Shown here: piece by piece, positions 1 to 64,000 of the stretch
How the letters are laid out: each line of letters begins with the position of its first letter
Position numbering within the stretch: the first letter of the stretch is position 1
From: Siphonodentalium dalli
Lineage: Eukaryota > Mollusca > Scaphopoda > Gadilida > Siphonodentaliidae
Direction: 5' to 3'
DNA: 64,000 nt
Assembly: GCA_032622095.1 (NCBI GenBank)
Contig: CP136067.1
Coordinates: forward strand, 96,214,707-96,278,706
Notes under the pieces: generated by a model
Databases searched by the model: none
What the model was told of the DNA's origin: nothing
Seen by the model: the letters and a program-made list of their open reading frames with translations, nothing else
Translations under genes and position numbers: made by a program

Positions 1-320
1 TTATTATGGCTCTTAGATCCCAGTCAATTATCCTTAACTGGTTCTGTGCTGAAAGCCCATATTTGGACCCCTATGTAAGAGTGCTGGAAGCCCAGATATG
101 GGCTTTGGCAATGACTCTGTCTTGTTTAGTCAACTCTTGTTTATTTTAATCATTTAAATAACGTTTGTCAGGTAATATTTCAGAAATATTGTTACATATA
201 TAATTAAATTGCGACATTGTGAAGTTTGAATGGATGCCGACCAATAAAATTGTCAGAAAAGGTACTTATATCGCGAAAAGTTTGAGAAAAATTACAAATG
301 TTTTGCCCTAAGGGCGGCCG
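1..320. other. Non-coding, no gene seen
   Basis: AT-rich sequence with no convincing reading frame. The motif AAGCCCATAT near 51 and its near inverse GATATGGGCTT near 105 form a loose inverted pair. Nothing else could be supported. Confidence 0.5.
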
Positions 321-662
321 ACAACCAAGCTCATAACCATAACCTAATCAGACATCCAGGCTCATATCGATAACCTACTTTGACAAACAGACAACCAGGC
401 TCATAACCATAGCCTAATGAGACATCCAGGCCCATAACCATTGCCTAATGAGACATCCAGACTCATAATCATTGCCTAATGAGACATCCAGACCCAAAAT
501 CATAGTCTAATGAGACATCAAGGCTCATAACCATTGCCTAATGAGACATTCAGGCCCGTAGGCATAGCCATAGCCTAATGAGACATCCAGACTCATAACC
601 ATAGCCTATTGAGACATCCAAGCTCATAACCATAGCCTAGTGAGACATCCAGGCTCACAACA
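321..662. repeat. 31-bp tandem repeat, ~11 copies
   Basis: About eleven head-to-tail copies of a 31-bp unit built on CATAACCATAGCCTAATGAG followed by ACATCCAGGCT. Copies differ by scattered substitutions, and one unit contains a short internal duplication (CATAGCCATAGCC near 556-575). The period is not a multiple of 3 and no frame stays open, so this is a minisatellite and not a repeat protein. Confidence 0.9.
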
Positions 663-2823
663 TAATCACAAATGCATATATTTGGGGGGTAAAATTTGAG
701 AAAAGAGTGCAAATTATCAACTCCGAGCATAAAATTCAATAATTTCTGTTTGTTGAAATATATATACGCATTTTATTACGTGTATGTAGGATATTTAGCA
801 GCGAACCAGTTAATGACCAACAAATTTGAATGTTTACTGAATTTTAGTCATTTTTCAACTAGAATACAGCAGGTTCTTATTGGTGTTCGGAGCACATGCA
901 CATGTGTACACACCAGCATTGTGAGGACAATTTGGTTTATGAGGACATTTCTCCTTAATGAAGTCGTCGAAATTGTTTAAAAGTTCTAGTCAATAACAGT
1001 CTCTTTCGGGAAGGTGTTCATTGAATATTGATAATTAGTCATTTAAGGACCTAAATTAGATTATGCTGAATACATAAGGCTGTTTAAAGGATCAATTGAA
1101 TTGAAATAATCTGTGTGTATATCAATTTCTGATAACATGTGGTTTCAACGTGGTCCTGACCTGTTGTTTCTGACGTCAGTGCCGGACTTCCTTATTTGGT
1201 AAACTTGAATTGTCGCACATGCAGCTAAGTATTTTCACTGCCCATTCTATATTGATAAAACATGGGGAATTGCAGGAAAGTTGATTTTGACTAAAGAGCA
1301 GGTTACCTCAATAGAGTGAAAGAAATAATTCATATCTATCAATCAGAAAGGTTCTATCAGAACTTATTTAAGTGGCGAGCATTACGGTAGTGGTCATGTC
1401 ATTGCCTGTCATGATTGCTACATTGTCATTGACACTTACTTTTAGTTAAAAGAAATCTTTCACCTAGATTTTACAACTAGGTCAGGTGCTTAAGTGCTAA
1501 ATGAGCTGGATTAAAATACAAACTACTTCTCAAATGGAAATACACAATCAATCAGAATGTGGTTTTAAGATCTTCGTGAAATAAAAAAAAATTGTCCTCA
1601 CAATGTTGGTGTGCAATTTGTGCATGTCCTCCCAATTCCATGCATACAAATGCAGATTTGAAATATTCTGAACTTGTCTGATAATTGTTAACACAAAGAT
1701 GACACAAATAAACTAAATCCATGCTAATCATGAGTACACCCACAAGACGCTCTGTGTCGCTGACACATCTTCAAAGAATACCTCAATTGTCAAAAATTGT
1801 CTGGTGGCTGGGTGTCGTCGAATCAACCCGCACATATTCACTTGTGTTGGATGAGGGGGCGGTGGGAATTATATTCCACGAAGCGAATATATTTCGAGAT
1901 GAATTATCAGTTTGAAAGAAACAATGGACAATTGGAAACAGAAAAGGAAAGATTAAATTCCCATACATGTATGTAATAATGAATGAAATTTGCTAGCTTA
2001 TTGTCCACTGCAGACCCTTCCAGACCGGATCTTGCTAACTAACATTTGGAAAACTAAATGTTGTCATCTTCCTCTAACTGAGTCTCAATCTTGGTAGAGT
2101 TATTTTTAATTTTGAGTCAGATGTTGATGTTTTGATATGTGCAATGCTTCAGTGAAGTGGGATGGCCTGAGAATCAATATTTTAATTTTGTGTAGCATTG
2201 GCCTGAATTGATTTATTCTCATATGTCCAGATATGACCTTAGCTGTTGAAAGTGACATTTGACACTAATTGAACCTGCTTACAGTTAGGTGCCGGTGGGG
2301 CCTGATTGACAATTTTATGAAGAAGCGAGAATGTTAAATAATGATAAGAGCACACAGGCCGGTTATATATCAAAACGCTCTGCATCCCACATAGATTCCA
2401 TTTACCTAGGTCAGAACATCCATGCTGATTCACAGTCCTCAGGAATAGTTCCTGAAAGTCTGCTGGTGGGTTGTTCAGCACGTACATGTACATGAGAACA
2501 AGAAAACTGGCACTGTGTCAGTGAATATTTTTGATACAATATGTGCCTCAGACATGCAGGTAGAATATGCTGTGTGAGTCATTTCAGACATCTAACTAGT
2601 GGATGAAATAAACTTGTTTTCATTTCAAGGTCAAATCATCGACATGTTTCAAATCAGTATATTTTTTTCACATGGTCATACTGTATCTGCATGTCTGGGA
2701 CGCATTTTGAACCAAATATATTCACTGATACAGTGCCATTTAGGTTGTTCTCATGTACGTGCCATGATCCCACTAACAGACTTACAGGAGGTATTCTTCT
2801 GAATATTTAGATCACATGGGTTA
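663..2823. other. Non-coding interval with a short inverted repeat pair
   Basis: No reading frame longer than about 94 codons, and none looks like protein. Sequence around 897-945 (containing ATTGTGAGGACAATTT) recurs inverted and diverged around 1588-1632 (AAATTGTCCTCACAAT), so the roughly 690 bp between may be a decayed element. The rest is unique-looking AT-rich sequence in which I see no splice-bounded exon. Confidence 0.4.
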
Positions 2824-4175
2824 CGTAGCGATTCTCCGAAGACCCATAACTCCGAAGGTCCGATTCTCCGACGCCCCGATTCTCCGAAAGCCCACAACTC
2901 CGAAGTCCCGATTCTCCGAAATCCCATAACTCTGAAGACCCATAACTCCGAAAACCCATAACTCCGAAAACCCATAACTCCGAAGGCCTATAACTCCGAA
3001 CGCCCATAACTCCGAAGGTCTATAACTCCGAAGGGCCGATTCTCCGAAGGTCCGATTCTCCGAAGATCATGTTTTATCGCTTATTAAATAGTGTACAGTC
3101 CAGTGACGGAGTCAATGGGGCCCTAGGGAAGACCGCCCCCCCCCCCCAAAAACGTGTCAAATGTCATGTAAACGTCCGGAAATCCCTCGCGTATGGTTAT
3201 ATTTTGTATGGAACATGTACATGTAGATAATATATCCCCCCCCCCTGGAATCAGGAATCCAGCTTCAAATTTACCATGGAATCCGGCCTCCAGCTTCAAA
3301 TTGACACTGGAATCCGGCGTCCAGTTTCAAACTAACCCTGGAATCCGGCGTCCAGCTTCAAATTGACGTCTGGAATCCGGCGTACGGTCCAAAATGGGTG
3401 GAATCCGGCGTACGAAAAGGGGGGAAGGGGCCCTCATATATTGGAAACGTTAACTATGTATTATAATAAGGTGATATCTACATCACCAGTAGTGTGCGAC
3501 AAGCCTTAATTTTCCACAGAATGCTTAAATTTATGTAAGAAATACAATTATTTTGCCACAATGTACGTCTTAATACAATTAATATGATTAAACTGTGCAC
3601 ATCCGACTGCATTGGGGTGATTTGATGCAATCAAGTTCATTTTATATATGAAAAAAGGACAAGTTCTTCCCCGTTCACCCCTGTACATTTTACTCTGGCA
3701 TCTCATGGGCCAACGTAACGTTATAGTATCTGGTGTATCATCAGTGGCGGGCCAGAATTCCCATTTAGGTGGGGGCAGTAGGAAAAGTTTGAATATGTTG
3801 ATGCCCCATGAACGATTTACGGGCGTTTACATGACATTGGACATGTTTTGGTAGGGGCCCATAATGTCTGAAATAGCAAGTAGAGATTTAATGGGGGCAG
3901 TAGGAATTTTGGGACCCCTTGGCTTCGCCACTGGACTGTACACTATTTAGTAAACGATAATACCCCGATAAAACAAAATCTTCGGAGAATCGGACCTTCG
4001 GAGTTATGGGCCGTCGGAGAATCGGGCCTTCGGAGTTATAGGTCTTCGGAGAATCGGCCCTTCGGAGTTATAGGTCTTCGGAGAATCGGCCCTTCGTAGT
4101 TATGGGCTTTCGGAGAATCGGATCTTCGGAGTTGTGGGCCTTCGTAGTAATAGGTCTTCGGAGAATCGGTCTGAC
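2824..4175. mobile_element. Foldback element with satellite-like arms (15-bp repeats)
   Basis: The left arm (about 2830-3068) is a tandem array of 15-bp units of two interleaved kinds, CCATAACTCCGAAGG and CCGATTCTCCGAAGG. The right arm (about 3976-4172) is the same array inverted (CTTCGGAGTTATGGG, CTTCGGAGAATCGG). Inside the arrays a second inverted pair continues the symmetry: AAATAGTGTACAGTCCAGTG near 3085-3105 faces its inverse near 3929-3950. The unpaired middle holds a C-run, a 33-bp tandem repeat and GGGGGCAGTAGGAA-type sequence. This matches the architecture of foldback elements, with long repetitive inverted arms and variable centre. No transposase is present and a target-site duplication is not clear. 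Confidence 0.75.
3243..3415. repeat. ~33-bp tandem repeat, about 5 copies
   Basis: Repeated TGGAATCCGGCGTCCAGC followed by TTCAAATTGAC, about 33 bp per unit, with the last units decayed (GGCGTACGG). It lies in the centre of the surrounding foldback element and has no inverted counterpart, so it probably expanded after that element formed. Confidence 0.75.
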
Positions 4176-5976
4176 ACCCTCACATGTCTGTCGTAGCCAC
4201 AACCATTGGGAGCTATATGAAATGCAGTTCATGTTGATAGTTAACTTTACTATGTAGTATGTACTTCACTTGCTGACAATTATTCTGACTGGGATAAAAA
4301 TTACAAAAACTGTAAGATTCACAAGACCTCATCTGACCTTGACCTTAAATATATGTACATGTATACAAAGCTCCAAAGAGATGACAATTATTATCTTCTA
4401 CACCAAATTTTGGCCTAATGTCATAGTATTCTGGGTGTCTGTATTATATCATATAAATTATGTCAATTCTACTTTAATAGTGATCATATAATTTATATGA
4501 TCACTATTAAAGTAGATTTGACATAATTTGTATGAATTACTAGTGGTTCAGATTTATTTGTCATTTTGTTTAATATTATTTTTGTTTTAATGTACAATGT
4601 ATCTATAATTTACATTAGCCCTTTTAATTGATGTGGGCATTACACTTTTCAATTGAGATGGCAAGACAAATTCTAGCTACCATTTCACCATCAGTGAGTT
4701 TGGAAATTGAATATATATTTGCTATCTTCTATATTTATGTACTGTGAAAATGCATACTTTGTTCAAATCAGAATGATAAATTAGTTACAATGCAGTAAAG
4801 TTTTATCACATGTCAGAACAAAATTGAGTTGTTTTAAAAGTTAGTGGAAAACTGACACCTAGCTGTAGATTGGCTTTATGGTTTCAATATGTCTAAATAA
4901 TGTCTTCTGAGTATAAGAAGCATGTTTTTGTCACTTCTGCTATTTGTTTCATATTGTAATGACTGTTAATTTTATTTTACTCTGTTTTCTGTGAATAAAA
5001 TTATGTTGAATCAATTTTCGTCATTCAATCTAACTCTATGAGATGGGCTTATTGGCACCTTAAATGTGGTCAACTTGACAGTGTTCCAGGTGTCATCAAA
5101 TTGTGAATATCGGGCTGACTATTGATCATTTTTCGATAACATAAATTTGTCACAAATATGAAAATATGACATGACATTTTTAGTAAAATTATATGGTGCT
5201 ATATATTTAATGGCTATAATGTACATGTGGGACCTCAAGCTGATGTTTATGACCACTGTTAGAGTTGGAAACTGCTACCATTTGGCTTAGCACTGCAATT
5301 TTGGACATTTCAGTGCCCCTTGTGTGTACTACAGTACATATATTGAAAATGTTCTGTCTGATGATATGTTACACAACATGATTTCACTTGTTGTTGTAAC
5401 TGTTGTGTTCAATGTGTTGTCCAAACAATTTCAGTCATGTTTCACAATCCTGGGTCACTTTTGGAGAAAACTCCTTAATTCATTTGTAGTAATCGATATA
5501 AACCATTGCATGTTGTAAATGTTTTACTGACTATTTGTAGATATCCTCAAAAATTGGTTATCTATGTTGATAGGTGTTTTATTGATTTTTTCCCACCTTA
5601 TTGAAACTGTTACGTTGGCCATCTTAAGTTGGAAGGGACACTTTTAACTCAACCTATTGTTACAAAATATTGTGATATATCACTGGGGATGAAATTACTC
5701 ATATTCTGGTAGACCTCAATTGCTTCACTTCTATCAGCCAACTGCAGACACTGAAATGCCAAAACATTTTAACCTGTTTGATCCCAGGTAGTCACATTGT
5801 CTAGACGAAGGGTACAATTTCAGCACGAATATAAGTGTCCCCAGGCCCCAGCATCCATCTTTATGCCCATCAATCAAACTTCGTTGTCTGAATGGTATAT
5901 TTATCAATGGCATCAAATGTTGGTATGTGGTATAATTACAAGTAAACACATATCACATTTGGTCCGGCCCAACAAC
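4176..5976. other. Non-coding AT-rich interval
   Basis: No exon or gene could be supported. It holds one strong hairpin (4450-4533, listed separately). Elsewhere the sequence is AT-rich and does not match any other repeat family that I noticed in this window. Confidence 0.4.
4450..4533. repeat. Near-perfect 84-bp hairpin
   Basis: Two arms of about 39 bp separated by only a few bases. The left arm contains TACTTTAATAGTGATCATAT and the right arm its inverse ATATGATCACTATTAAAGTA. Arms differ at two or three positions. Its size and symmetry fit a tiny palindromic MITE or a snap-back duplication. No second copy was found in the window. Confidence 0.8.
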
Positions 5977-6184
5977 TACAGTAATGCTCTATTAATCAAC
6001 CCCTTAACCACAGCAGAAAACTTTTCAGGATTTAGTCGGAAATATGGCTTGTTGCCATTCATCGGAAAGCTCTCGGCGAGAGCTTTCCAATGAATGGCAA
6101 CAAGCCATATTTCCGACTAAATCCTGAAAAGTTACCCATAATTCTGCTGTGGTGAAGGGGTCGATTAATTAGAGCATTACTGTA
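5977..6184. mobile_element. Palindromic Tc1/mariner-like MITE, copy 1
   Basis: About 208 bp, almost wholly self-complementary. Ends read TACAGTAATGC and GCATTACTGTA, and the centre is GCTCTCGGCGAGAGC. The flanking TA and the CAGT start are the classic signature of Tc1/mariner-type ends with a TA target duplication. Diverged copies lie at 42172-42376 and 50118-50262, sharing the body motif AATATGGCTTGTTGCCATTC. It encodes nothing, so it would depend on a transposase elsewhere. The superfamily assignment is inferred from ends only. Confidence 0.85.
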
Positions 6185-6504
6185 TTATTGACCGATGTAT
6201 GTACATTTTCAACTTATTTGAAGAATATGTAGTTTTTTGGGGGGTTATCCGATTGACAAGTGTAGTATTTATTAATCAATCACCTCCAAACTTGTTAGGT
6301 ATCGTAATAAAAAGAGGACGTGACTAAAATTAGAAATTGGTTCCATTCAGACAATATTCAACTGAGTTATTGCCCTTTTTCAATATGGAATATTTTGTTT
6401 CTGAGTTGTTCAGATGATAACTTGAGTTCTATACAATGCACTGATTAAGTTCGAATTTGGGTCTGGCAATGTTCGAATTTCTGAAACTTCGCATAGGGTC
6501 ATGG

Positions 6505-6664
6505 TAAGTATTAGTTTCCGACCGAGGTATGGGTCATGTATGGCGGCGAGAGACCTGTTAAAAAGCGATGGTACAACCGAGTCCCCCATAGGGAGATGAG
6601 GTTCCTCGCGAGAGACAGTTCTTCTCGCCGCCATACATGACCCACACCGAAGTCGGTAACGAAC
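6505..6664. mobile_element. Short inverted-repeat element (~160 bp)
   Basis: Outer arms carry GGGTCATGTATGGCGGCGAG at 6531-6550 and its inverse at about 6626-6646, extended outward with mismatches (TTCCGACC against GGTCGGTAA-like sequence). The loop of about 75 bp holds CGAGTCCCCCATAGGGAGAT. No other copy was found in the window. It is most simply a small non-autonomous foldback or MITE. Confidence 0.65.
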
Positions 6665-6933
6665 TTACAGACATTCTTTTCACATGTACACCACTTTAAA
6701 AGCTACATTAAATTGAATTTGAATATTCGAATGGACCCATCCGACAACCTATCTGATTTGCGATTCAGTCAGCTAGATAACAGCGATGATCATTTCCGTT
6801 TAATTCAGAATTGACGTTACAATGAAATTCTGGTGGAATTTTACGGATATATGATGTAATGCATTCAATGCACTTTTGGTGTCATGTTGACACAATTTGT
6901 ATCCAAAAAGTATTGATTCATCCCTTCAGATAC

Positions 6934-7687
6934 TTCACATTTATTATTTATTTGCGCTTAATTAAGCGCAAATATGTGTCTCAATTTATTTGCGCTTAAG
7001 CGCAAATACTTACCACGCCCTTACTTCTCTCTGATTGTGAATGATTGAGTCCATCTCATAGTATATTATTATGGGCCCATAGTAATAGCCCCATACAGGC
7101 TCGAAAGTTGAAAAAAAACATATTTCCATATGCATATCAGCATCTCTGTCCCTGGTGTCCGAATAATTGGTACCTCATTCCCAGAGCTCTAGTATATTTT
7201 ATTAAAGGGACGTCTCCTGTACAGATATATACCATTTCCATGGCCATAAAAAGGGAATTAGGGGTTACTTCCCTTATATGGTGTACTTATTGACTTGAAA
7301 TTGGGGGAAAACCCTATTTTCATATTATCAGCATCCCTGTCTCCATCAATTTGTGTCTCCATCCCAGAGATCTAGTATATTTTATAAAAGAGACATACCC
7401 TGCACAGATCTACCATTTCCATGGTCATAAAAGGAATCTAGGGGTTACTGGGGGATTGCTTCCCTCATATGGTGGGCCTATATAGACTTGAGTGATGTGT
7501 TTAGGCCTGTGCCATTTAAAATTAATTCAGGGGGGATCAATGAATATTAATTTTTATTTGCGCTTAAGGTAAATGATTTGCGCTTAAGCGCAAATGATTT
7601 ACGCTTAAGCGTAAATATTTGCGCTTAAGCGAAAATGATAGAGGTTATTTGCGCTTAAGCAAAGCGTAAATGAATAATAAATGTGAA
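6934..7687. mobile_element. Non-autonomous element with GCGCTTAAGCGC subterminal palindromes
   Basis: Ends are inverted repeats TTCACATTTATTATT and AATAATAAATGTGAA. Just inside both ends are clusters of the palindrome TTGCGCTTAAGCGCAA and variants, two at the left and at least five at the right. The body carries a tandem duplication of about 230 bp (about 7075-7300 and 7310-7500), recognised by AGCTCTAGTATATTTTAT and CATTTCCATGG in both halves. A diverged inverted relative lies at 56834-57735 with the same ends, palindromes and duplicated body. Subterminal palindrome clusters are typical of transposase-binding regions, but no superfamily is assigned. Confidence 0.75.
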
Positions 7688-8239
7688 AAGGGCCTCCCAT
7701 AGGCGGCATTACATATGATTAACTCTGCGCGCCACATTGTTGATGTGTTCATGGATGTAAACAATAACCCGACTCTGTTATTGTTTAAATCCATGAAACA
7801 TTGTCTATCGCCGAGTTGATCCGGTGGTGGGGACCCGAGTCAAACAATATGGGAGGTGTGTAATAAATGGAACCATCTTTGTGAGTACGTCCGTAATATG
7901 ACCCCATAACGTAACTAGTTTATGAAACAATCTGTGCTTGTGTGTTTCATTGTGGGGACATGCAAATGTCCTTACAATGTATGGACTTCCAGATGTTGTG
8001 CATAATAGTGAAGTAATGAATCGAACCAGCCATATGAGGACGTCCTCACAATGTGTCCCCACAACTACGGTCCCTTTGAAAATATAGTTATAGAGCTAAT
8101 TATACAATTTAGTACAATACCGAGACACTGTGCATCACTTGTGAATATATCAACCCTGTAGCTCCATGGGAAACATGTGTCCCCATAACGCTGGTTTCTG
8201 GTTGGTTTCTCATGGGGTCCCCGCAACGTAACCTATACA
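7688..8239. other. Non-coding, contains a 56-bp hairpin
   Basis: A stem-loop at 7745-7800 pairs ATGGATGTAAACAATAAC with GTTATTGTTTAAATCCAT across a short loop. Around 7955-8060 are several copies of GTGGGGACA/TGTCCCCAC-type words in both orientations. No gene was seen. Confidence 0.5.
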
Positions 8240-8740
8240 AACAAGGGTGTGTGTGTGTGTGTGTGGTGTGTCTGTGTGTGTGTTCGCGATGAACTCGAAA
8301 ACGGCCGACCCGATTTCGATGAAACTTCGTATGTGAGGTTACTATCGGTCGGGAAGTGGCATAGGCATATTAATTTTCAGATCCGAGGTCAACTTTTCAA
8401 GTGCCGATGTCAAATCTGTTTTTACGCTGTGTTACGGGACTTTCATTTGAGTTCGGTGCTTACAAGTCGATTCGAAACAGCGCGAATAATAAAATGCCAG
8501 TCATAATAATGACACTGTGAGAATCTTTCGTGTTTCCTCTTTCCAACGATATATAATGCGTATGTATCCGTTTTAGTTATCTGCCTCAATTATCAAGAAG
8601 AAGTGGTACTATCTTCCATCAGGATAAAAACAATGCGTAACTTCTATGAAGTCGTTAGAGGTCATAACGTTAGATCACGTTAACGCTTAACCGGCCGGTG
8701 CAGACGTCTTGGCGATATCTCGGGCACCGATGGTAATTTA
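8240..8740 (+). repeat. GT-rich dispersed repeat, copy 1 (diverged)
   Basis: Starts with a (GT)n tract, then GTTCGCGATGAACTCGAAAA and GATTTCGATGAAACTTCGTA, and ends near AACGCTTAACCGGCCGGTG. The same order of blocks is found at 8985-9494 and, inverted, at 22290-22762. Copies 1 and 2 share about 500 bp with many substitutions, so copy 1 is the more diverged. Open frames here are short and not conserved between copies, so they are not genes. Confidence 0.8.
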
Positions 8741-8984
8741 TCTTTACGTTGAAACTTGATAATTAATGAGCGTGTGTATATGAGGCGCGTTTATATACTT
8801 GAGTGGAAATCAAATCGGGTTAAACTGGCGGATTTTTACGGACGAAATTTGATGCATAGGGTATCTCGGTATCCGCTGGGCCGATTTCCCGGTATCCGCT
8901 GGGCCGATTTCAACCATTTTTGGGGTGTTGGTGTTTGACCCCACCTGACCTTGACCTTCAAAATGGTCAAAGCCCGGACGAAGT
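8741..8984. repeat. Linker of the GT-rich repeat cluster with a 23-bp duplication
   Basis: CGGTATCCGCTGGGCCGATT occurs twice in tandem at about 8867 and 8890. It is followed by CCTTGACCTTCAAAATGG and GCCCGGACGAAGTCGGGT. The latter two motifs recur in the 16.6-18.0 kb region, so this linker belongs to the same composite repeat. Confidence 0.6.
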
Positions 8985-9494
8985 CGGGTCGCCTTCTAGT
9001 CTATTATATATTTTTGGAAGATCTGTCTGTGTATCTGTCTGTGATGTGTGTGGGGGGGGGGGGGGGGGGGTGTGTGTTCGCGATGAACTCGAAAACGGCC
9101 GACCCGATTTCGATGAAACTTCGTATGTGAGGCTACTATCGGCCGGGAAGTGGCATAGGCATATTAATTTTCAGATCCGAGGTAAACTTTTCACGTGCCG
9201 AGGTCAAATCTGTTTTTACGCCGTTTTGCGCTAATATATTTCAGTTCGGTGCTCACAAATCGATTCGATATAGCGCGAATAATAAATTGCCAGTCATATA
9301 ATTTGCACGGTTAGAATCTGTGGCGCTTCCTCTTTCCAATGATGTATCACACGCCTGTGTACGTTTAACGTTTCTACCTTAATTATCGGGAAGAACGCAG
9401 GACCATGCTTCGCTCATCGAAAAACATTCCGTAAATATAATTACGCCGTCAACAGATCGTGACGTGATCGCGTTTAACTCTTAACCGGCCGATG
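8985..9494 (+). repeat. GT-rich dispersed repeat, copy 2, abutting the giant palindrome
   Basis: Begins in CCTTCTAGTCTATTATATAT, passes an 18-G run (about 9053-9070) and (GT)n, then GTTCGCGATGAACTCGAAAA, and ends TTAACCGGCCGATG exactly where the palindrome begins. An inverted copy at 22290-22762 carries the same terminal CATCGGCCGGTTAA. The two copies therefore bracket the 9.5-22.3 kb interval as inverted repeats. Confidence 0.85.
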
Positions 9495-9977
9495 TCAAAA
9501 CGAAATCTTATAAAGTGCTGTGCATTAACGCACCTCAATCAATGTGCCGTGTCGTAGATACATTCGCCTATTTTATGCATAATGCTATTTTATGGAATAT
9601 TATAATCCCCTTCTCTTTTCATTGAGTTGAACTAATCAACTACACACAGAGAAATTTGGGTTCTCCGGGAAACAAAACTGGTTTCATATACAGTTTGTCC
9701 CAGTATGGGAATAAAACGAAGAACCAAACATACATGTTTTGGTTCTTCACGAATAATCAAAATAACGAACCAAAATGAAGAACCAAATTCAAGAACCAAT
9801 TGTGAGGAAATTTACCTTAATAACAATTGATGTCTAGTGTAAGGCATGAAACATATTTCACAGATTGCATTTGAATAACCACCATTTCCCCAGAGAAAAA
9901 TGAAACAACCTGGATCTTATCATTTTCTAAAAAAAAATTGAGGTCCGAACCCATGTATACATCTTCCCATACTTTAA

Positions 9978-10446
9978 AGGTACTCAATCCGATAAAACTC
10001 CTCTCAATTACTATATCAATGGCTTCGGGGGTCAAAAATATTTGATTCGAGTCGAGGAAGTCACCCATCAAAGCTCAGATTTGTTAGATATCGATTTTAG
10101 AAATCTGTTATTTTTCATTATCGGGAATACTATCTGGCCCAGAACTCAGTCAAAATTGCGTTAAAATTACCACTTGATTTTAGAGTTATCCATCCTTGTC
10201 TGTTTTAATAGATTTGGAGTACACATCCAGAGCAGATTACGGCAGTTATTAGTACTCATCTCGAGTTAATAACAAATTTAAAAAATCAATATCTAATAAC
10301 TCTGAGCTTTGTTTGATGGGTTCATCGACTCGAATCAAATATTTTTTACCCCCAAAGCCAAAGAAATAGTAATATAGGACCCTCTGATCGGATTGTTGTT
10401 GTTGGAATCTGTTGAGATGGGGACCCTCTTTACGGATTGAGTACCT
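9978..10446 (+). mobile_element. MITE-1 (TTAA type), 469 bp
   Basis: Flanked on both sides by TTAA (9974-9977 and 10447-10450). Ends are AGGTACTCAATCCG and CGGATTGAGTACCT. The body is itself partly self-complementary: TTTGATTCGAGTCGAGGAAG near the left faces CTCGACTCGAATCAAA near the right, and AACTCTGAGCTTTG mirrors CAAAGCTCAGATTT. TTAA duplication is characteristic of piggyBac and Kolobok-like elements. It has no coding capacity. Mirror and duplicate copies are at 15133-15601 and 18987-19455. Confidence 0.9.
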
Positions 10447-10965
10447 TTAACCACCTAAACTTGGTATATCCTTTTCTGATCAGCACTACCATCTCTTTAC
10501 TATATCCTCATGAGTGCTTCTGAATACGGGGAGAGGGTCATCAATAAGTTGCATAACTTGTACTCCAATCCCCTGTTGCCACATCACATGTATAAATATA
10601 TCTATTTTGTAATTTAATCCAATATATTCATGGCACAATAAATATGTTACTACTACTACTACTATCAAGTAGAAAACAGACATTATGGATCCACATTGGA
10701 ACCTATCTTGTTTATAATGTTTGTCCTGAGGGGAGAACCAATGTGACCTATTTTGGTTATCTATTTGGTTCCCAGGATAGAACCATGCAGAACATGGAAC
10801 CAAATAGTTCCCCATTTGCTTCACTAAATGGATAATAGGAAACAATTATGAGTACTTGGGGATACAATGCCCCGTGACACTATGTGTAGGTTATAAGCAT
10901 GTTTGGGGTGTCTTTGTTTCTGAAAGTTATATTACTTCGTAAATACGGTATCGGGTATACCGTAA

Positions 10966-11444
10966 AGGTACTCAATCCGATAAAACTCCTCTCAATTACT
11001 ATTTCAATGGCTTCGGGGGTCAAAAATATTTGATTCGAGTCGAGGAAGTCACCCATCAAAGCTCAGATTTGTTAGATATCGATTTTAGAAATCTATTATT
11101 TTTCATTATCGGGAATTCTTTCTGGCCCAGAAGACAGTCAGAATTTCGTTATTATTACCACTTGATTATAGAGTTATCCATCCTTGTCTGTTTCAATAAA
11201 GTTTTGGCGTAAAATCTCGAGCAGGTTACCAAATTGACGGCAGTTATTAGTACTCATCTCGAGCAATTAACAAATTTCAAAAATCAATATCTAATAACTC
11301 TGAGCTTTGTTTGATGGGTTCCTCGACTCGAATCAAATATTTTTTACCCCCAAAGCCAAAGAAATAGTAATATAGGACCCTCTGATCGGATTGTTGTTGT
11401 TGGAATCTGTTGAGATGGGGACCCTCTTTACGGATTGAGTACCT
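10966..11444 (+). mobile_element. MITE-1, 479 bp
   Basis: Same family as the element at 9978. The right flank is TTAA (11445-11448) while the left is GTAA, probably a mutated TTAA. It differs from its neighbour by a longer middle containing GTTTTGGCGTAAAATCTCGA. Copies in the other A units are at 14135-14613 and 19975-20453. Confidence 0.9.
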
Positions 11445-11956
11445 TTAAACTTGATAGCACACGATGTTGGTTCAACGAATAGACCCCGAAATTGTTCTGA
11501 TGTCTGAAGAAAATATCGATATATATTAATACAGTTATTGTTCTATACTTTACCCCGTTTGTGATATGAGCAATATAGTTACCCTCGCCAACAACCAAAC
11601 GACCATATTATATGCATATAACTCGAAACAGGCTATATTGGCATGTGTACATTGGTATTTCAAAGTAATCCTGACTGATTTAGTCTCCTCCGTATCACCT
11701 TAACCCCAAACGCTTGGACATATTGGTCTGTTAGAATATAGGACATTTAAGCTAAGCCTGTTCCCACACAAACATTGAATTGAATCATCGATCAAAATGG
11801 AAAAGAAAATCATTAGGTTTGGTTGGCGATTATCGCAATACGCCAGGGGAACACCGTGTGCGTAACGTACATGTAACTATCACAAGTATAACGTACTCTG
11901 GGGACAACTTATCGCCAATTTCATGCGTAAGATATATATTTAAAACATGAATTCAG

Positions 11957-12223
11957 TTAAATGTTTCTACAGTTATCTACACTGTTCCGGCCAAGTGTAT
12001 TCGCGTTGTGCTCAAAACACATTTTTTCGAAGTGGACGGAACAAATTCAGGACTATTTCGTTGGCAACTACTTCAATAGTTTCTGATTTTGAGTAACGGG
12101 TTTCGCACAGAAATCCCACCAAATGTCACGTAAACGAACGTCGTTTGGAAATGAATGCAGAATTATACCTAATTGAGAGTCACTATACCGGCCACAACCG
12201 AAAACACTGCATTTATTTGCCAT
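11957..12223 (-). pseudogene. Degenerate THAP zinc-finger frame, left arm
   Basis: Minus-strand mirror of 13356-13622. The frame begins MANKCSVFGCGRYSD, continues with HSFPND and WWDF, then meets three in-frame stops before ICSVHFEKMCFE. The C-x4-C ... C-x2-H layout with 50 codons between the second Cys and the CSVH Cys, plus the FP and Trp positions, matches the C2CH THAP DNA-binding domain. THAP domains occur in P-element-type transposases and host proteins derived from them. No transposase catalytic part follows. With three stops this is a relic, or the stops mark an unrecognised intron. Confidence 0.65.
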
Positions 12224-13355
12224 TGTCACGAATGAATTGTAAATACGGGACAATCGGGGCATATATATGGAAAATTAAAACAACATCGTGAACACGCACC
12301 CGAATAGAGTTCACATGTCGGCTCGTGTTTTTATAAGCTTTATTTTTTTCACGAAAGTGTTATCTACCCCGCTCAATCGGCCTTCTATATTTCTTGTCAA
12401 AACAATAACTTTCCAAGCAGCACTTATGACAAATCACAAGTGAAGATAACTCACCGGGCGTTGAAAATTCACCACGTGTACACAATGTTATTGACATGCC
12501 ATGCCCCACAGTAATTCCATTACACTCACGCGCTCGATTCCGCATTTTCCATCGCCACTCATATGACGTCATATAGGTAGACACAATTAACTCCGATTCC
12601 GTGTTTTTAATTAGTTTACTCATTTGACGTCATATGAGGATTTGCGACGGAGATAGCCGACAACCGGTGGGGGTATTATTTATTTATTTCTAGGCTTATT
12701 TATTACGCGATTGTTATGGGACTTGGATCATTGTGATCACAATAGGGTTGGCTTTCCGATAGTGTTTTGTTGTTTCATCAGGATAGCAATTGCTATCCTG
12801 ATGAAACAACAAAACACTATCGGAAAGCCAACCCTATTGTGATCACAATGATCCAAGTCCCATAACAATCGCGTAATAAATAAGCCTAGAAATAAATAAA
12901 TAATACCCCCACCGGTTGTCGGCTATCTCCGTCGCAAATCCTCATATGACGTCAAATGAGTAAACTAATTAAAAACACGGAATAGGAGTTAATTGTGTCT
13001 ACCTATATGACGTCATATGAGTGGCGATGGAAAATGCGGAATCGAGCGCGTGAGTGTAATGGAATTACTGTGGGGCATGGCATGTCAATAACATTGTGTA
13101 CACGTGGTGAATTTTCAACGCCCGGTGAGTTATCTTCACTTGTGATTTGTCATAAGTGCTGCTTGGAAAGTTATTGTTTTGACAAGAAATATAGAAGGCC
13201 GATTGAGCGGGGTAGATAACACTTTCGTGAAAAAAATAAAGCTTATAAAAACACGAGCCGACATGTGAACTCTATTCGGGTGCGTGTTCACGATGTTGTT
13301 TTAATTTTCCATATATATGCCCCGATTGTCCCGTATTTACAATTCATTCGTGACA

Positions 13356-13622
13356 ATGGCAAATAAATGCAGTGTTTTCGGTTGTGGCCGGTATAGTGAC
13401 TCTCAATTAGGTATAATTCTGCATTCATTTCCAAACGACGTTCGTTTACGTGACATTTGGTGGGATTTCTGTGCGAAACCCGTTACTCAAAATCAGAAAC
13501 TATTGAAGTAGTTGCCAACGAAATAGTCCTGAATTTGTTCCGTCCACTTCGAAAAAATGTGTTTTGAGCACAACGCGAATACACTTGGCCGGAACAGTGT
13601 AGATAACTGTAGAAACATTTAA
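13356..13622 (+). pseudogene. Degenerate THAP zinc-finger frame, right arm
   Basis: Met at 13356. The zinc ligands would be the Cys codons at 13368 and 13383, and the CSVH Cys and His at 13536 and 13545, all in one frame interrupted by stops after QKLLK (TAG, TAG, TGA within about 30 bp). The frame ends at TAA 13620-13622. No GT...AG pair neatly removes the three stops. An upstream frame at 12995-13219 on the same strand, Cys-rich near its end (ICHKCCLESYC), may belong to the same lost gene, but I do not recognise it. In the left arm this upstream frame is longer because one base differs. Confidence 0.65.
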
Positions 13623-14134
13623 CTGAATTCATGTTTTAAATATATATCTTACGCATGAAATTGGCGATAAGTTGTCCCCAGAGTACGTTATACTTGTGAT
13701 AGTTACATGTACGTTACGCACACGGTGTTCCCCTGGCGTATTGCGATAATCGCCAACCAAACCTAATGATTTTCTTTTCCATTTTGATCGATGATTCAAT
13801 TCAATGTTTGTGTGGGAACAGGCTTAGCTTAAATGTCCTATATTCTAACAGACCAATATGTCCAAGCGTTTGGGGTTAAGGTGATACGGAGGAGACTAAA
13901 TCAGTCAGGATTACTTTGAAATACCAATGTACACATGCCAATATAGCCTGTTTCGAGTTATATGCATATAATATGGTCGTTTGGTTGTTGGCGAGGGTAA
14001 CTATATTGCTCATATCACAAACGGGGTAAAGTATAGAACAATAACTGTATTAATATATATCGATATTTTCTTCAGACATCAGAACAATTTCGGGGTCTAT
14101 TCGTTGAACCAACATCGTGTGCTATCAAGTTTAA

Positions 14135-14613
14135 AGGTACTCAATCCGTAAAGAGGGTCCCCATCTCAACAGATTCCAACAACAACAATCCGATCAGAGG
14201 GTCCTATATTACTATTTCTTTGGCTTTGGGGGTAAAAAATATTTGATTCGAGTCGAGGAACCCATCAAACAAAGCTCAGAGTTATTAGATATTGATTTTT
14301 GAAATTTGTTAATTGCTCGAGATGAGTACTAATAACTGCCGTCAATTTGGTAACCTGCTCGAGATTTTACGCCAAAACTTTATTGAAACAGACAAGGATG
14401 GATAACTCTATAATCAAGTGGTAATAATAACGAAATTCTGACTGTCTTCTGGGCCAGAAAGAATTCCCGATAATGAAAAATAATAGATTTCTAAAATCGA
14501 TATCTAACAAATCTGAGCTTTGATGGGTGACTTCCTCGACTCGAATCAAATATTTTTGACCCCCGAAGCCATTGAAATAGTAATTGAGAGGAGTTTTATC
14601 GGATTGAGTACCT
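14135..14613 (-). mobile_element. MITE-1 in unit A copy 2
   Basis: Mirror image of the 10966-11444 element through the palindrome centre, with the same ends and the same GTAA/TTAA flank asymmetry. It was therefore copied with the palindrome arm and not inserted independently. Confidence 0.9.
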
Positions 14614-15132
14614 TTACGGTATACCCGATACCGTATTTACGAAGTAATATAACTTTCAGAAACAAAGACACCCCAAACATGCTTATAACCTACACATAGT
14701 GTCACGGGGCATTGTATCCCCAAGTACTCATAATTGTTTCCTATTATCCATTTAGTGAAGCAAATGGGGAACTATTTGGTTCCATGTTCTGCATGGTTCT
14801 ATCCTGGGAACCAAATAGATAACCAAAATAGGTCACATTGGTTCTCCCCTCAGGACAAACATTATAAACAAGATAGGTTCCAATGTGGATCCATAATGTC
14901 TGTTTTCTACTTGATAGTAGTAGTAGTAGTAACATATTTATTGTGCCATGAATATATTGGATTAAATTACAAAATAGATATATTTATACATGTGATGTGG
15001 CAACAGGGGATTGGAGTACAAGTTATGCAACTTATTGATGACCCTCTCCCCGTATTCAGAAGCACTCATGAGGATATAGTAAAGAGATGGTAGTGCTGAT
15101 CAGAAAAGGATATACCAAGTTTAGGTGGTTAA

Positions 15133-15601
15133 AGGTACTCAATCCGTAAAGAGGGTCCCCATCTCAACAGATTCCAACAACAACAATCCGATCAGAGGGT
15201 CCTATATTACTATTTCTTTGGCTTTGGGGGTAAAAAATATTTGATTCGAGTCGATGAACCCATCAAACAAAGCTCAGAGTTATTAGATATTGATTTTTGA
15301 AATTTGTTATTAACTCGAGATGAGTACTAATAACTGCCGTAATCTGCTCTGGATGTGTACTCCAAATCTATTAAAACAGACAAGGATGGATAACTCTAAA
15401 ATCAAGTGGTAATTTTAACGCAATTTTGACTGAGTTCTGGGCCAGATAGTATTCCCGATAATGAAAAATAACAGATTTCTAAAATCGATATCTAACAAAT
15501 CTGAGCTTTGATGGGTGACTTCCTCGACTCGAATCAAATATTTTTGACCCCCGAAGCCATTGATATAGTAATTGAGAGGAGTTTTATCGGATTGAGTACC
15601 T
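15133..15601 (-). mobile_element. MITE-1 in unit A copy 2
   Basis: Mirror image of the 9978-10446 element, TTAA on both sides. It was copied as part of the arm. Confidence 0.9.
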
Positions 15602-16084
15602 TTAAAGTATGGGAAGATGTATACATGGGTTCGGACCTCAATTTTTTTTTAGAAAAGGATAAGATCCAGGTTGTTTCATTTTTCTCTGGGGAAATGGTGG
15701 TTATTCAAATGCAATCTGTGAAATATGTTTCATGCCTTACACTAGACATCAATTGTTATTAAGGTAAATTTCCTCACAATTGGTTCTTGAATTTGGTTCT
15801 TCATTTTGGTTCGTTATTTTGATTATTCGTGAAGAACCAAAACATGTATGTTTGGTTCTTCGTTTTATTCCCATACTGGGACAAACTGTATATGAAACCA
15901 GTTTTGTTTCCCGGAGAACCCAAATTTCTCTGTGTGTAGTTGATTAGTTCAACTCAATGAAAAGAGAAGGGGATTATAATATTCCATAAAATAGCATTAT
16001 GCATAAAATAGGCGAATGTATCTACGACACGGCACATTGATTGAGGTGCGTTAATGCACAGCACTTTATAAGATTTCGTTTTGA

Positions 16085-18503
16085 TGACATAATATTTCTT
16101 ATAACGAAATAATAATTGAAATAACGAAATATTATAGCGTGCATAGTGAGACTAGTGTGTATAGTTAATTGTGATTTTGGTGACTTGGTGCAGGCCTAGT
16201 GCCGATTGCTTACACTATTATACACTGACAGGTCTCCAGGACGAAAATTGACACAACCCCAATAATATTTAGCCTATAACCTATAAGCCTATATATTGAA
16301 CATATTTCAGGTGCGGTAATTTAGTTTCTCTCGGGATCAGTTGATTTGTAAGTGTGAAAATCGACTCTTTCATAAGCTGTTCAAACTGATTTTTCGTTAA
16401 TCACGACCACAATTGACCCCCACCACCCAAAGACATATCTTTGGGTGGCGAGGGTCTCTTGTACCAGCCACCTGCGCTCACGACGTGACATTATAGCCTA
16501 AACATTTCGGCAGGACAACGCACATAACTTAATAAAAAATATATTATTTCCATATAACGAAATATGAGAAAAAGAGTTCAGTTATATATATATACTAGAA
16601 GGTGACCCGACTTCGTCCGGGCTTTGACCTTGAATTGTCCATTTTGAAGGTCAAGGTCAAGTGGGGTCCAAAACACTGCCCGGACAAAAGTACCCGACAA
16701 ACGTGCCCGTCGAAATCCATCCGGTTTTACCCGATTTGACCTTGAATTGATCATTTTGAAGGTCAAGGTCAGGTCGGGGTCACGACTCGACCCGCCCAAA
16801 ACACTCAGTGGACAAAAGTAACCCCACGTATCAAATTTCGTCGAAATCCCATCAAAATTGGCGATATGACCTTGAATTGACCCGATTTCAAGGTCAAGGT
16901 CACGTCGCACGGGCAAATTAATAGGCCTATGCCACTTCCCGGCCGAAAATATCCCCACATACCAAGTTTCATCGAAATCGGGTCGGCCGTTTTCGAGTTT
17001 ATCGCGAACACACACACACACACACCACACACAGACAGATCTTCCAAAATATATAATAGATATATATATATACTAGAAGGTGACTCGACTTCGTCCGGGC
17101 TATTCAAAAACCAAATTTCAAGTCGATAGCTCCACCCGTTTCCGAGATCTGGTCTGCGCATGCGCGAAGCTGGCGTCGCACGGGCTCGGCGACCCGATAA
17201 AATTCGTATCCGGGGCAAGATACATTCACATACCAAATTTCAAGTCGATAGCTCCACCCGTTTCCGAGATATATATATTGCCCAATGTGATTTGCGGATA
17301 CCTTGGGCAATATATATATCTCGGAAACGGGTGGAGCTATCGACTTGAAATTTGGTATGTGAATGTATCTTGCCCCGGATACGAATTTTATCGGGTCGCC
17401 GAGCCCGTGCGACGCCAGCTTCGCGCATGCGCAGACCAGATCTCGGAAACGGGTGGAGCTATCGACTTGAAATTTGGTTTTTGAATAGCCCGGACAAAGT
17501 CGAGTCACCTTCTAGTATATATATATATCTATTATATATTTTGGAAGATCTGTCTGTGTGTGGTGTGTGTGTGTGTGTGTTCGCGATAAACTCGAAAACG
17601 GCCGACCCGATTTCGATGAAACTTGGTATGTGGGGATATTTTCGGCCGGGAAGTGGCATAGGCCTATTAATTTGCCCGTGCGACGTGACCTTGACCTTGA
17701 AATCGGGTCAATTCAAGGTCATATCGCCAATTTTGATGGGATTTCGACGAAATTTGATACGTGGGGTTACTTTTGTCCACTGAGTGTTTTGGGCGGGTCG
17801 AGTCGTGACCCCGACCTGACCTTGACCTTCAAAATGATCAATTCAAGGTCAAATCGGGTAAAACCGGATGGATTTCGACGGGCACGTTTGTCGGGTACTT
17901 TTGTCCGGGCAGTGTTTTGGACCCCACTTGACCTTGACCTTCAAAATGGACAATTCAAGGTCAAAGCCCGGACGAAGTCGGGTCACCTTCTAGTATATAT
18001 ATATAACTGAACTCTTTTTCTCATATTTCGTTATATGGAAATAATATATTTTTTATTAAGTTATGTGCGTTGTCCTGCCGAAATGTTTAGGCTATAATGT
18101 CACGTCGTGAGCGCAGGTGGCTGGTACAAGAGACCCTCGCCACCCAAAGATATGTCTTTGGGTGGTGGGGGTCAATTGTGGTCGTGATTAACGAAAAATC
18201 AGTTTGAACAGCTTATGAAAGAGTCGATTTTCACACTTACAAATCAACTGATCCCGAGAGAAACTAAATTACCGCACCTGAAATATGTTCAATATATAGG
18301 CTTATAGGTTATAGGCTAAATATTATTGGGGTTGTGTCAATTTTCGTCCTGGAGACCTGTCAGTGTATAATAGTGTAAGCAATCGGCACTAGGCCTGCAC
18401 CAAGTCACCAAAATCACAATTAACTATACACACTAGTCTCACTATGCACGCTATAATATTTCGTTATTTCAATTATTATTTCGTTATAAGAAATATTATG
18501 TCA
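16085..18503. repeat. Unit B-B' inverted pair inside palindrome 2
   Basis: B (16085-17285) and B' (17303-18503) are the parts of palindrome 2 not shared with palindrome 1. From outside in: an AT-rich segment with ATAACGAAATA-type repeats, a hairpin at 16424-16452 (CCACCCAAAGACATATCTTTGGGTGG core), then the composite GT/CCTTGACCTTGAA repeat. Apparent open frames of up to 150 codons in B and B' are mirror images made of repeat sequence and are not genes. Confidence 0.9.
16595..17994. repeat. ACTAGAAGGTGACCCGACTT composite repeat, two inverted copies
   Basis: Each half starts ACTAGAAGGTGACCCGACTT CGTCCGGGC, carries three blocks of TGACCTTGAATTG/CAAGGTCAAGGTCA inverted pairs spaced about 120 bp, then CACTTCCCGGCCGAAAATAT, CGTTTTCGAGTTTATCGCGA, an (AC)n tract and AGATCTTCCAAAATATATAA. 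A second start (about 17072) leads to AAATTTCAAGTCGATAGCTC CACCCGTTTCCGAGAT. The block order equals that of the repeats at 8.2-9.5 kb and 22.0-23.2 kb, so all belong to one dispersed family with modular middles. Confidence 0.75.
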
Positions 18504-18986
18504 TCAAAACGAAATCTTATAAAGTGCTGTGCATTAACGCACCTCAATCAATGTGCCGTGTCGTAGATACATTCGCCTATTTTATGCATAATGCTATTTT
18601 ATGGAATATTATAATCCCCTTCTCTTTTCATTGAGTTGAACTAATCAACTACACACAGAGAAATTTGGGTTCTCCGGGAAACAAAACTGGTTTCATATAC
18701 AGTTTGTCCCAGTATGGGAATAAAACGAAGAACCAAACATACATGTTTTGGTTCTTCACGAATAATCAAAATAACGAACCAAAATGAAGAACCAAATTCA
18801 AGAACCAATTGTGAGGAAATTTACCTTAATAACAATTGATGTCTAGTGTAAGGCATGAAACATATTTCACAGATTGCATTTGAATAACCACCATTTCCCC
18901 AGAGAAAAATGAAACAACCTGGATCTTATCCTTTTCTAAAAAAAAATTGAGGTCCGAACCCATGTATACATCTTCCCATACTTTAA

Positions 18987-19455
18987 AGGTACTCAATCCG
19001 ATAAAACTCCTCTCAATTACTATATCAATGGCTTCGGGGGTCAAAAATATTTGATTCGAGTCGAGGAAGTCACCCATCAAAGCTCAGATTTGTTAGATAT
19101 CGATTTTAGAAATCTGTTATTTTTCATTATCGGGAATACTATCTGGCCCAGAACTCAGTCAAAATTGCGTTAAAATTACCACTTGATTTTAGAGTTATCC
19201 ATCCTTGTCTGTTTTAATAGATTTGGAGTACACATCCAGAGCAGATTACGGCAGTTATTAGTACTCATCTCGAGTTAATAACAAATTTAAAAAATCAATA
19301 TCTAATAACTCTGAGCTTTGTTTGATGGGTTCATCGACTCGAATCAAATATTTTTTACCCCCAAAGCCAAAGAAATAGTAATATAGGACCCTCTGATCGG
19401 ATTGTTGTTGTTGGAATCTGTTGAGATGGGGACCCTCTTTACGGATTGAGTACCT
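18987..19455 (+). mobile_element. MITE-1 in unit A copy 3
   Basis: Counterpart of the 9978-10446 element at the +9009 offset, TTAA on both sides. Confidence 0.9.
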
Positions 19456-19974
19456 TTAACCACCTAAACTTGGTATATCCTTTTCTGATCAGCACTACCA
19501 TCTCTTTACTATATCCTCATGAGTGCTTCTGAATACGGGGAGAGGGTCATCAATAAGTTGCATAACTTGTACTCCAATCCCCTGTTGCCACATCACATGT
19601 ATAAATATATCTATTTTGTAATTTAATCCAATATATTCATGGCACAATAAATATGTTACTACTACTACTACTATCAAGTAGAAAACAGACATTATGGATC
19701 CACATTGGAACCTATCTTGTTTATAATGTTTGTCCTGAGGGGAGAACCAATGTGACCTATTTTGGTTATCTATTTGGTTCCCAGGATAGAACCATGCAGA
19801 ACATGGAACCAAATAGTTCCCCATTTGCTTCACTAAATGGATAATAGGAAACAATTATGAGTACTTGGGGATACAATGCCCCGTGACACTATGTGTAGGT
19901 TATAAGCATGTTTGGGGTGTCTTTGTTTCTGAAAGTTATATTACTTCGTAAATACGGTATCGGGTATACCGTAA

Positions 19975-20453
19975 AGGTACTCAATCCGATAAAACTCCTC
20001 TCAATTACTATTTCAATGGCTTCGGGGGTCAAAAATATTTGATTCGAGTCGAGGAAGTCACCCATCAAAGCTCAGATTTGTTAGATATCGATTTTAGAAA
20101 TCTATTATTTTTCATTATCGGGAATTCTTTCTGGCCCAGAAGACAGTCAGAATTTCGTTATTATTACCACTTGATTATAGAGTTATCCATCCTTGTCTGT
20201 TTCAATAAAGTTTTGGCGTAAAATCTCGAGCAGGTTACCAAATTGACGGCAGTTATTAGTACTCATCTCGAGCAATTAACAAATTTCAAAAATCAATATC
20301 TAATAACTCTGAGCTTTGTTTGATGGGTTCCTCGACTCGAATCAAATATTTTTTACCCCCAAAGCCAAAGAAATAGTAATATAGGACCCTCTGATCGGAT
20401 TGTTGTTGTTGGAATCTGTTGAGACGGGGACCCTCTTTACGGATTGAGTACCT
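19975..20453 (+). mobile_element. MITE-1 in unit A copy 3
   Basis: Counterpart of the 10966-11444 element at the +9009 offset. Carries the C at 20425 that distinguishes copy 3. Confidence 0.9.
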
Positions 20454-21525
20454 TTAAACTTGATAGCACACGATGTTGGTTCAACGAATAGACCCCGAAA
20501 TTGTTCTGATGTCTGAAGAAAATATCGATATATATTAATACAGTTATTGTTCTATACTTTACCCCGTTTGTGATATGAGCAATATAGTTACCCTCGCCAA
20601 CAACCAAACGACCATATTATATGCATATAACTCGAAACAGGCTATATTGGCATGTGTACATTGGTATTTCAAAGTAATCCTGACTGATTTAGTCTCCTCC
20701 GTATCACCTTAACCCCAAACGCTTGGACATATTGGTCTGTTAGAATATAGGACATTTAAGCTAAGCCTGTTCCCACACAAACATTGAATTGAATCATCGA
20801 TCAAAATGGAAAAGAAAATCATTAGGTTTGGTTGGCGATTATCGCAATACGCCAGGGGAACACCGTGTGCGTAACGTACATGTAACTATCACAAGTATAA
20901 CGTACTCTGGGGACAACTTATCGCCAATTTCATGCGTAAGATATATATTTAAAACATGAATTCAGTTAAATGTTTCTACAGTTATCTGCATGGACTAGAT
21001 CCCATCCATCTTTCCGACTAAATGCGGGTCATAACTTATGTCTTAATTTTACAATTGTCTTATGACATCTATAATTATACCACCAGTCTGGCACCAGACT
21101 TAAAGTTAAGACCATCTTAAGTTAAGGCCTTGTTCGTGAAACGAGCTTATAGATGAACGTTTGAACGTAAGGCCAATTTTAAGGATCACAAATATGCCCT
21201 TATCTGGTTTAGAACCAACTCTGTTACCACTGGACGGCATATATTGGCCTAATGTACCATGTACGTAGCCAGCTGAGCCACCGATGCCCCCTGGGGCAAA
21301 ATCCGCAACAAAATAGCCAGATTCAGCAGAGGATATCGGAGATAAACCATGCATGCAAACCCATAAAAGTTAAAAACTCTATGCCTGACACAGTACATCA
21401 GTTGGACATTTCAGACCCACATTTGAATTGTAATATTTAATGTCGTCCTGATAGTTTGATGTCAACCAATATGTTATGTGTTCGTTTAGGACGGGAAACG
21501 GATACAAAACATTACCTACAGGAAA

Positions 21526-21555
21526 GGAAACGGATATATATATATATCCGTTTCC
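21526..21555. repeat. 30-bp perfect hairpin with (TA)n core
   Basis: GGAAACGGATATA pairs with TATATCCGTTTCC around a TA core. A further GGGAAACGGATAC lies 33 bp upstream. It may be a collapsed duplication. Confidence 0.8.
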
Positions 21556-21679
21556 CACTTCATGCACTTGTTATCAGCGAATTATTATTTTATAATTTAA
21601 TGTTTTTCGCATAGTAACATATGTATTCAATATAGGCCGATCACTCAGTGAGGGGTCCGGGAAGATGTAACCTATTTTT

Positions 21680-21729
21680 GGCGTCACGTGGGGGTCGCGT
21701 GCCGTGATTCGTGACGTCATTGTTCCAAA
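21680..21729 (+). promoter_or_regulatory. Promoter-like CpG patch: E-box, CRE, YY1-like site
   Basis: Within 55 bp lie CACGTG (21685-21690, an E-box), TGACGTCA (21712-21719, a full CRE palindrome) and AAAATGGCGGC (21727-21737, resembling the YY1 site often found at the start of TATA-less genes). The patch is CpG-rich against AT-rich surroundings. The combination is typical of housekeeping promoters. No TATA box is present. This is inference from motifs only. Confidence 0.35.
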
Positions 21730-21797
21730 ATGGCGGCGCCCAGTAGCATGAGCCGTAGACGCGTAGACAAGTTTTCGGTTGGCAATCACCATGTCAG
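21730..21797 (+). CDS. Candidate first coding exon, unknown product
   Basis: ATG at 21730 lies inside the YY1-like site and opens a 22-codon frame starting MAAPSSMSRRR and continuing VDKFSVGNHHV. It runs into CAG|GTGAAT, a good splice donor with the intron starting at 21798. Unspliced, the frame would stop at once (TGA at 21799), so the donor position is what makes a first exon plausible. No downstream exon is recognised in the following repeats, and I do not recognise the peptide. Alternatively this is a chance ATG in a CpG-rich patch. Confidence 0.25.
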
Positions 21798-21844
21798 GTG
21801 AATCTTGACTCCTTCAGCGGATGGAACAAGAAGCCGGTGCAATT

Positions 21845-22045
21845 TAAATATATTCCTGGATCCTATTTCTTTGGAAATTAATTACATTTGATTCAAAATG
21901 TCGCATGCAGACATTTCGTATAGCGAAATTACAGCCCCAAACGCATAATTTTCCGAAAATCGGTTGCCTTGTCAACCGTTCGCAAATTGGTGGTATCTAC
22001 CCAAAATGTTTGGAAGATTTACAAACTACTGATGATCACCGATAT
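21845..22045 (+). repeat. ~200-bp segment duplicated at 23470-23650
   Basis: Shared landmarks in the same order are ATATTCCTGGAT, TTGATTCAAAATGTCGCA, TATAGCGAA, TTACAGCCCC and GGTGGTATCTACCCAAAAT. The copies are diverged by substitutions and small indels. The downstream copy is followed by a second duplicated segment (23285-23365 and 23655-23745, sharing AATGGTCTGACCCAACATT). Confidence 0.75.
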
Positions 22046-22056
22046 ATATATATGAC

Positions 22057-22289
22057 TAGAAGGTGACCCGACTTCGTCCGGGCTATTCAACAACCAAATT
22101 TCAAGTCGATAGCTGCACCCGTTTCCGAGATCTGGTCTGCGCATGCGCGAAGCTGGCGTCGCACGGGCTCGGCGACCCGATAAAATTCGTATACGGGGCA
22201 AGATAAGTCGATAGCTCCACCCGTTTCCGAGATATATATATTGCCCAATGTCATTTGCGGATACCTCGGCCGGTGATGAGTTAACGCGA
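22057..22289 (+). repeat. Truncated ACTAGAAGGTGACCCGACTT repeat
   Basis: Matches 17072-17302 in the same orientation: TGACCCGACTTCGTCCGGGC, AAATTTCAAGTCGATAGCTG, CTGCGCATGCGCGAAGCTGG. It then jumps, with an internal deletion, to GAGATATATATATTGCCCAA and TTTGCGGATACC. It reads straight through the sequence that forms the loop of palindrome 2, which makes it informative about how that palindrome arose. Confidence 0.8.
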
Positions 22290-22762
22290 CATCGGCCGGT
22301 TAAGAGTTAAACGCGATCACGTAACGATCTGTTGACGGCGTAAGTATATTTACGGAATGTTTTTCGATGAGCGAAGCATGGTCCTGCGTTCTTCCCGATA
22401 ATTAAGGTAGAAACTTTAAACGTACACATGCGTGTGATACATCATTGGAAAGAGGAAGCGCCACAGATTCTAACCGTGCAAATTATATGACTGGCAATTT
22501 ATTATTCGCGCTATATCGAATCGATTTGTGAGCACCGAACTGAAATATATTAGCGCAAAACGGCGTAAAAACAGATTTGACCTCGGCACGTGAAAAGTTT
22601 ACCTCGGATCTGAAAATTAATATGCCTATGCCACTTCCCGGCCGATAGTACCCTCACATACGAAGTTTCATCGAAATCACCGTTTTCGAGTTCATCGCGA
22701 ACACACACACACACACCACAGACAGATACACAGACAGATCTTCCAAAATATATAATAGACTA
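22290..22762 (-). repeat. GT-rich dispersed repeat, copy 3, inverted
   Basis: Reverse complement of 8985-9494, from CATCGGCCGGTTAA through AACATTCCGTAAAT-type sequence, GGAAGCGCCACAGATTC and AACACACACACACAC to AGATCTTCCAAAATATATAA. Divergence from copy 2 is low: small substitutions, a missing block CGACCCGAT-like segment and a shorter GT tract. Confidence 0.85.
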
Positions 22763-22797
22763 GCCGATGAGCCCGACGTTGTCCGGGCTATTCAAAA

Positions 22798-23215
22798 ACC
22801 AAATTTCAAGTCGATAGCTGCACCCGTTTCCGAGATCGGGTCTGCGCATGCGCGAAGCTGGTGTAGCACGGGCTCGACGACCCGATAAAATTCGTATCCG
22901 GGGCAAGATACATTCACATAGCAAATTTCAAGACGATAGCTCCACCCGTTTCCGATATCTCGTCTGCGCATGCACGAAGCTGGGCATCGCACGGGCTCGG
23001 CGAACCGATAAAATTCGTATCCGGGGCAAGATACATTCACATACCAAATTTCAAGTCGATAGCTCCACCCGTTTCCGAGATCTCGTCTGCGCATGCGCGA
23101 AGCGGGCGCCTCACGGGCTCGCCAATACGACAACGTCCACCGCCTGGTCAAACTACACACACGTACCAAGTTTCGTCCCGATCGGTCGAGAATCGTAGAT
23201 TTGTATAAATGACAA
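22798..23215. repeat. ~122-bp tandem repeat, three copies
   Basis: AAATTTCAAGTCGATAGCTG, CACCCGTTTCCGAGATC, CTGCGCATGCGCGAAGCTGG and AATTCGTATCCGGGGCAAGA recur at about 22798, 22920 and 23042. The third unit runs into CCAAGTTTCGTCCCGATCGG and a short (CATACAGACAAA)n tract at about 23210-23260. Open frames across it on both strands reflect the repeat and not genes. Confidence 0.8.
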
Positions 23216-23284
23216 ACATACAGACAAACATACAGACAAAAATACAAACATACAGACAGAGGTCTTCAAAATATATATGAGATG

Positions 23285-23844
23285 AGCTGTAGAATTCTGT
23301 CATGACAAATGGTCTGACCCAACATTAAATTAACGCATACATTGCTATAAATTAATATAAAGTAAGCATTTTAATGTTAGAACACGGGGCTTTGGTGGCC
23401 ATTTTGAATGGCGCCCTCTGTCGGTGTTGGGTGATTTTCGAGCAAGGCTAGTTCCAGATGTTGGCAAAATATTCCTGGATAATTTAACTTCCGAAATCAT
23501 TTATATATTTGATTCAAAATGTCGCAAACATATCGTAATATAGCGAAGTTACAGCCCCCAAATGCATAAATTTCTGAAAATAGGTTGCTATAGGTGGTAT
23601 CTACCCAAAATTTCTAGAAGATTTATAGACTACGGATGATCACCCACATAGTATGAGTTGTCACGCGGAGAATTCTGCCTTGGCAAATGGTCTGACCCAA
23701 CATTGAGTAAACGCACAAATTGCTATAAAATTATATAAAAGCGAGCATTTCTGCAAACAATCACGTCTGTGAGTAATGTTTTCTCAAAAGAATCACCAAC
23801 CAACTTTGCCTTAGACTAATTTCATGAAACCGATTATTATTTTT
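23285..23844. repeat. Short segment duplications, no gene
   Basis: Holds both copies of an ~85-bp segment (23285-23365, 23655-23745) and the second copy of the 21845-22045 segment (23470-23650), alternating so that the unit order repeats. A GGTGGCCATTTTGAATGGCG word near 23392 resembles the AAAATGGCGGC site upstream, but no exon follows it. Confidence 0.55.
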
Positions 23845-24215
23845 TATAGTGCCTTTATATATGGTTTTATTAACAATCTATGACATAAAATATGATTAAA
23901 ATACTATAATTCATCACCATTTGGAACGTCTGTGTCGCAGGTGCCCATAGCATAATAGAAAAAAGCTGAAATAATAAAAAAATTCCCACGTTTCGCTCCC
24001 AGAATGCAGCATAAATCAAACTAAGATATAGAGTTATTCGCCCCCCATTGAAAATAATAGACTTTTCAGAGCAGACCAGATGCAACTTAAGCACAGAACA
24101 GTTTATTACACCGAATAAGTTGCTAAGACAAATGGAGCTTCCTCTTTCAAGTGGTATATACTGTGGGATATATTTTATATAATGTGATATGGGGATTCGA
24201 AAATTAAGTGGTCCT
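23845..24215 (-). mobile_element. MITE-3, copy 1, end TIR CACTTAATTTTCGA
   Basis: Reverse complement of a segment also found at 40455-40893: shared GTGTAATAAACTGT, GTGCTTAAGTT, ATTATTTTCAATGG, CGTTCCAAATGGTGATGAAT, AACCATATAT and AAGGCACTATAA. Here the element's 5' end is preserved as CACTTAATTTTCGAATCCC. In the other copy the 3' end is preserved as the inverse, TCGAAAATTAAGTG. Together they define a terminal inverted repeat. The 177-codon frame on this strand is not conserved in the second copy and is not a gene. Confidence 0.75.
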
Positions 24216-24747
24216 TTAAATGCGGTCAACCAATCGTATTTATATAGTTTAGTTGTCTTTTGTAGCGAAAACAACACAGTATTTATCGAACCCTGGGCTA
24301 CAAAGTTATTTCTTTCTCGATGGCGACAGCACCAATTCGCACAACAGTATACATCTTGTGATTTGAAATTTGCCGTACACTGGCATCTGACGTTTAAGTC
24401 CAATTGCTTGCAAATGCGCTGAAAATGACCTATATATGATATTGTTAACGTAAATCAGGCGCGTATATCGTTTTGGGATATAGGGAAAGCTCAAAGGGGG
24501 CGGGGCACACATCGGGGCGCGTTACAGGCCCCTGTGAAATGACCCAAGAAAATGCCACCCTGTTCTTGATTGATATAACATCTTCACGAAACCATTGATG
24601 ACTCGAGAAAAATTAAGAGGGTGTATTAAATATGCGTTTTAGATCTTATGATAGATATTTCCCCGTACAGGAACGCACTATAATTAAACTGCTCAACTCG
24701 TCGTCGATAATCCACCAAGGCCATTGAACATATTTCTGAATTAGTAT
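24216..24747. other. Non-coding, no feature recognised
   Basis: Contains a GGGGGCGGGGCACACATCGG GC-rich patch near 24497 but no motif set comparable to the 21.7-kb patch and no open frame worth reporting. Confidence 0.4.
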
Positions 24748-24974
24748 ATGTTCCTTAATAATGTACCTCACTGTATAGGCGAAGGTCCCAACTTGAAATT
24801 TCACGATTTAAGTAAATTTGTGAGCGATTTTGCTCTGCGTCGCTTACAAGTGTGGAATTTATCCTGGGTAATTAGTTCGATGTTTGCGATATCGGCTCAC
24901 AAAAGTCAGAGAAAAGCATGCAATTTTTAGTTGGTACAATCGCCTACAGTGAAGTACATTATTAAGGAACAGTA
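24748..24974. mobile_element. Inverted-repeat element (~225 bp)
   Basis: Terminal arms of about 34 bp: TGTTCCTTAATAATGTAC at the left faces GTACATTATTAAGGAACA at the right, extended inward by CACTGTATAGGCGA against TCGCCTACAGTG. The interior is unpaired. This is the size and form of a MITE. No second copy was found here. Confidence 0.75.
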
Positions 24975-25194
24975 TAACAACTAAGAAATATATTCCCCGC
25001 TTTACTTTTTCGATAAGGTTCCCAGTCAAAACTTCAAAAAGTTCCAAGGTTTTGTAGTGGTGGAATATGATCTCTACGGGCGTTAGCCAGAGTAGAGATT
25101 AATGGCATGATCTGCCCTCACCCCAACCTTTCAAAAACAGAGTCGCGCGCGAATCTGAGCTGTTTGTGTTTGGTCGCGTTTTATTCAAGACAAA

Positions 25195-25818
25195 CTAGAG
25201 GTGTGACTGTCCCAATTGGACTAATGATACCCCCCCCCCCGTGTTTTTAAAATAATAAGATGTTTCACATGTCAGTAAACATTTAGTTAAAATAATAAAA
25301 TAACAGTTTCCATTGCAGGTGCACAACCCTATAACCCTAATATTAAACCTATTACCGAAAAATGTAGGAATAAAAGCTCGGACAAAATAATGCAAGTTGC
25401 GAAAATGTTCTAAGTCGAAAAAGGGGAATAACTCCACAAAAAAAAGTCGGACAGACATCATAATCGCAGGTGCACAGGTTCCCATGGTACTAAATATCAG
25501 TGCCAAGATTGAAAAACATTGACCTAAAATGTAGGAATAAAAGCTCGGACAAAATTATGCATGTTGCAAACAAAATTCTAAGTCGAAAAAGGGGGATAAC
25601 TCCACCAAAATATTTCGGACACACGTCATAATCGCAGGTGCACAGGTTCCCATGGTGGTTGATGTCTGTGCCAAGTTTCACGGAAATTGATAAAAAAAAA
25701 ACGACTGAGAAAATCTCCGGACAAATTTGTGTCCATGGACGGACGGACGGACGACGGACGGACAAGCTAATTCCAGTATACCCCCCCCCCCAACTTCGTT
25801 GCGGGGGGGGGGGGTATA
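25195..25818. repeat. Dispersed repeat D, copy 1, ending in a C10/G12 hairpin
   Basis: Starts TAGAGGTGTGACTGTCCCAA and contains two or three internal units of about 150 bp built on AAAATGTAGGAATAAAAGCT, GGGGATAACTCCACCAAAA and GTCATAATCGCAGGTGCACA followed by GGTTCCCATGG. It ends GGACGGACGGACAAGCT and CCCCCCCCCC AACTTCGTTGCGGGGGGGGG, a strong C/G hairpin. A second copy begins immediately at 25819. Confidence 0.8.
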
Positions 25819-26111
25819 ACTAGAGGTGTGACTGTCCCAATGGGACTAAGGATACCCCCGTGTTGTTAAAACACTAAGTGTTTCACATGTCAGTAAACAT
25901 TAAGATAAAATAATAAAATAATAGATTCCCATTGCAGGTGCACAACCCTAACTCCTAACCCTAATCCTAAACCTATTGACTAAAAAATGTAGGAATAAAA
26001 GCTCAGACAAAATTATGCATGTTGCACAAAATGCTCTAAGTAGAAAGAGGGGGATAACTCCACCAAAAACGTCAGACAGACGTCATAATCGCAGGTGCAC
26101 AGGTTCCCATG
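25819..26111. repeat. Dispersed repeat D, copy 2, left part
   Basis: Starts TAGAGGTGTGACTGTCCCAA and runs to GCAGGTGCACAGGTTCCCATG, where it is interrupted by the foldback element at 26112. It resumes at 30230. It also contains CCTAACTCCTAACCCTAATC-type words near 25945, which are internal to the repeat. Confidence 0.8.
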
Positions 26112-26203
26112 TATGGAGGGTTATTAGGGTCACAATCCTAACTTCACATTTTAATTCTAACTTAACATTTTAATTCTAACTTAACATTTCAATTCTAACT
26201 TAA

Positions 26204-26755
26204 AGGGGTACTGTACGCCATTTTCATTAAATTTCCGGTGACAACAACGATCTAATATCGATAATATATAGAAACATAAGTAATTTGAGTCGAAGATGTA
26301 TTCTGTAAACGCTCAGGTTAATAGGCTATCTTAAAAAATTTATAATTTAAAAGTTAATAATTTGATATAAATTGAATTTATGACTGGAGCCATAAAATGG
26401 CGTCAATTAAATTACGAATTTGCGTAATCAAATAAAGTAAATGAGGGATACTGGCTTGTTAAACCATGATACGGGGAGAACACTCAAGCCACTCACTGAC
26501 TAGCGACGATACAATAACTTAAATGATTATATGGGACTAGTATGCCTATAATATAACTTTTATTTGATTCATTTGGTTGAAAACTGTACAAAAATTACTC
26601 GACAACGACAATTTGTATTTTTGAATTCCGGTAAATTTGTCATCCGTAACACTACTTCGTACTCAACAGACTTTCAAATAATGAAAAAGTGTTACCTTAT
26701 TCTCAGACTCGGAGACTATAGAAACCAACAACAACATTTGGCGTACAGTACCCCT
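26204..26755 (+). mobile_element. MITE-2 (TTAA type), inserted in foldback arm, 552 bp
   Basis: Ends AGGGGTACTGTACGCCA and TGGCGTACAGTACCCCT, flanked by TTAA at 26200-26203 and 26756-26759. It sits inside the TAACTTAACATTTTAATTC tandem array, whose neighbouring units show the empty site (CTTAACATTT), so TTAA was the target and was duplicated. Body landmarks are AATTTCCGGTGACAACA, TGGCTCCAGTCATAAATT-like sequence and GAGACTATAGAAACCAACAA. Confidence 0.9.
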
Positions 26756-27734
26756 TTAACATTTTAATTCTTATATTTTAATTCTATTTACATCATATTT
26801 ACATTCTATTTACATTCTATTTACATTCTATTTACATTCTAGAAACATTCTAGAAACATTCCAGAAACATTCTATTAACTCTAACTTAATATTTTAATTC
26901 TTACTTAATATTTTAATTCTAACTTAACATTTTAATTCTTTCTAACTTAACATTTTAATTCTTATATTTTAATTCTAACTTAACATTTCAATTCTAACTT
27001 AACATTTTAATTCTTATATTTTAATTCTATTTACATCATATTTACATTCTATTTACATTCTATTTACATTCTATTTACATTCTAGAAACATTCTAGAAAC
27101 ATTCTAGAAACATTCCAGAAACATTCTATTAACTCTAACTTAATATTTTAATTCTTACTTAATATTTTAATTCTAACTTGACATTTTAATTCTTATATTT
27201 TAATTCTAACTTTACATTTTAATTCTTACTTTACATTTTAATTCTTATATTTTAATTCTATAATTGTTGAAATTGAAATGAGCATAAAACGGATCTCAGA
27301 ATTGAAAGGCAAAAATTAAAACAAACATAAAATGGATTCTAGAAGTTGTAATTGTGACCCTAATAACGCGCCTGCACTTCTGTAACAATTATAACGAAAG
27401 GGGTCGCTGCGATCGGACGGCGTGACATGACAATCTGCGGGATGGGATGGAATATGGAATAGAACGACAATCTGCGGAACAGAACTTCAAATTGCGTGTA
27501 ACGGTCGATATCTCGAGGAATACAACACATAGAGGTCGACAACTGACCTAACATGAAAGTTGTCGAAATCAAGGACGTGGAACAGCTGTAGAAATGCATT
27601 TTTACAGCGATAACACTATGCCCACAAGCAGACTTGGTATTAAAATGAAGTTTATCATCTATTGCACAGCAAGAGACCGATTAACCCACCCATGTGACGG
27701 TGCCATGAAACACCAAAAACTGCGTTCGAGGGAG

Positions 27735-28425
27735 GTTCTCATATTATACGCCAGTCAAACACGGGTGAGGTTCTCATATGAGAACCTCCGCCCGCGTATG
27801 ACTGGTGGATAATATGAGAACATCCCTTGCGTATGACTGGCGGATAATATGAACCTCCACCGCGTATGACCGGCAGATAATACGTTCATATGAGAACCTC
27901 CCCCGCGTATGACCGGCAGATAATATGAGAACCTCCACCGCGTTCATATTATTCACCGGTCATACGCGAGGGAGATTCCCATATGTGGGGGAGGTTCTCA
28001 TATTATCCGCCGGTCATACACGGTGAAGGTTCATATTATCCGCCGGTCATACTTGAGGATCAGACCAGTCATACGCGGGGGAGGTTCTCATATGAGAACC
28101 TCACCCGTGTTTGACTGGCGTATAATATGAGAACCTCCCTCGCATGAATAATATGAACCTCCACCGCATATGACCAGCGGATAATATGTTCATATGAGAA
28201 CCCCCCCCCCTGTATGACCGGAGGATAATATTAGAACCTCCCCCGCAGATGACCGCGGATAATATGAGAACCTCCACCGACTATGACCGGCGGATAATAT
28301 GTTCATATGAGAACCTCCCCTGCGTATGACCGGCAGATAATATGTTCATATATGAGAACCTCCCCCGCGTATGACCGGCATATATATAATATGAGAACCT
28401 CCACCGCGTATGACCGGCGGACACA
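27735..28425. repeat. 36-bp repeat in both orientations at the foldback centre
   Basis: Units read ATATGAGAACCTCCCCCGCG followed by TATGACCGGCGGATA. They alternate between direct and inverted blocks (for example GGAGGTTCTCATATTATCCG near 27990), so CATATGAGAACCTC meets its inverse repeatedly and forms nested hairpins. About eighteen units with frequent one-base changes. It encodes nothing consistent. Confidence 0.85.
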
Positions 28426-30229
28426 TAAGTTTTTAAGTCTATAAACACTATTTGATTTGAATATTCTTTCAAACAGTCTCACCATTGACATGTTCGTGCG
28501 TTCAACCCAGTTAATCTATTTTGTAACTTGGCTTGTAATCGCCGGACACCGGTTTCCGGCATCTGGGCTTTTAGTCACAACTGAAATAAAAAATAAGTGC
28601 GAATTATAACAAATGAAGAGCGCAAAGCCATTAAAAAATCATATTTGATACGTCTTCTGATACATGGTGTATATTCGTATTTTGTTGACGAAGTGCTGCT
28701 AAGAACAGGCTTAGTTGGAACGATAAAACGGCTTCAGTCGGCCATTCTATTTTGTACGAGAAAAAGTAGCGCTCTTTCTTGGAGCGAATTTCTGCAACAA
28801 TTTCACTGCGTGTTGGACCCATTTGGACAAAATTACATTCCCTGTGTCTACATTTTGATATACTATACGCCCCATTATATGGAATATATCAGCTGAAATC
28901 GATCCTGTTATTGTAACCATGCATTGAGTCTATTTTTAGTTGTTTTCATCGGCGCGTGTTTGCGATTTCGCCATTACATTATTCGTACTAAAACAGCCAT
29001 ATTGTAGCTAAAAACGAATGCGCAGTATTCCGCTGTGTCATTTGGTACCTGACACTTGTTGTTTGCTAGCGTATTCATCGAGAAATCTAAATTCTAAACA
29101 TTGACGTCGAACGCAGTTTTTCGTGTTTCATGGCACCTTCTCATGGATGGGTTAATCTGTCTCTTGCTGTGTAATAGATGATAAACTTCATTTTAATACC
29201 AAGTCTGCTTGTGGGCATAGTGTTATGGCTGTAAAAATACATTTCTACAGCTATTCTACGGCCTTGAGTTCGACAATTTTATGTTGGGTCAGTTGTCGAT
29301 CGAATAATGCAACTTCTTCTGTCCGGTCAGTGGCGGGGTTAATATGTGTGGATAGTGCGAATGTGGGCCTTTCGTTAGACACCAAAAGTAGTCCTCTGCG
29401 TACTGTATTCCTCGAGATATCGGCCGTTCCACGCAATTTGAAATTCTGTTCCGCAGATTGTCATTCTATTCCATATTCCATCCCATCCCGCAGATTGTCA
29501 TGTTCGGCCGTTCGATTGCAGCGACGCCTTTCGTTATAATTGTTACAGAAGTGCAGGCGTGTTATTAGGGTCACAATTACAACTTCTAGAATCCATTTTA
29601 TGTTTGTTTGAATTTTTGCCTTTCAATTCTGAGATCCGTTTTATGCTCATTTCAATTCCAACTTTTTAAATATACTATTTTAATTCAAACATTACAACTT
29701 TTAGTAGATGATTTGTGTTTAGCTTCTTATTTTATAGATCATTAAATTAAAATATTAAAATAAAAATTAGAATTAAAATATTAAGTTGGAGTTGAAATAA
29801 TAAGTTAGAATTGAAATACTAAGTTGAAATTAAAATCTTAAGTTAGAATTAAAATCTTAAGTTAGAGTACAGAGAATGTAAATAGAATGTAAATAGAATG
29901 TAAATAGAATGTAAATAGAATGTAAATAGAATGTAAATAGAATGTAAATATAAGAATTAAAATGTAAAGTTATAACTAAAATGTAAAGTTAGAATGTACA
30001 TAGAATGTAAATAGAATGTAAATAGAATGTAAATAGAATGTAAATAGAATGTAAATATAAGAATTAAAATGTAAAGTTAGAATTAAAATGTAAAGTTAGA
30101 ATTAAAATATAAGAATTAAAATGTTAAGTTGGAATTAAAATGTTAAGTTAGAATTAAAATATAAGAATTAAAATGTTAAGTTAGAATTAAAATGTGAAGT
30201 TATGATTGTGACCCTAATAACCCTCCATA

Positions 30230-30812
30230 CCCATGGTCCTAATATCTGTGCCAAGTTTAAAAGAAAATTGAATTAAAAATGTAGGAATAAAAGCTCTGAC
30301 AAAATTATACATGTTGCGAAAATTTCTAAAATTATTTTTTTAATTTACCTAAAAATGTATAGGAATAAAAGCTCGGACAAAATTATTCATGTTGCGAAAA
30401 TTGTCCAAGTAGAAAAAGGGGGATAACTCCACCAAAATAAGTCGGACAAACGTTATAATAGCAGGTGCACAGATTCCCATGGTACTAAATATCTGTGCCA
30501 AGTTTAAAACAAAATTGAATTAAAAATGTAGGAATAAAAGCTCTGACAAAATTATACATGTTGCGAAAATTTCTAAGTCGAAAAAGGGGGATAACTCCAC
30601 CAAAAAATGTCCGAGAGACGTCATATTCGTAAATGCATAGGTTCCCATGGTGGTTGATGTCTGTGCCAAGTTTCACGGAAAATGAATAAAATACGAGTGA
30701 GAAAAACTCCGGACAAATTTATGTCCACGGACGACGGATGGACGGATGACGGACGGACAAGCTGATTCCAGTATACCCCCCCCCCAACAACTTCGTTGCG
30801 GGGGGGGGGGTG
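30230..30812. repeat. Dispersed repeat D, copy 2, right part
   Basis: Resumes at CCCATGGTCCTAATATCTGT. Contains further units with AAAATGTAGGAATAAAAGCT and GGGGATAACTCCACCAAAA, then the GGACGGACAAGCTGATTCC end and a C11...G10 hairpin (about 30777-30811) matching the end of copy 1. Removing the foldback and one CCCATG gives a continuous repeat. Confidence 0.8.
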
Positions 30813-31691
30813 ATGATGGTTTGCAAAGATGTCCTAGCCAAACATTAGTGTTTAGAATCTTGTTGTTCATCAGGTCAACACATCGCCTGAATGTCACAAT
30901 CGTGACAAATGTGAACGAGCGACGCAATGAAGCGTAAACAACCCCGCATTATATGTTTTTATAAACGATTGCGACACAAATAAATGACTGCGAAATGGGG
31001 CGGCATAAAATCAGGGAATATATATTCCCTGCATAAAATGCACGGTAGCGGGATAATGTCGCAAGAGCTATACTCGTCCTTGACCTCGATAAATGGTATA
31101 CTCGTATAGGGCGCGCATCAATAATCTCAAATCGACTCCATTCCACCCGCACGTGCAATTTGACTTATATATCAGGATGTTCCACCCACTTTGGTGTTCT
31201 AGAAACCGCCCGAAAAAGACCCGTTAATTAGTTGAATACAACGTGACTGCAAATTCTGAGGTGAAGGTCGAGTATAGCTCTTGCTACATTACCTCTCTAC
31301 CAAAATGCACGACCATTTTTGATACTCAACAGGGCCTGTTTTATTTGGGGACACCTCCCGATGACCAAAGGTCATCGCCGATTGCCGAATGCAGAAGCCG
31401 GGAAGAGTATGAGAGGGGTGGCCCATCTCGTTGGGGCGGTCCGGGGGGTCTCCCCAGGGAATTTTTTTGAAATTTCAATGCTCTGAGAGTGATCTTGGGC
31501 ATATCTGAAGGATGATTTTCATTTTTTAACCAAAGAGAATTTTATACTTTCAGTAGCTATTAATATGACCAGAGTCACTTAAGCTAGAAAACAAAATTCA
31601 TTTAATACATGAACTCAATTTATATTTATACACAAAAGAAAAGACACAATGAACCAACATATTTATTTCAACTTACAAGATAACATTGTTT
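30813..31691. other. Non-coding, contains a 32-bp inverted repeat pair
   Basis: GCAAGAGCTATACTCGTCC (about 31062-31080) faces GGTCGAGTATAGCTCTTGC (about 31266-31284) across about 190 bp, with extension on both sides, so a small foldback or MITE spans roughly 31054-31293. A palindrome CGATGACCAAAGGTCATCG lies at about 31359-31377. The 75-codon Gly/Arg-rich frame at 31243-31470 overlaps this inverted repeat, and I do not support it as a gene. Confidence 0.5.
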
Positions 31692-31695
31692 TTAA

Positions 31696-32164
31696 AGGTA
31701 CTCAATCCGATAAAACTCCTCTCAATTACTATATCAATGGCTTCGGGGGTCAAAAATATTTGATTCGAGTCGAGGAAGTCACCCATCAAAGCTCAGATTT
31801 GTTAGATATCGATTTTAGAAATCTATTATTTTTCATTATCGGGATTACTATCTGGCCCAGAACTCAGTCAAAATTGCGTTAAAATTACCACTTGATTTTA
31901 GAGTTATCCATCCTTGTCTGTTTGAATAGATTTGGAGTACACATCCAGAGCAGATTACGGCAGTTATTAGTACTCATCTCGAGTTAATAACAAATTTCAA
32001 AAATCAATATCTAATAACTCTGAGCTTTGTTTGATGGGTTCATCGACTCGAATCAAATATTTGTTACCCCCAAAGCCAAAGAAATAGTAATATAGGACCC
32101 TCTGATCGGATTGTTGTTGTTGGAATCTGTTGAGATGGGGACCCTTTTTACGGATTGAGTACAT
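31696..32164 (+). mobile_element. MITE-1, independent copy
   Basis: Flanked at the left by TTAA (31692-31695). The left end is AGGTACTCAATCCG. The right end reads CGGATTGAGTAC then diverges (ATTCAAGA), so the right flank is lost. Very similar to the 469-bp version in unit A. It abuts the truncated HINE-like element that follows and probably removed or replaced that element's 5' end. Confidence 0.88.
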
Positions 32165-32667
32165 TCAAGACAATACAATCCTACAATCCCCTAATTTCTG
32201 GGAACGAGTAATTTTGGGGTCATTCGGCCAAAAAACATGGCCGCTGGCAGCCATCTTAGATTTTACTCTTTGTATGACTAAATCCTTTAGCACGGGCTAC
32301 AGGTCGTACCTTTAGTCTGATCATCATAAAATTTGTCATGGCTGTTTAAATTGACATGTAGATCGGAACGAGTCATTTTGGGGTTATTCGGCATTAAAAC
32401 ATGGCTGCCAGCGGCCATTTTGGATTCTACTCTTTGCATGACTAAAGCTATCAAATGTTTTTGAATTGTTGGAAAACATAGCCGCCAGCAACCATCTTAG
32501 ATTTTACTTTTATATACATGTATATATATATATATATATATATCTTTTCATGTTGATAAACTAGTATTAGACATTCAACTTTCCACATTCCTAATCACTC
32601 CATCGACAGTAACACATTAAATTATTTCCTTTCCAAGTTGAGCTACAGTGTCATTGACACTTTCATT
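32165..32667 (+). mobile_element. HINE-like element 1, 5'-truncated
   Basis: Contains two ~190-bp core units (GGGAACGAGTAATTTTGGGG, CATGGCCGCTGGCAGCCATC, AGCACGGGCTACAGGTCGTA) and the family's 3' end: AAGTTGAGCTA then the hairpin AGTGTCATTGACACT and TTCATT. The 5' end (TAGCTCAACTT) is missing because MITE-1 abuts. A (TA)n tract lies at 32510-32545. Confidence 0.7.
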
Positions 32668-35600
32668 AAGAAAAGATTGATCAAACAGGCGCAGGTGACC
32701 ATATCATACCTTTTTGGAAAGTTTGAAGACTTATATAGTGACGAAGCGAAGCGGAATTTAAATTTTCATCCCAGGTTGGATATTATTAAAAAGGAGGTCA
32801 CCATTGCTAATCACTGTTTATAATATTTCCATCAAATGTCACAGAAACAAAACATAAAATGAAAACTCTGCTTTGCATTATCACTAGATATATGCTCAAA
32901 CGTTCCAACAAGACATGAAGTATTATTCTACGGTTTGTTAATATTGAGTAATCTTGTCTTGAAAATTAACACTGAATTCCCCATTTCAATGTTGCCACTT
33001 TACTTCCTTAACGGTGTTCACACCTATTCATGGCTGATTTTTTTTCTTGCATATCTATTAGATGCTTTTGTATAATCTAACATGATTGAGCCAAAGAAGT
33101 TTCGTATGGAAAAGAATATTGAAGATATAAAAATATTTTTCATATATTTTCGAGGATTTAGAGTGTCATAAAATTAAGGGGGAGATCGAGTGACCAGTTT
33201 TCAATGGGGATTTCAATGCAAACCTCCACAGCAAAAGTTATATCTAAAGCAGTTGTCTGGGAAATAAAGTAACCACATCAATAAACAGATATAGCATTTA
33301 CCTGGCGGCTGGGCTAAGTAAATTTAAATTTTTTGTTTTAAATTCATTTTTAGCTCAACTTTACTTTGTAAAGTGTGAGCTATTGCCATGGCTTGGTATC
33401 CGTCGTCCGTGTGTGCGTGTGTATGTGTGTCTGTGTGTGATGCGTCGACAATTTCCTTTAGCACGGGCTACAGTTCGTACCTTTGGTCCAATTATTATGA
33501 AATTTGTCATGGATGTTGACATTGACATGTAGATGGGAACGAGTCATTTTGGGGTCATTCGGGAAAAAACATGTGCGCCAGTAGCCATCTTTGATTTCAA
33601 AATTCAATCCATTAGCACGGGCTACAGGCCGTACTGTTCATCTTATTGTCATGAAATTTGTCAAGGATGTTAATATTGACATGTAGATGGGAACGAGTAA
33701 TTTTGGGGTCAATCGGCCAAAAAACATGGCCGCCAGCAGCCATCTTTGATTTTACTCTTTGTATGACTAAATCATTTAGCACGGGCTACAGGTCGTACCT
33801 TTAGTCTGATCATCATGAAATTTGTCATGACTGTTGAAATTGGAATGTAGATGGGAACGAGTCATTTTGGGGTCATTCGGACAAAAAACATGGCCGCCAA
33901 CGGCCATCTTGGATTTCAAAATTTAATCCATTAGCACAGGCCACAGGTCGTACTGTTCGTCTGATCATCATGAAATTTGTCATGGATGTTAATATTGACA
34001 TGTAGATGGGAACGAGTAATTTTGGGGTCAATCGGCCAAAAAACATGGCCGCCAGCAGCCATCTTGGATTTTACTCTTTGTATGACTAAATTCTTTAGCA
34101 CGGGCTGCAGGTCGTACCTTTAGTCTGATCGTCATAAAATTTGTCATGGCTGTTGAAATTGGAATGTAGATGGGAACTAGTCATTTTGGGGGTCATTCGG
34201 AAAAAAAACATGGCCGCCAGCGGCCATCTTGGATTTCAAAATTCAATCCATTAGCACGGGCTACAGGTCGTACTGTTCATCTGATCATCAAGACATATGT
34301 CGTGGATGTTAATATTAACTTGTAGATGTGAACGAGTAATTTTGGGGTCATTCGGCCAAAAAACATGGCCGCTGGCAGCCATCTTAGATTTTACTCTTTG
34401 TATGACTAAATCCTTTAGCACGGGCTACAGGTCGTACCTTTAGTCTGATCATCATAAAATTTGTCATGGCTGTTTAAATTGACATGTAGATCGGAACGAG
34501 TCATTTTGGGGTTATTCGGCATTAAAACATGGCTGCCAGCGGCCATTTTGGATTCTACTCTTTGCATGACTAAAGCTATCAAATGTTTTTGAATTGTTGG
34601 AAAACATAGCCGCCAGCAACCATCTTAGATTTTACTTTTATATACATGTATATATATATCTTTTCATGTTGATAAACTAGTATTAGACATTCAACTTTCC
34701 ACATTCCTAATCACTCCATCGACAGTAACACATTAAATTATTTCCTTTCCAAGTTGAGCTACAGTGTCATTGACACTTTCATTAAGAAAAGATTGATCAA
34801 ACATTACAAGGCGCAGGTGACCATATCATACCTTTTTGGAAAGTTTGAAGACTTATATAGTGACGAAGCGAAGCGGAATTTAAATTTTCATCCCAGGTTG
34901 GATATTATTAAAAAGGAGGTCACCATTGCTAATCACTGTTTATAATATTTCCATCAAATGTCACAGAAACAAAACATAAAATGAAAACTCTGCTTTGCAT
35001 TATCACTAGATATATGCTCAAACATTCCAACAAGACATGAAGTATTATTCTACGGTTTGTTAATATTGAGTAATCTTGTCTTGAAAATTAACACTGAATT
35101 CCCCATTTCAATGTTGCCACTTTACCTCCTTAACGGTGTTCACACCTATTCATGGCTGATTTTTTTCTTGCATATCTATTAGATGCTTTTGTATAATCTA
35201 ACATGATTGAGCCAAAGAAGTTATGTATGGAAAAGAATATTGAAGATATAAAAATATTTTTCATATATTTTCGAGGATTTAGAGTGTCATAACATTAAGG
35301 GGGAGATCGAGTGACCAGTTTTGAATGGGGATTTCAATGCAAACCTCCACAGCAAAAGTTATATCTGAAGCAGTTGTCTGGGAAATAAAGTAACCATATC
35401 AATAAACAGATATAGCATTTACCTGGCGGCTGGGCTAAGTACATTTAAATTTTTTGTTTTAAATTCATTTTTAGCTCAACTTTACTTTGTAAAGTGTGAG
35501 CTATTGCCATGGCTTGGTATCCGTCGTCCGTGTGTGCGTGTGTATGTGTGCCTGTGTGTGATGCGTCAACAATTTCCTTTAGCACGGGCTACAGTTCGTA

Positions 35601-36210
35601 CCTTTGGTCCAATTATTATGAAATTTGTCATGGATGTTGACATTGACATGTAGATGGGAACGAGTCATTTTGGGGTCATTCGTAAAAAAAAACATGGCCG
35701 CCAGCAGCCATCTTTGATTTCAAAATTCAATCCAATAGCACGGGATACAGGCCGTACTGTTCATCTTATTGTCATGAAATTTGTCAAGGATGTTAATATT
35801 GACATGTAGATGGGAATGAGTAATTTTGGGGTCAATCGGCCAAAAAACATGGCCGCCAGCAGCCATCTTTGATTTTACTCTTTGTATGACTAAATCCTTT
35901 AGCACGGGCTACAGGTCGTACCTTTAGTCTGATCATCATGAAATTTGTCATGACTGTTTGGGGTCATTCGGACAAAAAACATGGCCGCCAACGGCCATCT
36001 TGGATTTCAAAATTTAATCCATTAGCACAGGCCACAGGTCGTACTGTTCGTCTGATCATCATGAAATTTGTCATGGATGTTAATATTGACATGTAGATGA
36101 GAACGAGTAATTTTGGGGTCATTCGGCCAAAAAACATGGTCGCCAGCAGCCATCTTGGATTTTACTCTTTGTATGACTAAATTCTTTAGCACGGGCTGCA
36201 GGTCGTACCT
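32200..36210 (+). repeat. ~2.12-kb tandem duplication of HINE 3' end, spacer and next HINE
   Basis: About 32200-34327 and 34328-36210 are the same sequence at an offset of 2116-2128 bp. The copied unit spans the 3' part of one HINE-like element, the 690-bp spacer (TTAAGAAAAGATTGATCAAA onward) and the 5' part of the next. Differences are few: a (TA)n length change of 16 bp, a CATTACAAGG-type 6-bp indel near 34804 and scattered substitutions. Unequal recombination between the ~190-bp units explains it simply. Confidence 0.85.
33349..34783 (+). mobile_element. HINE-like element 2, complete
   Basis: The 5' end TTTAGCTCAACTTTAC pairs with GTAAAGTGTGAGC just inside, followed by CTATTGCCATGGCTTGG, a GT-rich tract and about six ~190-bp core units. 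The 3' end is AAGTTGAGCTA (the inverse of the 5' end), then hairpin AGTGTCATTGACACT and TTCATT. A short 5' inverted repeat, a subterminal 3' counterpart, internal tandem repeats and a 3' hairpin are the hallmarks of Helentron-associated non-autonomous elements (HINE/DINE, and bivalve 'pearl' elements). It has no coding capacity, so it would need a Rep/Helicase from elsewhere. Confidence 0.7.
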
Positions 36211-37749
36211 TTAGTCTGATCATCATAAAATTTGTCATGGATATTAACAATGACATGTAGATGGGAACGAGTAATTTGGGGTCATTCGGCCAAAAAGCAT
36301 GGTCGCCAGCAGCCATCTTGAATTTTACTCTTTGTATGACTAAATCCTTTAGCACGGGCTACAGGTCCTACTTTTAGTCTGATCATCATAAAATTTGTCA
36401 AGAATGTTAATATTGACATGTAGATGGGAACGAGTCATTTTGGGGTCATTTGGCCAAAAAACATGGCCGCCAGCAGCCATCTTGGATTTTACTCTTTGTA
36501 TGACTAAATCCTTTAGCACGGGCTACAGGTCGTACCTTTAGTGTGATCATCATAAAATTTGTCATGGCTGTCGAAATTGGAATGTAGATGGGAACGAGTC
36601 ATTTTGGGGTCATTCGGACAAAAAACATGGCCGCCAGCGGCCATCTTGGATTTCAAAATTGAATCCATTAGCACAGGCCACAGGTCGTACTGTTAGTCTG
36701 ATCATCATGAAATTTGTCATGGATGATAATATTGACATGTAGATGGGAACGATTAATTTTGGGGTCATTCGGCCAAAAAACATGGCCGCCAGTAGCCATC
36801 TTGGATTTTACTCTTTGTATGACTAAATCCTTTAGCACGGGCTGCATGTTGTACCTTTAGTCTGATCATCATAAGATTTGTCATGGATGTTAACAATGCC
36901 ATGTAGATGAGAACGAGTTATTTTGGGGTCATTCGGCCAAAAAAACATGGTCGCCAGCAGCCATCTTGGATTTTACTCTTTGTATGACTAAATCCTTTAG
37001 CACGGGCTACAGGTCCTACTTTTAGTCTGATCATCATAAAATTTGTCAAGAATGTTAATAATGACATGTAGATGGGAACGAGTCATTTTGGGGTCATTCG
37101 TCCAAAAAACATGGCCGCCAGCAGCCATCTTGGATTTTACTCTTCTTCGTATCACTAAATACTTTAGCACGGGCTACAGGTCGTACCTTTAGTCTGATTA
37201 TCATAAAATTTGTCATGGCTGTTGAAATTGGAATGTAAATGGGAATGAGTCATTTGGGGTCATTCGGACAAACAACATGGCCACCAGCAGCCATCTTGGA
37301 TTTCAAAATTTAATCCATTAGCATGGGCCACAGGTCGTACTGTTCGTCTGATAATCATGAAATTTGTCCGGATGTTAATATTGACATGTAGATGGGACGA
37401 GTCATTTTTGGGTCATTCGGCTAAAAAACATGGTCGCCAGCAGCCATCTTGGATTTTACTCTTTGTATGACTAAATTCTTTAGCATGGGCTACAGGGCGT
37501 ACCTTTAGTCTGATCGTCATAAAATTTGTCATGTATGTTAACGATGACATGTAGATGGGAACAACTCATTTTGGGGTCATTCGGTGGATAATATGGCCGC
37601 CAGCAGCCATCTTGGATTTTACTTTTCTCTTCATGTCTATAAACTAGTATTAGACATTCAACTTTCCACATTCCTAATCGCTCCATTGACTTAATACATT
37701 AAATTATTCCCTTTCCAAGTTGAGCTACAGTGTCATTGACACTTTCATT
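35469..37749 (+). mobile_element. HINE-like element 3, complete, ~11 core units
   Basis: Same ends as element 2 and a longer core array. Core units alternate between two subtypes, one with TTGGATTTTACTCTTTGTAT and one with TTGGATTTCAAAATT, in a near-regular pattern. Each is about 190 bp and carries TTTGTCATGG and GACATGTAGATGGGAACGAG. Open frames of 60-80 codons recur per unit on the minus strand but break at indels and are repeat shadows. Confidence 0.7.
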
Positions 37750-38943
37750 GATAATTATTTTCTTCAGTTACAACTCTTGACCTACTTTTGAAATATAAAA
37801 AAATTTTGTAAAATAAAAACAAAATACACCAACCTTCCAATGTAACAAACTGCAAGCCGGTTCGCCAGAAAAAAATGTATTTTTTTCAATAGAGCAGAAA
37901 GTCCCTCCAAGAATTATTTGCAGCTCTGTAACTTTTTCTGCGGATATTTGCATGGAAATGACCTCATTAAACTGCATTAAAGGCCTAATTTATGTGTCAA
38001 CTGTCATTTTTTTTCCAGCTGTATAATACTGGTGTAAGATGATGTTGTAAAAATGTTGTAACTACAGTTTAGAAGGATCAGAGGACCCTGAGTTTTTTCC
38101 TTCACGTTTGCAACGTGTGTCACATTTTGTGGCAATGGATTGTCAAATTTCATAGTAAATATTGGGGTCCCCTGTTCCTTAATGCATTTTAATGATGTAA
38201 TGTACTCATGGTTCCAATGATGTAATGTACTCATGGGTTCCATTTTTATTCCCAAAACTTCATTTTCATTTTGTTCATCTGGTGTATCCTGAAACAAATC
38301 TGAAAGTTCAAAATTAAAGATGGTCTATCCCCTGGACCCTTCCTATAACAAGTTTTAGGGTATAAAAATGATATATCTGGGTATAAAATAATATATCTGA
38401 ATCGAAGACCCTGTCTGGAAATGCTTCTATCAATTAATATTGGAGCATATCAAGCGGGAGAAATATATCTTGTTGGCACTTTCCATCAAGGCAAAATTAA
38501 GATATTTTGCTCTACAACTTCAGGAATACACCACTGTATTGTGCCTTTATAGACAAATATTATGCCCAATCTTCAGTTTGTCAGTGTTTTATTCACAGAA
38601 AAAAAGTTATTTGTAGTTTTGTAATTATTGCCCATAATCATATTTTGAAAACAACACACTTATGGTAGGACTCGCGATGCCCCATTCACACCAAAGTGAT
38701 GTTTTCACCTACTGTGTTCTTCATTGTACAATGTACACTGTGTTCACTCAAATATACACTATTGAAATCCAATCTTCCATGAAAATTCTCTGCTTGTATC
38801 TATTACTTTATTTGTGTACAATCTTAAATGAGAACAAGGATGTGACTAGGAACATTACTAGTATGTATTCTAAAAGCAAGGCATCTGTTTGACAGTGCAT
38901 TTATTTTGAGATATAGATGTTCGTTTTCTCTTACCTGGTTTAA
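37750..38943. other. Non-HINE interval, possible exon on minus strand
   Basis: Unlike its surroundings this interval lacks the ~190-bp repeats. It contains an 18-bp direct repeat (GATGTAATGTACTCATGG at 38194 and 38219). The 3' part (38300-38940) has no feature I recognise. The minus-strand frame at 38004-38288 is listed separately. Confidence 0.4.
38004..38288 (-). CDS. Candidate internal exon, unknown protein
   Basis: On the minus strand a pyrimidine-rich stretch and TTTCAG (acceptor at 38289-38290) precede GATACACCAGATG. This opens a frame DTPDEQNENEVLGIKMEPM that stays open for about 95 codons. The composition (acidic start, mixed middle) looks more protein-like than other frames here, and IKME fits the psi-K-x-E sumoylation consensus. 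No clear donor was found. GT words occur near 38112 and 38100 but are weak. I recognise no domain, and it could be a chance frame. Confidence 0.2.
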   Translation of the reverse strand, partial: DTPDEQNENEVLGIKMEPMSTLHHWNHEYITSLKCIKEQGTPIFTMKFDNPLPQNVTHVANVKEKTQGPLILLNCSYNIFTTSSYTSIIQLEKK

Positions 38944-39525
38944 AGGGGTACTGTACGCCAAATGTTGTTGTTGGTTTCTATAGTCTCCGAGTCGGAGAAT
39001 AAGGTAACAATTTTTTCATTATTTGAAAGTCTGTTGAGTACGAAGTAGTGTTACGGATGACAAATTTACCGGAATGCAAAAATACAAATTGTCGTTGTCG
39101 AGTAATTTTTGTACAGTTTTCAACCAAATGAATCAAATAAAAGTTATATTATAGGCATACTAGTCCCATATAATCATTTAAGTTATTGTATCGTCGCTAG
39201 TCAGTGAGTGGCTTGATGTTCTCCCCGTATCATCATAATATTTTAAGCGATCGTGTGTGCGATCGGTTTAACAATCCAGTAACCCTCAATTACTTTGTTT
39301 GATTACGAAAATTCGTAATTTAATTGACGCCATTTTATGGCTCCAGTCATAAATTCAATTTATATCAAATTATTAACTTTTAAATTATTAAATTTTAAGA
39401 TAGCCTATTAACCTGAGCGTTTACAGAATACATCTTCGACTCAAATTACTTATGTTTCTATATATTATCGATATTAGATCGTTGTTGTCACCGGAAATTT
39501 AATGAAAATGGCGTACAGTACCCCT
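38944..39525 (-). mobile_element. MITE-2, 582 bp
   Basis: TTAA on both sides (38940-38943 and 39526-39529). Ends AGGGGTACTGTACGCCA and TGGCGTACAGTACCCCT. The body runs in the opposite orientation to the 26204 copy: GTTGTTGTTGGTTTCTATAG at the left, CACCGGAAATTTAATGAAAA at the right. It carries a ~30-bp insertion-like difference (GCGATCGTGTGTGCGATCG near 39247-39265), which is itself palindromic. Confidence 0.9.
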
Positions 39526-39529
39526 TTAA

Positions 39530-39871
39530 TCTTTATTACCATCAGGTAGGTAGAATTATAAACATGAGTTTCTAAATATACACATCATTGTTATTTGGGG
39601 AGATTTTTATTGGAGCGGATGTCAAGACTTGAAATAATTTAGGAGTTCTTCTTTTTACAAGCTGCCGTTATGAGAGGCTCAACATTCTCAGTCTGTCAAT
39701 TCATTCCATCTGATGATTGAAAACAAATTCACATGCTGTGTATATGGTCATAGTTCAAAAAAATTAATTTCATTCATATCTATTCCAAAAAAATGTTTTC
39801 ACTGATGAATTGACCAGAGGGTGAATTTAGTGATGCTAGTCAACTATACGGTTCAAATGAATTATGGACTA
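39530..39871. other. Spacer with a 25-bp match to the 61-kb nested palindrome
   Basis: Around 39812-39836 reads CAGAGGGTGAATTTAGTGATGCTA-type sequence, the same word that is repeated four times in alternating orientation at 61228-61422. Otherwise nothing was recognised. Confidence 0.5.
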
Positions 39872-41613
39872 TTTTTAGCTCAACTTTGTAAGTTTGAGCT
39901 ATTGCCATGGGTTGGCGTCCGTGTGTGCGTGTGTCCCTCAACAATTTCCTTTGGCGCGGGCTACAGGTCGTATCTTTGGCCTGATCTTTATGAAATTTGT
40001 CATGAATGTTGACATTGACATGTAGATAGGAAACAAGTCATTTTGGGGTCATTCGGCCAAAAAACATGGCCGCTGGTGGCCATCTTGGATTTCAAATTTG
40101 AATCCATTGGTGTGGGTTACAGGCCGTACTGTTTGTGTGATCATCATAAAATTTGTCATGAATGTTGACATTTACATGTAGATGGGAACGAGTTATTTTA
40201 GGATCATTCGGCCAAATAACGGCCATCTTGGATTTTACTCTTTGCATCACTAAATCCTTTGACACATCCTACAGACCACATCTCTGATTGGAACGAGTCG
40301 TTTGGCACAACCTACAGACCACATACCTGATCCGATCATTATGAAACTTGTCATGAATGTTGATATTGACATGTAGATGGGAACGAGTCATTTTGGGGGT
40401 CATTCAGCCAAAAAACATGGCCGCTGGTGGTCATCTTGGATTTCAAAATTTAATCCGTTTAAATATATGTCATATTATATACCATCTGAAACAAGAAGCT
40501 CAAAAACATTGTATCATAAACTTATTTGGTGTAATAAACTGTGAACATGTTTTTGTTGAGTTACTGACGTGTTTTGTGCTTAAGTTTCATCTGTAGTGCA
40601 AAAGTGAATTATTTTCAATGGAGGGGGAATAACTAAATCTTAAAGATAGAGTTATTCCCCTTCCATTGAAAGTCCATTTTTAATGTTTGAATTCTGTTGC
40701 ATTCTGTGAGCCATAACAGGGGGGATCTTTCTATGATTTCATCTGTTTTCTATTTCTCGATGGGCATCTTCAGGAACACAGATGTTCCAAATGGTGATGA
40801 ATTTTAATCATATTTTATGGCACTGATTGTTATTAAAACCATATATCAAGGCACTATAACAAAAAATAATTGGTGACTCGAAAATTAAGTGGGCCGTTAA
40901 CTATTCTACACTAAATGTATTCTCCCAATCAGTTTTAAAATTATACATTGGAAGGATCTATTATTCATCTGGAGGGTTTAAATAAGATGACCGATAATAA
41001 AAGTGCAGAAGGATCCCTATTTACCGGAGGGAAATGTTCAGATAATAAGACCTATGGTCTATTATCTGAACATTTTAATGGATGAATGAGTTTATTGCTA
41101 ACCACGAATTGACATGGAACATACACACAATTATACATATATACAAAAGCACCGAAGTAAAATAAATACACATGCATTTTATATACATTCAAAAAAATAT
41201 ATATACTGGTAACTCAACACCGCTACTCACAATTGTGAGCAGATATTGATCTTGCACCGTCCATACTTCACACCCACATCAAAATTCCAAGGAGAATAAA
41301 TTGTGTCCCTCTGTGCAATCAAAAGTGATGTGGTTAAAGAGGTGCAATTTGGTGAGCTATTATTCTAGATTGGAGCCATCGATTATTTCTTAAATTCATT
41401 ATAAAACATGGCTGCCAGCAGCCATCTTGGATTTCAAATTTGAATCCATCCACACACATTTATTGGTGAAATGTTTGAAATGAAATCATTTCATCTACAC
41501 AATACAAGACCTTTACTGTAACTATTTGGCTTTCCTTCTTTATATTCTATCCATTGCTCAGCAAAAAATAAACTCCTTCCAAAGTTGAGCTAGTGTGTCA
41601 TTGACACTTTCAT
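39872..41613 (+). mobile_element. HINE-like element 4, interrupted by MITE-3
   Basis: The 5' end TTTAGCTCAACTTTG is followed by CTATTGCCATGGGTTGG and three core units to about 40455. Then MITE-3 (40455-40893) and unrelated sequence intervene. A core fragment (CATGGCTGCCAGCAGCCATC, about 41404) and the family's 3' end (AAGTTGAGCTAGTGTGTCAT then TGACACTTTCAT) close it. The more diverged core units suggest it is older than elements 2 and 3. Confidence 0.6.
40455..40893 (+). mobile_element. MITE-3, copy 2
   Basis: Forward counterpart of 23845-24215. Its 3' end is TCGAAAATTAAGTG. It differs by an internal hairpin at 40614-40670, GGAGGGGGAATAACT facing AGTTATTCCCCTTCC, where the other copy has a single arm. 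This suggests a local inverted duplication within the element. Confidence 0.7.
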
Positions 41614-42171
41614 CTCTCTCGTAAAAAGTTACCCCTATTAGACCCCTTTGGTGCCATCTAGATGGTCCCCTGTGAATTTCTATAGAACACAGACAGACAG
41701 ACAGACATTCGCAAATATAGATATAGATATATCTCGTTATAGATATAGATATATCTACGTTAATTTTTTTTAATTCGAGCATATATCTTAACCATACACT
41801 ATCATTTCAAATTTGCCACCATTAGTTTATGCCAGCACCGCCAGTGCAACCTTTTGTTGGTACATGGTTCACATTTGAAAAGACGCAGCCCAATTTCGAA
41901 TTTGGTCACAGTCCGACGATTTTTCATGGAGTTATGCCCATTTTTCAACTTAGAAATTGCTGTTTTCGTGTCCGGACGGTAACTTGAACAATATTCAAAA
42001 GAATTTATTGATATTTGGTATGCAGTTCACATTTGAGAAGACAGTCAGACCAAGTTTGAATTTGGTCACGTTCCCATGATTTTTCAGAATTATGCCCCTT
42101 TTTCGAATAACACCTCATTCCGGGGGACATGGGGCATGAAACCTTTTATTCGACATGATCACTGGTGAATG
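41614..42171. repeat. Microsatellite and a ~170-bp duplicated segment
   Basis: (GACA)n at 41692-41706, then (GATATA)n with palindromic TATAGATATAGATATATCTA (41714-41756). From about 41860, two diverged units share GGTTCACATTTGA/AGTTCACATTTGA, AGAC, TTTGAATTTGGTCAC and ATTATGCCC. No gene was seen. Confidence 0.55.
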
Positions 42172-42376
42172 TACAGTAATGCCATAAATAATCGACTCCA
42201 TAACCACAGCATAATTATGGGTAACCTCTCAGTATTTAGTCAGAAATATGGCTTGTTGCCATTCATCGGAAAGCTTTCAGATGAATGGCAACAAGCCATA
42301 TTTCCGACTAAATCCTGAAAAGTTACCCATAATTCTGCTGTGGTTAAAGATTCAATCATTCAGGGCGTTGCTGAAC
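42172..42376. mobile_element. Palindromic Tc1/mariner-like MITE, copy 2
   Basis: The left end TACAGTAATGCCATAAATAA is intact and the right end is decayed (CAGGGCGTTGCTGA). The centre GGAAAGCTTTC differs from copy 1. Shared arms include TTGTTGCCATTCATC and its inverse. Confidence 0.85.
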
Positions 42377-42594
42377 TAACTTGAAATAACTTTTTGTGAA
42401 TGAAAATAAATAAAAACCAACACATTAATATCTCCATTATTCTCATTATCTCATGCTATGATGACTGATAGAATGGTTTGGTAAGAAGTATTACACAATC
42501 TGAACACCATGCATGGGTGCAATTATTTTCAGGAAAAATGTTATCACCGGGTTTGTAACCGAACTAATTCAATTTGTGTTTCAGAATATCTTAA

Positions 42595-43237
42595 AGGGGT
42601 ACTGTACGCAAAGATAGGCGATTTTTTTATTTACTCCCATTGAAATAACTTTCAAGTTAGATTGTGTTCGTGTTATATGAGTTTCGTATAAACCTAATTT
42701 AGCGAAGAAAATATTGATCTTGGAAACAAAAATATTACGATTTCAAACTACACGCCATGTTTTTGACCTTCACCGGAGAAGACGCAGGTCGCAGGAAGAA
42801 CCGGAAGTTCATTGCTCACAGCTTCGATTGATGCATTCCATATCTTCCATCGAACAATCTCACTCCCTATAAAATACTTGACGCTTTATGACTCTTGTTT
42901 CTTTCTCCTTTTTTCCGAATCGGTTATAACGGGTCTTCTTTTGCAGGTAAAATGTTTTGTTTGCAACTCAATAATGTTCGCGAACGGCCGTCGATAAAAG
43001 ACACGCAACATATGCGATTTCAAGAACGGTAACTCGTAATGGCATAATTCTCCATTTTATGACTCCAGCCATAAATGAATTTATATTAAATAATTCAATT
43101 TTACTTTTACGATAGCCTGTTAACCGGAACGTTTTCAGTAGACATCGTCGACTCAAATTAGTTATTTTATAATATAATATTCATATTAGATCGCTATTGT
43201 CACCCGGAATTTATTGAAATTGGGGTACAGTACCCCT
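42595..43237 (+). mobile_element. MITE-2, diverged subtype, 643 bp
   Basis: Left flank TTAA (42591-42594), ends AGGGGTACTGTACGC and GGGTACAGTACCCCT, right TTAA lost. The first half (to about 43010) is unlike other MITE-2 copies, while the right half has ATTTTATGACTCCAGCCATA, GATAGCCTGTTAACC and CACCCGGAATTTATTG. It is therefore a chimaeric or deeply diverged subtype. Confidence 0.8.
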
Positions 43238-43604
43238 GCTTGAATAACACATACCACAGTTGGAGTCACCTGGCATTCAATATTTTCTATTTTTCAGACT
43301 CAGAGTGTGAAACTCCTCAGTGTCTGACCATAACGGTTGACGAATCTCAATGAAATTTGGTATGAGCTACTGTGAGGGCAATCAATTGAGCGTTCAATTG
43401 TTTTTTTTCTTCTGGTTTTCTGTTCTAGTATTATTCATCTTTGTTTATTTGGGAGTATTGGTTTTTTGTCCATATCTCCACCAACGAATATAGGAGAAGT
43501 CGGCCCCGCGCGAAGTCGGTCCCATTCAAGGATGGCCCCGTGCGAAGATGGTCTCATACAAAGATGGCTCCAGAGAAGTCGGCCCCATATATAACAGAAC
43601 CATT
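43238..43604. repeat. Segment repeated at 45990-46210, plus GAAGTCGGCCCC tandem words
   Basis: GGTTGACGAATCTCAATGAA, GGCAATCAATTGAGCGTTCA and ATTGAATATTTTCTATTTTTCAG-like words recur around 45990-46210. At 43496-43595 is a short array of GAAGTCGGCCCCGCGCGAAG-type units. A matching inverted block lies at 45930-45985 (GGGGCCGACTTCTCTGGGG). These inverted blocks flank HINE-like element 5. Confidence 0.6.
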
Positions 43605-45393
43605 GTTAGCTCAACTTTACTTTGTAAAGTTTGAGCTATTGCCATGGCTTTGTCGTACGTTGTCTGTGTGCGTAAGTCGTCAACAATGCAAGCTTCAGGT
43701 CGTACCTTTGGTCGGATCATTATGAAATTTGTCATCAACATTCAGACCAGAATAATTAATTTTGGGGTCATTCGGAAAATAAACATGGCCGCCAGTGGCC
43801 ATCTTGGATTTCAAAATTCATTCCATTAGCACGGGCTACAGGCCGTACTGTTTGTCTGATCATCATGAAATTTGTCATGGATGTTAATGTTGACATGTAG
43901 ATGGGAACGAGTAATTTTGGGGTCATTCGGCCCAAAAACATGGCTGCCAGCTGCCATCTTGGATTTTACTCTTTGTATGACTAAATTCTTTAGCACGGGC
44001 TGCAGGTCGTACTTTTAGTCTGATCATCATAAAATTTGTCAAGGATGTTAATAATCACATGTAGATGGGAACGAGTCATTTTGGGGTCATTCGACCAAAA
44101 AACATGGCGCCAGCAGCCATCTTGGATTTTACTCTTTGTATGACTAAATCCTTTAGCACGAGCTACAGGTTGTGCCTTTAGTCTGATTATCATAAAATTT
44201 GTCATGGCTGTTGAAATTGGAATTTAGATGGGAACGAGTCATTTTGGGGTCATTCGGACAAAAAACATGGCCGCCAGCAGCCATCTTGGATTTCAAAATT
44301 TAATCCATTAGCACGGGCCACAGGTCGTACTGTTTGTCTGATCATCATGAAATTTGTCATGGAAGATAATATTGACATGTAGATGGGAACGAGTAATTTT
44401 GGGGTCATTCGGCCAAAAACATGGCCGCCAGCAGCCTTCGTGGATTTTACTCTTTGTATGACTAAATTCTTTAGCACGGGCTACAGGTCGTACCATTAGT
44501 CTGATCATCATAAAATTTGTCATGGATGTTAACAATGAATGTAGATGGGAACGAGTAATTTTGGGGTCATTCGGCCAAAAAACATGGTCGCCAGCAGCCA
44601 TCTTGGATTTTAGTCTTTGTATGACTAAATCCTTTAGCACGGGCTACAGGTCGTACCTTTAGTCTGATCATCATAAAATTTGTCGTGAATGTTAATAATG
44701 ACATGTACATGTAGATGGGAACGAGTCATTTTGGGGTAATTCGGTCAAAAAACATGGCTGCCAGCAGCCATCTTGGATTTTACTCTTTGTATGACTAAAT
44801 CCTTTAGCACGGGCTACAGGTCGTACATTTAGTCTGATCATCATAAAATTTGTCATGGCTGTTGAAATTGGAATGTAGATGGGAACGGGTCATTTTGGGG
44901 TCATTCGGACAAAAAACATGGCCGCCAGCAACCATCTTGCATTAAAAAATTTAATCCATTAGCACGGGCGACAGTTCGTACTGTTCGTCTGATCATCGTG
45001 AAATTTGTCACGAATGTTAATAATGACATGTAGATGGGAATGAGTCATTTTGGGGTTATTCGGCCAAAAAACATGGCCACCAGCAGCCATCTTGGATTTT
45101 ACTCTTTGTATGACTAAATTCTTTAGCATGGGCTACAGGTCGTACCTTTAATCTGATCGTCATAAAATTTGTCATTGATGTTAACTATGACATGTAGATG
45201 GGAATGACTCATTTTGGGGTCATTCGTCCGAAAACATGGCCGCCAGCAGCCATCTTGGATTTTACTTTTCTCTTCATGTCTATAAACTAGTATTAGACAT
45301 TCAGCTTTCCACATTACTAATCGCTCCATTGACTGTAATACATTAAATTATTCCCTTTCCAAGTTGAGCTACAGTGTCATTGACACTTTCATT
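43605..45393 (+). mobile_element. HINE-like element 5, complete, ~8 core units
   Basis: The 5' end TTAGCTCAACTTTACTTTG pairs with GTAAAGTTTGAGC. The core comprises about eight ~190-bp units. The 3' end is AAGTTGAGCTACAGTGTCAT then TGACACTTTCATT. One unit has lost a base in the GCCGCC word (GGCGCCAGCAGCC near 44105), and several carry small deletions. Confidence 0.7.
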
Positions 45394-46571
45394 TAAAATC
45401 ATTCTTTATTTATTTTATGATATGAAATAATGACAAAATAACATACATGTAACAAATGATAATACAATTAACTAAAAATTTAAACGGCATCGTCGTAGAT
45501 GCCGTTGTCAGTGATTGGTGCTGAAGTCTCCGTGATCCTTCGGAGCAGCTGGCTTGTGGTCAAATCTCTGTCTCTGTACAGCTTCCAGAGGTTAAATATT
45601 TGACCCCGCACATTTTTGCTCCGTTAGACTCACCTTTCATGCAAAAAAAAAAAACTCAATAACATTTCTGGGTTGAAATCTTTTCAAGTCGAGCGATGAT
45701 CTGGAAAATGGGGAAACCGAGTTAACTGGGACCAAATTCTGGTGGGGGAGCACGAATTGAACCATTTGCCACCAAAACCCAAAATTGGAATTTTAATTAA
45801 AAGTTGAATATCGAATGTCTATAATGCCTAACCTCTTAACTAACTTCTCACACCTCAGACTTCACAATTAATTAGCCAACATAAACACTATCTCAATCAA
45901 ATTAAGCCGATTTAATCCCTACTAATTAATGGGGCCGACTTCTCTGGGGCTGTCTTCGCGTGGGGCCATCTTCATTTGAGGGCGATTTCGCCAGATACCC
46001 CACCAACGGTTGACGGATATCAATGAAATTTGGTATAAATGTTCACTACTATGATGGCAATCAATTGAGAGTTCAATCGTTTTGTTCATTTTTTAAGAGT
46101 TTAGAATTTCAGAGCGTGAAAGCCGCATACCACATTTGCAGTGACCTGACATTGAATATTTTCTATTTTTCAGTCTCAGAGTGTGAAACTCATGTGTCTG
46201 ACCAAATGTAGTGATGAATGACCATATGACGTGATGATTTAAGCTTTTAAACAATGGGAGGGAAATCAAGCAAGACAGATCCTGTCGTAAGTTACATGTA
46301 TTTATTACACTCCAATGTGTGATTTCCATTGAAAATGCAGTTAATTAAAAATGATAATGTCATGTATGTCATTTCATTCGACACGACCTACAGGCCACGT
46401 CCCTCATCCAATCGTCATCAAACCTCATATGTACCTTCAGTGTGATCTTTTTGATGCGAGCTATAAAATTGTTCCGAATTACGATGAAAAACATGGCCAC
46501 CAGAAGCCACCTTGGATTTCAAATTTGATTCCATCGTCACACCCTATAGCCCGTATTTATGGCCGGATCAT
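45394..46571. other. Spacer between HINE-like elements, no gene
   Basis: An imperfect hairpin CGGCATCGTCGTAGATGCCG lies at 45485-45504. From 45930 to 46210 are the inverted GGGGCCGACTTC block and a copy of the 43.3-kb segment. Around 46360-46570 a diverged core unit (GGCCACCAGAAGCCACCTTG) precedes element 6. Frames up to 83 codons here are not convincing. Confidence 0.45.
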
Positions 46572-48400
46572 TTTTAGCTCAACTTTACAACGTAAAATTT
46601 GAGCTATTGCCATGGCTTGGTAGCCGTCGTCTGTACCTGCAAATTTTTTATTTCAAATTGCAATACATTAGCACGGGCTACAGGCTGTACTGTTTGTCTT
46701 ATCATCATGAAATTTATCATAGATGTTAATATTGACATGTAGATGGGAACGCGTCATCTTTGGGTAATTCGGCCAAAAAACATGGCCGCCGGAAGCCATC
46801 ATGGATTTTACTCTTTGCATGACTAAATCCTTTGGCATGGGCTATAGGTCATACCTTTGGTCATCAGATCATCATGAAATTTGTCATGGATGTTAACATG
46901 GATGTTAGATGGGAACGAATCATTTTGGGGTCATTTGGCCATAAAACACTGCTGCGGGCAGCCATCTTGGATGGTACTCTTTGCATGACTAAATCATTTG
47001 GCACTGGCTACAAGTCGTACCTTTGCTCAGATCATTATGAAATTTGTCACGGCTGTTGACATTGAAATGTAGATGGGAACGAGTTATTTTGGGGTCATTT
47101 GCAAAAAAAACATGGCCACCAGTGGCCATCTTGTATTTCAAAATTCAAACTATTAACACAAAATACAGGCTGGAGTGTTCGTCGGATCATCATAAAATTT
47201 GTCGTGGATGTTAATATTGACATCTAGACGGGAACAAATCATTTTGGGGTCATAAAACATGGCTGCCGACAGACATCTTTTACTCTTTGCATGACTAAAT
47301 TCTTTGGCACGGGCTACAAGTCATACCTTTGGTCGGATCATTATGCAATTTGTCATGGTCATTCGGCAGAAAAACATGGCCACCAGCAGGTATCTTGGAT
47401 TTCAAAATTCAGTCCATAGCACGGGCTACAGGCCGGAGTGATCATAGGATCATCATGAAATTTGTCATGGATGTTAACTTTACAACGTAAAATTTGAGCT
47501 ATTGCCATGGCTTGGTAGCTGTCGTCTGTACCTGCAAATTTTTTATTTCAAAATGCAATCCATTAGCATGGGCTACAGGCTGTACTGTTTGTCTTATCAT
47601 CATGAAATTTATCATAGATGTTAATATTGACATGTATATGGGAATGAGTCATTTTGGGGTCAATCGGCCATAAAACATGGCTGCCAGCAGCCATCATGGA
47701 TTTTACTCTTTGCATGAATAAATCCTTTGGCAGACCACATCGCTAATCTGATCATCACCAAACTTCATATGGATCATTGGGGTGCCTCTAGATGGGAGCA
47801 TCAAAGTTTTCCGAATTTTGTTGAAAAACATGGCCACCAGTGGCCATCTTGGATTTTACTCTTTTTGACTAAATCCTTTGGTGCACCCTACAGACGACAT
47901 CCTACTTGTCCAATCGTCATTAAACATCACATGGATCTTCTGGATGACCACAAGATGTGAATAATCTAATTTTTTCCGAATTTCGTTAAAAAACATGCCA
48001 CTGTCAGCCATTTTGGATTTTACTCTTTGCATGAATATATCCTTTATTTGCCACACCCTACAGACCACATCCCGCATCCGATCATTATCAAACTATATGG
48101 ATCTTCGAGGTGACCTCTAGATGGGAGCCATCAATTTTTTCCAAAATTAGTTAAAAAACATCGGCAGCCATTTGCGATTTTACTCTTTGCATGACTAAAT
48201 CCTTTGGCACACCCTACAGACCACATCCGATTATCACCAAACTTCCTATGGATCTTTTTGGTGACCACTTGATGGAAGCCATAAATTTTTCCAACCTTCA
48301 TAGAAAAACATAGCCGCTAGCGACCATTTTACTCTTTACTCTCTGTATGACTAAATCCTTCGGTGAATCCTAGAGGCAAACTACCATCATCTGATTATTC
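46572..48400 (+). mobile_element. HINE-like element(s) 6-7, diverged, 3' end not found
   Basis: The 5' end TTTAGCTCAACTTTACAACG is paired with CGTAAAATTTGAGC. A second internal 5'-like start lies at about 47472 (AACTTTACAACGTAAAATTT), suggesting a tandem pair or internal duplication. Core units decay toward the right (CACACCCTACAGACCACATC subtype) and the canonical 3' hairpin is absent, so the element is truncated or very old. Confidence 0.55.
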
Positions 48401-49148
48401 TAATTACCGGTACCAATCTTCATACGGATCTTTGGGGTGACGTCTAGATTGGAGCCATTTTAGAATTTACTCTTCCTATTATTACTGCATCCTTTTTGCA
48501 CTCCCTCAGCCAAACCTTTTGATCTGATTAATCCAAAGCTGCATCTTCAGGGTAACATCTAGCTACTTAAACATATAAACAGTCTGAGCTCCCTATCGCT
48601 CTATGGATGTAATATTTGGCATGATCCCATGATCCACAGAGAGGCTCTATATCAGCACCGCATATAATCACTTTTGTTAAAATTTTGGAAACAGCTTAAC
48701 AAGAGACGTGGTGGCAGGGTGGTTTGGCTGTGGTTTCCCACATAATCGGCCACTCCAACTTTGGTAAAAATATTGAAAATTGCAAACCACATGTAGGGTG
48801 ATATTGTTGTGATAGTTTTCCAACATATATTTATATCTCCGGACTGAAATTTAGCTGGAAATTTCCAACCGGGGATGTTCCATTGGAAATTGCCAAAAAA
48901 TGGAAATCTTGAAGTATCAGTTGAAAAATTCCGAGCCAAGTTTCATGTGTAAATGAGATTTTTGATCTGGGTCAATGGTGTGTAGTTGGATTTCCCAAGG
49001 TGGAGAACCCACAAATGAAGACACTCTAGCCAAGTCCTCTCGTGGCTTTAGCCAATAGAAAACCACATCAAAGGTCTGCTATGGTTTGAATACTTCTCAA
49101 TCTGGGCAACACCGGGAACCATTTTGGACTCCTCAACCTTTGGCCTCT
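48401..49148. other. No gene recognised
   Basis: Decayed repeat fragments up to about 48560, then apparently unique sequence. A minus-strand frame at 48652-48939 (95 codons, aromatic-rich) lacks splice signals or a recognisable domain, and I do not support it. Confidence 0.4.
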
Positions 49149-49276
49149 TTAACCCTTTGAGTGTCAGGGTCCGATATTATCGGCCCTAAACCTACACAAT
49201 AAGTCTGTTAAAGAATATAATAAAATATATTAAAATTGGAAAAATTGTATAAAAAAAAAAAAAAAAAAAATGTTAA

Positions 49277-49866
49277 TTGTACTGTACCCAAGATGTTGTT
49301 GTTGGTTTCTATAATCCCCGAGTCGGAGAATAATGTAACAACTTTTCCATTTTTTGAAAGTTTGTTGAGTACGAAGTATTTTTACGGATGGCAAATTTAC
49401 CGGAATGCAAAAATACAAATTGTCGTTGTCGAGTAATTTTTGTAAAGTTTTCAACCAAATGAATCAAATAAACATTATATTATATGGTTAGTAGTCCCAT
49501 ATACTCATTTAAGTTAGTGTACCGTCACTAGTCAATGAGTGGCTTGGGTTTTCTCCCCGTATAAGCATAATGTTTCAAACGATCGTGTGTGCAATTGTTT
49601 TCCTAATCCAATATCCCTCAATTATAATTTGATTACGTTTTGTACACGGAAATTCGAATTTTAAGAGACGCCATTTTATGGCTGGAGCCATAAAATCAAT
49701 TTATATTAAATTATTAACTTTTAAATTATTAAATTTTAAGATAGCCTATTAACCTGAGCGTTTACAGAATACATCTTCGACTCAAATTACTTATATTTCT
49801 ATATAGTATCGATAATAGATCGTTGTTATCACCGGGAATTTATTGAAAATGGCGTACAGTACCCCT
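49277..49866 (-). mobile_element. MITE-2 nested in the piggyBac-like element, 590 bp
   Basis: TTAA at 49273-49276 and 49867-49870. The left end is decayed (TTGTACTGTACCCA) and the right end intact (TGGCGTACAGTACCCCT). Same orientation as the 38944 copy and sharing the palindromic CGATCGTGTGTGC word. An A-run of 21 precedes it. Confidence 0.88.
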
Positions 49867-49870
49867 TTAA

Positions 49871-49939
49871 GCCAATGCATTATCTTATATATGCGAGGCG
49901 ACCTATGGTCGACTCGCATATATAAGAGAATGCATTGGC
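49871..49939. repeat. 69-bp hairpin
   Basis: GCCAATGCATTATCTTATAT and its near inverse ATATAAGAGAATGCATTGGC, with TGCGAGGCGACC / GGTCGACTCGCA continuing the stem to a TAT centre. It lies between the nested MITE and the element's right end, where transposase-binding hairpins would be expected, but that role is inference. Confidence 0.8.
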
Positions 49940-50117
49940 ACAGGGTATATGGGTTGATACAAAAATCGGACCTGGCACTCAAAGGGTTAAGTCACGGTTA
50001 CAGAGAATGACGATGTTTGCCCAATAGCGGGGTAACCTGCTGCTGATATATAACTTATAATATTATTTTAGCCCCCTGTCAAATTTCGTATTTTATTGTG
50101 ATGATAGTACAAACATG

Positions 50118-50262
50118 TACAGTAATGCCCTAAATAATCTCGACTCCTTAACCGCAGCAGAAATATGGCTTGTTGCAACATGCCATATTTCCGACTAAAT
50201 CCTGTAAAATTACCCATAATTCTGATGTGGTTATGGAGTCGATTATTTAGGGCATTACTGTA
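50118..50262. mobile_element. Palindromic Tc1/mariner-like MITE, copy 3 (short)
   Basis: 145 bp, ends TACAGTAATGCCCTAAATAA and its inverse, both intact. The centre is deleted relative to copy 1 (GGCTTGTTGCAACATGCC). The best-preserved ends of the three copies. Confidence 0.88.
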
Positions 50263-50925
50263 GTAATAGTGGACTGTAAGTTATTACATGTAACTGTAGT
50301 ATGTACTACACCTATAATTATCACCCTAGAATTATTGTAATATCGAATCTCAGCATGTTATGGTTTCTCCACTATGTGTCACATATGATCATATTATTTT
50401 CTACACCAGTTTCTTATGACCAAGACATATTGAAATGTCACGTTCTTGATCAGTTACAACACCACAAGACTTTTCTGTTAAATAATGCATAAGTTTACCG
50501 AATCACGCAATAATATGACGTCACGACGTATTTCTGAGAGTAGAATAACATCTTGAGAGTGGAAAAATGCATTCGGTCTTCTGGGAGTGGAGATTTAGCT
50601 AGCCATTAATAAGAAATACCAAACACAGCATTGACCGCAAAAATACATCTGGCATCATGTCATGCGCACACGCTCATAAGTCGTGCTAACGTTGCAATAT
50701 CAATGACTGTTTTGATGTCTATTATACTTTCATTGTTTGCTTTGGTTACACTGATTTACGCTGGTGCATGCAATGTACGTACGTGTACTGTAAGTCATCA
50801 AGTATTCTGTCAACTCAACCAAGATCGCGAGGTGCACACATTTGGTTCCATGCTTTTCAAGATCAGGCGTGCAAATGTGCACAAGCACTGTTATGCGCCT
50901 CGAATTTGGACTGAAAATATCTATA
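50263..50925 (+). other. No supported gene; weak 112-codon frame
   Basis: A frame from 50631 encodes a hydrophobic stretch (SIILSLFALVTLIYAG) followed by several Cys codons, which superficially resembles a signal peptide plus a small Cys-rich protein. It runs into the piggyBac-like element end, has no visible promoter or splice context, and matches nothing I know. Confidence 0.2.
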
Positions 50926-50929
50926 TTAA

Positions 50930-53541
50930 CCCTTTGAACCCTGGCTCCCCACAACGATCGACACCCTGACCCTGGGCTCCCAGTGGTATTTTTACGTGCG
51001 CTCGCACAACAGTATGGCGATCAGACAGATTCGTAGGTTGGTGTCACCGTACTCCGTTTCACTCCATGACGTCACCAAAAACGACGTAAAACCTCGTGGC
51101 GTTCTGACATTTTTACTGTGCCGCGTTTTTGCTATGTTTATTTTATGTGTTGTTTTCGATTATTTATTTGTCGCCGATATCGCCATTTGTCGGGATTCCC
51201 TGTTTCTATATTTAAAACTGGCATGCTCGTAGTGAGCCTCGATTTCGATTTTTTTCTCCGAGGTCAAAATACGTCAGAGTTATGACACAAATAAATCGAC
51301 CTACAGTTTCTCCATCAGAACTCTACATCAAAGAGCATATAGACTCCTTCGGGACCTACATAGACTCTTTCATTTGGGTATTTTTACTTATAATTGGGAA
51401 GTTTTATCATTTTTGGTTCGTGCGAAGACCTCTTTTTATCGTGCGGGAAAAGAGAGACATTCAAAACGCGATTTCGTAATTCGACGCAATAGGCTGAATA
51501 GCCTAACCTTCAGCCGAGTTCCGGGTCAAATACGACGAATGACGTAACACAAAACAGAACGCATTTGTTGACACAAACACCGTTTGAAGAGTTTATTATT
51601 ACATAAAATGATCGTTATTGATTAATTATTGATTAATTATTGATATTTATTGTTGCATATTGGCTGCTATCAATATTTACACAAATATTATTAATTATTT
51701 CTTATAATTGCTCCTTTGGTCAACTTTGACTATCGGAAAATGAAAATGAAAATATGCCGCTGAATAAAATGTAAATATTATATTAAATATTAAATATTAA
51801 AGTCTCATCCTTTCGGCAACATGGAATTGGTTTTAATTACTTAAATGATTAATATAGTAATTTGCCTTTTATCTGTGACGAAATGAGAAATGGTAATTGT
51901 CTTTTTTTGCTAACATTAAATAAAATAAAATAAATTAAGTAAAATACAGTGAAATTATTTTTTAAATTATTGTTTATTACATTTTTGCGCACGTTGGCAT
52001 CTCTCTGAGTGCATTCTAGTTTATATTGTGGCCAGTGTTTAGATGTATGGTGTTGTTAATGTTCAAGTCGTGTCACATTTCTGAAACTTTAGATGTATGT
52101 TTCCCATGGACCACTGATTATTTTACGATATAGTTACATTGCCACGTGGTCACTCCATGGTAACGGTTGCTAGGCATCTACCCGATATTGAAAGTAAAAT
52201 ACAATTATAGCTTTTACGGTCGTAATTCAGCCCAAGGAAATGGCGTTTTTGATGCAGTCAACACCCTATAGTGAAATTTGAGATATATCTGGCCAGAAGT
52301 ATGATCCTATATATATAACTTGTATTTAAGGGTAGCAACGGTTGCTAAGCAAATACCCCAAATTATCGAATGACACCATTGCCCTGTGAATCCAATTGTA
52401 TTATGCCCCAATTTAGACATTCTTGGCATGCACATGCTGGTGGTTATGTTCAAATGGTGCTACAGGTCTGAAATTTTACAGGTATGTTCCCATGGGCCAC
52501 TGTGTATTTTTTTTAGAACGGTATACTTTTCCACACGTTCACTCCCTGGTAACGGTTTCTAAATAACTACCCGGAACTGAAAGTATAATGCAATTATAGC
52601 GTCGTATAATTCTGCGCTAAGAAACGGCATTTCCTATGCAGTCAATACCCTATTGTGAAACTGGAAATACATCAGGTCAGAATATATGGAAGATTGAACC
52701 TACATGTAGTTTGTATTTAACGGTATCAATGGTTGCTAAGCATATAGCCCAAGTGATCGAATGACACCACTTCCCTGTGTATTCAATGGCATTACGTCCT
52801 GTGTTAGACATCGCCTATAGGGCACGTGATGGTCATGTTCAAATGGTGCCATGAGTCTTAACTTTACATAATTGCTCAATAATACACGATTTGACCACGT
52901 GTTAGTAATGGGCACGCGCAAGTAGATCGGAATAGATGGTATTGTGACCATGCAACCCATTTCCACAGTACTACTCTGGTGCAATGTCAAAACGTGCAGC
53001 TGTATAACGCAAATTTATGTACTATGGAGATCCTTGATTTGATTGTATCATTTCACAAAAATCCATACATTTATCATTTTATCCTATGCGCATGCGCGAA
53101 ATAAATCGACTCAAATAAGAAACTACGTGCGCCTTCCTCACATATGACAAAACACTGATTATGTATGCAATACTAATTTAAACAAAAAAGAGTGATCGAA
53201 ATGGTGTCATTCTACAATCCTGCGAACCGCGCAACAATGTAGAGCTTTACCCGAATCGCTTCAAATAATGTACGTTTGTTGAATTCTGCGCTGTGCGCAT
53301 GTGCATGTTTTTTCTACCCCAACTAGTCGGCAACAAACTCTTACACATGCACCCATGGAACTGCTGAAGTTCCTTGGGATCATTTACATAGATATAAGTG
53401 GATATAACAATGGTTATAATATGTATACACATGCTACATAGGTTTATGATGTCAATGAATGCTGCTGGCCGCTTTTGCGGCCAGTCGGGTGTATGAACGT
53501 TTTCTGGCTGGCCGCTTTTGCTGCCAGTCGGGTTCAAAGGG
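50930..53541. mobile_element. 2.6-kb piggyBac-like non-autonomous element
   Basis: TTAA at 50926-50929 and 53542-53545. Terminal repeats CCCTTTGAACCC at both ends, in inverted orientation. Just inside the right end, GGCCGCTTTTGCGGCCAGTC is duplicated (about 53468 and 53509) as GGCCGCTTTTGCTGCCAGTC, each followed by GGGT. The interior has only short frames (78 and 65 codons near 51.0-51.5 kb) and no DDD-transposase or Cys-rich C-terminus, so it is non-autonomous or gutted. It contains a 386-bp tandem repeat. Confidence 0.75.
52030..52990. repeat. ~386-bp tandem repeat, about 2.4 copies
   Basis: Landmarks repeat at a constant spacing: ATGTTTCCCATGGACCACTG, GGTAACGGTTGCTAGGCA, GCAGTCAACACCCTATAGTG and AATGACACCATTGCCCTGTG, first at 52110-52400, again at 52495-52790, with the opening part a third time at 52800-52900. 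It is diverged and no frame is shared between copies. Confidence 0.8.
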
Positions 53542-53586
53542 TTAAGTTAATAACAAACAATCATGACAATATGTTTGGTCTTCAGG

Positions 53587-54401
53587 TTCAGGAAGAAAGG
53601 CGAGAGACTCGAAATGAAAGGTGGAGAGAGGTGGGCCGTATGGCAGAGTTTGAGAGGCGGGCACTAGAAGAAGCTGAGAGGTGGGCACTAGAAGAAAGGC
53701 GGAGGGAGGCGGTCCATAGGTCAGTTGCTGAGAGGTTGGCACAGTTTGAAAGCTTTGGAAGGGAAAAAGTTGAGAGGCGGGCACTAGAAGAAGCTGAGAG
53801 GCGGGCACTAGAAGAAAGGCGGAGAGAGGCGGTCCATAGGTCCGTTGCTGAGAGGTTGGCACAGTTTGAAAGCTTGGGAAGGGAAAAAGCTGAAAGGCGG
53901 GCACTAGAAGAAAGGCGAAAAGATGAGGCTCGGATGGCAGAGGCTGAGAGGCAGGCACAAGAAAAAAGGTGGAGAAGAGAAGAAGCTGAGAGGCGGGCAT
54001 TAGAAGAGAGGCGGAGAGAGGAGGTCCTTAGGGCAGAGTCTGGGAGGCTGGCACTAGAAGAAAGGGAGGCCCGTAGGGCAGAAAGGCGGATAGAGAAGGC
54101 CGGTAAGGCAGCAGCTGAGCTGGCACAAGTAGAAAGGTGGACGAGGGAAGAAGCTGAGAGACATGCTCGAATAGAAAGGCAGCGAGAGGAGACCCGTAGA
54201 GCAGAGGTTGAGAGGCGGGCACAAGAAGAAGCTGAGAGGCGGGCGCTAGCAGAAAGGTGGAGAGAGGAGGCACGTAGCGCAGAGGCTGAGAGACATGCAC
54301 AAGAAGAAAGGCTGAGAGAGGCGGCCCATAGGGCAGATGCTGAGAGGCGGGCACAAGAAGAAAGGCAGCGAGAAATGGAGGCCATGACCTTACCAAAATG
54401 A
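53587..54401 (+). CDS. Arg/Glu/Ala-rich coiled-coil exon, unknown function
   Basis: The frame is open from 53475 to the TGA at 54399-54401. The first 35 codons overlap the piggyBac-like end and look untranslated. A better start is the splice acceptor TTTGGTCTTCAG ending at 53586, giving an exon of about 270 codons ending MEAMTLPK. The sequence is almost all coiled coil: AERRALEERRREAVHRSVAE-type heptads, with an exact 40-codon tandem duplication (53652-53771 and 53772-53891). It resembles trichohyalin- or MAP7-like low-complexity helices in style only. Long antisense frames are shadows of the biased codons. Upstream exons are not visible. It could instead be a processed fragment or an expanded repeat without a gene. 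Confidence 0.5.
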
Positions 54402-54407
54402 GAAGCC

Positions 54408-54770
54408 ATTATTAAGCGTTTTTCTAGCGTTCCGTTGTTTGCCAAAAAACGCTAAGATGAAATACTAAGAATGGGATGAGCTAATTTAATGTTAATCTTA
54501 GCGTTTAAACGCTTAATCTAAGCGTTTAAACGCTACCTTAGCGTTCGCTTAGTATTTGACAAGCGTTCATATGGGGTAAAATATTTAAATGAGCTTAGCG
54601 TTTAAACGCTAATTTAAGCGTTTCTTAGCGTTGAAATGCTTCCTTAGCATTGAAACGCTTATCATTAAAACGCTTAGCTTATTAATTTCCAACCTCATAA
54701 TGCTTAGCGTTTATCTAAGCGTTTTAACGCTAAGAAACGCTTCTTAGCGTTTAAACGCTAACATAAGCAC
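54408..54770. repeat. Cluster of AGCGTTTAAACGCT palindromes
   Basis: At least eleven copies or half-copies of TTAGCGTTTAAACGCTAA within 360 bp, in both orientations because the word is its own inverse. Spacing is irregular. It begins 7 bp after the coiled-coil stop codon (AAGCGTTTTTCTAGCG). It could be a foldback element remnant or an array of protein-binding sites. Confidence 0.8.
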
Positions 54771-55080
54771 TTACAACCAAAGACTAACATATTAACCCTT
54801 ACACATCTATTTGACTGCCCCCTGCTGAATGTAATATGAATATCAAACCAATCTCACTGACACAGATACCGGTAATGTAATATAAAATCATGTCCTGAAA
54901 CGAATTCATATGTAGCATGCATCGATTAAAAATGTTACCTTACTTTGTTGAAGAATCACTGAACCTATGTGCTCTTAAGAATCTCCTAGCCATTTCCTCA
55001 GGGTTAGAATAAGGAATATTTCCAGAATTGTGAATAAACAGAATTTAATTAATACTTTTCAAATAACATTTTAATGTTAA
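54771..55080. other. No feature recognised
   Basis: AT-rich and unique-looking, ending in the TTAA (55077-55080) used by the composite MITE. Confidence 0.4.
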
Positions 55081-55737
55081 AGGTACTCAATCCGAATGGT
55101 CGTTTGGTTGTTGGCGAGGGTAACTATATTGCTCATATCACAAACGGGGTAAAGTATAGAACAATAACTGTATTAATATATATCGATATTTTCTTCAGAC
55201 ATCAGAACAATTTCGGGGTCTATTCGTTGAACCAACATCGTGTGATATCAAGTTTAAAGGTACTCAATCCGTAAAGAGGGTCCCCATCTCAACAGATTCC
55301 AACAACAACAATCCGATCAGAGGGTCCTATATTACTATTTCTTTGGCTTTGGGGGTAAAAAATATTTGATTCGAGTCGAGGAACCCATCAAACAAAGCTC
55401 AGAGTTATTAGATATTGATTTATGAAATTTGTTATTTACTCGAGATGAGTACTAATAATTGCCTTCAACTGTCGTAATCTGCTAGGGATGTGTACACCAA
55501 AATCTATTCAAACAGACAAGGATGGATAACTCTAAAATCAAGTGGTAATAATAACGCAATTTTGACTGAGTTCTGGGCCAGAAAGTATTCCCGATAATGA
55601 AAAATAATAGATTTCTAAAATCGATATCTAACAAATCTGAGCTTTGATGGGTGACTTCCTCGACTCGAATCAAATATGTTTGACCCCCGAAGCCATTGAA
55701 ATAGTAATTGAGAGGAGTTTTATCGGATTGAGTACCT
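55081..55737 (-). mobile_element. Composite MITE-1 with an extra terminal repeat (657 bp)
   Basis: Outer TTAA at 55077-55080 and 55738-55741. Three copies of the terminal repeat are present: AGGTACTCAATCCG at 55081, again at 55258 (preceded by its own TTAA, 55254-55257) and the inverse at the right end. The 55258-55737 part is an ordinary MITE-1. The 55097-55254 part matches sequence beside MITE-1 in unit A (13973-14131), beginning ATGGTCGTTTGGTTGTTGG. So a MITE together with its flank has been captured between TTAA ends. Confidence 0.85.
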
Positions 55738-55741
55738 TTAA

Positions 55742-56391
55742 TATATTATCATAATAATGCATAATATAATCTAATAATGTATAATTTGCCCCACTGTATG
55801 ACTGAGATGAAAAAGATAGAATTAACAGTCCTGCAACATTTTTCATTATTTCTTATTTCTAGGTTTGTAGTTAAACACTCTCAAAATTATGTTGTGTTGT
55901 TCTATTTGTTTCCAATTGATATACCGGTATATGTTAGGACCCTAGTAATTAGAACTAATCTCTACGTTAATTATTCATTTGATATTATGAGATCCCACCT
56001 GATAACCAGGTTGATTTGATCAATTTGTCACTGTTCCTATACTGTATTGTGTAATTTCGCTTTAATTTGATTGAAATACTAAAGTCTGAAGGCTGAATGG
56101 TAACTAACCTGAACTATTTGAAGTTTTCACAGATGAAAGCTAGATAGAACCAAACATACTTTACAGTATGATTCCAACTGTTAAACTTAAATCTTTTTGT
56201 AAACTTAAATGTCTTATGTCAATATATATAAATACATAAATGCTGTGTATCTTGTTATAATATGAATTGGGACCTGAATTTAAAAAAAAAAAAAAAAAAG
56301 TTTTTTTTTTTGCCTTCAATTTGTTTGGGCGCCCAAACTCAATGTCCCCAAACCCGGTATACAGGAGTCGAAAACGGGCTGGGTCAGGTCC
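55742..56391. other. AT-rich, A18/T11 tract, no gene
   Basis: An A-run followed by a T-run at 56281-56311 with a G at the switch. Around 56330 GGGCGCCC is palindromic. The 80-codon frame at 55777-56019 has no supporting signal. Confidence 0.45.
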
Positions 56392-56824
56392 TGCTCAATC
56401 CGATCAGACGGTACCCATACGATCAAGATAAACAACAACAACATTTCTTCAAAATACGATTTAGTTATCAGAATCGATTTATTGCAACAAAATAATGGTA
56501 ACCACTGTCAACTATGGTATCAAATTTCCCAAAACTGGTTAATTGTCAACATTTTGTTCAACAAAATATGGCCGTATTATCACTAAAGTATCACGAAATT
56601 TGACCGTATTAGGCCTACCACTTGATCTTCATCCGCAATTTTGTCCGTTTGACCACGTGATCCTGGGCCACATGTTATAACACATCTCGACAAATAACAA
56701 ACTTCAGAAATCGATATCTGATCACTCTGAGCTTTGATGGGTGGGTTCCTCGACTCGAATCAAATATTTTTTACCCCCGAAGCCAAAGAAATAGTAATTT
56801 AGGAGCGTCTGATCGGATTGAGTA
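56392..56824 (+). mobile_element. MITE-1, diverged subtype
   Basis: Ends CTCAATCCGATCAGACG and the exact inverse CGTCTGATCGGATTGAG. Right-half body words are typical (CTCGACTCGAATCAAA, ACCCCCGAAGCCAAAGAAAT). The left half (AACAACAACAACATTTCTTC, ATCAGAATCGATTTATTG) recurs, inverted, at 62.87-63.0 kb. The outer AGGTA and TTAA have been lost. Confidence 0.75.
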
Positions 56825-56833
56825 TGGGAGGCC

Positions 56834-57735
56834 AAATTCACATTTAATAATGAATTGCGCTTAAGCGTAATTCATGGTTATATGTAACTAAACACCCCTT
56901 GTGAATAAATAGGTTTATCCATAACTTATCCTTAACTCCTATTGACATATCACCTCTTGTTTTCATTGGTTTGGATGGGTAGGGAGCTAGCCTAACTTCT
57001 TTATCAAAATGGCTGACTGGCAATAGTATTACCTTCCGTTTTGGTTGAGGCGACTCGTGATAGCATTATATTATCTTCTGTATATATTAGTTGGGCTACT
57101 TATAATAGCATTACCTTCTGTATTAGTCGGAGCGACTTCGATTTTCTTCAATTTTCGAGTATACAGGTACACCATATGAGGGAAGCAAGCCCTCAGTGAC
57201 ACCACATTCACTCTATATGACCATGGAAATACTATAGATATGTGCAAAAGATGCTGATTTAATAAAAACGCTAGAGCTCGAGGACTGGGACACCAAAGCT
57301 CCAGGAATGAGACACCAACTTTTGGGACAGGGATGTTGATAATATGAAAATAGGGGGTTTCTCCTGATTTAAGTCAACAAGTAAACCATGTGAGGTAAGC
57401 AAGCCCTCATGCAGTGACACCACATGCATGCTATAGTATATGGCCATAGTAATGGCCCAAATATGTGCAAAAATACATTAAAAAACATATACAAAATTAC
57501 TAGAGTTCCGAGAAGGAGACCTCAATTCTTTGGATATAGGGATGCTGATAATATGTAATTAGGGATTATCATTGTTGAACACATACTCACAGTTGACTGT
57601 TGAGTACTCAGGCCAATGCTTATCTTGTGTTGCTAGGTGATACACCGGGGGGGGGGGGCAGGTCATGCCAATAGTGTATGGGGAGGTAAGATAGCAGTTA
57701 CAATTACGCTTAAGCGTAAATGCCACATTTAGCAT
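56834..57735 (-). mobile_element. GCGCTTAAGCG element, second copy, inverted
   Basis: The left end ATTCACATTTAATAATGAAT followed by GCGCTTAAGCG matches the ends at 6934-7687. The right end ACGCTTAAGCGTAAATG is more decayed. The body again holds a duplicated unit (ACCATATGAGGGAAGCAAGC at 57171 and ACCATGTGAGGTAAGCAAGC at 57385), the inverse of the 7.1-7.5 kb units. A G-run lies at 57648-57657. It encodes nothing. Confidence 0.7.
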
Positions 57736-59209
57736 ACCATATATGTGTTACATAGATCATAACACAATCAAACAATCAACATTTTGGGATCTCCCATAGT
57801 GGGTAATTAAGGTAATTACTAATTACCTTAATTGTAATTAGATGAGGAAAAGCCAAAAGGAAAAATTGAAAATTCCCAGAGTGTAAGGAATTTGTTTTAG
57901 TGGAGTCGCTTAACGAAAAATCGTTCACTTTTGGATAGAAGCATGAGGGTATGTGGTCCTCATCAACCAGTTAGCTGGTTCCAGGTTTCTGGTGACCCCT
58001 TGACCTTCAAATTGACCTTGACATTTCGAAAATTTGAGATTATGGGGTATCTATTTTGTATCGAATATAATGGCTATATTAAATGATATATAGACATTGG
58101 AGATTGTCGAAGCGATAGCATGGATGTCCGCCTTTGTACTCACATTCAATTTGTCTATGATAATCCAAACTGGCCACCATAATGGACGCCAAAATAAAAT
58201 AAAAATTACGTTTTTTCACTAATATCTTTCAAATCAGTTCCTGCTTTTTGGAACTGTTTGAGAATTGCAACTTTATTTTGCATTGCTCATGGTAACTGAA
58301 CATTGGAGCAACGAAATATGCCATTCGTGGGCTCCCTGCCAACTCAGATCCCTTAAAAATTCGATTTTACAGAAAGTGCAGCTGGAAAGTGGTATAAAAA
58401 TCTACAACAAAAAAACCATTGGGATTCTAGTCATAATTCGTCAAGAAATGGGAAGAACCGAGCAATCTAATTGACAAATTCCATTTCTTATAAATATTCC
58501 AACTCAATTCTACCCAAATTGTCAATTTGGCTCAAAATGGCAGCCAAAATGCAGACAGAATATGGAAAAATGTAAATATTGCCCCAGCGAGTAACGCAAT
58601 CGCATACCAGTTGTGGTTGATGAAAAATGACTATTCTGTCTTATAGATATTAAATACTACCATTTCTGATGCACCTTGGTTAATTGTTACTATTTTAAAC
58701 ACTGAAATTACCAGAATTATTGGATTTTTCTATCACAAACTTGACATCAAAATCGGCAAAAATTCACCTTTCAGGTCAAGACAATTTTTTCAAGTAAAAT
58801 GGTATCGAGGTGTTTATTGTTTTGATCTGTCTTAAATGGGCCACACTTTTCTGTTATTTGACAAAATTACTCAAGATGGTTTGCAAAATGGCAACCAAAT
58901 TTGGTAAAACAAATTATTTTTCATATATATCCTGAATATTATTCTCTGATGTTCAGAAAAGGTAGCAAATTGTGACTCACTTTGTATTAACCATGTTACT
59001 TATGAGGCATGACAAATTAATTATAAACGATGTAGTACGGAATTTTGCCAAAAACTTCTTTTGGGATTCTGACCATGTTTTTGTACAGAAATGGACAGCA
59101 CATTGAAACTGAACTGAAAGGGGCATTATTATGAGGCTACGACAATAAAATTGTGGCTCATTGGCATCGAATGACTAATGTCAGGAAAACCGTTCCCCCC
59201 ATTGTGCAT
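57736..59209. other. No supported gene
   Basis: A palindrome AATTAAGGTAATTACTAATT...ACCTTAATT lies at 57804-57833. CCTTGACCTTCAAATTGACC near 58000 resembles the CCTTGACCTTGAA blocks of the GT-rich repeats. A 69-codon frame at 58265-58474 contains SWAPCQLRSL, a faint likeness to a thioredoxin WCxPC site, but without flanking domain features. Confidence 0.4.
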
Positions 59210-59990
59210 ATAAACCACCATCAGGATGTAGAACTCTCTGACATTACCTCTATATCGATTAACATGTCCCTGAGTTATTGCGTAAAGCGATACCCACCCA
59301 AATTTACACATGTACAACCCACCCATGACCATACACTCGCTCCATATATACCACATAAATGACCATGTAGCCACTCGTTTTTTACACACACACTTCATCC
59401 ATGACCGTACAGCCATATTTAGGTATAACCGTACACCATGCCCTTGACTGTATAGTCACAAGTCACCATGCAGGTATACTTCTACGCCTCACACACGACC
59501 GTATAATCACTCTATATATAGCTCTACACCCCATTCATGATCATACATTCACTTCATGTATACATATTCGCCCCACCATTGGCCATGCAATTACTCCATG
59601 TATATATATTTGCCACACCCATGGTCATGTAGTCACTCAAGCTATACATATACACCACACCCATAACAATAGAGTCACTCCAAGTACACATATACGCATC
59701 ACCAATGGCCATACAGACGTTCTATATATACCAATACCACGCTCACGCGACCATTCATACACACAGGCTTGCATTTACACCTCACTCATGACAATTCAGC
59801 CACTCGCTGTATACTCATAACCACATTCGTGGTCATATAGTCAATCATTGTTTACCAATTCACATCACCATTGGCCATATGGTTATTCCATATACACATA
59901 TTGGCCGCACCAATGGTCATATAGCCACTAAAGATATACATATGCACCCCACCATGCATACAAAGTCACTCCAGGTATACATATACACCT
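59210..59990. repeat. 42-bp minisatellite, ~17 diverged copies
   Basis: Units follow the pattern ATACACATATNCNCCNCACC then CATGGCCATNNAGTCACTCC. Because 42 is a multiple of 3, a frame stays open for 139 codons (59401-59820) with a His/Thr-rich 14-residue period. Copies are heavily diverged, including in spacing, and stops appear on both sides, so I treat it as a minisatellite. Confidence 0.8.
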
Positions 59991-60364
59991 CACCACATTT
60001 CGGCGGCCATCTTGGCCGCCAAATTGGATTCTGGTGTCGGATTTTTGGCTAATTTGTAAGGTTGTATATTAGCATAACGAATCGAGCGGAAAACAAGACC
60101 GCATGTGCTATCATCTTTACTATAATGGCGATCAAAGAGACCTGGTGCATTTTTAAAAAATGGCCGTCATGATGGACGCCATCTTGTCTGGAGTCTCTGC
60201 GGCCACTTTTTTTCTTGTTAACAAGTGAAAAAAATTAGAGGAGACCTTAAGGAAGAAAATTAGTGGGGTGAAGTTAAGTCCTGGGGGGTGCAGAGGTCGA
60301 CCAATATCTCCTGGACTATATGCAGGACTTACAGATCGCCATAGACTAAAGGGAGATAACCTAT
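59991..60364. other. No gene; GGCGGCCATCTTGGCCGCC palindrome
   Basis: A near-perfect palindrome at 60001-60019 contains the CCATCTTGG word that also occurs in HINE core units. The rest is not recognised. Confidence 0.45.
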
Positions 60365-61052
60365 AGCACTGTTCATCAAAGGAGATAAACCGGTTCACAA
60401 GGGAGATAACATATCTGGTTCAATAGCACTGTTCATCAAGGGAGATAAACCAGTTCACACGGGAGATAACCAAGCTGGTTCAATAGCACTGTTCACGAAG
60501 GGAGATAACCCGGTTCACATGGGAAATAACATAGCTGGTTCAATAGCATTGTTCATCAAGGGAGATAGCCCAGTTCACAAGGGAGATAACCTAGCTGGTT
60601 CAATAGCACTGCTCATCAAGGGAGATAATCCGGTTCACATGGGATATAACATAGCTGGTTCAATAGCATTGTTCATCAAGGGAGATAGCCCAGTTCACAA
60701 GGGAGATAACCTAGCTGGTTCAATAGCACTGCTCATCAAGGGAGATAATCCGGTTCACATGGGATATAACCTAGCTGGTTCAATAGCATTGTTCATCAAG
60801 GGAGATATATATAGCCCAGTTCACAGGGGAGATAACCCAGCTGGTTCAATAGCACTGCTTATCAAGGGAGATAGCCCAGTTCACAAGGGAAATAACATAG
60901 CTGGTTCAATAGCACTGTTCATTAAGGGGGATAAACCGCGGTTGAATAGCACTGTTCGCCAATGGAGATTAACCGGTTCAATAGAACTGTTCGTCAAGGA
61001 GATTTCCGGTTCAATAGCACTGTTCATCAAGGGAGATAACCCCGTTCAATAG
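60365..61052. repeat. 60-bp tandem repeat, ~11 copies, open frame
   Basis: Units read GGTTCAATAGCACTGTTCAT, CAAGGGAGATAACCCAGTTC, ACAAGGGAGATAACATAGCT. They form a higher-order pattern in which two subtypes alternate (120-bp super-unit, best seen at 60519-60780). From 60519 the frame is open for 177 codons with a 20-residue period (GDNLAGSIALFIKGDSPVHK), broken near the end. There is no start context or splice support, so coding is unproven. Confidence 0.85.
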
Positions 61053-61197
61053 CACTGTTCATTCACCGGCTGAGAATATTTATCTACTATAGAGACAACA
61101 ATTTATTATTGAAAATAACTGACTTCCATGATTAAAGTATAAACCAGGACAGTTGTGGTTGATTTCTGGACATTATACTGGTCCTTGCCCCCATTTT

Positions 61198-61451
61198 CAA
61201 GCCTTGAAATAGGGTGTCTGTCATTTGCAGAATGAGGTCCCCAGAGGGTGAATTTAGTGATGCTACCCCGCATAGCGGGCTAGCATCACCAAATTCACCC
61301 TCTGGGGACCTCATTCTGCTGAGGTGTAAGCAGAATGAGGTCCCCAGAGGGTGAATTTGGTGATGCTAGCCCGCTATGCGGGGTAGCGTGACTAAATTCA
61401 CCCTCTGGGGACCTCATTCTGCAAATGACAGACACCCCATTTCAAGGCTTG
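61198..61451. repeat. Four-fold nested palindrome
   Basis: The outer palindrome 61198-61451 (CAAGCCTTGAAATAGGGTGT against its inverse) has its centre near 61324. Each half is itself a palindrome (61228-61319 and 61330-61422). A ~38-bp word beginning GCAGAATGAGGTCCCCAGAG is therefore present four times in alternating orientation, joined by CCCGCATAGCGGG. Arms differ by only a few bases. A single copy of part of the word lies at 39812-39836. Confidence 0.92.
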
Positions 61452-61949
61452 CCCATTTTAACCAGCCGGCGATTCGTACTTAACTTTATCCTATCAGCAC
61501 CGGTGTCCATGTTTTAATTTCCAATGTATAATTACATTTTCTCCAATATGGCTGATGTAAAGATTATAAACTAGTTGATCAAACAATAATTTAATTACTC
61601 ACCAATTACCCAACATAAATCATATACATATGCAGAATTGAAACAATTGAAAATATATGCCATGCACATAACAAATAATAAATTCATTTAGTCAATCGGA
61701 AGAGGTACATTGGAAGACAAGACTCCGCAACCTAAAAATCAATTAAAATACAAAAAAAAAAAAAAAAAAAAAAAAAAAAACACATAAAAAATAAATTCAA
61801 AGACACATACAGAATCAATTCAAAGAGACATAATGATTGCTTTAATTCTCTTGTAGAGGTAAACATAGCACTAGTTGAATTAAGGCACATGAACAAGATT
61901 TGCATAAATCCAGCAACAACAGTTTCTGCTAGACATTTTCAAGAATTTC
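61452..61949. other. No gene; A-run of about 29
   Basis: Unique-looking AT-rich sequence with a long A-run at 61752-61780. The A-run could be a retroposon tail, but no retroposon body or target duplication is evident. Confidence 0.45.
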
Positions 61950-62072
61950 TCTGGATATACAGTATCCAGTGCTCACCCTTATAAAACACTCTGGATATAC
62001 AGTATCCAGTGCTCACCCTTATAAAACACTCTGGATATACAGTATCCAGTGCTCACCCTTATAAAACACTCT
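61950..62072. repeat. 40-bp tandem repeat, 3 exact copies
   Basis: CTCTGGATATACAGTATCCA followed by GTGCTCACCCTTATAAAACA three times without a mismatch. Each unit contains the palindrome CTGGATATACAGTATCCAG. Perfect identity suggests recent expansion. Confidence 0.92.
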
Positions 62073-62357
62073 GGGAAACCATTATGAAAAGACTTTGGTA
62101 TTTTACCAAAGTGATTGAAACAGATAATTTTACTCCGGTAAAATGCATCCAGTGAATGGTCACCATATCATACGTACACGTGTAGAACAGGCTATGTATT
62201 TCACCAAGGTATTTTACCGGGATGTAAGTATGTATGTGGTGGTGGTTCTACTAGAGTAATTCTACCAGGGTAATTTATCTATATTTTAGGCTGAATTTAC
62301 CATGGTAGTTCTAAGGTACATCTTTCTTTTGACACTGGCGCTATAATATCTGAAAAA

Positions 62358-62432
62358 TCTTCGGAGAATCACGGTTTGATTCGGAGAATCGCGGTTTGGT
62401 CTTCGGAGAATCAGTGGTTTATTCGGATTCTG
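62358..62432. repeat. Small CTTCGGAGAATC array
   Basis: Three spaced copies of TTCGGAGAATC with CACGGTTTGAT spacers. The core word is the same as in the arms of the 2.8-4.2 kb foldback element, about 58 kb away. It could be a relic end of that family. Confidence 0.65.
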
Positions 62433-62510
62433 TACAGTGTGGTTTTATCCATAACATAAGGCCTTCGATCGCAGGATTAGATATATGTGCAAAATAATAA
62501 AAGTCTGCAT

Positions 62511-63160
62511 AAAGGGAGACTGTACACCAATTTCAATAAATATCCGGTAACGATTTAATATCAATAATAAATAGAAAAATAACTAAAGATGCATAATCCG
62601 ATTAAGCGCCCCTCAATTACTATTTATTTGGATTCGGTGGTAACAAATATTTGATTTGAGTCGAGGAACCCATCTATCAAATCTCAGAGTTAATAGATAT
62701 AATTTTTTGAAATCTGTTACTTTTCACCATCGAGAATTATTAGTGGCTGAGTAAACAGTCGACGAGCCGACGGTCTGGGACCAAATTGCGGATGAAGATG
62801 GATAACTCTAAAATCAAGAGGCTTTCTGTTGATAATAAGGCCAAATTTCGTTGAACAACATGTTGATAAATAATACGTTTAGGGCAATGGTATACAATAG
62901 TTGACAGTGGTTAGCATTATTTTTGGAGAATTAATCGATTCTGATAACTGAAGCGGCATTTCTTTAAATGTTGTTGCTGTTGTTGTTGTTATCAGATTAA
63001 CAGGTTATCATCAAATCAATTTTAATAATTTAATATAAATTTAGTTTATGACAAGCCATAAACTAAGTTTCGAATTTTTGTGTTACGACGTATTAAACTT
63101 AATTGGATGGGTAGTGGATTGAACAACATTTGGCACACATCAGGTACAGTCCCACTTTAA
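62511..63160. mobile_element. Diverged MITE-2 with MITE-1 nested inside
   Basis: The outer ends AAAGGGAGACTGTACACCAA and GGTACAGTCCCACTTTAA are decayed MITE-2 termini. AATATCCGGTAACGATTTAA near the left and TATGACAAGCCATAAACTAA near the right are MITE-2 body. Between about 62592 and 63000 lies a MITE-1 (ATAATCCGATTAAGCGC, TTTGATTTGAGTCGAGGAAC, to GTTGTTATCAGATTA). Both are heavily mutated, so this is the oldest nesting in the window. Confidence 0.65.
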
Positions 63161-63485
63161 ACTAATATCACAAAGATAAACATTGAAAACTATATTCTGT
63201 GTTATAATGTTCATTATCAATAATTCTTGGATATTGAACATTTTGTTATGTAACATTATTGTTACAGCGCAAATCAAGTTATTCACTAACCCTTGGTCTG
63301 TCTTCGGTCAAATCTTGACGGTATACATTAGAAAAAATTTCAATTGCCTTCAATGACAGGCACTGTAACAGTAAAGTTTACATAACAAAGCTATCGATGC
63401 GCACAACGTCTTTATTGGAGAGCTATCAATAATAAATGTGGAAACAAAGATTATATATTCCATGTTCAGTCTTTTATAGTATTTA
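63161..63485. other. No feature recognised
   Basis: AT-rich, with a small palindrome TGTAACATTATTGTTACA at 63250-63267. No gene. Confidence 0.45.
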
Positions 63486-64000
63486 CCCACTGCAAACTAT
63501 CCAATCAGCCCTATAACTATCCAATCAGACATATAACTATCTAATCAGCCCTTTAACTATCCAATCAGCCCTTTAACTATCCAATCAGCCATATAACTAT
63601 CCAATCAGCCCTTTAACTATCCAATCAGCCCTTTAACTATCCAATCAGCCATTTAACTATCCAATCAGCCCTTTAACTATCCAATCAGCCATTTAACTAT
63701 CCAATCAGCCCTTTATCTATCCAATCAGCCATATAACTATCCAATCAGCCCTATAACTATCCAATCAGCCCTTCAACTATCCAATCAGCCATTTAACTAT
63801 CCAATCAACCCTGTAACTATCCAATCAACCCTTTAACTATACAATCAGCCCTTCAAATATCCAATAAGCCATTTAACTATCCAATAAGCCCTTTAACTAT
63901 CCAATCAGCCCTATAACTATCCAATCAGCCCTATAACTATCCAATCAGCCCTTTAACTATCCAATCAGCCATTTAGCTACCCAATCAGCCCTGTAACTAT
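63486..64000. repeat. 20-bp tandem array of CCAAT words, ~25 copies, truncated by window end
   Basis: The unit CTATCCAATCAGCCCTTTAA has strictly constant 20-bp spacing. Almost every copy keeps CCAATCAG while the last bases vary (CTTTAA, CATATAA, CTATAA). ATCCAATCAG matches the NF-Y CCAAT-box consensus. The array continues beyond the window. Confidence 0.95.

Follow-up and report, generated by a model that had tools for sequence, protein, structure and literature searches.

Architecture of the locus

The window, a stretch of 64 000 nucleotides of contig 7 of the scaphopod Siphonodentalium dalli, contains two very large palindromes that share one arm. A sequence-only reading had given the order of the units as A-T-T'-A'-B-B'-A, which is correct (Table 1; the two B units are called b' and b here). 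The same reading placed the midpoint of palindrome 1 between 12789 and 12790 with no spacer, and that of palindrome 2 at 17294 with a 17-nt loop, the arms remaining in exact register over 3.3 and 3.7 kb with a handful of substitutions. All this is borne out. The mismatched pairs are 9922/15657, 10280/15299 and 12595/12984 among the 3295 of palindrome 1, and 14163/20425, 15299/19289 and 17092/17496 among the 3685 of palindrome 2, with no insertion or deletion in either. Outside 9494/16085 the symmetry of palindrome 1 ends abruptly, 79 of the 100 adjoining positions being mismatched. Arms so long and so alike are far beyond chance, as judged informally.

Large spacerless palindromes are usually thought to be unstable and are expected to be lost quickly. 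The 28-mer spanning the centre of palindrome 1 occurs at a single site in the 2.23-Gb assembly, with up to two mismatches allowed. A scan of 280 kb (114 kb of contig 7, 90 kb of contig 4 and 76 kb of Kolobok loci) for inverted pairs of at least 600 bp at 90% identity or more returned both palindromes, one pair of 1488 bp (90.9%) and one 646-bp repeat that has one copy within A and the other near 55 kb.

Table 1. Features of the locus, in window coordinates
Feature	Position	Strand	Remarks
L, left flank of the insertion	9000–9494	+	Left half of Helitron-like repeat; 97.8% to contig 4 don 6756–7249
Insertion A-T-T'-A'-b'-loop	9495–17302	.	7808 bp; no counterpart in contig-4 paralogue
Palindrome 1	9495–16084	.	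Two 3295-bp arms, zero spacer, 3 mismatches, 0 indels
A copy 1 (A1)	9495–11978	+	Abuts L with 2-bp (TC) overlap
Added nucleotide (A) at A/T junction	11979	+	1 nt; matches neither R nor transposon; mirrored at 13600
T, Kolobok-like transposon end piece	11980–12789	+	810 bp; TTAA target, AGGA.. ends, THAP remnant
T', mirror copy of T	12790–13599	-	1 difference from T
Palindrome 2	13601–20987	.	Two 3685-bp arms, 17-nt loop, 3 mismatches, 0 indels
A copy 2 (A2), inverted	13601–16084	-	Lies within both palindromes
b', inverted copy of b	16085–17285	-	Mirrors native b
Palindrome 2 loop	17286–17302	.	17 nt; minus strand GGTATCCGCAAATCACA, identical to contig 4
b, native	17303–18503	+	Remainder of Helitron-like repeat and sequence beyond; runs on into A and R on contig 4
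A copy 3 (A3), native	18504–20987	+	Adjoins R at contig 4 don 11701/11702
R, native right flank	20988–22205	+	Within 4600-bp match to contig 4 at 99.0%

The repeat divided between L and b is Helitron-like. The 3' end of these elements is marked by a hairpin about 10 nt upstream of CTRR, adjoining a T nucleotide, and the pattern CCCGGACGAAGTCGGGTC..CTTCTAGT is present at six places in the window (up to three mismatches) and at none in 100 shuffles; exact searches of viral_contigs and genome_contigs for the pattern found nothing. Ten open reading frames of the window matched no Pfam family over its cut-off, and there were no Rfam matches at gathering score. A tandem-repeat open reading frame at 60360–61052 gives weak Pfam matches below cut-off. 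We assign no function to the locus, and regard it as a product of mutation.

The unrearranged paralogue and the age of the event

Contig 4 of the same genome carries an unrearranged paralogue, diverged by 0.3% in A, in which L, about 22 nt, b, A and R follow one another in line and the insertion is absent. Between about 9200 in L and about 21200 in R, contig 4 also has an extra 716 bp. Since contig 4 reads L-b-A-R, the sequence b-A-R from 17303 rightwards is native, and 9495–17302 was inserted at a single break separating L from b. The break site lies inside the Helitron-like repeat, with about 22 nt missing relative to contig 4. A minus-strand copy at 22.0–22.8 kb of the window similarly has L followed by the start of b; there the adjacency of L and b had been recognized ahead of the comparison with contig 4. 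The duplication shared by contigs 4 and 7 starts, on its left side, at the 5' end of L. What gives the native order is thus a paralogue rather than an allele of the contig-7 site. An ancestral order L-b-A-T-R with native T was rejected, because A passes straight into R on contig 4.

The direct copies A1 and A3 differ at just two of 2484 sites, compared with eight fixed differences between the A copies and contig 4, and thus the event is recent. Per 2.5 kb, the individual copies carry between zero and two derived substitutions; indels are absent. The sequence-only reading had raised gene conversion as a means of keeping the arms alike. It is unnecessary for their likeness, but may account for one site. 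At 10280 A1 agrees with A3, while A2 agrees with contig 4; this clashes with a plain chain of copying from A3 to A2 to A1, unless the site was afterwards converted or was hit twice.

The transposon fragment

T is repeated widely. Among the best 40 of 1932 candidates scored, 39 places outside the window match it at 97–99%, yet T is closer to T' (one difference, 12595/12984) than to any of five copies that we aligned, the top-scoring one included, of which the closest has eight mismatches and one gap. At both ends of T the parent sequence continues in all nine copies inspected. TTAA is found at the right end of 9/9 copies and at the left end of 6/7 oriented loci, the exception being L005. The parent resembles the Kolobok transposons as described in PMC6004289: it targets TTAA, has AGG.. 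ends and carries a THAP domain. T itself, unlike these, is a fragment. Of the AGGRR motif, the left AGGAA conforms and the right AGGAT departs at the last R. In one copy (L012) the THAP domain (PF05485) scores 25.7 bits against a cut-off of 23.9, with a second piece under the cut-off at 19.5, and the one copy examined has no open reading frame longer than 91 aa. T stops 4 nt short of the terminus of the element, and it is there that the mirror point of palindrome 1 lies.

A proposed model of fold-back repair

We consider that the locus is probably (at roughly two in three, 0.68) the scar of one recent break in the Helitron-like repeat, repaired by fold-back, joined to a Kolobok fragment, mirrored and closed to L. 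From an ancestral L-b-A-R, a break between L and b removed about 22 nt, as the comparison with contig 4 shows. The right-hand end would then have folded back through weak pairing between CCCAA and native TCGGT, an inverted repeat with 17 nt between its halves, and been extended by copying 3.7 kb of b and A to give palindrome 2. The structure itself is plain, b'-A' mirroring b-A directly beside the break around a loop of native sequence; the polymerase step is our reading of it. The new end was joined to the 810-bp Kolobok-like fragment, as the sequence shows; the one added nucleotide at this joint is present in both arms of palindrome 1, so the joint preceded the mirror. Mirroring 4 nt inside the transposon terminus would generate palindrome 1, and the mirrored strand, running back through T and A, would have been sealed to L. 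The L/A junction has an overlap of 2 bp (TC); the order of the steps is conjectural.

How might the mirror of palindrome 1 have formed? No inverted repeat at the observed centre leaves room for a loop of at least 3 nt. The loop of an intramolecular hairpin would have to be 2 nt long, so palindrome 1 is unlikely to be a plain snap-back. It would be better explained if two identical ends had fused, if synthesis had switched strands, or if a sealed end had been replicated. The proposal in the sequence-only reading of a recent double snap-back is thus upheld in part: the event is recent, and the centre of palindrome 2 is snap-back-like when set against the native sequence, but the proposal is incomplete for palindrome 1, where a hairpin would require a 2-nt loop and the mirror point lies in a foreign Kolobok-like fragment. 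Several points count against the model: the poor repeat at palindrome 2, where three of five bases pair, the size of the copied segments compared with those in yeast (see below), the difficulty of a hairpin at palindrome 1, the pattern at site 10280, and the use of a paralogue for the native order.

Alternative explanations

An artefact of the library or the assembly, in which the mirror stems from reads that are chimeric or folded back, or from an error in traversing the repeat graph, while the chromosome carries only L-b-A-R or some simpler variant, is unlikely. Fold-back reads are described as about 0.55–0.6% of ONT genomic reads (PMC12870357), and artificial palindromes as arising in whole-genome amplification (PMC6218980). 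Virtually no fold-backs were reported in PacBio HiFi reads in the former source, which would count against an artefact if the present assembly were built from such reads. A plain fold-back read would return to the same flank, but here A1 leads to L and A2 to b. The block moreover contains a foreign transposon fragment whose 1-nt junction insertion is mirrored in both arms, two more junctions that are not mirror points (L/A and A/T), and substitutions private to single copies in the absence of indels. Three copies of A, of which the central one is inverted, and turning points close to short inverted repeats are reminiscent of ODIRA or DUP-TRP/INV-DUP, where a hairpin-capped or dumbbell intermediate of b-A was re-integrated and its outer pieces lost later; secondary erosion of arms is described for ODIRA (PMC10766183). 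ODIRA predicts both turns at short inverted repeats in local sequence with the flanks in order, whereas one turn lies in foreign T, and L is joined to A without the outer b, whose edge lies some 22 nt away from the other turn. We regard this origin as improbable. R follows A3 natively, so no right-hand deletion is required, and an inverted triplication with two deletions was dropped as unnecessary.

A further reading gives the transposon a more specific role. A Kolobok-like element at TTAA between L and b could have excised to create the break, its TTAA-hairpin end being captured by the fold-back product and replicated into the 6.6-kb spacerless palindrome 1, with a later central loss of 12 bp at AT repeats generating GCAATTGC. 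TTAA is among the lost nucleotides as read on contig 4, T ends 4 nt from the terminus, T and T' are far closer to each other than to the nearest aligned copy, and piggyBac ends are described as forming 4-nt TTAA hairpins (PMC7351741). However, 13.7% of 22-nt windows here contain TTAA, the contig-4 site has no Kolobok, and in the work cited the hairpin ends are those of piggyBac; a donor of T may be unassembled or may lie outside the best 40 of 1932 candidates that were scored. A search with exact 12-mers found no other Kolobok ends facing each other within 30 nt anywhere in the 2.23-Gb assembly, with or without TTAA between them, so that sealed ends, if they are captured, have left no other trace; this makes excision a little less likely, and we hold it to be improbable. 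Were it true, Kolobok transposases would close off their ends with TTAA hairpins, as happens in piggyBac, and hairpin-ended transposons would be able to seed giant germline palindromes. Lastly, palindromic ends and the many genomic copies of T might suggest that T-T' or A-T-T'-A' is a mobile element of the fold-back type, with huge inverted repeats, that inserted here. We rejected this as very improbable indeed: the T-T' centre is unique to the locus in the 2.23-Gb assembly, T extends natively past both ends in the nine copies inspected, and a 601-bp probe taken from A matched over its full length at one further place among the best 40 of 1803 candidates. Inspection of the junction sequences by eye revealed no target-site duplication at the edges of the insertion.

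Relationship to known rearrangements

Taking fold-back repair as the preferred reading, the locus represents, at the kilobase scale, a variant of the fold-back insertions and inverted triplications already described. Yeast breaks are described as acquiring local fold-back insertions closed by 0–5 bp of microhomology, and also distant double-inverted insertions (PMC11724301). The likeness extends to the break-adjacent inverted copy with its loop, the closure and the distant fragment present as an inverted pair. In the yeast data given in that source the local insertions are mostly 5–34 bp and the distant ones have medians of 50 or 150 bp according to the mutant, compared with 3.7 and 3.3 kb here; moreover a single insertion here combines both kinds, and its second mirror takes in the product of the first fold-back. 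In yeast, too, fold-back at short imperfect inverted repeats is described as accompanied by mismatch correction, with priming followed by fill-in by Pol delta in break-induced inverted duplications (PMC10622511). The centre of palindrome 2 may likewise be a short imperfect inverted repeat that has been corrected, native TCGGT reading TTGGG in the product. The cases presented in that study are chromosome-end events with dicentric intermediates, whereas ours is interstitial and closed.

Inverted triplications as described for ODIRA (PMC10766183), for small inverted triplications (PMC13334657) and for DUP-TRP/INV-DUP share the three copies with the middle one inverted, but here one turn holds foreign sequence and the outer b is absent. 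The medians given for the small class are 148/160/148 bp, compared with 2.5–3.7 kb. Human fold-back inverted duplications likewise involve fold-back at inverted microhomology, of 2–8 bp in 13 junctions in the report PMC3907307, with spacers given there as 766–70466 bp against 17 and 0 here.

The locus bridges the fold-back insertions of yeast, which are of tens of bases, and the larger-scale inverted triplications, and it has a transposon end at a turning point. It offers a young spacerless palindrome beside an unrearranged copy that is 0.3% away in A, within a chromosome-scale assembly. Because that near copy is present, all junctions left by what is probably fold-back repair over kilobases can be resolved base by base.

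Geometry of the palindromes

Self-comparison of the window (64 kb, A+T-rich, with many repeats and no ambiguous bases) places both interlocked palindromes, P1 and P2, at the positions proposed by the sequence-only reading. Neither has an indel in its arms, and the 2484-bp block A varies at three sites among its three copies A1–A3. In 280 kb of this genome, a small sample, no spacerless or short-spacer inverted pair of at least 600 bp and at least 90% was seen besides P1 and P2.

Coordinates of features in the window (contig 7) and on contig 4, where don is the contig-4 position minus 257843000
Feature	Position	Strand	Remark
P1	9495-16084		i+j=25579; 3 mismatches per 3295 pairs
P2	13601-20987		i+j=34588; 3 mismatches per 3685 pairs, 17-nt loop left out
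L on contig 4	don 6756-7249		
b on contig 4	from don 7272		
A on contig 4	don 9218-11701		R directly after
Derived site	9922		A1
Derived site	20425		A3
Derived site	17496		native b
Derived site	12984		T'
Helitron-like 3' ends	8973-9000, 17489-17516, 17967-17994	+	hairpin + CTAG/T
Helitron-like 3' ends	16594-16621, 17072-17099, 22055-22082	-	hairpin + CTAG/T
~480-bp repeat	9973-10450, 10963-11448, 31691-32168, 55254-55741		inverted ends AAAGGTACTCAATCCG, TTAA flanks

An unrearranged copy on contig 4

The assembly has 2,226,750,531 bases in 9 contigs, the window being G000:C7:96214707-96278706. A 601-bp probe from A occurs full-length at at least four places (best 40 of 1803 candidates): besides the three copies in the window, contig 4 has one. 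In the contig-4 stretch compared (257843001-257883000, loci L001-L004), the Helitron-like parts L and b are separated by 22 nt, a gap that shifts by a few bases with the assignment of shared bases (24 if the common TC goes to A; 18 if the BLAST edge, 7268, is used), and are followed by A and the right flank R. The contig-4 version of b holds an extra 716 bp. L and b also adjoin in a minus-strand copy at 22.0-22.8 kb of the window, recorded before contig 4 was examined. Because of this copy and the contig-4 order, L-b-A-R is taken to be the native order on contig 7, and 9495-17302 is taken as an insertion of 7808 bp.

The two contigs share an interchromosomal duplication of ~50 kb (window 9000-60912; don 6756-54956, that is G000:C4:257849756-257897956), in which pieces of at least 600 bp at 93% or more range from 93.1 to 99.7%. 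Identity rises to the right edge, with 99.72% across the final 11 kb and 99.9% across the final 1.9 kb. On the left the duplication begins at the 5' end of a Helitron-like repeat; its right edge lies inside a 60-bp tandem array, adjoined by a 254-bp short palindrome (61198-61451, 95%). At 33454-48228 a 164/319-bp tandem unit (..CATGGCCGCC..CATCTTGGATT..) forms large arrays, the layout of which differs between the contigs. A has eight fixed differences between contigs 4 and 7 (8/2484, 0.32%), against 2/2484 between A1 and A3, so the duplication probably predates the insertion.

Each A holds two copies of the ~480-bp repeat, which is found at 98-99% on all nine contigs and is probably a recently active MITE. 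The Helitron-like 3' end at 9000 is followed directly by the 5' end of another element (CTAG/TCTATTATAT).

The Kolobok-like fragment and the junctions

T, the fragment mirrored as T' in P1, occurs at at least 41 places, two in the window and 39 elsewhere at 97-99% (best 40 of 1932 candidates). Its native context was followed in nine copies on eight stretches (two adjoining; two tandem pairs with common flanks). Upstream stands ..GTCGGTAGC in eight of the nine, the L011 copy being altered at that point; downstream all have TCCTTTAA, beyond which the flanks differ except inside the two tandem pairs. The parent element measures 2.06-2.08 kb in 4/7 oriented loci and is longer in three, has TTAA ends (left AGGAATATGATCCTGA, right AGGATTGCTATCCTGA) and carries THAP remnants in L012, the sole copy examined. 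From these features it fits Kolobok, as PMC6004289 describes it, except for the right end AGGAT. T starts internally and stops 4 nt short of the element end. T and T' differ by one mismatch and the closest of five aligned copies by eight plus one gap, so no recent donor was seen among those five (at least 39 places lie outside the window, best 40 of 1932 candidates). Direct Kolobok-like pairs with like right flanks (L007 2959/L008 150 and L009 2502/5100; 7.2 and 2.6 kb apart) are probably local tandem duplications.

L meets A at ..GGCCGATG-TC-AAAACG, with a 2-bp overlap. A passes to T as ..TTATCT, one added A, then CACTG; since the added base is present in both arms, the joint, read from the sequence, is older than the mirroring. 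At the P1 centre native GCAATCCTTTAA becomes GCAATTGC, and a hairpin here requires a 2-nt loop. At the P2 centre native ..GCGGATACCTCGGTCGG becomes ..GCGGATACCTTGGGC, the turn setting CCCAA against TCGGT, pairable at three of five positions; PMC10622511 reports such fold-back mismatches as corrected in yeast.

Origin of the structure

Were P1 and P2 an artefact, one would have to account for a foreign fragment mirrored together with its one-base joint, for outer flanks that differ between the two arms, and for substitutions private to copies without indels. This evidence speaks against an artefact, though one keeps a low probability. Polarised against contig 4 or the other copies, substitutions fall in A1, A3, b and T' (table). 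One site has A in A1 (10280) and A3 (19289), and C in A2 (15299) and contig 4; among related repeat matches of the compared sequence, all but A1 and A3 (10 of 12) have C. The pattern is at odds with a simple copying chain, and may reflect one gene conversion between the direct copies A1 and A3.

On a less likely reading, a Kolobok excision end closed as a TTAA hairpin might have been captured and replicated into P1. The P1-centre 28-mer, allowing up to two mismatches, has no second place in the whole assembly, nor does a gapped search with exact 12-mers find two Kolobok ends facing within 30 nt elsewhere. Because both are found here only, the T-T' unit is, on these searches, not mobile; and as facing ends occur at this place only, a sealed end would have no second Kolobok end fusion in the assembly as support.

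Among the reports listed in our literature search, none concerned a palindrome this large centred on a transposon end, which does not prove absence. The literature consulted comprises PMC11724301, PMC10622511, PMC10766183, PMC13334657, PMC3907307, PMC12870357, PMC6004289, PMC7351741 and PMC4625184. We take the whole structure as one break-repair insertion, for which we infer the polymerase, the strand and the manner of mirroring. A broken end would have folded back and 3.7 kb been copied; the new end would then have joined the Kolobok fragment, with mirroring at the end of that fragment, copying back and closure to L.
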